Source: a virus. From it: a stretch of 39,497 nt of DNA. The notes beneath the pieces are model-generated. The model saw nothing but the letters and a program-made list of their open reading frames with translations, made no database searches and was not told the DNA's origin. The translations under genes and the position numbers were made by a program. Of the stretch, positions 1 to 39,497 are shown in pieces. Within the stretch, counting starts at the first letter, position 1. Every line of letters begins with the position of its first letter. The DNA lies in the IMG/VR virus record IMGVR_UViG_3300010885_027226, positions 1 through 39,497 of that record; one strand, written 5' to 3'.

Positions 1-2
1 AC

Positions 3-200
3 ATGGCCAAAGGACTAGTTAGTGAAGAATATCACTCTAAGTTCCGCGGATGGGAAATGTCAGTTGCTAAAGACGAAAAGACTGGCCAAGTAGTTACCCG
101 GATAGACATGCCAGAGTTCCCAGGACTTGATAAAGTTCTAGAAACAGCAGAAAAAATGTATTCATTTGTTAATGCTGGTAGTACTACATCTAAAAAATAA
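3..200 (+). CDS. Small hypothetical protein, only plus-strand gene
   Basis: A 65-residue ORF that starts two bases from the left edge, so the ATG at base 3 may be an internal Met of a longer gene; no ribosome binding site can be judged. It is charged, with an acidic/hydrophobic middle (residues 34-58) and a Ser/Thr/Lys tail. I recognise no family. The TAA at 198-200 is followed 31 bases later by a good rho-independent terminator on the same strand, which supports a real, transcribed gene end. It converges on the minus-strand block. Function unknown. Confidence 0.55.
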   Translation: MAKGLVSEEYHSKFRGWEMSVAKDEKTGQVVTRIDMPEFPGLDKVLETAEKMYSFVNAGSTTSKK

Positions 201-230
201 TATAATAAAAATATATAGGACGTAGTCCAG

Positions 231-259
231 AAGCCTCGGCATTAGATCGGGGCTTTTTT
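231..259 (+). terminator. Rho-independent terminator
   Basis: AGCCTCG (232-238) pairs with CGGGGCT (248-254), seven pairs including one G-U, extended by A231-T255, around a 9-base loop, then a six-T run at 254-259. The T run lies on the plus strand, so it ends the plus-strand gene upstream. Read on the minus strand the hairpin is followed by only a few T, so it would be a weaker terminator for the converging operon. Confidence 0.8.
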
Positions 260-267
260 ACGACTGA

Positions 268-672
268 TTAGATTGGTTGGCTACGCAGGAATTGCGGGTA
301 TTGCTTATTAAAGTTTCTCATTATAACACCTGCAATCTCATGAGCTTGATTTTCTTCAGGTGATCCCGTTTCACCGCTGTTGTCATTAAGTTCGTCACGA
401 ATATCTTGTCTAAAATGAACTAATTCGTGTGCTACTGTACGTAAAATATCAACTGGATGACGATTAAGAATAGCAACATGTAGAGTTTTTTCATCATTGA
501 CGTACATACCAAAACTTGGTTGTCCGCCTGAATCTATTTCAGATTCAAAGTTCATTTTAGGTAGTCTATCTATTTCTAAGATTTCCATAGCCAAGGGAAG
601 AAACTTTTTAAACATATCAACGAATGTTTCTTTAGATTCTCTGCCTTCAACTAATAACTCAATAATTTGCAT
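268..672 (-). CDS. Small HExxH metallopeptidase-like protein
   Basis: 134 residues. The central feature is HELVH at residues 82-86 (two zinc-binding His and the catalytic Glu), preceded by a helix and followed about 20 residues later by an acidic segment containing EENQAHE (106-112), which can supply the third ligand. This matches the small single-domain zinc-peptidase-like proteins seen in T4-like phages of aquatic bacteria. There is no signal peptide or membrane segment, so it is probably cytoplasmic. The substrate is unknown; trimming of a virion precursor or host protein cleavage are both guesses. It is the last gene of the minus-strand block, 17 bases after the stop of the methyltransferase-like gene. 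No clear Shine-Dalgarno is visible. The zinc motif is certain; activity is inferred. Confidence 0.75.
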   Translation of the reverse strand: MQIIELLVEGRESKETFVDMFKKFLPLAMEILEIDRLPKMNFESEIDSGGQPSFGMYVNDEKTLHVAILNRHPVDILRTVAHELVHFRQDIRDELNDNSGETGSPEENQAHEIAGVIMRNFNKQYPQFLRSQPI

Positions 673-689
673 ACTGTATTTAGTTTTAC

Positions 690-1244
690 TTAATTCTTAC
701 GAAATATCCGTAATGATTTAAATTTTGGCATTTCTTCTATATCCTGTTGTGACAAAAGCCAATCTTTTATTAACGATTGTGTTAAATTGTAGCCATTAGA
801 TCCTGTATAAAATAATATATATCCTTGTGTTTTTACTTTATTTGTTAGCATAGTTAATAATTCAAGATCAGTCATAGCACTATATTCGTCATTGATGCTA
901 GTTCTATATTCACATAAATGAAACAGAGTTATTATATTAAATTCAGGTAAGAGATTTTCATCCAATAAGTATATATCTCCAAAAAATGCTTTATAATTTT
1001 TAGATATATGTGGTTTATCTATGGATAATTTAATATATTCTTGATATTCTTCTATACTTGCAGTAATGCCTAATACTGAATTAGCAGTGTTTGATCCAAC
1101 AAAGTGATGATTACCCGTACCAAAATGAAATATATTAGAATTGATTATTTTATTATTTTTTAGCCAAATTATAAATTCTACATCACATGGGCATACAGAA
1201 TATTTTAAAGGCCAACTATCATTATAAAAATTTAATTTGCTCAT
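690..1244 (-). CDS. SAM methyltransferase-like protein
   Basis: From the ATG at 1244 the product is 184 residues. It begins MSKLNFYND, has a glycine-containing loop after a beta strand (IFHFGTGNHHFVG, resembling methyltransferase motif I), an acidic residue after a following strand, a later strand ending NIITLFHLCEYR and a C-terminal strand GYILFYTG. This order suggests a Rossmann-fold methyltransferase-like protein, but the motifs are weak. The frame stays open to an ATG at 1379, adding 45 residues (signal-peptide-like: MRISR, a hydrophobic run, then QASAQ). I prefer 1244 because the extension lies in a GC-rich island unlike the rest of the gene and overlaps a separate small ORF. Neither start has a good ribosome binding site. 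Substrate unknown. Confidence 0.55.
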   Translation of the reverse strand: MSKLNFYNDSWPLKYSVCPCDVEFIIWLKNNKIINSNIFHFGTGNHHFVGSNTANSVLGITASIEEYQEYIKLSIDKPHISKNYKAFFGDIYLLDENLLPEFNIITLFHLCEYRTSINDEYSAMTDLELLTMLTNKVKTQGYILFYTGSNGYNLTQSLIKDWLLSQQDIEEMPKFKSLRIFRKN

Positions 1245-1309
1245 AAATGTATTGCCAGTTACTTTATCTGGCTCCAAGTACGCCTGGAAGTTCAATTGCG
1301 CGGACGCCT

Positions 1310-1327
1310 GTGTGAGCAAGCTCACAC
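1310..1327. repeat. 18-bp perfect palindrome, CRP-like
   Basis: GTGTGAGC, two A, then GCTCACAC: an exact 8-bp inverted repeat. It contains TGTGA-N6-TCACA, the consensus spacing of enterobacterial CRP sites, and resembles lac-operator symmetry. It lies in a GC-rich island between the nuclease and methyltransferase-like genes. With only a two-base centre it is better suited to a dimeric protein site than to an RNA hairpin. No T run follows, so it is not a standard terminator. Function unproven. Confidence 0.5.
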
Positions 1328-1345
1328 CCGTGACGACAACGGTCC

Positions 1346-1465
1346 CTAAGGTGGGTAAGGGAGTCCTGCTAATCCGCATCCTAATCTTGCTAGTGCTTCA
1401 TACAGGACTGTAAGGATTTCTTGGACGATCTGTGCCATCATCTTCTGGATAGACTGGATATTCAT
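1346..1465 (-). CDS. Possible 39-residue small ORF after the nuclease
   Basis: ATG at 1465 lies two bases after the nuclease stop (TGA-TA-ATG), so translation could be coupled; an in-frame ATG at 1486 would give 46 residues. The peptide starts MNIQSIQKMMAQIVQ, continues as a probable amphipathic helix rich in Ile, Leu, Gln and Ala, and ends in a Gly/Leu/Pro segment (LAGLPYPP). There is no clear Shine-Dalgarno. It lies partly in the GC-rich island and overlaps the possible N-terminal extension of the methyltransferase-like ORF in another frame; at most one of the two is likely real there. I do not recognise it. Confidence 0.3.
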   Translation of the reverse strand: MNIQSIQKMMAQIVQEILTVLYEALARLGCGLAGLPYPP

Positions 1466-1467
1466 TA

Positions 1468-2280
1468 TCAGTCGGCTGATTTGCATCGGGCTCGTTTTGC
1501 ATTAGTTAGTGCTCCAAAATCTACAGGCCATTCTTGTCCTGGGTTAAGTTCTTTGTATCCTGGTGGTAAAGCATATGTTACACCTGCTTCAGTTTGAATC
1601 TGTGAAACTGGAATACGAAACGCTTTAAGATCATTGCCTAAATTAGGATATGGGGCAACATGAGGGAAACGCCATCCTGCAACTTCTTTAGTTGTATTGT
1701 TGATAACAATTTTATAATAACCATGAGGAACAATTACACCATTGCCTATTGTTTTATCTCCAGCACCATAAAATGCACCAACAAAGATTGTAAATGGTTG
1801 ATTTAACTGAACTGACCAACCACGAACACTAGTTTCTAATAATTTCCAAATTCCTCTATTTAATGACCCAGCTTGCGGATACATATTAGTCATTAGGAAA
1901 CTTTCATACTCTACAATTTGACTCCAACTTAAATCACCATCTGGAGCTGCATGTCCTTTGTCGTAACCTGTACCAGCATAGTCATCTGGACGAGCACCAC
2001 CCTGTACACTTTGATCTGCAACAAACGCATTGGTACGTGGCCAGCAGCCTAGCGCATTTTGTGGTAGTAATGTATAAGCAACATATACAGGGATCTTTAC
2101 TGGAGCATCATATGCTACTAAGTATGCTTCACGACAAATAGGTTGTGCTGCTCTTTGGGTAGAAGCAAATCCATATGGGCTATGTATTTGACATACACCT
2201 GGCTGTAGTGGGGTACGCTGATCCCAGGCTTGTGCTAATCCTGCTACAAATAGCAGAGCAATAGTTAATAATTTTTTCAT
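1468..2280 (-). CDS. Secreted DNA/RNA non-specific endonuclease (NucA/Serratia type)
   Basis: 270 residues from the ATG at 2280. Residues 1-18 (MKKLLTIALLFVAGLAQA) are a textbook Sec signal peptide with an AQA cleavage site. The mature part holds the beta-beta-alpha-metal nuclease motif DKGH (107-110, catalytic His110), Asn132, Asn141 and Glu149; the 9 and 8 residue spacings from Asn to Asn to Glu equal those of Serratia nuclease. Lys108 replaces the usual Arg of DRGH. Four Cys (29, 39, 79 and one near the C-terminus) could form disulfides after export. The frame is open to an ATG at 2301, but a late-type promoter at 2302-2309 would start RNA near 2296, and AAGGA (2286-2290) is well placed for 2280. 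It should cut DNA and RNA in the periplasm or outside the cell; a role in nucleotide scavenging, superinfection exclusion or clearing released DNA is inference. Confidence 0.9.
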   Translation of the reverse strand: MKKLLTIALLFVAGLAQAWDQRTPLQPGVCQIHSPYGFASTQRAAQPICREAYLVAYDAPVKIPVYVAYTLLPQNALGCWPRTNAFVADQSVQGGARPDDYAGTGYDKGHAAPDGDLSWSQIVEYESFLMTNMYPQAGSLNRGIWKLLETSVRGWSVQLNQPFTIFVGAFYGAGDKTIGNGVIVPHGYYKIVINNTTKEVAGWRFPHVAPYPNLGNDLKAFRIPVSQIQTEAGVTYALPPGYKELNPGQEWPVDFGALTNAKRARCKSAD

Positions 2281-2301
2281 GATAGTCCTTTGAACTACCA
2301 T

Positions 2302-2309
2302 TATTTATA
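2302..2309 (-). promoter_or_regulatory. T4-type late promoter (TATAAATA) for the nuclease
   Basis: The minus strand reads TATAAATA, an exact match to the T4 late promoter octamer. Taking the usual distance of six bases from its last A to +1, transcription would start near 2296, giving a leader of about 16 bases that contains AAGGA. It lies in the gap between the glycosyltransferase fusion (stop at 2310) and the nuclease. It would let the nuclease be made independently of the upstream gene. Confidence 0.65.
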
Positions 2310-5300
2310 TTATCTACGCACGAAATGATAGTCACCGTCAGGTCCGTTATTACTAAACAAGCCTAAACAGTCATAGCCTATTGAATCCATATAAGAAATT
2401 ACAATATCTTTTAATGGAGCACCTTTATTATATTCTACTATCTGTAATTCTAATATAATATGCTTGGCAGTTTTAATAGTTTCTTGAGCACCTTTAAGCA
2501 CATCTAATTCAGCACCTTGAATATCCATTTTAATCAAATCAGGTGGTGGATATTTATTAAGACTAACAACAGCATCAAGTGTAATAGTTTTAAGTTTTCT
2601 TATGTACTTGTCACTATATAATGTTGCTGCTGCTGGTTGAATTTCGGGATTCTCTCTGTAATAACTATTACCACCCGGAGCTTCGTTGTTTTGATAAAAA
2701 TCAACTTCCTTACCACTTTCATTGCTCAGCACACCAATAAAGTATTTTACACCTGCTTCTTGATATAAAAATTCATGCACATCTGCTGCTTCGAATGCAA
2801 TAACTTCCGCGCTAGGCCAAATGTTTTTAACTCTATCTGTCCAATGTAATACACAAGCACCGATGTCATATATAACCTTTGGCTCTTCACCTTGATTTTT
2901 CAATTTATCTAAATATTCAATATGTGCTGGGGGAAATGGATATGGTGCTCTTAAATCTCTTAGAAATTGTTTTATATCAACAACTTTAGAATCTGTTTCA
3001 ATTACAGGTAGGCTAGTATCAACATTAAATGTAAAACTTCCTATATGTCTGCAAACTATACTAGGATCTGCCCAAATAGTAAATCCTTTCTCTCTAGCTT
3101 TTCTACAGAAATCAACATCTTCGGATACAGTACCATCCATGCTTAATGCACTGTAATATTTAAATTGAGGATAGCCAATTTCTCTAAATACTTCAGATTT
3201 AATTAATGCACAACCAAAACCACATCCTGCAACTTCCACAATTGGTCTATTTTTTAGTTTTCCGTAAGGCATATTAGTCACACCACCTGTAGCAGTATGT
3301 TCATATATTTCTAAAACATGTTGTCCCGGCTTGCGTTGTATATATAATCCAGAAACTACTGGTTTATCCCGTGACAATAATCTTGCTAATGTATCGGGTG
3401 GGAAAGCAATATCACTATCAACCGAGAATAGATAATCAAAACCATTAATAGCCCAATCTGCAATTAGATTACGAATTTGATCTATATTATATCCATAAAA
3501 ATATTGAAATGTTGTTTCATATCCATCTGGAATTATTAAATCATATATACTTTTAAATGTATCTGGTTCAATGTTCTTAGCTGTGGGTATTGCTATAAGT
3601 ATCTTTTTTTTAGGTTGAATCATTTTATTCACTATCTCATTTGCGTTTTTAGTTTGTTCTTGCGAATTAACTTTATAATCATTTAATGGACTAGCATCAT
3701 TGTAATTATATACAATGTCCTGTAGGCATTTTACCTTGTTAGGATCTGCTTGTTCTATTAGAGCATAAAATACACTACCATCGCCGCCGGCTTTATACCA
3801 ATTTCCATTAGTGTTTTTAAATGAACTATCATCAATATTGTTTAACAAATATTTTTTGAATGTTCTTAAATGTGTGTAGGGTAATATCCAATTAAAATGA
3901 TGATCTCTGTATGATCTATTTTGTTTAACTTGTTCTGGATATGGTTGGCTGATCAAAGGAATATTATCAACCATGCTCCAGCAACTACCATAAGTAAATT
4001 CTGTATCATCTTCATATACTGAATTATAATAAGAAAATATAGTATTGTCATTGATCAAACTATCATCGCCATCTAACAGCATAACAATAGCATCATCACT
4101 GACCATAGATCTAATGTTTTGTATTTGATTCCTAACTGCTCCTAAATTTTCACTATTTGCAATAAGTGAAAACTTACTTCTTATATCTTCTGGTAATTTT
4201 CTTAGAGTTTCTATTATTACTTCTATAGTATTATCTGTACTAGCATCATCAATTAATATGTGTTGATAGTTATCATAATCTTGTATAGCTACACTGGTTA
4301 TACAACGATCAATATATTTAGAACAATTATAGAAAGGACTAACAATAACAATTTGTTTTTCTTTACCTAATTTATAGTTTTCTAATTCAATAGTATTGTT
4401 AAACCTACGATTCCAAATTTTATGTACTCTATGATTAATCTTAGATACACTACGATAGCTATCCCTAGATAAATATTTTCCCAAACGCTGTGCCATGTGT
4501 TGTTTCCACTGTAGGGCAACACTATCCCATCCTGCAATATCTTTGACAATGTTACAGTAGTATTGTTTTTGTTGATGCAGATATCGGTTGTGATATGCTT
4601 GTACAGTCATTGCTACAAACTTATCAATTTGTTCAGGACTATTAATATCGGGAAACAATCCGTTAGGTTCTATAGAATAATCAATATGATAACAAGCTCC
4701 TTCTAGAGCAATTTCCTCTAATGCTCCAAATCTACAAGTAAGTATAGGTGTATTGTATAGCAAACTTTCTAATGATGATATACCAAATGTTTCAGGAAAT
4801 GCTGCTGGATAAATCATGAAACTTGCCAATGTAAGTATATCAGCAATTTCTTTTTGTGGAATAACTCCTGTATATTCTATACCTAATTCTAGATTGCGTG
4901 GATCACCGGCCATGCGATGCCAATCTTGCTCTTGTTGATCCGGAGCCGATCCTTGACTAAATCTATAGTAGCCACCTATTACTTTTAATCTAGCACTAGG
5001 TATCATGGCTTTTACTTTGGGCCAAATATGATTTACTAGTGGTATCATACCTTTGGTCACACTGGCGTTATAGACAAACAAGTTAGGATCTTTAGCTTTG
5101 ATATCAATTTCTTTTCTGTAATTACGAGCACCGTTACGTGTGATAAACATTTTACGTTTCAATACTTCAAAGTTACGTCTGCGTCCGTGATTACAATTTG
5201 CTACGTAGGTTAAGTGGAAATCGCTGAGTGTGAATATGTCAGTGATACGATCTGCTATAGCAAGTTCTTCAATAATATTATCACCTAGGCAAAATGTATC

Positions 5301-5681
5301 GTGCATCCATAAGATACGCATCTTAGCTTTGGCTAGTATGCGATCATACAAATTCATACTCTGAAATGGTTGTGATCTCGTATCACCTAATTTATGATAG
5401 TCCTTGGGATCGGTGAATGGTATTACAGTTCTAGAACTAATAATAATATCGAAAATATGATCGTTGGCTAACTCAAGTAACGGTCTATATTCAACGCCGT
5501 CATAGTTTCCGGGTTGTGCGTGGTCTATTCCGCAGTTATTGAATACCGTTACATCAAATCCAATTTGAGCTAATTCACGTGCTATAAGAGTAACAGCACT
5601 TTCACTACCGCCTAGTCCTTGGCGATCTATAGTAGTACCATCGTAGGGTATTCCAATAATATCTATAATAGCGAGTTTCAT
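2310..5681 (-). CDS. Four-part fusion: GT4, GT2, third glycosyltransferase, FkbM methyltransferase
   Basis: 1123 residues. Part 1 (about 1-405) is a GT-B glycosyltransferase of the GT4 type: GLGGSE at 22-27 and an EX7E motif from Glu297 to Glu305. Part 2 (about 440-690) is GT2-like GT-A: VSPFYN, DDAS at 478-481 and DGDD at 537-540. Part 3 (about 691-900) is another GT-A-like domain with DSD at 755-757, a SEDVDFC segment and RHIG at 878-881. Part 4 (about 935-1123) is an FkbM-type methyltransferase: YDIGA at 938-942 and KMDIQGAE at 1051-1058. One polypeptide could therefore add two or three sugars and cap by O-methylation. Substrate is not visible; virion fibres or host surface glycan are the likely choices. 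A sigma70-like promoter precedes it, and it follows a glycine-rich fibre gene. Cytoplasmic: no signal peptide or membrane span. Confidence 0.85.
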   Translation of the reverse strand: MKLAIIDIIGIPYDGTTIDRQGLGGSESAVTLIARELAQIGFDVTVFNNCGIDHAQPGNYDGVEYRPLLELANDHIFDIIISSRTVIPFTDPKDYHKLGDTRSQPFQSMNLYDRILAKAKMRILWMHDTFCLGDNIIEELAIADRITDIFTLSDFHLTYVANCNHGRRRNFEVLKRKMFITRNGARNYRKEIDIKAKDPNLFVYNASVTKGMIPLVNHIWPKVKAMIPSARLKVIGGYYRFSQGSAPDQQEQDWHRMAGDPRNLELGIEYTGVIPQKEIADILTLASFMIYPAAFPETFGISSLESLLYNTPILTCRFGALEEIALEGACYHIDYSIEPNGLFPDINSPEQIDKFVAMTVQAYHNRYLHQQKQYYCNIVKDIAGWDSVALQWKQHMAQRLGKYLSRDSYRSVSKINHRVHKIWNRRFNNTIELENYKLGKEKQIVIVSPFYNCSKYIDRCITSVAIQDYDNYQHILIDDASTDNTIEVIIETLRKLPEDIRSKFSLIANSENLGAVRNQIQNIRSMVSDDAIVMLLDGDDSLINDNTIFSYYNSVYEDDTEFTYGSCWSMVDNIPLISQPYPEQVKQNRSYRDHHFNWILPYTHLRTFKKYLLNNIDDSSFKNTNGNWYKAGGDGSVFYALIEQADPNKVKCLQDIVYNYNDASPLNDYKVNSQEQTKNANEIVNKMIQPKKKILIAIPTAKNIEPDTFKSIYDLIIPDGYETTFQYFYGYNIDQIRNLIADWAINGFDYLFSVDSDIAFPPDTLARLLSRDKPVVSGLYIQRKPGQHVLEIYEHTATGGVTNMPYGKLKNRPIVEVAGCGFGCALIKSEVFREIGYPQFKYYSALSMDGTVSEDVDFCRKAREKGFTIWADPSIVCRHIGSFTFNVDTSLPVIETDSKVVDIKQFLRDLRAPYPFPPAHIEYLDKLKNQGEEPKVIYDIGACVLHWTDRVKNIWPSAEVIAFEAADVHEFLYQEAGVKYFIGVLSNESGKEVDFYQNNEAPGGNSYYRENPEIQPAAATLYSDKYIRKLKTITLDAVVSLNKYPPPDLIKMDIQGAELDVLKGAQETIKTAKHIILELQIVEYNKGAPLKDIVISYMDSIGYDCLGLFSNNGPDGDYHFVRR

Positions 5682-5692
5682 ATATGCTATTA

Positions 5693-5720
5693 ATTATACA
5701 CATTCTGATAGCAATGTCAA
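5693..5720 (-). promoter_or_regulatory. Consensus sigma70-type promoter before the glycosyltransferase fusion
   Basis: The minus strand has TTGACA (5715-5720), a 16-base spacer and TATAAT (5693-5698), both hexamers exact. The expected start is near 5686, only about five bases before the ATG at 5681, so the message would be almost leaderless. This would allow host-polymerase transcription before or independently of the late genes. Chance occurrence in AT-rich DNA is possible, but two perfect hexamers at near-optimal spacing in a short gap are unusual. Confidence 0.55.
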
Positions 5721-5730
5721 TGATCTTGAT

Positions 5731-6720
5731 TTAGAATGTTATAGTACCGCCCGGGTAATCAAATACATATATTCTAAATCCATTCTGTACAGAATATGTA
5801 TATGATCCTGTTAAAGCAGATGGTGCTTGGAAACTGGTGTTGTACCAAAATATAACCACACCAGTATTTCCATCACCACCGGGAACTGATCGTCCAACAC
5901 CAGCTCCGCCACCACTGCCATATCCATTAATTGATGATCCAACTTGAGAACCACCTATTCCAAATATACCAGCATATGAAGAACCGGCGGCCACATTAAC
6001 AAGTCGTCCGGGACCACCGACTACAGATGAAGCACCACCATTAGCAATACCCCATTGTCCTGTAGATGAATTATAAATTCTATTATCCACACCCTGACCG
6101 CCAGCACCACCACCACCGCCTCCGATGAGGCCACTACCACCAACCCCGCCTCTAAAACCATATCCACCATATGTTGATGTAGATTGATATGCTGAAGATA
6201 AGTAACTATTCTGTCCATCATACCCGGACCAGCCACCACCACCACCGCCTGATCCTCCATTGCTACCATATGCAGCGTTTTGGGCACCAGCGCCACCACC
6301 ACCGCCACCATAGGCATAAAGTGTTCCCAATGTAAAGAATTGTCCAGCAATAGTTGTATCACCACCATTATTACCTTGACTTCCAACTCCACCTCCCGCA
6401 CCACTGGCGCCAACTGTGATAGTTAATGTATATCCTAAAAATCCTCCAGCTTGTTTGTATGTTGGGCCAACTGTGCCTGTTACTAAGCCGCCGGCACCAC
6501 CACCACCACCTCTAGAAACCACTGAACCACTGGTTGCTCCTCCACCGCCCCCTCCTCCACCGATGGCTGCATAATTAATAATTGGAATAACCCCAGCCGG
6601 CAACCATATACCATCGTATGCTGCTTGTTGTTGCTCTCGCATATTCCAAACACCCGATGCACTTGCTGGTTGAGGTGCAACATAATATCTTTGTACTATA
6701 TGTCTAGGATTATTACTCAT
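5731..6720 (-). CDS. Glycine-rich tail fibre / adhesin-like protein A
   Basis: 329 residues. The N-terminus carries a short motif common in phage fibre proteins (GVWNMREQQQAAYDGIWLPA, residues about 23-42), then the pattern typical of phage glycine-rich domains: a strand into a poly-Gly run (INYAAIGGGGGGGG), a strand LTITVGASG, NNGGDTTIAG, further Gly runs, and GNTGVVIFWY. A small beta C-terminal segment follows (SYTYSVQNGFRIYVFDYPGG). Such domains resemble the glycine-rich sandwiches of T4-like gp38 adhesins and probably bind host receptors. It is a paralogue of the next gene upstream (299 residues), starting four bases after its stop. Low-complexity frames inside it are shadows. Virion location is inferred. 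Confidence 0.8.
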   Translation of the reverse strand: MSNNPRHIVQRYYVAPQPASASGVWNMREQQQAAYDGIWLPAGVIPIINYAAIGGGGGGGGATSGSVVSRGGGGGAGGLVTGTVGPTYKQAGGFLGYTLTITVGASGAGGGVGSQGNNGGDTTIAGQFFTLGTLYAYGGGGGGAGAQNAAYGSNGGSGGGGGGWSGYDGQNSYLSSAYQSTSTYGGYGFRGGVGGSGLIGGGGGGAGGQGVDNRIYNSSTGQWGIANGGASSVVGGPGRLVNVAAGSSYAGIFGIGGSQVGSSINGYGSGGGAGVGRSVPGGDGNTGVVIFWYNTSFQAPSALTGSYTYSVQNGFRIYVFDYPGGTITF

Positions 6721-6724
6721 ATTA

Positions 6725-7624
6725 TTAGAATCTTATTGTACCATTACCAGTGAATCTGTATATTCTATATCCATTTTCTATAACTGTGGTGTATGTTCCG
6801 GTTATACTGGAGGGTCTAATATATGTCGCAGGCCACCATAATATAACCACACCGTCTTTACCATTTACTCCGCTCGGTTGTCCTGGATAGCCACCGGTAC
6901 CATAACCAGTATAATCAAGAATACCACCACCTTTGGCAAAAGTATCAGAATATGATGATCCACTACCTACACTAACATAGGTACCTGGGCCACCATAGCT
7001 TTGTCCAGAGTTGAGTCCAGTTGTTCCAGGACCGCCTGATCCACCACCGCCACCGCCTGGATAGTTACCTGCAGATCCAGCATTTCCTAATCCACCATAT
7101 ATTGATGATGGTTGAGTTGGAGATCCACCTGCCGCACCACCACTTGGGTAATAGCCACCACCACCACCACCAGACCCGCCAGCAGCACCTTGAATACTAT
7201 TGCCACCTCCACCGCCGCCGCCATATCCAATTAAATTTAAGTATTGTCCCGTGACAGAACTGTCCCCGCCGTTGCCTGCCAGTTGGTTTTCACTTCTTCC
7301 AACCCCGCCACCACCGATGGAAATAGTCAATGTATATCCATAAGATGATACAGGTTGATTGTATGTAGGTCCAAACGAACCTGTAATTAAACCGCCAGCG
7401 CCGCCACCACCGCCTTGGCCTGTTCCAGCACCCTGTGTTGATCCGCCGCCGCCGCCGCCACCACCTACAACAAGGTAATTAACAGTAGGAATTACACCAA
7501 CAGGCCATATGCCACTAGCTCTAGCTAATCGTTGTTCTCGACTAGTCCAAATCCCGCCAGCGCCAGTTACAGCAGGATCGGAAGGACGGCCTGGTTGAAC
7601 AAGTTTTTTATAAAACTTAGACAT
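6725..7624 (-). CDS. Glycine-rich tail fibre / adhesin-like protein B
   Basis: 299 residues, a diverged paralogue of the 329-residue protein downstream. It shares the order GGIWTSREQRLARASGIWP (about 23-41), VIPTVNYLVVGGGG, LTISIGGGG, NGGDSSVTGQ, repeated Gly runs, DGVVILWW and a C-terminal beta segment ending TGNGTIRF. The N-terminal motif is the probable virion attachment part; the glycine-rich core is the probable receptor-contact part. The two copies differ mainly in the lengths of Gly loops and in loop residues, as expected for tandem receptor-binding paralogues. No strong Shine-Dalgarno is seen; it starts 15 bases after the 124-residue gene. Confidence 0.8.
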   Translation of the reverse strand: MSKFYKKLVQPGRPSDPAVTGAGGIWTSREQRLARASGIWPVGVIPTVNYLVVGGGGGGGGSTQGAGTGQGGGGGAGGLITGSFGPTYNQPVSSYGYTLTISIGGGGVGRSENQLAGNGGDSSVTGQYLNLIGYGGGGGGGNSIQGAAGGSGGGGGGYYPSGGAAGGSPTQPSSIYGGLGNAGSAGNYPGGGGGGSGGPGTTGLNSGQSYGGPGTYVSVGSGSSYSDTFAKGGGILDYTGYGTGGYPGQPSGVNGKDGVVILWWPATYIRPSSITGTYTTVIENGYRIYRFTGNGTIRF

Positions 7625-7639
7625 GGTCTATTTTATATA

Positions 7640-8014
7640 TTAGCTGATAGTTTCATATACAGCAACATATTCTAATGCTGATGCTGTTCCCGATGTTACT
7701 AATATACTTGTATCCTCAGTTAGATATAAAAAGTTACCTTTATCTACTAGTTGCAAACTAGCACCAGATGGTACATATACATTATAGGCTATTCTAATTG
7801 AAGTTGTACCAGCTCCTGTAGCAGAATTATTAAGAGATACAATAGTCGGTACTGAACTATCTGTTATGTTAGTTATTAATAACGAATTTACTTTTATCAC
7901 AGAGTTAGTACTAGGCGAATTATTTAATAATACGTTTGCAATACTATTTGCTGGAGCAAGTCCTACATAACCTGCTATAATTGACGATACATTTACAATA
8001 TTTGGTGCTGACAT
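7640..8014 (-). CDS. Small beta-rich virion-associated protein
   Basis: 124 residues, almost wholly predicted beta: an Asn/Ser/Val-rich first half, a central SIRIAYNVYVPSGASLQLVD and a C-terminal ALEYVAVYETIS. This resembles small decoration or fibre-associated proteins encoded among fibre genes of T4-like aquatic phages, but I cannot name a family. No signal peptide, no cysteine. It has the clearest ribosome binding site of the cluster (GGAGGAT) and starts one base after the stop of the collagen-like gene, so the two are probably translated in a coupled way and in defined proportion. Confidence 0.65.
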   Translation of the reverse strand: MSAPNIVNVSSIIAGYVGLAPANSIANVLLNNSPSTNSVIKVNSLLITNITDSSVPTIVSLNNSATGAGTTSIRIAYNVYVPSGASLQLVDKGNFLYLTEDTSILVTSGTASALEYVAVYETIS

Positions 8015-8015
8015 T

Positions 8016-8297
8016 TTATCCTCCGAAGATCATTGCCATAGCGATGGCTTTACCTGTTGTTATTCCACCTGCTGATCCGGTGTAACCTTTATCCCCTTGA
8101 TACCCTTTACTACCGGTATAACCACCTGCTGGACCCCTACTACCTACATATCCTTGGCTACCAGTATATCCCATAGGATCACCTTTACTACCAGTATATC
8201 CAAATGATCCAGTATATCCACCAGACGGTCCTTGACTACCTGTGTAACCATATCCTACGAGATTTGATGTTAATAATTGTTTTACGCTTGTTGCCAT
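8016..8297 (-). CDS. Short collagen-like virion protein
   Basis: 93 residues. A 15-residue N-terminus is followed by about 60 residues of Gly-X-Y repeats built from GYTGSQ/GYTGSK-type pairs of triplets, with a few Pro and Asp, then a hydrophobic end (GKAIAMAMIFGG). The repeats imply a homotrimeric collagen-like stalk; the hydrophobic tail type recurs in phage fibre-associated proteins and may be a trimerisation or attachment point. The stop is one base before the next start, and a GGGGAT ribosome binding site precedes its ATG. Probable short fibre or spike component. Confidence 0.75.
   Translation of the reverse strand: MATSVKQLLTSNLVGYGYTGSQGPSGGYTGSFGYTGSKGDPMGYTGSQGYVGSRGPAGGYTGSKGYQGDKGYTGSAGGITTGKAIAMAMIFGG
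8018..8024 (-). promoter_or_regulatory. Strong ribosome binding site of the 124-residue gene
   Basis: Minus-strand GGAGGAT lies three bases before the ATG at 8014, inside the end of the preceding collagen-like gene. It is the strongest Shine-Dalgarno in a cluster where most starts have weak ones, which suggests high expression of this small protein. Confidence 0.7.
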
Positions 8298-8298
8298 A

Positions 8299-8985
8299 TT
8301 ATCCCCAGAATTGATAAGGTAGAGGTGTTATAGTATTAGAAGAATTTATTCCAAATCTTTCTGGTACCTTTATTGGTATTGCAGATAATGACAATGGATA
8401 ATTTGATGTAAATGCTAAACTTGTAGTCAAATAGGTTGTTATCGGTATCGGTGGTTCTCCTATATTAGATGAATACAATGCCGATCTAATAGAAGTTCCC
8501 GAAGTTACCACTGATAGCGGCTCTCCTATATTACTCGCACCTAACTGCGATTTCATAGAAATAGCAGATGAGGTAGATTGTGTAACACTGGTTGAAGTTA
8601 ATCCTATTTTTATAAAATTAGTAGTAGTAAATGCATTATAGATTGTGGCGGTCCAACCGGGAGAATTACTTGTATAATTAAAATTTGTTGAAGTTAAAGA
8701 AACATTTATACCACCATACACAGTAAGTGTATTAACATATAGTGTTCCCAAATTTAATGTTAGTCTTTTATTCAATCCTATTACATTGAGACTTGCACAG
8801 GTAGCAGTTAATACTGTAACAGTACAAGTAAATGCATTTGAATTTACATCAAAAAATACATCATCGGAAGGAGTAGGTGAGCTGGCTCCGCTAGAACCAC
8901 CCGAACTAGTGGCCCAGTTTGTATTAGCGAACACTCCTATAGTAGTCCATGTTCCTGTACTTCCAACCCAATAACGATTAGCCAT
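8299..8985 (-). CDS. Phage fibre/tip protein of the RYWVG type
   Basis: 228 residues. The N-terminus MANRYWVGSTGTWT, then NTNWATSSGG and SDDVFFDVNS, is a recurring start of phage fibre and tip proteins. The middle (about 55-125) is regular beta with repeated LNLGTLYVNTLTVYGG-like strands, suggesting a short beta-helix. The C-terminal third carries two copies of an SNIGEP motif (SQLGASNIGEPLSV and SALYSSNIGEPPIP), a small internal duplication. AAGGA lies a few bases before the ATG. It ends one base before the collagen-like gene, so it is probably co-transcribed with it. Confidence 0.7.
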   Translation of the reverse strand: MANRYWVGSTGTWTTIGVFANTNWATSSGGSSGASSPTPSDDVFFDVNSNAFTCTVTVLTATCASLNVIGLNKRLTLNLGTLYVNTLTVYGGINVSLTSTNFNYTSNSPGWTATIYNAFTTTNFIKIGLTSTSVTQSTSSAISMKSQLGASNIGEPLSVVTSGTSIRSALYSSNIGEPPIPITTYLTTSLAFTSNYPLSLSAIPIKVPERFGINSSNTITPLPYQFWG

Positions 8986-9034
8986 TGAATATCCTTAACA
9001 ATTTATAGTAATGCAAAAGGATATCACAAATAAA

Positions 9035-11251
9035 TTATCCCTTAATTATTAATTTACCAGCACCTGAAAAACCTAAAGAAGTATATGCAGGGTTAGTTAT
9101 ACCAGACCAAACATATATACGATTATCAGTATTAGCAACTTGAGTGTATGATGCAAATATTCTGTTTCCATTAATGGTCATTCCTCCTCCGGAAATTCCA
9201 TATGGGTAACCTGTTATTGCTGTAGTACCTTGAACAAGATATAAAGATTGACCGGGGAATTGTGAGCCTTGTGGATGATTTGGTACTATAGCAGAAATAT
9301 AACTAGCAGGAGTAACAACACCTACCTTTTTAGGAACTACAAATAAATGCCCACGTGATGGCATAACAGTTAAATCGCCTCTATAATCGTATAAACCAAC
9401 TGAAGTACCCATACTTGCGTTACATGCCACGCCTGTAGCTGCACTTGTCCATGTAATCATAGACGATGTGGTTAATGCACCTGTGTTAAATTCATACACC
9501 CAAGGATATGTAGCCGCTGTGGTGTTTCCCCCAACAATTAGATAAGGTTTAGGACCAGCTAATGAATTAGTTGTTGTATAATCTATATACCAAGTACTTG
9601 GAGAATCCGAAGGACCCGGTGCCGCAGCACCTGCGGCGAATGGTTGATTAAAGAATTTAGGATTAAATGTTTGTGTTCCTACTCCTGTATCACTGGCAAA
9701 TCTAGCTATATACATTGTGTTGGCCACAGGAGTACCGGGTGTTCCAGATCCTGCTTGACTAGCAAGATATACGTTTCCTTGATAATCCGGTACAGGAGTT
9801 CCCCATCCAGTTGCTACTACGGTAGCCGAAGTAAGAGCCATATATGTAGATGATGTTGCTAAATTTGCTCTAGAAATAGCAAAAGCCATCAATGTAGTTT
9901 GAGCAGTTCTGGCTGCACCATAAACATATTTTCCATCTATATTTAAATAAGAGGTACCTGTTGAAATAGTTGCATTTGTAGTTGTAGTAAATGTTTCAGT
10001 ATCTACTGCTACAATTCCATTTGATAATGATCCATACACAGTTCTAGAACCGTCAAATACCATATCAAGAACTCCGCCGGATACAGCATGAGATACCCTT
10101 TGAGTAAGAGGAGCACCCTGACCAAGTGTTTGATCAAATGTATAAATCCCTTGATTTGTACTTACCCAAACATTATTACCTATAGCAAGAATCCTAGTTG
10201 CTGTGGTGTTGGCAGGTAAGTTTGTATAAAAGCTAGTAGTACCAGTTGTTTGAGCAGCTAACATTTGAGCAACAGTACCACCATGTAATGGTAATAATAA
10301 TGATTCAGTACTAGCACCTGCTGCACTTGGCCAACCACCGGTGCTATCAAGATTAACAGCTACTGTATCTAATGGACCACCTAATGCTTTTGTAATGCCT
10401 ACGTTATAAGCCCTGCCCAATGGCATATACTTATAAACACCATCTGCAGATATAGGACTTACTACAGATTTGAATGAATCCCAACCGTAGGTCACAGTAC
10501 CCGAACTTGCGGATTGGGCATAAGATGCTAAATGTAACATATTTGGATCATTGGAGATAACTATACCACCTGTTAAATAAGCTGGTGGAAACATTCCTCT
10601 ATTAGTTCCAGGAGCATATGCTCTTGCAGCATTAGCACCAGTGGCACCATCAGCAGTTCTTGGGAAAGCAAACATTATTGGACTAGTTTGACCAATTGTA
10701 GTTTGGCCATATGGTGTACCTATCATCAAACTATTAGTCCATGCCCAGTTAGGAACTGGAGTACCTGTAGTAACATCTTCTGCTGCTACCCTTTCAAACT
10801 CAAATATACCAGACCAAATTCCAGGTTCATTGCTAATGAATGTCCAAATTACACAATGTCGTTGAGTAGCTGCTATTAAAATAATACTATTTTTAACATC
10901 ATAATGTTGAGGGAATGTACCGCCGCCGGTCCAAGTTTCATTTGTAGCAATCTTAGTAACAGTAGACCAAGATTCACACGTCGAAGTATATATAATTAAT
11001 TTTGCTGTATCAACACGTATAATTATATATTTGGTTGTTACACCGTCTGCGTTAGGAGCACTATAGACCAGTGTGGTTATAGGACTATATAAAGCACCTG
11101 ATGTTACACCGGCTGTGATTATATCATATGGTGTCCATCCTCCCTTGTACATTCCCAGTTGAATGGCAGCAATGATGTTGGTCGATGAAGTTTCATTAAC
11201 GACATTTATTCTCAGACTATTTGTAGTATATGATGATGTTGAAATTGTCAT
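9035..11251 (-). CDS. Large virion protein with propeller-like C-terminal half
   Basis: 738 residues, no catalytic motif recognised. The first half (about 1-340) is beta-rich with many Trp/Tyr and reads like an attachment plus carbohydrate-contact region. From about residue 345 it shows repeats of the form NNVWVSTNQGIYTFD, SRTVYGSLSNGIVAVDT and DGKYVYGAARTAQT, each a strand-turn-strand that displays a value, typical of beta-propeller blades; the last blade ends NRIFASYTQVANTDNRIYVWSG. A few Cys are present. A late-type promoter (CATAAATA) lies 43 bases upstream of the ATG in a 69-base gap. Likely a fibre or baseplate-attached receptor-binding protein; the function is inference. Confidence 0.65.
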   Translation of the reverse strand: MTISTSSYTTNSLRINVVNETSSTNIIAAIQLGMYKGGWTPYDIITAGVTSGALYSPITTLVYSAPNADGVTTKYIIIRVDTAKLIIYTSTCESWSTVTKIATNETWTGGGTFPQHYDVKNSIILIAATQRHCVIWTFISNEPGIWSGIFEFERVAAEDVTTGTPVPNWAWTNSLMIGTPYGQTTIGQTSPIMFAFPRTADGATGANAARAYAPGTNRGMFPPAYLTGGIVISNDPNMLHLASYAQSASSGTVTYGWDSFKSVVSPISADGVYKYMPLGRAYNVGITKALGGPLDTVAVNLDSTGGWPSAAGASTESLLLPLHGGTVAQMLAAQTTGTTSFYTNLPANTTATRILAIGNNVWVSTNQGIYTFDQTLGQGAPLTQRVSHAVSGGVLDMVFDGSRTVYGSLSNGIVAVDTETFTTTTNATISTGTSYLNIDGKYVYGAARTAQTTLMAFAISRANLATSSTYMALTSATVVATGWGTPVPDYQGNVYLASQAGSGTPGTPVANTMYIARFASDTGVGTQTFNPKFFNQPFAAGAAAPGPSDSPSTWYIDYTTTNSLAGPKPYLIVGGNTTAATYPWVYEFNTGALTTSSMITWTSAATGVACNASMGTSVGLYDYRGDLTVMPSRGHLFVVPKKVGVVTPASYISAIVPNHPQGSQFPGQSLYLVQGTTAITGYPYGISGGGMTINGNRIFASYTQVANTDNRIYVWSGITNPAYTSLGFSGAGKLIIKG

Positions 11252-11293
11252 AGTTTTTCCGTTATATACGCAGACAATGCTGCAATTTTATTA

Positions 11294-11301
11294 TATTTAT
11301 G
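11294..11301 (-). promoter_or_regulatory. T4-type late promoter (CATAAATA)
   Basis: Minus-strand CATAAATA matches the NATAAATA late motif of T4-like phages. The expected start is near 11288, giving a leader of about 37 bases for the 738-residue gene. It sits in the 69-base gap after the 278-residue fibre gene, the natural place for a new transcript. Confidence 0.55.
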
Positions 11302-11320
11302 TCTAAAATCCAGTTTAATA

Positions 11321-12157
11321 TTAAATTGGTTGGTACAATATTTGTACATATAAATCAACACCTGGATTTCCAAGTGATCCAACTGATAAAACATTAACCG
11401 TTAAATAATCACCCGCGGCCAACGCATATCCTGTGGTATCTGCTGTACCTGATGTTGCACCTGTGGAAATATTCACATTTGAAATAGCAGATCCATTTTT
11501 ACATAAATTTATACTAAGAACTGCATCAGATGCAATTCTAACTCTGGGTCGTATAGATTGTATAGTACAAGCAAATGGTGCATACCAACGAGCAGTACCT
11601 GTAAATAATACTAAATTTCCAGGTTGTTGTAGTGTAATAGTATTAGCACCAACACTACCGGTATATCCAATCGGGCCAGATGGACCTGATGTAGCAGTGA
11701 CTTGCCAAGTTGAACCACTATATATAAATTCAAATGTACTACCTTTAAGATCCAAACTTATATCATTAGTAGTACCCTCAATGGTATTTCCATTTCTTAA
11801 TACATTAACTGGATATCCATTACTTAAATCATTACCATCTGTGATTTGTATATATGATCCTAATCCGGGTGCTGCTGGTAATGTTATGTCAAATGATCCA
11901 TACTGATTATTAGCAATAATTCTATCACCATTTATTGCTGTATAGCTTGTCGATGTACTAAACCAAGGATTAGTAGCAGATCCACTGGGCCCGGGATTAC
12001 CCTGACTACCAGTGTAACCTAAGCTACCTGTGTAGCCCAATGTTATACTTGTAGCTTTCCAAAATCCATTGGCGCCGCCTGCCCATGTCCATGTTCTTTC
12101 ACCGAACGAGAAAACTGTACCATTGGTTGATGTTGTTGGGAAATTAATAGCTGTCAT
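11321..12157 (-). CDS. Tail fibre protein with collagen-like segments
   Basis: 278 residues. An N-terminal motif (FPTTSTNGTVFSFGERTWTW, about 6-25) is common at fibre protein starts. A collagen-like stretch of GYTGSLGYTGSQGNPGPSG (about 41-59) leads to a beta region containing SLDLKGSTFEFIYSGSTWQV (about 133-152), a second short collagen segment (GPSGPIGYTGSVG) and a C-terminal beta domain with GTARWYAPFACTIQSIRPRV, a type of compact phage fibre head. The order stalk, beta module, stalk, head is that of a trimeric fibre. An AATAAATA lies just upstream, but so close that +1 would fall on the ATG. Confidence 0.75.
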   Translation of the reverse strand: MTAINFPTTSTNGTVFSFGERTWTWAGGANGFWKATSITLGYTGSLGYTGSQGNPGPSGSATNPWFSTSTSYTAINGDRIIANNQYGSFDITLPAAPGLGSYIQITDGNDLSNGYPVNVLRNGNTIEGTTNDISLDLKGSTFEFIYSGSTWQVTATSGPSGPIGYTGSVGANTITLQQPGNLVLFTGTARWYAPFACTIQSIRPRVRIASDAVLSINLCKNGSAISNVNISTGATSGTADTTGYALAAGDYLTVNVLSVGSLGNPGVDLYVQILYQPI

Positions 12158-12179
12158 GTGTATATTTATTCAGTATAGA

Positions 12180-15100
12180 TTACCTGTTAGATAATTTTAT
12201 AGGCGGTACAAAACTCGATGTATAACGTGCTAATCCCTTAGTGATACGTAGATCTTCTATATATCCTTGGAAGTAATTATTTGCACCTGTACTAGTATTT
12301 CCAACAGTTATAGATTGTGATGTATATGTACTAGTATCGCCTGTGCTAACAACAAATGCCCCATTAACAAATACATATGAAACATTATTATTTCTAGATA
12401 CTGCTAGGTGTGTCCATGTACTTGAATTAATATTCAAAACTACACTGGATGTAGAAGTTGCAATATTAAATGCTGCATAATATGAAATTATATTTCTAGA
12501 ATATCTTAATCCACCTTGATTACCAGCGTGATCTAATAACACAGTAGAAGTTGAAGACCATGCTGGACTTGTAGGATATACCCACATTTCCCAAGTAAAG
12601 TCATTACTACCATATACAAATCCTCCAGTACCTTGTACTGTTAATTGATCAGTAATTCCATTAAATGACATACTATATAAATTATATTTGGTTATGGTAT
12701 TACTCAATACTAATGAACTGGTACTGGCTTTGGCCACAGAGTTACCTGAATAATCAATTCCCCTACCATCGGCAAGTGTGGTTAATAAATTAGTTGTAAC
12801 ACCTGATACAAGACCTAATGGTATTTGTGATGGATTGAAGTTAGCTGTATATAATGATCTACCATTAATTACTCTTAGGTTAGACATATAGCCTTGGAAC
12901 ATAAAATTTGTTCCATCCCACATTTTTCCTATAAGTTGATTAGTTCCCTGAGCAGCCATATTAGTTAGGTTATTAAATGCTATATAATCTATCGCACCAT
13001 TAACAAACATTCTTAGTATAGAATTTGTTCTTGTATAGGCTAAATGTGTCCAAGTATATAATTGAATAGTTGTTGCTCCATTACGAGTAGTTCCATCCCA
13101 AAAATATGGTTTAAGAACTCCCCCAACAGTTTGCATTCCAAATATCCATGGAACACCAGCAGTACTTGTTCTTGCATCAAGTATTCCTGCATACGAAGTA
13201 GGTACCAATGTTGGATGTACCCATACTTCTATAGTGAAATCACCTGTACCTAAACTTAAAGCGGCTTGTGCTGAAACATTTAAGAAATCTGTAGTACCAT
13301 TGAAATATGTACTTAAATTAGGATTGGCAGCAAATGGTGAGAATGATATCGTCTTAGGTGTTCCGCCAAAAGTTATAGAATATGCATTAACTGAATTATC
13401 CACAACATTACCACTCTGTAATGTCAATAAAGATGTAGTAATACTAGATGTACTCGGATATGTAACGGTGTTATTAGTATTAGTAACCGTGGTCAATGCT
13501 AGAGCAGGAACAGGAAAATATGAACCTAAATAAAGTGCATAGTCTTTGACCAATCTAAAATTACTTATGTAACCATATAGATATTCAGTGGCTCCTAATA
13601 GTCCTCCAAGAAATAAACTTTCTCCACTATCTGAAATAGTTGTACCGGTGTTCAATACACGCGATCCATTTACATATATACTTAAATTAAAATTATTTAA
13701 ATTAGTACTATCATATGTATAAGCGACATGATTCCATGTACCTGAACTTAATGCTGTAGTAGATGCAAAATATGTAGTTCCATCATAAAAGCCTATATAT
13801 CCTGTACTAGTATTTAGATATCCTTGATACGAAGCGGTAGGTGAAGATGAAACTATATTGAACGGAGTTAATGTAGCTGTAGTAACCGCACCAGTATTGG
13901 TAATAGAATATCCAGCACTGCCACTATCTATTAAACTAGTTGCTGTACTGACAAATTTTGCAACCAATAAAGTTGTTGCTGTAGTAACCAATGGATTTGT
14001 AAGTGATGTGGTCGCAGAGCCATTGTTAGTTATTGTCGAATTTAAATATGAATTATCTACAATAGCTTGGCTCTGTGCTGTTAATAATATAGTACCAGTT
14101 GAGTTCTGTCCAAAAGGTGTAACACCGTAACCAATTGTAACTGGATATACAAAGTTATTAACTGTTAATGCATATCGACTAAAATCTGCAATTGTATCTT
14201 TAATCAGCAAAACGGTATATATATCATACGGAATAGCTGCTATATTTGTGTCAGCGGCCTGAGTAGTAGAAAACGGTATTGTTGGAACAGTGAAATTACC
14301 TATATAAACTGCTATACCTGAAACTAGTCTAAAGTTAGTTATATACCCTTTGAAAAAACTTCCATCACCATTATAATTTTGATAATATGTACCTATATAT
14401 GCTGTACCACTTTGTCCAACAGGTTCATTAAAACTGACTGTAGAGAATTGTTGTTGTCCATTGACAAATATTTTAAATGTTGCGCCTGGATTATCTCTCA
14501 CAGCAGCAAGATGTGTCCATGTATTGATGGTAACAACAGCGGCTGGGGTACTATAAGTACCGGTCCAAGACCATGAACCAGAGTTAGTTACGAAAGAAAC
14601 ACTATAATCGGGATTAATTTGAAACAATGTATAAGTAGCTACACCACCAGTACCTAATGTCCATATAGTATTATTACTAGAACCAGTAACATATGCCCAG
14701 CATTCCATGGTAAAACTTATATTACCAAGATTAAAAGTAGAATTAGAAGTTATAGTGAGCCACGCTGGCAAAGTAGTTGCCATTGTATTAAAGAATAAAG
14801 AATTCCCACCTGCTATTGTACCAGTAATAGCACTAATATTTGTACCTGAACTTTGAACTAAAGTTAGAGCATTTTTAGGAACAGTGAAAGTATCTGTATA
14901 TACTGCTTGTCCTCTAACTATACGTAGATTACTAATATATCCATTCCAGAATTGGTTGCCTGATGCACCATCCGATTTACCAATATATCCCGGAGCAGTA
15001 TTATGTGAAATAGTGCCAGCATAGGTATAGACTGTACCACCTATACCATTTTGAAATATTCTGAAAGAACTACCACTTCTTACCAATGCTACATGATACC

Positions 15101-18100
15101 AGGTGTTTATTGTTAATGCAGGTAAACCAGAATCCGGTGCATCAAATGCCCAACTTGACCCAGATGCATTTGCAATTTGCATGACCAATTTATTTGTAGT
15201 ATTAAGCACACGGAATATCACACCAATGAATTGCCCTACTTCTCTTTTACCAAATATACCGTTTTGTCCGCCAAGCACAGTGGTATATACCCAGGCCTCT
15301 ATAGTAAAATCACCAGTGTCAAGACTAAGTGCAGTTGAATTTGGTACGGTTAAGTATTGAGTTGTGCCATTAAATAATATACTATAATTCGGATTTGGAA
15401 TTGCTATACTTGGGCTACCACTTAAATTAACGGTTTGAGTATTTGACAATGGTGAATAAGAAGGAGTAAATGCTGTTGTATATATTGCAGAACCGGTTAC
15501 TATTCTTACATTAGACATATACCCAGTGAAATAATCTACAAACCCAGTATATTGGAATGACCCAATATTAGTCACTCTAGCAGTAACGGTTTTAGTAATG
15601 GTTCCCGAATTGTCCAACACACCATTAACAAACAATTTAACAAGTCCGGATGTTCTTGTTACCGCTACATGAACCCACTTGTTAAGTGCAGATAATATAC
15701 TACCGATGACAGATAACTGACTTGAAGCATCTCTTATTGTAAATTGACAATGTCCATCAGCATAGGTGGATAATGCCCAATAATTATTATCGGCGTTGCC
15801 AGTTGCATTATCTAATAAAGTACAAGTTGTTGCTGCTGTTTTATAAATCCAACATTCAATAGTAAAGTCACCTGTACCAAATGAGCTTGCTCCAACCGGT
15901 GCTATTAGATATTGAGTAGCACCGTTAAAATATAAACTACCAATTATACCTACATCAAATGTATTGCCTAAAACATTACCGACATTAGTAATATCTAAAG
16001 TATTATTACCATAATCTAAAATAATAGGTGATGATCCGGAGAATTTACCTATTAATAATGTTGTATAACTTGCTGTACTAACAGCCTGTGTGTTAAAACC
16101 ACCTGATGGATTTGCTAATTGTGTAGTGTAAAGTGGTATAGTGGGTGGAATAAAATTACCTATATATACAGCTGATTGTGTAATACGGAAGTTAGATATA
16201 TAACCTGCCATAGTGTAACTAGCACTATAATATAAACCGACTGATAAGTTTGTTAGTAATGAATAATCAGTGGTATCTAAACTAGCAACAATAGCATAAC
16301 TTGTACCATTTATGTATAGATATAATATTGATGAAGATCGAACTAATGCTACATGATACCATAGTCCAGCAGCTGGAACATTTGTTGAAGCAATATTTGC
16401 TGTATTGTTTCCATTACCCCATAATACGGTCCAACCACCGGTAACATAGGCTACTGCAATTCCTGTTACAGCACCGGGATTATAAGCTGTGGCAAGATGA
16501 AAAATTCCAGAGTTAGTGGGAGTTGAACTAAAATTAACCCAACATTCTATGGTAAAATCACTAGCACCAGCGGCAATGAACGGATAGTTATTAGGAGAAA
16601 ATATTTGTAAATAAGAACTTCCACTAAAATACATGCTATTATATGTAGGCAATCCAACAACAGCATTACGTTTTGCAAATAATACACTATTACCTACACT
16701 ATAATTTCCAATAGGATTTACCCAAGCTTCTATGGTCCAATTTGTACTAGACGATAAATTCAAAGGAGTTGCCGGAGAAACTGATAGATAACTACTACCA
16801 TTAAAATACATACTATAATTTGTACCAAATGGTGAAAAACCTTGCAATGTTGTAGCAGTGGTGGAGTTAGTTATAACAAATGAATTTGCCGAACTATCTG
16901 TAAAAGTTGTATCTGTACTTAATAATGTTAATAAAGCATTAGATACATTTGACGTTAAATCAGTGGTAAGAGGATTAAACGCAGATGCATATTTAGAAGT
17001 TTTTAACACACTTAAATTACTGATATAACCATTAAATGTAGTAGCGGTGCTATTTAATGTACCACCTATAACAATATTTTGACTACTACCAATATTAGTA
17101 ATCAATGTGCTAACATAGGAAAGATTTGGAGATACTGAGCCACTATATGTAACTCCGCCATAATTAATTATAGAATATGCGTAGGTACTAGTATCTATGA
17201 TACCAGAATGTTGAGCAGTTAATAAACTGACATAACTTGCGGTAAGGATAGCAGATACATTGTTATCTGCTAATTGTGTGGTAGCTAATTCAGTAGTTGG
17301 TACTATAAAATTACCAAAGTATAATATAGATTTAGTTATACGTACATTTGATAGATATCCGTTAAAAGCACCAAGAGGAGGTGCTGCACCTACATATAAC
17401 GAAAAATTAGGATCGGCAGGATTATAGTTAAATGTAGTATTGCTGAAACTTCCATTATTATAGGCCACACTTTGAGCCACACCATTTACAAAGAAAGTAA
17501 CAGTTTTAGTGCTGGTGGTAAATGTTACTGCTGCATGGTTCCATGTACTAGTTGAAAATAAACCTGCTACAGTGTTAGGAAGATAATTTTGTCCGCCCGC
17601 TGCTCTATTAAATCCTAGCAATAATGAACCCTGAGCAGCACCACCCACAACACCATTTGAATAATTAATTGAAAATTCTATACCGGAATACGGAGTGCTA
17701 GCACTTGTACCTAAAATATTTTGATATGCCGTACTTGTAGTATAAAACCAACATTCGATTGTGTAATCTTGCAGGGCATTATGTAAGAATGTCCAATTGC
17801 TAGCAGCACCCACAACTAAATCATTAGTGGTATCAAAACGCAAACTACCTGTTAGATTATAAGATGACGTGGGAGCTAAAGTATTGTAGGTAACAGCAGT
17901 ATTAGGTATTGACCAATTTGAAACACTTGAATCAACAAATGCAGTACTACTATTGGCAACCGATAGTAATAAGACAGTATTAGTTATAGTAGTTAATGGT
18001 AAAATTGGAGTAAAATTACTGCTACCAGAACTACCACCATAAACTACAGATTTTGTAACTCGGAAATTTGATATATAGCCATTAAAATAATTTCCTTGAG

Positions 18101-21100
18101 GATTCTTTCCTATTTGTAATCCGTAGTCGGAATTTGCAAAAGTACCAACACTGACACTGCCACTAGCACGTAATATTCCATTTATAAAAATTGTAGCTAT
18201 CTTAGTGACATAATTAAATGTGACAGCTAAGTGATACCACAATCCTGTGGTAAAGACTCCGGGATATGTATTAATGAATGATCCATTACTGAACCCACCT
18301 ATCCATGCTACACTGGCAACGCCTGTACTGGGAATTAGCGTACATAATATTCCAAATGCACCACTAAAAAAACCAGTGCCGGCATATGAAGTGCTGAATA
18401 ATACTTCATCGCCGGCGACTGAATTTGCATAGAACCAAGTTTCCCCAGTCCAATTTGATGTACCATCGGATAAAAACCCAAAGTTACTTCTAGTACCTAT
18501 TGTACCTAATTGCGAACTGGTACCATTAAAACTTAAACTGCCGCCGGCAATAGAACTGGTTGTATAAACAGTGGGTGTGGTAGAATTTGCAACTAATTTA
18601 CCATTTAGATAAAAGGTATTGGATCCGTTAGTTCTTACACATGCTACATGTGACCAAACATTCAATGAAACACGAGTATTTGATACCACTCCCGATGATG
18701 CTGAAGTTCCTATTTGGAAATATAAAAATCCTGAAGGATTGATTATGAAGAACCAGTCTGCAGATATTATTGTTGTAGTATATGTGATTCCACCAACAAT
18801 TAAAGATCCATAGTATACATTACGAGCAGTAGGGTATATCCATGCTTCCACAGTAAAATCACTATTACCAAATGCAAATGATAAGTTTGTACTAGTATTA
18901 ACTACTAGATAATTATTTCTACCATTAAAATATGCACTACCACTACCACCGAATGGCGATAATACTTGTTGGAAAACTGTACTAGTTGTAGGTTTAGTTA
19001 ATGCAAAATTATTAGCTGAGTTATCTTTAAAGTTTGGTGCATTATTTTGCAATGCTAATAATACTGTATTAGTAACACTGGTCAATGAGGTTGTAGGAAC
19101 GGTAAATGTCGGTGTATAAATTGCTGTTCCCACTAATATTCTAACATTAGATATAAAACCAAACAACGTTTGATTACTAGCAGTAATAGGACTATTAATG
19201 AAAAATGTTTGTATTGTCAGTGCTGTGGAATCTGCCGCAGATGCTACAACCACGCCATTGATATACATGTACAATATTGAATTGTATCTAATCATGGCAA
19301 CATGATTCCATGTGTTCAATGGTAGTGGTGCTGGTGAGGTTAAGAAACCAGTACCACCGGTGTTTTGCCATTGTATTGTACCAGCGGCCAACATGTACAA
19401 TACAGGAACACCAGCAGTAGTACCAGCATTAGTACGCCAATCTATAAGAGCGCTATTATTTGCATTATATGATTGTGCATAAACCCATAATTCTACAGTA
19501 TAGTTTCCACTGCCCAATGCTAGGGTATTTTGTGTTCCAAGACTCAAATTTTGAGCCGCAGCAGTTGTTGTATTGAAATATACACTGCCACCAACCATAG
19601 ATTTATTATATTCACCGGGTATCTTGTAGGGTGTGAATTTTGTTATAGCAGGCGAACTGGCCACGGTTCCAGTACTGACTATAAAAGTATTAGCGCTCTT
19701 ATCAACGTGATATCCACTAGCAGCAACTAACAAACTAGTATTTGGAATTCTTGACAATGGTGCAGTGGGTGGAGTAAATGCTGATGTATAAACTGCTGTA
19801 CCATTTACTATTCTAAAATTAGATAGATAACCTGGGAACATACTAGTCACAGCAGATCCGGCTCTACCTATTAACATATTTGTATTAGTAGAATATGGTG
19901 TTAAGCTAACACCATTAAACAATGCTGTGGCAATTCTAGTACTGGTAGTAAATGTAATAGAGTTAGTACCTGTTCCACCGTAGGGATTTGGTGGTTGTTG
20001 AGCAGTTAATATACCAGTAGGTGAAACAAAATTTGTTCCAGTATAAACAGCCACACCGCTGACTATTCTAAAGTTACTGATATATCCAGTTAGAAAAATT
20101 GATGTAGCAGTACTAAATCCTTGGTAACCAAATTGTAGAATAGGTTGATCTGTATAACTAATAATTTGTGTTGATGTAGTTCTAACACCATTTACATACA
20201 TTGACGCAGTAGTACCTAATCTTGAGAATGCTACATGATTCCAGGTGTTTGGTAAAAAGGCTGTTGTCATAGATGTAGTTGAAATACCCAATAACAATGT
20301 TGTATAGCTTGCAGTTAATATTGCCTTTGCGAGAGTAGCTCGAGCAGATTGCGTAGCACCTAGTGGGTAAGGTGGTATCATATTTACAGAAGTACTAGAA
20401 GTAGTATATACTGCTATACCTGTTACTAATCTTATATTAGACATAAATCCTGTATAATAATCTATAAAATTAGTAATTCGGAAAGAACCAAGCAGAGTTG
20501 TTCTAGCAGTAATTGATTTAGTAATAGTTCCCGAATTATCAAATCTACCATTAACATACAATCTAACCAGGCCGGATTCTCTTGTTACCGCTATATGAAC
20601 CCAGGTGTTAATTGTAGTAACTCTACTACCATAAACAAATGCTTGTGTGCTATCTCTAATTTGAAACGTCCAAGTGCCGTCGACATTTGTACCTAATGTC
20701 CAATAAGGACCAGCACCACCGCTTTCAGCATTGTTTAAAGGAGAGCATAATGTTGCTGCTGTTTTATAGAACCAACCTTCAACAGTAAAATCACCTGTAC
20801 CAAATGAGCTTGCTCCAATCGGTATAGTTATATATTGACTAGTACCATTAAAACTTAAACAAGAGCTACCGTAAATACTGTTTGGTCCTATTAGTGTGCC
20901 GCTGCCATAAGTTGTTGGTGTAGCACCAATTCCACCACGATCAGTAAGAAGTTGGCTAAGAAAAATCGGTGGTGTTGTATCAAATGTTTTTAATACATTG
21001 CTTGATCGATAACCAAGGCTCATGTAATAGTTGTTTATGGTCCATTCCCAACCAGTTGTACCAACCCCATTGTATGTTCCAGCTATCAACATACTATTAT

Positions 21101-24100
21101 TAGTCAATGTGTTTAAATAAACCCAAGCCTCTACATTATGATCACCATAAGTCAGCCAATTAGTTGATGATGTTGTACTCAATGAAGTGTTGCCACCGAA
21201 GTAGAGACTGTAATAATTTGTAGCAGTATATATACTAAATGGATCCAATGTACTTAAACTAACTGTACCTAATCCTATGGATACAGCAATTGTATTGGTA
21301 CTATAATCAATAATATTTGTTGCTGATGTTGATAATATTGTTAATAATTTAGTAGAAGTAGATGTAGATATTGCTTGTGTATTACTTCCGCCAAATGGAT
21401 TGGCTGATTGCATGGCAGTTAATGGACCAGTTGGTAATGTGAAATTTCCAGTATAAACTGCAAGACCGGCAACAAATCTAATATTACTTACGTACCCGAT
21501 AAGAGATGTAATATCATTGGTGTATCTTTTACCCAAACTAATTGTAGTATTAGTCATATTTCCAGCAGATCTAGCTATAGGTGATCCAGCAACAGCTACA
21601 CCATTGAGATATCCACTCATAGTGTTTGATTGCGAACATAGTGCAACATGAGTCCATGCATTTGTAGGGAATGTCCAAGTAAGACCAACTCCGCCTGATC
21701 CATTAGCATTGTATATTCCAAGTTGATCTCTGGCTATAATAAACCCTGCCGTACTAGCACTACAGCTGGCTAAAATTCCGCCTGTGCTACCGGTTAATGA
21801 ATTCATCCAAACCCAACATTCTACTGTGAAGTCACCTATGCCAGTAGCAAAGGCTGAGCTTGTATAATCTATTTTTGCATTCGCTATACCGGTACCTGGA
21901 AAATATACACTATTATATAATGTACTTGTAGAGCTAATAGGAGGATATAAATTACTAGGTGCAAAAAAAGCATTATTAGCAGTTCCAGTAGTAACACTAA
22001 TAGGAAAAACGCTAAAATCAGCTGTAATTTGATTTACACCTTCACCAATAACTTTTGAAGGATTTGCCAATAACAAAGTTGAACTGTTAATTGTACCAAT
22101 TCCAAGAAATGGATTAGCAAATTGTGAAGCAGTTAATGGACCAGACGGTCTTGTAAAATTAACATAATTATAAACTCTGTCTTTAGTTATACGAAATCCG
22201 GCTATATAAAATGAAAAATTATTATTGTTACTAGTTGATGATCCAATTACTAAATTAGTTTCTGGTAGTGTGCCTGGTGCGGCATATGTTCCGCTGTTGC
22301 CACCACCACTACTAGTTACTAATACTCCATTTATATAAACAACGTTGTCCGAGGGTATTACAATATGATACCAAGTACCTACTTGGTATGAGGGGAAACT
22401 GAAGGAGGCAGAGTCGGTGGAAATCAAAGATGGATAACTTACAAAACGGAACACAGTAAGATTAGCACTAGCACCAACACTGGAAAAACTCACAGAAATA
22501 ACAGCTCCTACAGGGCTTCGGCTTGTAGACCCAGTACTAAAAATATATCCGCCTGAACCGTCGATGGGAGCAAACAACCAAAATTCTATAGTATAAACTG
22601 AATATTGTTCATGTAAAAATGTCCAATCGGACGGTACGCCTACAGTAATATAAGTACCAGGATTAATACATATACTATTAAATGTACTAGTTGAACTAAT
22701 AGGAGGATATAGTGTTGAAGGACCCGTTCCATAATTGTTTATTACAAAATTATTACTGTAATCTTCAAAGAAATATCTTGAAGGATTTAAAAATCTGCCC
22801 AACAACAATTGTGTGGTGTTTGTGGTAATATTTGCGATGGCTCCACCGGGTGTGGAATTTTGTATAGTACTTAAAACAGTTTGTGGAAGTGAAAAAGATG
22901 ATCCAGAATATAATGCTAGAGTTTTAACAATACGTACATTACTGATATAACCGGTAAATGGTTGTGTGCCTGCGCTGCTTGCTCCTACTGTTAAATTGTT
23001 TGTTGCACTATAAAGGGCTAACGCACTCGAATATGTTACAACTGAACTACCATTTAAGTATAAAGTAAATGTACTACCATTTCTAACCAATGCAAGATGA
23101 TTCCATTGATTTAACGGTATAACTGTACTTGATACACTATCTGTTAGTACAGCCGCTCCTGTGTTGGACAGTAAAAATCTAGCATATCCATTTACGTCGT
23201 TGCTGGTCATAATAACCCATGACAGCGTTGTACCACCGGTTGAACCAGACCATTGTCCAAAAAATATATTTTGTGCAGTCCATGCTACCGATCTATAAAC
23301 CCATCCTTCGGCAGTAAAATCACCGGTACCATATTGATATGCTGCACCAGTAGGTATATTTAAAGAACTTGTTCCATCAAAATATAAACTTTGATAAGAT
23401 CCTTGAGTATAGGGGTTAAGGCTAGAATATGTTATATTGGTGCCTACTACTGATGCAGTATTAACACTAATGTCAGTTATAGGACTAGACGTATTATTAG
23501 ATACTTGTTCTACTCCATTAACATATAGACTAACTTTAGTTGAGTTACGTACAGCAGCAATATGATTCCATGTACCTGTGGATAATACATTAGGGCCGGT
23601 GCTGGTTAAATTCCATAATGAGCCTGCATTAGAAACTGCTAATACAGGTTTATTTGCACTTATATATAATCCCACCGGTGCATAGTTACCAGTATTGTAT
23701 TGTCCAGCAATATAAGCTGTACCAGTATTAGCTGTGAGATATGCCCATGTTTCTATGGTCCAATCATTAGTACCAAAATTCAAAGAAGTAAGTGTAGCAC
23801 TAGATGAATAGATAACTGGTACACTTAGATGATCAGTGGTACCATTAAACAATGTACTCCAATTATTACCAAATGGACTAAATGTTCCTTGTCCTGGATT
23901 ACCGGTTGGAGTAATACCGAGATTATTTGTTCCATAATCAACGAATCCTGTAGAACCTTGATAATATGAATAAAATTGTCCTGCTAATATTGTAGTACCT
24001 GTGGTAAAAGCAGTAGTATTGCTTCCACCGTATGGATTAGCTACCTGTGTTAATTGTAATGGTCCAGTAGGTACTGTAAAGTTATTATTATAAACTACCG

Positions 24101-27077
24101 TACCATTAACTATTCTAAAGTTACTAATATTTCCAATGAAAGGTTTTTGCCAATTACTATCAAAAACTGGACCTCCACCTATATATAAACTAGGGCCACC
24201 TGTAACAAAAGGAAGTTGAGGATTATATGTGGGAGCAGATGTTGATACATATCTAACTCCGTTTATATATATTAAATTAGTAGAACCAGATCTTGTCCAT
24301 GTTACATGATTCCATGTGTTCGGTGCAAATAACTGTGTTGTTTTAGTGGAGGTTGAAACACCTAATAATACTGCTGTATAACTTGCGGTTAGTATTGCCT
24401 GCGTATTACTGCCTCCGTAAGGATTAGCAGATTGTGTAGTAGAAGTAATAGGACTTGTTGGTACATTAAAATTGCCAGTATATACTGCTAGACCATTAAC
24501 AATCCTAATATTAGACATATAACCATAATATGCATCAATTCCCAAAGAACTACCGAGCGTAGCAGTATGACCTTGAGCAATACCGAGTACGCCAGGGCTG
24601 TAAAGAGATCCCGATATGCTGCCTGTTCCAGCATTAGAACCATTTATATAAAAATTGCAAGTTGAACCATTTCTTACAAATGCAATATGATTCCATTGAT
24701 TAACTGTTACAGTGCCGGTAGATTGAACATAAACATCAGTGACACTGGTCGTTTGCCATCTAAACTGAATAGTCCCAGAAGAATTTCCAAGGAAGAGGCC
24801 CCAACCATAAAAATTATAATTTGAACCATAGCAATCTCCTAAAATTAATCTATAGTATGTATTATCAGTAGGATTTATCCATGTTTCAATAGTAAAGTTA
24901 TTAGATCCTAAATCAACTTTAGGATCAATGTATAATTGAGGATAATAACCACCGCCAATAATAAAATTAAGACTACCGATATAATTTGTAAAAGGGCTCA
25001 ATGCGCTTACTACTACACCTAAATACTGGTTTGTTGTAGCAGTGGTACCATTACTTGCAATAAGTTGATCTAAAGGTGAATTTACAGCAAACTGTCGTAA
25101 GAACCATTGTGAATAGTCTGTATATAATTGATGATTAAGAACTAGGTAATAATTGTTAATGGTCAAAGACCAGTTACCAGTAAGACTAACGCCCATACCA
25201 GATCCGGCAATTACCATATCAGACGTAGTAGATGTATTCAAATAAACCCATGCTTCAACTGTGTAATCTGCCGATGATGATAACCATCCTCCAGTTCTTG
25301 TTGAACTTAAATAATTGTTACCATTGAATTGCACACTATTATAAGTTACACCAGTGGCAAATGGATCTAATGTACTAGCAGTAACCCCTGTAACAGATAT
25401 AGTATTAGTAAGTGTGCTGTAATCAACTATACTTGTTGAAGTTGTAGAAAATCTACCTGTTAATAATGTAGTACCTGTGTTAATTGCTGATATATTGCCT
25501 GAAGCTGCATTTTGTATAGTGCTTAATGGAATAAGATATGGTAAAAAATTACCTGTATAAACTGGATATGTTACTGATCTAATATTTGAAAGATAACCTG
25601 TGTGATATGCGCCTTGACTTGGTAATCCACCAATAGTAACTACTCCACTCGTAAATGTTGGGCTCCAAGACTGTGTAAGGACCGCTGATCCATTTTGGTA
25701 TATATAAAATATGTTACTTGATCTAACAATAGCAACATGTACCCACTGATTTAATGTAAAAGCAGTGGGTGATGAATATGTAATTACACCAATCTGTCCA
25801 ATTGATATATAATTGTTACGATGATAAACATAGAAACCATTTGATGCTCCAACTCCAACTAAAAAGTGATTTGTAATATTATCAGATGACGTTGCATACA
25901 TCCAAAATTCTACAGTAAAATTATTTGCAAGTGCAGGCAATGCACCGGCAGACACAGACAAGTATGCAGACCCGTTGAAATAAAGACTATGATATGAACT
26001 CGGGTCAAATGGATTTAATGTACTAGCTGCTACACTATTAAAGTTACTGATTGCATAATTATTCAAACTACTATCACTAATGACGTTATTGATTACATTA
26101 GAAGAAATTAATGTTGTGGGACTATAATTTAGCAATAAGGTATTATTTTTAAAGTATGGATCTGACTGAATTCTAGGATATAAGTTTGCAGGGATAGCAT
26201 AGGTTATTATAACAATACCACTGCCACCTGCACCACCTGATCCAGCAGGGTTAGAACCACCGCCACCGCCTCCACCACCACCTGAGTTAGTTGTTCCTGC
26301 TGTGCCGGCAATTACAGATGATGTTCCACCAGCACCGCCGCCACCATAACCGCCTGGACCTGCGGTCAGGAGGCTGGAGCCACCACCACCGCCGCCTGCT
26401 AACCAAATTGGCGATCCAGTGATCAGTGTAATTGTCCCCGATCCACCTTGACCCGAACCAAATATGTTTGAACTACCGCCTGGGGCACCAGCGCCGCCAC
26501 CGCCGCCGTTGGCGCCGGTATTACCGCCAGCTCCTCCGCTATTACCTTGGCCGCCAATACTACTACCACCGGGTGTGGTACTGGCGGTACCGCCCCCACT
26601 TCCTCCGTTCAGATTAGTATTATCATTAATTGAGCCGCCAGCGCCGCCACCATATGCAGTAAGTACAGTAACACCATTGGTCAAAGTACTATCATTGCCA
26701 GTTCCGCCTTTAGTTGCAGAGAGACCACCAACTCCACCTGTACCTCCACTACCAACAGTTATGGTTAATGTACTGGTAATAGAATACGTTGAAGAAGTTA
26801 AAACACCACCTGCACCTCCGCCGCCAGCGCCGCCTTGTGGTGAAGTAACTTGCAGTGTACCTCCACCTCCACCGCCACCAGCAACAACTAACACTTGAGC
26901 AGTAGTAGTAGTTACATAACTAGGTTTAGTAAATTGTCCTGATGATGTAAAGACATGAACAGCATAATAGGTAGTACCGCTAGAATAAAATCCCACAAAA
27001 TTTCCACCGTAGGTGCTGGTAGAAATAACAGGAGGTTCTCTGCGTTGTCTTTTAATTACCCCTAAATCATATGGCAT
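12180..27077 (-). CDS. Giant 4965-residue adhesin with 20 LamG-like units, five of them split and nested
   Basis: One uninterrupted 14.9-kb frame. Residues 1-60 are an adaptor (MPYDLGVIKRQR) shared with the 1929-residue protein; 60-295 form an intact glycine-rich domain ending GIVIITY. The rest is LamG/concanavalin-A-like units: a YFNG strand, (G)DFTVEAWVY, a WNHVAxVR strand, a YVNG strand, IG, then GYISNxRIVxGxAVYTxxF and a linker ending in LLxxx...DYSxN. I count 20 starts and 20 ends. Units 2, 4, 8, 11 and 14 are interrupted by whole units: 2 (about 576-665 and 896-986), 4 (1070-1208 and 2398-2430), 8 (1953-2032 and 2266-2346), 11 (2711-2842 and 3328-3360), 14 (3418-3475 and 4415-4516). The last unit uses GYIEDLRIT instead of GYISN. 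No signal peptide, membrane span or protease motif. Probably a very long multivalent glycan-binding tail fibre; LamG folds are lectin-like, ligand unknown. It starts 22 bases after the 1929-residue gene. Confidence 0.85.
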   Translation of the reverse strand: MPYDLGVIKRQRREPPVISTSTYGGNFVGFYSSGTTYYAVHVFTSSGQFTKPSYVTTTTAQVLVVAGGGGGGGTLQVTSPQGGAGGGGAGGVLTSSTYSITSTLTITVGSGGTGGVGGLSATKGGTGNDSTLTNGVTVLTAYGGGAGGSINDNTNLNGGSGGGTASTTPGGSSIGGQGNSGGAGGNTGANGGGGGAGAPGGSSNIFGSGQGGSGTITLITGSPIWLAGGGGGGSSLLTAGPGGYGGGGAGGTSSVIAGTAGTTNSGGGGGGGGGSNPAGSGGAGGSGIVIITYAIPANLYPRIQSDPYFKNNTLLLNYSPTTLISSNVINNVISDSSLNNYAISNFNSVAASTLNPFDPSSYHSLYFNGSAYLSVSAGALPALANNFTVEFWMYATSSDNITNHFLVGVGASNGFYVYHRNNYISIGQIGVITYSSPTAFTLNQWVHVAIVRSSNIFYIYQNGSAVLTQSWSPTFTSGVVTIGGLPSQGAYHTGYLSNIRSVTYPVYTGNFLPYLIPLSTIQNAASGNISAINTGTTLLTGRFSTTSTSIVDYSTLTNTISVTGVTASTLDPFATGVTYNSVQFNGNNYLSSTRTGGWLSSSADYTVEAWVYLNTSTTSDMVIAGSGMGVSLTGNWSLTINNYYLVLNHQLYTDYSQWFLRQFAVNSPLDQLIASNGTTATTNQYLGVVVSALSPFTNYIGSLNFIIGGGYYPQLYIDPKVDLGSNNFTIETWINPTDNTYYRLILGDCYGSNYNFYGWGLFLGNSSGTIQFRWQTTSVTDVYVQSTGTVTVNQWNHIAFVRNGSTCNFYINGSNAGTGSISGSLYSPGVLGIAQGHTATLGSSLGIDAYYGYMSNIRIVNGLAVYTGNFNVPTSPITSTTQSANPYGGSNTQAILTASYTAVLLGVSTSTKTTQLFAPNTWNHVTWTRSGSTNLIYINGVRYVSTSAPTYNPQLPFVTGGPSLYIGGGPVFDSNWQKPFIGNISNFRIVNGTVVYNNNFTVPTGPLQLTQVANPYGGSNTTAFTTGTTILAGQFYSYYQGSTGFVDYGTNNLGITPTGNPGQGTFSPFGNNWSTLFNGTTDHLSVPVIYSSSATLTSLNFGTNDWTIETWAYLTANTGTAYIAGQYNTGNYAPVGLYISANKPVLAVSNAGSLWNLTSTGPNVLSTGTWNHIAAVRNSTKVSLYVNGVEQVSNNTSSPITDISVNTASVVGTNITYSSLNPYTQGSYQSLYFDGTSSLNIPTGAAYQYGTGDFTAEGWVYRSVAWTAQNIFFGQWSGSTGGTTLSWVIMTSNDVNGYARFLLSNTGAAVLTDSVSSTVIPLNQWNHLALVRNGSTFTLYLNGSSVVTYSSALALYSATNNLTVGASSAGTQPFTGYISNVRIVKTLALYSGSSFSLPQTVLSTIQNSTPGGAIANITTNTTQLLLGRFLNPSRYFFEDYSNNFVINNYGTGPSTLYPPISSTSTFNSICINPGTYITVGVPSDWTFLHEQYSVYTIEFWLFAPIDGSGGYIFSTGSTSRSPVGAVISVSFSSVGASANLTVFRFVSYPSLISTDSASFSFPSYQVGTWYHIVIPSDNVVYINGVLVTSSGGGNSGTYAAPGTLPETNLVIGSSTSNNNNFSFYIAGFRITKDRVYNYVNFTRPSGPLTASQFANPFLGIGTINSSTLLLANPSKVIGEGVNQITADFSVFPISVTTGTANNAFFAPSNLYPPISSTSTLYNSVYFPGTGIANAKIDYTSSAFATGIGDFTVECWVWMNSLTGSTGGILASCSASTAGFIIARDQLGIYNANGSGGVGLTWTFPTNAWTHVALCSQSNTMSGYLNGVAVAGSPIARSAGNMTNTTISLGKRYTNDITSLIGYVSNIRFVAGLAVYTGNFTLPTGPLTAMQSANPFGGSNTQAISTSTSTKLLTILSTSATNIIDYSTNTIAVSIGLGTVSLSTLDPFSIYTATNYYSLYFGGNTSLSTTSSTNWLTYGDHNVEAWVYLNTLTNNSMLIAGTYNGVGTTGWEWTINNYYMSLGYRSSNVLKTFDTTPPIFLSQLLTDRGGIGATPTTYGSGTLIGPNSIYGSSCLSFNGTSQYITIPIGASSFGTGDFTVEGWFYKTAATLCSPLNNAESGGAGPYWTLGTNVDGTWTFQIRDSTQAFVYGSRVTTINTWVHIAVTRESGLVRLYVNGRFDNSGTITKSITARTTLLGSFRITNFIDYYTGFMSNIRLVTGIAVYTTSSTSVNMIPPYPLGATQSARATLAKAILTASYTTLLLGISTTSMTTAFLPNTWNHVAFSRLGTTASMYVNGVRTTSTQIISYTDQPILQFGYQGFSTATSIFLTGYISNFRIVSGVAVYTGTNFVSPTGILTAQQPPNPYGGTGTNSITFTTSTRIATALFNGVSLTPYSTNTNMLIGRAGSAVTSMFPGYLSNFRIVNGTAVYTSAFTPPTAPLSRIPNTSLLVAASGYHVDKSANTFIVSTGTVASSPAITKFTPYKIPGEYNKSMVGGSVYFNTTTAAAQNLSLGTQNTLALGSGNYTVELWVYAQSYNANNSALIDWRTNAGTTAGVPVLYMLAAGTIQWQNTGGTGFLTSPAPLPLNTWNHVAMIRYNSILYMYINGVVVASAADSTALTIQTFFINSPITASNQTLFGFISNVRILVGTAIYTPTFTVPTTSLTSVTNTVLLALQNNAPNFKDNSANNFALTKPTTSTVFQQVLSPFGGSGSAYFNGRNNYLVVNTSTNLSFAFGNSDFTVEAWIYPTARNVYYGSLIVGGITYTTTIISADWFFIINPSGFLYFQIGTSASSGVVSNTRVSLNVWSHVACVRTNGSNTFYLNGKLVANSTTPTVYTTSSIAGGSLSFNGTSSQLGTIGTRSNFGFLSDGTSNWTGETWFYANSVAGDEVLFSTSYAGTGFFSGAFGILCTLIPSTGVASVAWIGGFSNGSFINTYPGVFTTGLWYHLAVTFNYVTKIATIFINGILRASGSVSVGTFANSDYGLQIGKNPQGNYFNGYISNFRVTKSVVYGGSSGSSNFTPILPLTTITNTVLLLSVANSSTAFVDSSVSNWSIPNTAVTYNTLAPTSSYNLTGSLRFDTTNDLVVGAASNWTFLHNALQDYTIECWFYTTSTAYQNILGTSASTPYSGIEFSINYSNGVVGGAAQGSLLLGFNRAAGGQNYLPNTVAGLFSTSTWNHAAVTFTTSTKTVTFFVNGVAQSVAYNNGSFSNTTFNYNPADPNFSLYVGAAPPLGAFNGYLSNVRITKSILYFGNFIVPTTELATTQLADNNVSAILTASYVSLLTAQHSGIIDTSTYAYSIINYGGVTYSGSVSPNLSYVSTLITNIGSSQNIVIGGTLNSTATTFNGYISNLSVLKTSKYASAFNPLTTDLTSNVSNALLTLLSTDTTFTDSSANSFVITNSTTATTLQGFSPFGTNYSMYFNGSSYLSVSPATPLNLSSSTNWTIEAWVNPIGNYSVGNSVLFAKRNAVVGLPTYNSMYFSGSSYLQIFSPNNYPFIAAGASDFTIECWVNFSSTPTNSGIFHLATAYNPGAVTGIAVAYVTGGWTVLWGNGNNTANIASTNVPAAGLWYHVALVRSSSILYLYINGTSYAIVASLDTTDYSLLTNLSVGLYYSASYTMAGYISNFRITQSAVYIGNFIPPTIPLYTTQLANPSGGFNTQAVSTASYTTLLIGKFSGSSPIILDYGNNTLDITNVGNVLGNTFDVGIIGSLYFNGATQYLIAPVGASSFGTGDFTIECWIYKTAATTCTLLDNATGNADNNYWALSTYADGHCQFTIRDASSQLSVIGSILSALNKWVHVAVTRTSGLVKLFVNGVLDNSGTITKTVTARVTNIGSFQYTGFVDYFTGYMSNVRIVTGSAIYTTAFTPSYSPLSNTQTVNLSGSPSIAIPNPNYSILFNGTTQYLTVPNSTALSLDTGDFTIEAWVYTTVLGGQNGIFGKREVGQFIGVIFRVLNTTNKLVMQIANASGSSWAFDAPDSGLPALTINTWYHVALVRSGSSFRIFQNGIGGTVYTYAGTISHNTAPGYIGKSDGASGNQFWNGYISNLRIVRGQAVYTDTFTVPKNALTLVQSSGTNISAITGTIAGGNSLFFNTMATTLPAWLTITSNSTFNLGNISFTMECWAYVTGSSNNTIWTLGTGGVATYTLFQINPDYSVSFVTNSGSWSWTGTYSTPAAVVTINTWTHLAAVRDNPGATFKIFVNGQQQFSTVSFNEPVGQSGTAYIGTYYQNYNGDGSFFKGYITNFRLVSGIAVYIGNFTVPTIPFSTTQAADTNIAAIPYDIYTVLLIKDTIADFSRYALTVNNFVYPVTIGYGVTPFGQNSTGTILLTAQSQAIVDNSYLNSTITNNGSATTSLTNPLVTTATTLLVAKFVSTATSLIDSGSAGYSITNTGAVTTATLTPFNIVSSSPTASYQGYLNTSTGYIGFYDGTTYFASTTALSSGTWNHVAYTYDSTNLNNFNLSIYVNGSRVLNTGTTISDSGESLFLGGLLGATEYLYGYISNFRLVKDYALYLGSYFPVPALALTTVTNTNNTVTYPSTSSITTSLLTLQSGNVVDNSVNAYSITFGGTPKTISFSPFAANPNLSTYFNGTTDFLNVSAQAALSLGTGDFTIEVWVHPTLVPTSYAGILDARTSTAGVPWIFGMQTVGGVLKPYFWDGTTRNGATTIQLYTWTHLAYTRTNSILRMFVNGAIDYIAFNNLTNMAAQGTNQLIGKMWDGTNFMFQGYMSNLRVINGRSLYTANFNPSQIPLGLVSGVTTNLLTTLADGRGIDYSGNSVAKASTSSLVLSNTITKYNLYSMSFNGITDQLTVQGTGGFVYGSNDFTWEMWVYPTSPAWSSTSTVLLDHAGNQGGLRYSRNIISYYAAFNIATSTSSVVLNINSSTWTHLAVSRNNNVSYVFVNGAFVVSTGDTSTYTSQSITVGNTSTGANNYFQGYIEDLRITKGLARYTSSFVPPIKLSNR

Positions 27078-27099
27078 GTTTCAAAATTCTCATTATCAC

Positions 27100-30000
27100 T
27101 TATTTAACCGGAAGCGCCTTCTGGGGTACGAGGAATGCCGAAGTATATCTTGCCACACCTCTGGTTATACGTAGATCATCTATATATCCACTAAAATAGC
27201 CTGTACCAGCAGCTCCAAAACCTATACGTACAGTGGGGTTGATAAAGTTGGTAGCAGTATTATAATATGGAATACCTTCAGGTATTCCATTTAAATATAA
27301 GTTTAAATTACTTAAACGTCTTACTAATGCTATGTGATTCCATGTATTTACACTAATAAATGTAGTACCTGTTATATAACCAATACCCAGTGTACTAACA
27401 TTCAATGTGCCAGTATTGCCTAGGTATATATCAAATCCAGCATTAGCTGTATTAGTTGTTCGCATATCAAATATTGATCTAACAGTACTTGCTTGTAATG
27501 TAGCCGCAAGTTGTCCAGGCTGAATTTGAGGTGCTACATTGATCCACATCTCTATAGTGAAATCAGAAACTCCTAATGCAGAACTAGCAGTTGAGAACGG
27601 TACTATTGTCAAATAATCAGAAATACCAGAAAGATATATACTTCTAGGATTATAATTAGTAACAGTAGAAGATACAGTAGCGGTATTTATAGTTACAACA
27701 TTATTTTGCATACTATAATCTGCTATTGCAATGTTAGTGAAATTCAATAATAATGATGTATTTGTACTAGTGTCAATGGTCTTCAATGGCGCAACAGGTG
27801 AGTTAAATGGTGAATTATATATCGATTGACCTTTTATTACTCTAAAATCTGAAATATAACCAGTGAAATATGATGTTGCAGTGGGGCCATTTCTTCCTAT
27901 TACCATTTGTCCTGTAGAGAAGTTTGTTGATGAATTGACAGTTAATATTACGTTTCCATTTTGCCATACAGACATATAAGATGCTGTTCTAGTCACAGCT
28001 ATATGGTTCCATGTATAAGGAACAACAGGTGATATAGATAATGGCGAAGTTGTATTACTATAGCTGAAACTTAACAATCCAGTAGTTGCTGCGATATTCA
28101 AAGCAAATGCATTTGGACGAGTAGAATCCCCAAAGTTGCCCACTGTATCAAAAATACATTGAGCAAGAGCAGTTGATGTTGTATATACCCAACATTCAAT
28201 GGTAAAATCTGAACTAAGTTGTAGAGAAGGTACAAATGTAGCTGTTGTTGTATAAAGATAATCACTAGTACCATTAAAAAACACGCTGCCACCTATGGTT
28301 AATGGTGTATATGTATATCCCATAGAGTATGGAGAATATTTTTGAATCTTGGGAGTACTAGTAGCTGTACCTGTACTAATAGCAAATGACGATGTACTAC
28401 TATCACCATGTTTGTAGGTGTTGTGGGTAAGAAGTACGGTATTTGCTGATGCATTGAACGGAGCAGCAGGTGGTATAAAAGTAGCAACAGGTACCGGAAC
28501 ATTTCTTACAAATGATGGAGTACCTGCACTTGTGGCTAATATGTAAGGTGAAGATGAATAATTTCTAAATGCAGTACTAGTTGTTAAAAAAGTTAGTAGT
28601 GTTGTATTTGTAATGTTTGGTAAATTTGTTGCAGGTACTGTAAAGTTACTAGTATAAAGTGCTGCACCGTTAAGAACTCTTAAATTTGACACATAGGCTG
28701 TTGAATATTGACCAGCGGTAGCAGTCCCACCTAGAGTAAATCCAGTCTCTGTGATGTTTGTAGTGAAGGCAACAGAATAAGATAATGTTCCATTTAGGTA
28801 AAGAACTACTTGCCCTGAGTTTCTGACCCAAGCAACATGATACCATTGATTAAGAGTAAAAGCAAGACCACTATTAAAACCTGCAACAGACGTGGTCATA
28901 TACCATTGTCCGCTAAGTGCTCCGAATGCTACTCCATTAGCAGTAGTAAAACCTCCAGCAATATGATTATATCCAGCAACTGCTGTCCAATATACCCAAA
29001 ATTCAACTGTAAAATTATTGGTGCCAAATATAAATGCTGTTGAAGTAGCACTGGACAAATAACTACTGCCATTAAAGTAAACTGAAGTTGCTGTACTAGG
29101 AGAATATAAAGCACTAGTTGATACTTTTAAATTACTAATAGATCCATTATAGAATTTATTAAAGTATGCTCCGGATACTATACCATATGTTTGTGTAGTA
29201 TTTGTAAGTGTGCTAAATGTTGTACCAGTTGTTGAGAATTGACTAGCACCGTTTATAAAAATTGTAGCGGTACCTGCATTAGATACCCATGCTACGTGAT
29301 TCCACGAACCTGTTGATAATGTATTAGTTGCAGTTATAAAATTATTACCATTGATTGCATCTCTCCAATACATCATTGGTTTATTAGAAGAATCTAATCC
29401 CACACTCCATGCTACTCCGGGACCATTTGGCTGTACATCACCTAAAATAACAGTAGCGGTATTGGATAATTGAATATAGTTTGGATTTAACCATGCTTCA
29501 ATGGTAAATGTCCTATTTGTTCCCCAAAATATATTTTGTTGAAATACAGTGCTTGTAGTAATTGTTGAGGCAAATGATGTATAATCTGTAGTACCATTAA
29601 ATGCGGTACTCCACAATGATCCATAAGGACTAAATGTTCCTTGTGCGATTGTAACTGATGCTGTATTAATAGTTATGTTATTAACACTAGAATCTATAAA
29701 TGTTCTATTGTTAGTTACTGTAGTTAGTTGCCCTGACAATAGTAAAGTAGTATTTTTTAAATTTGAATCAGTAAGGTCTGTGGGGAATCTAGCAGCATCA
29801 CCTATAAATGCAGGATATCTAAATATAACAATACCACTACCACCAGCAGCAGCATTAGAAAAATTTACATTACTTCCACCACCACCCCCACCTGAATTAA
29901 CAGTTCCAGGAACAGCAGAAACTAGTGCGCTAGATAGCGTATAATATCCACCATTACCTCCTCCACCAACACCGCCTAATCCAACACCGTATAAAGTAGA

Positions 30001-32889
30001 ATTCCAACTGCCCCCACCGCCTCCACCACTATAAGCTACCATAGCACCAGAGTGATTAAAGTATCCGCCAGCACCCCCCTGACCTGCTGGGTATTGTCCA
30101 TTAATCGAAATAGGCCATGTGCCCTCATTTACTGCTGGACCACCTGGATAAGCAAATCCACCACCACCACTGGCCAAACTTTGTGATCCTTGACCACCAC
30201 GATTTCCCTGTCCGGGTATTGCTGCTCCACCGCTGCCGCCTCCAGGTGCGCCGCCGCCACTACCGCCAATTTGTCCATTGTTTAGATATGGAGAACCGCC
30301 ACCACCACCACCAAACGCTCTAAATATTACAGTTGATGTATTAAATGGTGCAAAGGTTGATATAGATACAGTTCCACTTGTTTGCGTTAATACGTTTGAA
30401 AGAGTGGATAGATCACTAATAGTAGCAGTATTAAATGTCAATAGTACAGTTTGAGTAGTGATAGCATTAATAGTAAAATCAGTAGATGTTGTTTGAGTAG
30501 CTGAAGTAAAAGTTGTAGGTGGAGTAAAAGTTCCTGTACTTGTATAAATTGCAACACCTTTTACCACACGTAAGTTACTAATATAAGCATTTACATAATA
30601 TGCAGGTTCTGATCTTGCACCAACGGTGAATCCTACTTCAGTTATATTATCAGCAGTTGGTCCAGGACTCGGAGCAAGATAACCTGACCAACTACCATTA
30701 AGATAAACATTCACGCCCGGTGAAACACTGGTATTTCTAACCCATGCCACATGAGTCCATTGTTGAAGTTTAAATGTTGCACCTGGAGTTGCTTGATAAC
30801 CAACTGATACTGTACTCATGTATGGAATAAAACCAAAACTACCAAATATATATCCTGCTGAACTTCGACCACTACCACATATGAAATATGTAGTACCAGC
30901 AGTAATGGCATTATAATAGACCCAATATTCTACAGTAAAATCACCTGTACCAAATGTAAATGCGGTCGAAGTAGCACTGGTTAGATATTGATTAGTTCCA
31001 TTGAATGATAAACTTCCCGAATATGTTCCGGGACCACCGCCTACTGATACAACAGTATTAATATTTTGAATATATGTGGCAGTGAGTCCAAGAGAACTAT
31101 CAAAAAGAATACCGCCACTGGAAGTAGTAAGCAGTAACAAGCTAGTTGATGTTCCCGAAATTGCTGTAGAAGGAGCGCCATTAACATTGGCATTTTTTGT
31201 AGCAGTTAATGGTGCTGTTACCCCAGTTACACCGGGATTATATACTGATAATCCTTTGACTATACGATAGTTATTAAAATAACCCGTAAAAAACATTCTT
31301 TGAGTTAAATCTATGTTTTGACTTCCGTAGCCAATCATTATGTTTGTATTAGTAAAGTTTGCATAGGTATTAGAAGAAGCAGTGGTTATGAAAGAAATCT
31401 TATCTTTTACTCCATTTACCCAAACATTTAAAACACCATTACTTCTAGCCACAGCTATATGACTCCATACGGCATTTGAAACTCCATTAAGAGTATTAAT
31501 ATAAGTTGTGCCGCTGGTATAGATTGTTACTCTATTAAGCCAATCTAAATAAACTATAAATCCTCGTTCTGCTGTATCTGGGTTAGAGAAATTTCTAGAA
31601 TTAAAAATAGGTCGATAACTGTAGGTGGTAGTTTGTAATCCATAAGAACTAGTTGGATATAACCAGGTCTCTATAGTAAAGTCTCCTGTACCAAATGAAA
31701 ACGCAGCATTAGTAGCAGTTATATAACTGTTGGAGAAATATGTAGAATAATAATAAGATGGATTAGTTGTATTATAAATTACAGTATCACCGCCGTTACT
31801 ACCAGGAGCGCCTACCTGTGCTGTTTGCCCAACGGTATTAACTCCTCCGCCTGCACCAATGGTAACACCAAAAGTTGTTCCTGATGAAATATAATTATAT
31901 CCCAATGGATTTGTATAATACCCACTATATGTACTAATAGTGTTAATTGAATAACCTGTTGAAGTAGGCGGAGCATACAAATTTTCACTGCCTGATCTAA
32001 ATGCTCCCCTTATGCTACCGCCGCCAGAAGCAGCGCTCATAAAGATTACTCTTAAACCGTCGGCTTGATAAGTCGATGTACTTAATGCAACATTGGTAAC
32101 ATCCGTTAAAGGGGTAGAATAATATGTATTATTTTTTCCAATCCACCAATATGTTCTTTGACCTGCTCCGCGAGATGAATCCCATACTAATTGTATTGTA
32201 TCACCTGCTACAAATGCTCCTAAAGCAGTTTGTACTGATCCAATCCAGTTACCGGTTGTACCATTAGACAAATTAACATATGGAATATTAGCATATCCAT
32301 CTTTAGGAGATCCATCTCTAATTAAACCAATTGCTACGGTATTAACTTCGATAGCAGTTATACCTATCTCCATATAATATAGTTGATTAGTATATAAATT
32401 ACCAGGATTAAATTCAGGTATTACTGATGATCTTGCTCCGCCTCCTGCTTGTTGAATATTATCCCATTTAAATCCAAAAGAACTGCCGTTTCCTGAAAAA
32501 TCTGAATAAGTAGGATTCCATCCTCCTACAACATTTGCCTGTGTTGATGTAGTTACTGCCAAATACGCAGGACTTGGATATACCCTGTTAATGGTAGTTA
32601 ATGCAAAACCAGAAATTATGCCGCCACCGCCACCACCCCCACCTGCATTTGTACCAGCATTATTTCCACCACCCCCACCACCGGCTACAGCTAAAAATTC
32701 TAAAGGGTATATATTAGATGTAGCAGTGAATATACCAGATGCTGTAAAGATGTGGGCAATATAAGTTGTACCACTATAGGTATATGAAGTAATCGTTCCT
32801 CCTTGAGCATAGGGGCTAGAAGTTACGTTAGCTGCTGTTAATGTTGAAACATAACGTTGGCGGCGAATTATACCTAGATCTAAGGTCAT
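27100..32889 (-). CDS. 1929-residue adhesin: interrupted glycine-rich domain, SPRY-like domain and six LamG-like units
   Basis: The adaptor MTLDLGIIRRQR and a strand pair leading into AVAGGGGGG match the 4965-residue neighbour. The glycine-rich domain is in three pieces: about 55-100, 322-375 and 849-1027 (ending GIVIFRYP). Between pieces one and two lies a SPRY-like domain (about 101-321: YYMEIGI, GDTIQLVWD, YWWIGKNNTYY, GSENLYAPP). Between pieces two and three lie LamG units 1 and 2 (about 377-567 and 611-804). LamG 3 (about 1091-1262) is followed by LamG 4 (1264-1460), after which the FIPPAAPF tail expected of unit 3 appears. LamG 5 and 6 follow; unit 6 ends GYIDDLRITRGVARYT, the usual phage LamG ending. 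Probable tail fibre or adhesin. Its start lies six bases after the 130-residue gene, so the two are likely co-transcribed. Confidence 0.85.
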   Translation of the reverse strand: MTLDLGIIRRQRYVSTLTAANVTSSPYAQGGTITSYTYSGTTYIAHIFTASGIFTATSNIYPLEFLAVAGGGGGGNNAGTNAGGGGGGGGIISGFALTTINRVYPSPAYLAVTTSTQANVVGGWNPTYSDFSGNGSSFGFKWDNIQQAGGGARSSVIPEFNPGNLYTNQLYYMEIGITAIEVNTVAIGLIRDGSPKDGYANIPYVNLSNGTTGNWIGSVQTALGAFVAGDTIQLVWDSSRGAGQRTYWWIGKNNTYYSTPLTDVTNVALSTSTYQADGLRVIFMSAASGGGSIRGAFRSGSENLYAPPTSTGYSINTISTYSGYYTNPLGYNYISSGTTFGVTIGAGGGVNTVGQTAQVGAPGSNGGDTVIYNTTNPSYYYSTYFSNSYITATNAAFSFGTGDFTIETWLYPTSSYGLQTTTYSYRPIFNSRNFSNPDTAERGFIVYLDWLNRVTIYTSGTTYINTLNGVSNAVWSHIAVARSNGVLNVWVNGVKDKISFITTASSNTYANFTNTNIMIGYGSQNIDLTQRMFFTGYFNNYRIVKGLSVYNPGVTGVTAPLTATKNANVNGAPSTAISGTSTSLLLLTTSSGGILFDSSLGLTATYIQNINTVVSVGGGPGTYSGSLSFNGTNQYLTSATSTAFTFGTGDFTVEYWVYYNAITAGTTYFICGSGRSSAGYIFGSFGFIPYMSTVSVGYQATPGATFKLQQWTHVAWVRNTSVSPGVNVYLNGSWSGYLAPSPGPTADNITEVGFTVGARSEPAYYVNAYISNLRVVKGVAIYTSTGTFTPPTTFTSATQTTSTDFTINAITTQTVLLTFNTATISDLSTLSNVLTQTSGTVSISTFAPFNTSTVIFRAFGGGGGGSPYLNNGQIGGSGGGAPGGGSGGAAIPGQGNRGGQGSQSLASGGGGFAYPGGPAVNEGTWPISINGQYPAGQGGAGGYFNHSGAMVAYSGGGGGGSWNSTLYGVGLGGVGGGGNGGYYTLSSALVSAVPGTVNSGGGGGGSNVNFSNAAAGGSGIVIFRYPAFIGDAARFPTDLTDSNLKNTTLLLSGQLTTVTNNRTFIDSSVNNITINTASVTIAQGTFSPYGSLWSTAFNGTTDYTSFASTITTSTVFQQNIFWGTNRTFTIEAWLNPNYIQLSNTATVILGDVQPNGPGVAWSVGLDSSNKPMMYWRDAINGNNFITATNTLSTGSWNHVAWVSNAGTATIFINGASQFSTTGTTFSTLTNTTQTYGIVSGAYFNKFYNGSISNLKVSTSALYSPSTATSVYFNGSSYLSSATSTAFIFGTNNFTVEFWVYWTAVAGYNHIAGGFTTANGVAFGALSGQWYMTTSVAGFNSGLAFTLNQWYHVAWVRNSGQVVLYLNGTLSYSVAFTTNITETGFTLGGTATAGQYSTAYVSNLRVLNGAALYTSNFTVPATNLPNITNTTLLTFLTTSTAFRNYSSSPYILATSAGTPSFVRNVPVPVATFIPPAAPFNASANTVLLTHNTYKHGDSSTSSFAISTGTATSTPKIQKYSPYSMGYTYTPLTIGGSVFFNGTSDYLYTTTATFVPSLQLSSDFTIECWVYTTSTALAQCIFDTVGNFGDSTRPNAFALNIAATTGLLSFSYSNTTSPLSISPVVPYTWNHIAVTRTASYMSVWQNGNVILTVNSSTNFSTGQMVIGRNGPTATSYFTGYISDFRVIKGQSIYNSPFNSPVAPLKTIDTSTNTSLLLNFTNIAIADYSMQNNVVTINTATVSSTVTNYNPRSIYLSGISDYLTIVPFSTASSALGVSDFTIEMWINVAPQIQPGQLAATLQASTVRSIFDMRTTNTANAGFDIYLGNTGTLNVSTLGIGYITGTTFISVNTWNHIALVRRLSNLNLYLNGIPEGIPYYNTATNFINPTVRIGFGAAGTGYFSGYIDDLRITRGVARYTSAFLVPQKALPVK

Positions 32890-32895
32890 TGCTTA

Positions 32896-33288
32896 TTAAG
32901 GTAATAAAATATTTCCGTCATCCGGAGGTGCAGGAATTGGATTAGAAATCCATGTTATACTTTCTTCATCCCAAGAATAAAAATATCCCTCAACTGATTC
33001 AGGAATAGGAATAGGAGGTTCCCATAAGCATGTATCTTCATTTAATATCCAACTTACATAAGGCCGAGAAGCATAAAATGCATCTCTTTCAGCATCGTAT
33101 GTATAACCTATACCTGCATAATTTTTTCTTAGAGGATTTCCGCCTAATTTATGTTCTCCACCATAGGTATTATAGCTAGTTTGTATCCAAGAATCTGGTG
33201 CTCCAAACATACCTGTGTTAATAACATCTTGTTCAGCTACAATAACTTGTGTTACTATTCCGTTTTCTACTTTTGCAAAGTGACCCAT
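32896..33288 (-). CDS. Conserved small protein of aquatic T4-like phages (GHFAKVENGIVTQVIVAE type)
   Basis: 130 residues. It begins MGHFAKVENGIVTQVIVAE and contains WIQTSYNTYGG, LRKNYAGIGYTYD, RDAFYASRPYVSWILNEDTCLWEPP and a C-terminal YSWDEE...W segment. This order is familiar from many short proteins encoded among fibre genes of cyanophages and other aquatic T4-like phages; their function is not established, although virion association or fibre attachment is usually assumed. No signal peptide or membrane span. A late-type promoter and a good ribosome binding site (CGAGGT, 33294-33299) precede it, so it is the first gene of the transcript carrying the two giant adhesins. Confidence 0.8.
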   Translation of the reverse strand: MGHFAKVENGIVTQVIVAEQDVINTGMFGAPDSWIQTSYNTYGGEHKLGGNPLRKNYAGIGYTYDAERDAFYASRPYVSWILNEDTCLWEPPIPIPESVEGYFYSWDEESITWISNPIPAPPDDGNILLP

Positions 33289-33315
33289 TTTTTACCTCGT
33301 AATTATATTATTAGG

Positions 33316-33323
33316 TATTTATG
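33316..33323 (-). promoter_or_regulatory. T4-type late promoter (CATAAATA) for the 130-residue gene and giant adhesins
   Basis: Minus-strand CATAAATA lies in the 61-base gap between two genes. The expected +1 near 33310 leaves a 22-base leader containing GAGGT just before the ATG at 33288. Downstream genes are separated by 6 and 22 bases, so this promoter could drive about 21 kb of message for the 1929- and 4965-residue proteins. Confidence 0.6.
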
Positions 33324-33349
33324 TGATTATTATTATTGATTTTAAAAAG

Positions 33350-34339
33350 TTACCAGCTAGTAGCAACTACTATACCATCACCGCCATTACCCCCAGCACC
33401 GGATGTTGCACCTGTACCCGTTAATACCCCACCGCCACCGCCACCCCCACTGCCATAAGCACCGTTACCACCTCTACCACCTGTTTGGTTAGTAGTTGTA
33501 GTACCGCCTGATGAGCCTCCACCTGTGCCGCCATAAAAAAACCATAAACCACGTATTGGTTGAATTCCGTTAGATCCAGGGCTACCATTACCTGTTGCTG
33601 TAGCAGCGCCTGCACCGCCGGGTAATGTAGGAAATATACCAGCACCTGTAATTGCTCCACCAGCTGCTCCAACTGATGCTGCTGCACCAACACCGGCACC
33701 GCCTGTTCCGGGAGTTACTACCAAACCAGTAGTACCGAGTGTAAATGCACCGGCTGCACCTGTGGTACCACCGGCATTACCAATTATACCTGCAATGTTA
33801 AGGTTAGCTGCTAAAGTTGAATAAAATGTTCCTAGAGTAGATAATGGTGCTTGTGCTACTGTAGTGATTAAAGCAGCAGTACCAGCAGTACCTGCTGTGG
33901 CACCTGTTGCTGCTGCTCCAGCAGCCCCAGCATTGACTTTAATTAACAAGTTTTGTGCTGTTAATCCAGTATCGGGATAGATTGCCACATGACTAGCAAT
34001 ACCTGCTTGTCCAGCATTACCTGGGTTAACTGTAACACCAGCACCGCCAAGTCCGCCGTTTCCTACCGAAATATATAATACATCAGGTATTGCCCACGCT
34101 GGAAAAGTAACAATGGCCTGTGATCCGGAAGCACCACCACCCCCACCTGCTGCTGTGCTAGCTGCACCAACTGTACCACTTCCGCCGCCACATCCACCTG
34201 ATAGTACAAAAAATTGTACAAAGTTAATGCCACGTGGTTTAACCCAAGGGACCCAACTGGCACCAGCTACGGGAGAGTTGGCATAAAATACCTGTACATC
34301 ATATTTAGGATTACCAGCAAGATGACTTATATCTAACAT
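33350..34339 (-). CDS. Glycine/alanine-rich fibre protein with WVKPRGINFVQFF start
   Basis: 329 residues. After a short leader (MLDISHLAGNPKYDVQVFY) comes WVPWVKPRGINFVQFFVLSGG (about 30-50), a strand-plus-glycine-loop motif that opens the glycine-rich domain of a distinct phage fibre family. A Gly/Ala/Thr-rich body follows, with ISVGNGGLGG, VAIYPDTGLTAQNLLIKVNAG and a late RGLWFFYGGTGGG strand, ending GGDGIVVATSW. It differs from the other two short glycine-rich proteins in its N-terminus and in its Ala-rich body, so it is a different subfamily rather than a recent copy. Likely a virion adhesin. It starts three bases after the stop of the 257-residue gene. Confidence 0.75.
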   Translation of the reverse strand: MLDISHLAGNPKYDVQVFYANSPVAGASWVPWVKPRGINFVQFFVLSGGCGGGSGTVGAASTAAGGGGGASGSQAIVTFPAWAIPDVLYISVGNGGLGGAGVTVNPGNAGQAGIASHVAIYPDTGLTAQNLLIKVNAGAAGAAATGATAGTAGTAALITTVAQAPLSTLGTFYSTLAANLNIAGIIGNAGGTTGAAGAFTLGTTGLVVTPGTGGAGVGAAASVGAAGGAITGAGIFPTLPGGAGAATATGNGSPGSNGIQPIRGLWFFYGGTGGGSSGGTTTTNQTGGRGGNGAYGSGGGGGGGVLTGTGATSGAGGNGGDGIVVATSW

Positions 34340-34342
34340 AGA

Positions 34343-35116
34343 TTAATACTTTCCACCTATTCCTGTTACATACCAACCTGTAGCCACAGCAGCCCCTAAT
34401 CCTACTAATATTCTATATCCCGGAGGTAATGCTAAGTTCATTGGATAATCAATTTCTACTGATGCTGCTGTCATTGACACAGCAGTAGCCGGTAATGATA
34501 TTTCACCATAGAACATATTGTTATTAACATAATCAGCAGGGTTTGCTACCTGTCCTGAAATAACTGCAACCTGTTGTGTATAACTTGTAGTAGTTGTAAC
34601 AAAATATGCATACTCACCGCCTGGTGCTGGGCCGGAATACAAACGATAACTAACAGCACCAAATACACCTGTCCAATTCCAACTAATAGATCCAAAAGCG
34701 CCGCCCGGCGCAATCACATTGACCGCAGCTGATTCGCTTGAAGCTGGGCCTAACCCACCCCACATATCTACAGCTTGTACTTTGGCATAAAATGTACCAG
34801 TGGATAGTGATCCGCCTGATGAACTAGGTGTTCCGGTAATTGAAGCAGGTGCAATTAATGGGGATATTTGATTTAATGTACCTTCATTGATCCATATACG
34901 TGCAACTGTTGTAGCATTGGCGCCGTCTCCTCTTGCTTTAAATCTTACTCTTTGAATAAATCCGCCATTGACAGCATCGGCAGTGAATACTGGAACAACA
35001 AATGTTCCAGTACCTGCAAAGTCCATAACAACTGAGTTGGTAGCAGAGTTAACAATTAATGTTCCTCCTTGTATGTCTCCTACTCTTGAAAAAATTGGGG
35101 ATGAATTTCCAGCCAT
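34343..35116 (-). CDS. Virion protein with an inserted FN3-like segment
   Basis: 257 residues. The start (MAGNSSPIFSRVGDIQGG) and the end (MFYGEISLPATAVSMTAASV, then DYPMNLALPPGYRILVGLG and WYVTGIGGKY) match a shorter phage family of roughly 140 residues that I recall as one continuous beta domain, in which RIWINxG runs directly into the YGE strand. Here about 110 residues (about 84-195) intervene, with a fibronectin-III-like pattern: FYAKVQAVDMWGGLGPAS, then ISWNWTGVFGAVSYRLYSG and YFVTTTTSYTQQ. The host domain is probably a jelly-roll decoration or neck-type protein; the insert adds an exposed module. It has its own late-type promoter and an AAGGA ribosome binding site at 35126-35130. Confidence 0.75.
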   Translation of the reverse strand: MAGNSSPIFSRVGDIQGGTLIVNSATNSVVMDFAGTGTFVVPVFTADAVNGGFIQRVRFKARGDGANATTVARIWINEGTLNQISPLIAPASITGTPSSSGGSLSTGTFYAKVQAVDMWGGLGPASSESAAVNVIAPGGAFGSISWNWTGVFGAVSYRLYSGPAPGGEYAYFVTTTTSYTQQVAVISGQVANPADYVNNNMFYGEISLPATAVSMTAASVEIDYPMNLALPPGYRILVGLGAAVATGWYVTGIGGKY

Positions 35117-35142
35117 GTTTGATATTCCTTAAATTAACTATA

Positions 35143-35150
35143 TATTTATG
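35143..35150 (-). promoter_or_regulatory. T4-type late promoter (CATAAATA)
   Basis: Minus-strand CATAAATA overlaps the stop codon of the preceding fibre gene. The expected +1 near 35137 gives a leader of about 21 bases with AAGGA before the ATG at 35116. Same octamer and similar spacing as the one at 33316. Confidence 0.6.
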
Positions 35151-37725
35151 GTAGGTACCAACCAGCAGCTCCAGTTATGACTGAGTAATATGAGCTAACA
35201 CCAGAAGCACCAGTATCACCTTTACTACCTACAAAACCATTATTGCCTGATGGACCCGCAGCACCTATCGATCCTGTATAACCTACAGCACTAGTAGCAG
35301 GACCAACCCATGTCCATTCGTTAGCAGCTATTTTTATCAATGTACCAACGCTATATTGAAAATTTAATATAGGATAATCTGTATAATGAAGTGTAACTGC
35401 TGCGGAATATGGTGCAATTGTTACAGCACCTGCACCAATTTGTTGAATATCTACACGTTGTCCAACAGCAAATGCAACATCAACATCACGTGGAATTATA
35501 ATAGTACCACCTGTTGCATTGTTTATTTCTACCAAATAACCAGCATCACCTGCTGTTAATGTGTAAGTAGCACCTGTTTGTACATTTAATGATTGTACAG
35601 AATTAAATGCTCCGATACTACCAGTATATCCAAAACTACCAGTATATCCAAAACTACCAGTATAACCAATGCTACCTGTATATCCTTGACCACCTGTTGG
35701 TACAACAAATAACCATTCATTAGATGCAGTTTTAACCAACGAACCTAAACTATATTGAGCAGCTAATATAGGATAATCTGTAGATACTACAGTAACACCT
35801 ATATCTCCGACTACAGTAACACCACCTGTACCTAGTTGTTCTAAATCTAATCTACTTCCTATTGGAAAATTAACTGAACTTTCTGCTGGTACTGTTAATG
35901 TAATAGGACTACCACTGTTTAATTTTAAGAATACTCCAGCATCGCTTAATGCTAGTGTATAGTTACCTGTTTGTGTATTGAATGCTTGTATTGCACTACT
36001 GAAATTACCTATACTACCGGTGTAACCTGTTGTACCCGCGCCTGCACTACCAGTATAACCATTTTGCAATACAAAATTAAATAATGCATTTCCAGGTGTG
36101 CCTGAACTAGTAACAGTTGAAGTTGTTGGGCTAAATGTAACAGTTCCAATTGCTACAGTAGCAGCAGTACCTGTACTACCTGTATATCCTAGATCACCTG
36201 TTCTTATATAATTTACACTTAGCGGATCTAAGTTATTAATTAACCCACTAGTATTAATATTACCAGATACATATGAAACACTAACAGTATAGTATGTAGT
36301 ATTATTTGTTGCAGTAAGTACGTTGAATACATTAGTAAATGTATTAAGATTAGAACCGTGATTGATTACCAATTGTCCTTTTGGAGAACCAAAATTACTA
36401 GATGGTGTAAATTGTGATAGCCAACTTGATAAGTTCAATCCATTTACATCAAATGTGTTTATGTATAGAGCAGTTGTTGCTGTGGTAAGTGTGCTATTAT
36501 ATCTAATACTACCATTTGCTGATACACCGGTACTTGTTGATGTAGCATCAAAATAGTATTGTAATCCACCTTTAGTACCTTGGCTACCTGTATAACCTCT
36601 ACTACCCCAATAACCTTGATTACCTTGGTCGCCTTTGATACCCTGACTACCAACATAACCAATAGATCCCATGGGACCCGGATCACCGTAATCTCCTTGA
36701 CTACCGGTATAACCTCTACTTCCTGACCAACCTACAATGTTTCCAACATCTAACCACGAAGAGCCATTCCATACCCACATATGTCCAGTATCAGTAGCAA
36801 CGTAGGTATCATTAAATGTACCTATATAGCTGCTCGGATAACCTGGTAATAATGTATAAGTTGAAGTAGTACCTTTAATGATAACGCTGGTACCAGTATT
36901 ACCTGCACTACCAGTATAACCTAATTGTCCTACAAATCCACTAGCAGATATTTCCACCCATTGATAACTGTCTCCATCTTGTGTATATACAAGTTCAATA
37001 CCATAATTAGTATTAAACCAACGATCACCAACAGCTGGAAAATCTGGAGGATCGATAGAAGTTATATAAGAGCTTTCACCTTTAATACCTATGCTACCAG
37101 TATAACCTATGCTACCAGTATAGCCAGTAGCAGTACTAGCACTGCCCGTATAACCTTGACTACCGGCATAACCATTAGATCCATTGTATCCTGCACTACC
37201 AGTATAACCTTGACTACCTGTATATCCAGCACTGCCTGTATAACCTTGACTACCAGCGTATCCAACAAACTGTCCCACAGCAAGCCATTGTGTTCCATCC
37301 CATACATTTAGGAAACCGTTATTTGTGGTTATATATCCATCACCTACCGATCCCGAGTAGCTACTTGGATAACCCGGTAACAATGTAAATGTCGAGGTAC
37401 TACCTTTAATTACAACACTAGTACCCGCAGGACCCTGACTACCTGTATAACCTAAACTACCTGCATATCCACTTGCTGTACTAGCACTACCAACATAGCC
37501 TATATCGCCCTGTGGTCCTTGATTACCCGGACTTCCTTGAATACCCTGGCTACCAGTATAACCAGCACTTCCATCCCAACCGCGCTCGCCTTGACTACCG
37601 GTCCAGCCACGCGGTCCTTGATTACCTTGATCACCTTGGCTACCAGTAACCCTGACTACCTGTATATGCTCTACTACCAGTGTATCCAACACTACCTGCA
37701 AATCCAATTCCGTTTTCTTGACCAT
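35146..37725 (-). CDS. Collagen-like tail fibre, distal part (3' portion of a frameshifted gene)
   Basis: The frame is 859 codons, but its first 25 residues (MVKKTELDLQVV and on) are out-of-frame readthrough of the upstream fibre frame; true coding in this frame starts near 37650 at VTGSQGDQGNQG. The protein alternates Gly-X-Y stalks, mostly GYTGSQ-type and poor in Pro, with beta modules: two VVIKGSTST...YVWDG/NVWDG modules, a GESSYITSIDPPDFP...WVEIS module, an IRYNSTLTTATTALYINTFD module, and two related QTGxYTLxxxDAG modules near the C-terminus that contain TVPAES and IIPRDV strands. It ends SSYYSVITGAAGWYLP. This is the shaft and head of a long trimeric fibre. Neighbouring promoters serve the genes downstream; no ribosome binding site fits the ATG at 37725. 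Confidence 0.75.
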   Translation of the reverse strand: MVKKTELDLQVVLDTLVVEHIQVVRVTGSQGDQGNQGPRGWTGSQGERGWDGSAGYTGSQGIQGSPGNQGPQGDIGYVGSASTASGYAGSLGYTGSQGPAGTSVVIKGSTSTFTLLPGYPSSYSGSVGDGYITTNNGFLNVWDGTQWLAVGQFVGYAGSQGYTGSAGYTGSQGYTGSAGYNGSNGYAGSQGYTGSASTATGYTGSIGYTGSIGIKGESSYITSIDPPDFPAVGDRWFNTNYGIELVYTQDGDSYQWVEISASGFVGQLGYTGSAGNTGTSVIIKGTTSTYTLLPGYPSSYIGTFNDTYVATDTGHMWVWNGSSWLDVGNIVGWSGSRGYTGSQGDYGDPGPMGSIGYVGSQGIKGDQGNQGYWGSRGYTGSQGTKGGLQYYFDATSTSTGVSANGSIRYNSTLTTATTALYINTFDVNGLNLSSWLSQFTPSSNFGSPKGQLVINHGSNLNTFTNVFNVLTATNNTTYYTVSVSYVSGNINTSGLINNLDPLSVNYIRTGDLGYTGSTGTAATVAIGTVTFSPTTSTVTSSGTPGNALFNFVLQNGYTGSAGAGTTGYTGSIGNFSSAIQAFNTQTGNYTLALSDAGVFLKLNSGSPITLTVPAESSVNFPIGSRLDLEQLGTGGVTVVGDIGVTVVSTDYPILAAQYSLGSLVKTASNEWLFVVPTGGQGYTGSIGYTGSFGYTGSFGYTGSIGAFNSVQSLNVQTGATYTLTAGDAGYLVEINNATGGTIIIPRDVDVAFAVGQRVDIQQIGAGAVTIAPYSAAVTLHYTDYPILNFQYSVGTLIKIAANEWTWVGPATSAVGYTGSIGAAGPSGNNGFVGSKGDTGASGVSSYYSVITGAAGWYLP

Positions 37726-39497
37726 TTACAATTATTGTTCCATAAATGTTGATTTTTCCACCAACATTCAAATCACCTTGAATACCAACACCTCCAGCAA
37801 CGGTCAATGCACCAGTTGTACTTGATATTGAACTAACTGTACTTGCTATTGTTAATGTGTTTTGGAATCTCGGAACGCCCGTTCCGTAACTAACTAATAC
37901 ACTACCAGCAGTACCTGTATTAATAAACGATGTAACATCGGTAGCACTTTGATACAGTAATTGTCCTGGTCCACCATTTCTTATATTAATTGCAGAATCA
38001 GATGTGCCACTAACGGAACCAGTGAATGTACCTACAAAGTTACTTGCTGTAAGGATACCTACTACAAACAAATTACCACCAACAGTTAAATTATTACCAA
38101 TACCGACACCACCGGTTACTACCAATGCACCGGTTGTAGTTGGAGTAGATTGTGTAGTATTAATTACTGTAAATGTACCTGTACCTAATGTTAATGCTAC
38201 TTCGGCAAATGAACTTGTCGTAGCAACTATGGCATTCAGTGCATTGGCAACTAATGTACTAGTATCAAAACTTAATGCAAATCCACTGGTAGTAGCAAAT
38301 GAACTTGTCGTAGCAACTATGGCATTCAGTGCATTGGCTACTAAAGTGGCTGTATTGAAACTTAATGCAAATCCACTTGTGGTAGCAAATGAACTTGTTG
38401 TGGCTACAATTGCATTCAATGCATTGGCTACTAACGTAGCAGTGTTGAAATTTAGTGCAAATCCACTTGTGGTAGCAAATGAACTTGTAGTAGCAACTAT
38501 TGCATTCAGTGCATTGGCAACTAATGTACTAGTATCAAAACTTAATGCATAACCACTTGTAGTAGCAAATGAACTTGTCGTAGCAACTATGGCATTCAGT
38601 GCATTGGCTACTAAAGTGGCTGTGTTGAAATTTAGTGCAAATCCACTTGTGGTGGCAAATGAACTTGTCGTAGCAACTATGGCATTCAGTGCATTGGCTA
38701 CTAAAGTGGCTGTGTTAAAACTCAATGCAAATCCACTGGTAGTGGCAAATGAACTTGTCGTAGCAACTATGGCATTCAGTGCATTGGCTACTAAAGTGGC
38801 TGTGTTAAAACTCAATGCAAATCCACTTGTTGTAGCAAATGAACTTGTCGTAGCAACTATGGCATTCAGTGCATTGGCTACTAACGTAGCAGTGTTGAAA
38901 TTTAGTGCAAATCCACTTGTGGTAGCAAATGAACTTGTAGTAGCAACTATGGCATTCAGTGCATTGGCTACTAAAGTACTAGTATCAAAACTCAATGCAA
39001 ATCCACTAGTAGTGGCAAATGAACTTGTAGTGGCAACAATTGCATTTAATGCATTGGCTACTAAAGTACTAGTATCAAAACTCAATGCAAATCCACTTGT
39101 AGTGGCATATAATGCATTCCCAATTATTAATGTGCTGGTGTTAGCAGAAGTTAGTACTTGACTATTAGTACTATATATATTCCCACCAACATATAGATCT
39201 AGGCCAATTCCAACTCCACCATTAACAGTTACAGCACCTGTAATTGTTGATGTGCTATTTGTAACATTAGAAAATATAAATGAACTAGTTGTTGAAGTAG
39301 TTAAACCCTGAGCGCCAGAAACACCTGCAGCACCTGTAGCACCTGTTGCACCCCTAGGGCCTTGACCACCTTGAATACTCTTTTCAAGGGCAACATAGTC
39401 AATCCATGTTCTATGTGCAGTATTACCAAAATTAACATGATAAATTCTAGCAGTAACTTTACCACTAGATATATAAGGCGCTGAGTCAATTGTACCT
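37640..39497 (-). CDS. Tail fibre, proximal part, 5' end beyond the window, ended by a probable frameshift
   Basis: The frame is open to the right edge: 618 codons are visible, and a TTG at 39085 is only an internal Leu. In order: a beta segment (YISSGKVTARIYHVNFGN, then RTWIDYVALEKS), a short collagen stretch (GPRGATGATGAAG), an ITGAVTVNGGVGIGLDLYVGG module, ten 30-residue repeats, two more TGALxVxGGVGI modules around a GQLLYQSATDVTSFINTG segment, then GFAGSVGYTGSRAYTGSQGYW and a TAG. The stop falls inside a collagen block whose sequence continues in the next frame. Compared with neighbouring GYTGS codings, two bases (one TA on the plus strand) are missing near 37645. Intact, this and the downstream frame would make one fibre of over 1400 residues. 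Confidence 0.8.
   Translation of the reverse strand, partial: GTIDSAPYISSGKVTARIYHVNFGNTAHRTWIDYVALEKSIQGGQGPRGATGATGAAGVSGAQGLTTSTTSSFIFSNVTNSTSTITGAVTVNGGVGIGLDLYVGGNIYSTNSQVLTSANTSTLIIGNALYATTSGFALSFDTSTLVANALNAIVATTSSFATTSGFALSFDTSTLVANALNAIVATTSSFATTSGFALNFNTATLVANALNAIVATTSSFATTSGFALSFNTATLVANALNAIVATTSSFATTSGFALSFNTATLVANALNAIVATTSSFATTSGFALNFNTATLVANALNAIVATTSSFATTSGYALSFDTSTLVANALNAIVATTSSFATTSGFALNFNTATLVANALNAIVATTSSFATTSGFALSFNTATLVANALNAIVATTSSFATTSGFALSFDTSTLVANALNAIVATTSSFAEVALTLGTGTFTVINTTQSTPTTTGALVVTGGVGIGNNLTVGGNLFVVGILTASNFVGTFTGSVSGTSDSAINIRNGGPGQLLYQSATDVTSFINTGTAGSVLVSYGTGVPRFQNTLTIASTVSSISSTTGALTVAGGVGIQGDLNVGGKINIYGTIIVNGQENGIGFAGSVGYTGSRAYTGSQGYW
38205..39104 (-). 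repeat. Ten 90-bp tandem repeats (30-residue fibre repeat)
   Basis: Ten in-register copies with a period of exactly 90 bp, each encoding TLVANALNAIVATTSSFA plus TTSGFAL and a variable SFDTS/SFNTA/NFNTA segment; a degenerate eleventh lies just upstream in the reading direction. The copies differ at few positions, in a mosaic of two variants (DTS versus NTA), indicating recent amplification or gene conversion. Probably a rod or coiled section of the fibre shaft. Confidence 0.9.

Follow-up and report, generated by a model that had tools for sequence, protein, structure and literature searches.

A 4965-residue phage protein in which whole LamG units are very probably inserted in the loops of other LamG domains

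The 39,497-nucleotide stretch of viral DNA analyzed here (IMG/VR record IMGVR_UViG_3300010885_027226, positions 1 to 39,497; referred to below as the window) encodes a very large protein made up of LamG domains, several of which very probably carry whole LamG units inserted in their loops. Sequence comparison and structure prediction supported the view that a separated front and back constitute one host domain, that whole units are inserted, that the insertion sites may be empty or occupied, and that the inserted units (guests) are common to different sites, genes and phages. The gene for this protein, P0001, extends from position 12180 to 27077 on the minus strand, begins with ATG and remains open throughout its 4965 codons, according to the ORF list and the translation. 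A preliminary description of the same DNA had proposed a LamG frame of this length and location without stating its strand, and the frame is real. Pfam recognized Laminin_G_3 (PF13385) in 20 stretches of the protein (E=3.7e-262; 858.6 bits versus a curated cutoff of 27.6), and the record as a whole showed 28 places matching this family. Besides LamG-type families, only a glycine-rich family and two weakly overlapping ConA-like families were reported for the protein. The glycine-rich domain (Gly_rich_2, PF21722; E=1.5e-18) is N-terminal, at residues 44 to 293 (positions 26199 to 26948).

To delimit the units, a core LamG profile of 179 positions, built only from the 15 apparently intact domains, was searched against the whole protein. 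It rendered 15 full matches, five front-only matches that stopped early and five back-only matches that started late, arranged as 1, 2[3], 4[5,6,7,8[9]], 10, 11[12,13], 14[15-18], 19, 20, where brackets enclose guests. The order read previously, with its five orphan fronts and five orphan backs, was thus reproduced exactly.

Starting from the N terminus (all features lie on the minus strand), LamG 1 is intact (residues 360 to 516, positions 25530 to 26000; core profile 3 to 178, 144.6 bits). LamG 2 is divided into a front half (residues ∼533 to 650, positions 25128 to 25481; core profile 4 to 73) and a back half (residues ∼906 to 1010, positions 24048 to 24362; core profile 85 to 178), with LamG 3 and its linkers between them (residues ∼651 to 905, positions 24363 to 25127; core profile 5 to 179, 152.6 bits). 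The front part of LamG 4 runs to its VNG strand (residues ∼1028 to 1195, positions 23493 to 23996; core profile 5 to ∼133, the alignment extending to 147), and its back part lies at residues ∼2386 to 2445 (positions 19743 to 19922; core profile 130 to 178). The intervening region (residues ∼1196 to 2385, positions 19923 to 23492) was resolved by the core profile into LamG 5, 6 and 7 plus a further host with its own guest, 8[9]. For its part, LamG 8 comprises a front half (residues ∼1900 to 2030, positions 20988 to 21380; core profile 3 to 85) and a back half (residues ∼2269 to 2360, positions 19998 to 20273; core profile 90 to 177), separated by LamG 9 and its linkers at the second level of nesting (residues ∼2031 to 2268, positions 20274 to 20987; core profile 4 to 177, 162.6 bits).

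LamG 10 is intact (residues 2495 to 2663, positions 19089 to 19595; core profile 4 to 178). It is followed by the front part of LamG 11 (residues ∼2672 to 2830, positions 18588 to 19064; core profile 5 to 132), by LamG 12 and 13 as its guests, delimited with the core profile (residues ∼2831 to 3325, positions 17103 to 18587), and by its back part (residues ∼3326 to 3378, positions 16944 to 17102; core profile 135 to 178). LamG 14 has the shortest front match, with core profile positions 4 to 49 (residues ∼3382 to 3474, positions 16656 to 16934), and its back part covers positions 76 to 175 (residues ∼4413 to 4530, positions 13488 to 13841); the core profile placed LamG 15 to 18, with their linkers, between the two (residues ∼3475 to 4412, positions 13842 to 16655). 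The protein ends with two intact domains, LamG 19 (residues 4585 to 4753, positions 12819 to 13325; core profile 3 to 179) and LamG 20 (residues 4797 to 4960, positions 12198 to 12689; core profile 2 to 177).

In all five hosts front and back cover complementary stretches of the profile, in agreement with the earlier claim that the two fit each other at the cut. The PF13385 model, run independently, found split envelopes in domain 2 (3 to 59 and 69 to 143) and domain 14 (2 to 50 and 41 to 142), and matched the back of domain 8 alone at 71 to 143. When the inserts were left out in silico, each joined pair gave one continuous match over nearly the whole core profile, scoring 86.0, 120.9, 82.4, 88.1 and 78.5 bits for domains 2, 4, 8, 11 and 14, respectively, compared with 19 to 74 bits for single halves. 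Chimeras of front and back that failed to form a continuous LamG domain would have refuted the nested reading, and these continuous profile matches gave no such outcome. Fronts of early-split domains combined with backs of late-split ones gave no continuous match. Fronts and backs of the same cut type were partly interchangeable in this scoring, as expected for members of a single family. The fit under the bracketed pairing was equalled or bettered by 6 of the 120 possible pairings, the observed one included; since, in addition, sites 2 and 8 are paralogous, complementarity provides only moderate support.

The order of the halves was even less decisive. Deletions in a plain tandem array could have trimmed some domains from the front and others from the back, leaving independent remnants in bracket order by chance. 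A balanced string of five fronts and five backs has a chance probability of 1/6, so the bracket order alone is weak evidence; furthermore, a linker strand of the kind that opens a normal domain stands before every orphan back, which is what an internal deletion would produce. The preliminary description had used the order as an argument against tandem duplication or deletion: the order itself stood, but not its weight as proof. The strong support for nested insertion came from relatives of the protein and from structure prediction.

Two long homologues of the window protein emerged from scans of a viral collection: L009, with 5757 aa, and L029, with 5610 aa. All three proteins have a common start, MPYDLGVIKRQRREPP, and a common end, PPIKLSNR. 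The three contigs come from different metagenomes, and most host pieces are 51 to 82% identical among them. Both relatives keep the splits in domains 4, 8, 11 and 14, and in both domain 8 again lies inside domain 4, so that the nesting deeper than one level seen as 4[..8[9]] in the window has its counterpart there. At other sites the proteins differ. In L009 the counterpart of the window's 2[3] is an intact domain 2 with the same flanks, and the two window halves, once joined, aligned with it from end to end with 51% identity. This L009 domain, diverged inside, could be a replaced domain rather than the ancestral empty state. Domain 8 of L029 carries one additional LamG, located after its YFNG strand and before its VEAW strand, at a point where neither the window nor L009 is interrupted; with this guest left out, it matched the front of window domain 8 at 62%. 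Domain 19 of L009, an intact relative of host 14, spans the window cut and showed 52% identity to the joined window domain. The guests at site 11 number two in the window and about three in L029; L009 has a single guest there, a different one.

Domains 16 and 18 of L009 seem to carry further inserts, with less certainty, since identity is 34% at 16 and the linkers at 18 are complex. Within domain 18, residues ∼4150 to 4285 of the L009 protein (the one from 14353) include a SPRY-like segment of 19.4 bits, under the Pfam cutoff of 26.3, with two LamG domains after it. In the same protein, an insert of ∼150 residues without any Pfam match, absent from the window, interrupts the back half of domain 14 at residues ∼5090 to 5250; it is apparently a guest other than LamG. 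Scans for more members using two well-conserved blocks returned only L009 and L029 again, plus distant plain arrays, and a search of bacterial and archaeal genomes found no nested homologue. With only two relatives, the direction of change, gain or loss, is not fixed at most sites.

All three sequences are metagenomic contigs, and assemblers are misled by repeats; the splits might therefore reflect short reads of repetitive LamG DNA that were joined wrongly. However, the 4965-codon frame remains open, and contigs from three different metagenomes share the splits at 4, 8, 11 and 14. Moreover, even the most similar pair of units found within the window, guests 9 and 16, reaches only 73% DNA identity, a divergence too large for mis-joins of the ordinary kind. 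Misassembly was rejected on the basis of the splits common to the three contigs, and we consider it extremely improbable.

Host pieces and guests differed in their positional conservation. Best hits between the window and its relatives lay at the same position for 22 of the 28 host pieces and for 4 of the 22 guests (p=4e-5), or for 6 of the 22 guests in a lenient count (p=5e-4); pieces were classified by hand using the best-hit table. Several guests could be traced at the DNA level. The extra guest in domain 8 of L029 matched a unit of a plain tandem array in another phage, L023, over 602 bp with 87% identity, the match covering one LamG core and the linker after it. In L023 this unit (17119 to 17867) stands immediately after a glycine-rich stretch. 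Window guest 17, located inside domain 14, was 79.5% identical to a guest inside domain 4 of L029 and 83% identical to an L023 unit, and window guest 5 was 78% identical to a LamG of a different L009 gene. In these traced guests the DNA matches ended at most ∼20 residues, and mostly no more than 7, from the ends of the LamG core.

The inserted unit is a LamG core plus the linker that follows it, which accounts for the linker-like strand before each orphan back. The shared cassettes make recombination between LamG repeats a natural candidate mechanism, although the mechanism of insertion has not been shown; a part for short homology at the conserved GSLxFNGT and VPTxPL ends is no more than a guess. 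The earlier proposal that whole LamG cassettes had been inserted into loops thus found support in the occupied and empty sites, the DNA sharing among guests, the joined halves and the predicted structure of one pair.

For that prediction, residues 1893 to 2367, containing 8[9], were modeled with AlphaFold2 from a shallow alignment (40 rows, ∼4 of them covering the host halves), with and without the back half. In the complete model, pLDDT values were mostly 80 to 95 for the guest, mostly 66 to 79 for the front (from approximately model residue 40) and mostly 55 to 86 for the back, the two connecting linkers being of low confidence. When the back half was omitted, pLDDT in the front blocks at model residues 41 to 100 dropped to 41-58, compared with 67-79 before, and no strand remained at 65 to 69, 74 to 78 or 88 to 96, while the guest was unchanged. 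In the prediction, then, the front of domain 8 depends on a back half located ∼250 residues further on. In the absence of coordinates or PAE, this result is support rather than proof, the pairing of front and back being deduced from shifts in confidence and in strands. Structure prediction, which the preliminary description had proposed as a check, thus favored the nested reading, in that the front lost core strands without its back, although this support is limited to a single nested pair and a shallow alignment.

In the model, guest 9 and host 8 showed strands consistent with a LamG/ConA-like beta-sandwich, and a Foldseek search pointed to this fold as well. The best Foldseek matches included laminin LG, agrin, neurexin LNS and other ConA-like domains, with TM-scores by target length of up to 0.68 for single LG domains. 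When the cuts were placed on the guest 9 strands, they lay in or next to loops. The cut of domain 14 is at strands 4-5, those of domains 2 and 8 lie between strands 5 and 8, those of domains 4 and 11 are at 10-11, and the extra insert of L029 enters at 2-3.

Taken against these data, independent trimming of domains by deletion does not hold. All five pairs are complementary, three proteins share the same splits and have highly conserved hosts, L009 domain 2 offers an uninterrupted counterpart at the corresponding site, and the front of domain 8 needs its back to fold, in prediction. The linker strand before the backs, for its part, is explained by a core-plus-linker unit such as the L029/L023 cassette. 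Independent truncation was consequently rejected on the joined halves, the empty sites and the AlphaFold2 result, and we judge it very unlikely. The layout of an insert within a host also resembles that of inteins, and the inserts could in principle be excised after translation, leaving plain LamG hosts. Here, however, the inserts are ordinary LamG domains and Pfam reported no intein or Hint domain in the protein, for which reason this possibility was discarded as practically negligible.

With nested insertion retained, the genomic context bears on what the protein may do. The L029 contig encodes a baseplate hub/lysozyme, a PAAR protein, a tail fiber and a ribonucleotide reductase, indicating that the phages are tailed; they are probably contractile-tailed. 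The neighbors in the window include a collagen-like tail fiber protein, a second LamG protein, glycine-rich proteins and glycosyltransferases, so that genes of the virion tail accompany the nested protein in both contigs. The second LamG gene lies directly upstream (27100 to 32889, minus strand) and encodes 1929 aa with six intact tandem LamG domains and a glycine-rich domain; parts of it are ∼67 to 72% identical in DNA to its L029 counterpart. Further along the minus strand, by phage tail genes, a 1123-aa protein (2310 to 5681) combines a glycosyltransferase group 1, a glycosyltransferase family 2 and an FkbM-type methyltransferase. Two adjacent minus-strand genes (5731 to 6720 and 6725 to 7624) both match phrog_2295, which also matches the glycine-rich N terminus of the nested protein. 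At the end of the window, an open-ended minus-strand ORF (37640 to 39496) shares 86 bases with the gene of the collagen-like tail protein; Pfam gave it a PhyR_sigma2 hit that lacks any passing stretch and probably arises artifactually from repeats.

From its family and context, the nested protein is likely a virion adhesin for glycans or other surface ligands. A multivalent role in host binding is somewhat favored, and it is inferred only, without binding data. The branched multivalent lectin proposed in the preliminary description remains, in both shape and function, an inference that has not been shown.

The model that best explains these observations starts from a conserved LamG scaffold (domains 1, 2, 4, 8, 10, 11, 14, 19 and 20) of a tailed-phage virion surface protein, several loops of which are interrupted by whole repeat units of core and following linker, an architecture that we hold to be very probable. 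The rest of the model is inferred. Other LamG arrays would supply new units by recombination, and the split domains would fold as ordinary LamG sandwiches with the guests as side branches. The whole could make multivalent contacts with glycans or other ligands of the host cell surface, and guest exchange might retune binding while the scaffold is kept. We give about even chances to the reading that the split hosts act as a docking scaffold whose guests are gained, lost or swapped at fixed loops with the arrays of other phages, resulting in a branched, reconfigurable receptor-binding protein.

The nesting may also be real and yet a neutral by-product of frequent recombination among LamG repeats, without any special role for branching, an explanation that competes only with the functional part of the model. 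Units do move between genes and phages, and other LamG arrays manage without nesting; against this, all three relatives retain the splits in scaffold domains 4, 8, 11 and 14 while the guests change, so that the arrangement is at least tolerated in the long term and perhaps selected. Neutrality is a possibility that we keep, without favoring it. Domain insertion is usually viewed as old and fixed, whereas these three phages present occupied and empty sites in one protein. This, the two-level self-nesting and guests traceable at 73 to 87% DNA identity to other sites, genes and phages make the evolution of nested domains directly testable. It also suggests a possible route by which a phage could change a lectin-like virion protein without rebuilding its scaffold.

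Comparison with known LamG arrays indicated that this architecture is special to the family of P0001 among the proteins sampled. The controls came from two counts, of 43 and 18 multi-LamG ORFs, that drew on named phages as well as on bacterial and other viral contigs; after removal of overlaps and sister genes they amounted to ∼48 distinct ORFs with ∼240 intact domains, totals that are estimates because some loci overlap. No front-only or back-only halves were found in these ORFs except at ORF or contig ends. The few internal partial matches covered ∼100 or more of the 179 profile positions and looked like weak hits or divergent whole domains. The idea that nesting is a general property of LamG arrays was consequently rejected on this sample. 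L041 contains two plain arrays of 13 intact domains and L023 one of 15. The Laminin_G_3/ConA-like arrays of many tailed phages, above all cyanophages (PF13385; PHROGs 3545, 24074, 13163, 8510 and 701), belong to the same family and are multi-domain virion proteins of the same kind; the ∼48 examined are plain tandems, whereas in P0001 the hosts are split by guests. Laminin LG4-5, agrin LG3 and neurexin LNS share the beta-sandwich fold of the 8[9] model, but they are animal proteins with only ∼8 to 21% sequence identity.

A search of the open-access literature, with subscription papers outside its scope, yielded no account of a phage protein with LamG nested in LamG, and within that limit the earlier statement that no described phage protein with two-level nesting of this kind was known held. 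Nested insertion is itself a known kind of architecture. An ECOD survey of 2026 described nested domain insertions of the type A1-B1-C-B2-A2, including six-level nesting in the cyanobacterial RNA polymerase rpoC2, where one fold (hybrid motifs) was inserted repeatedly (PMC13114784). The window protein resembles those proteins in that an inserted domain is itself a host (PMC13114784). It differs from them in that LamG is inserted in LamG within a phage virion protein, the guests vary, and occupied and empty sites can be compared; it is this recursive form with exchangeable guests that appears to be undescribed.
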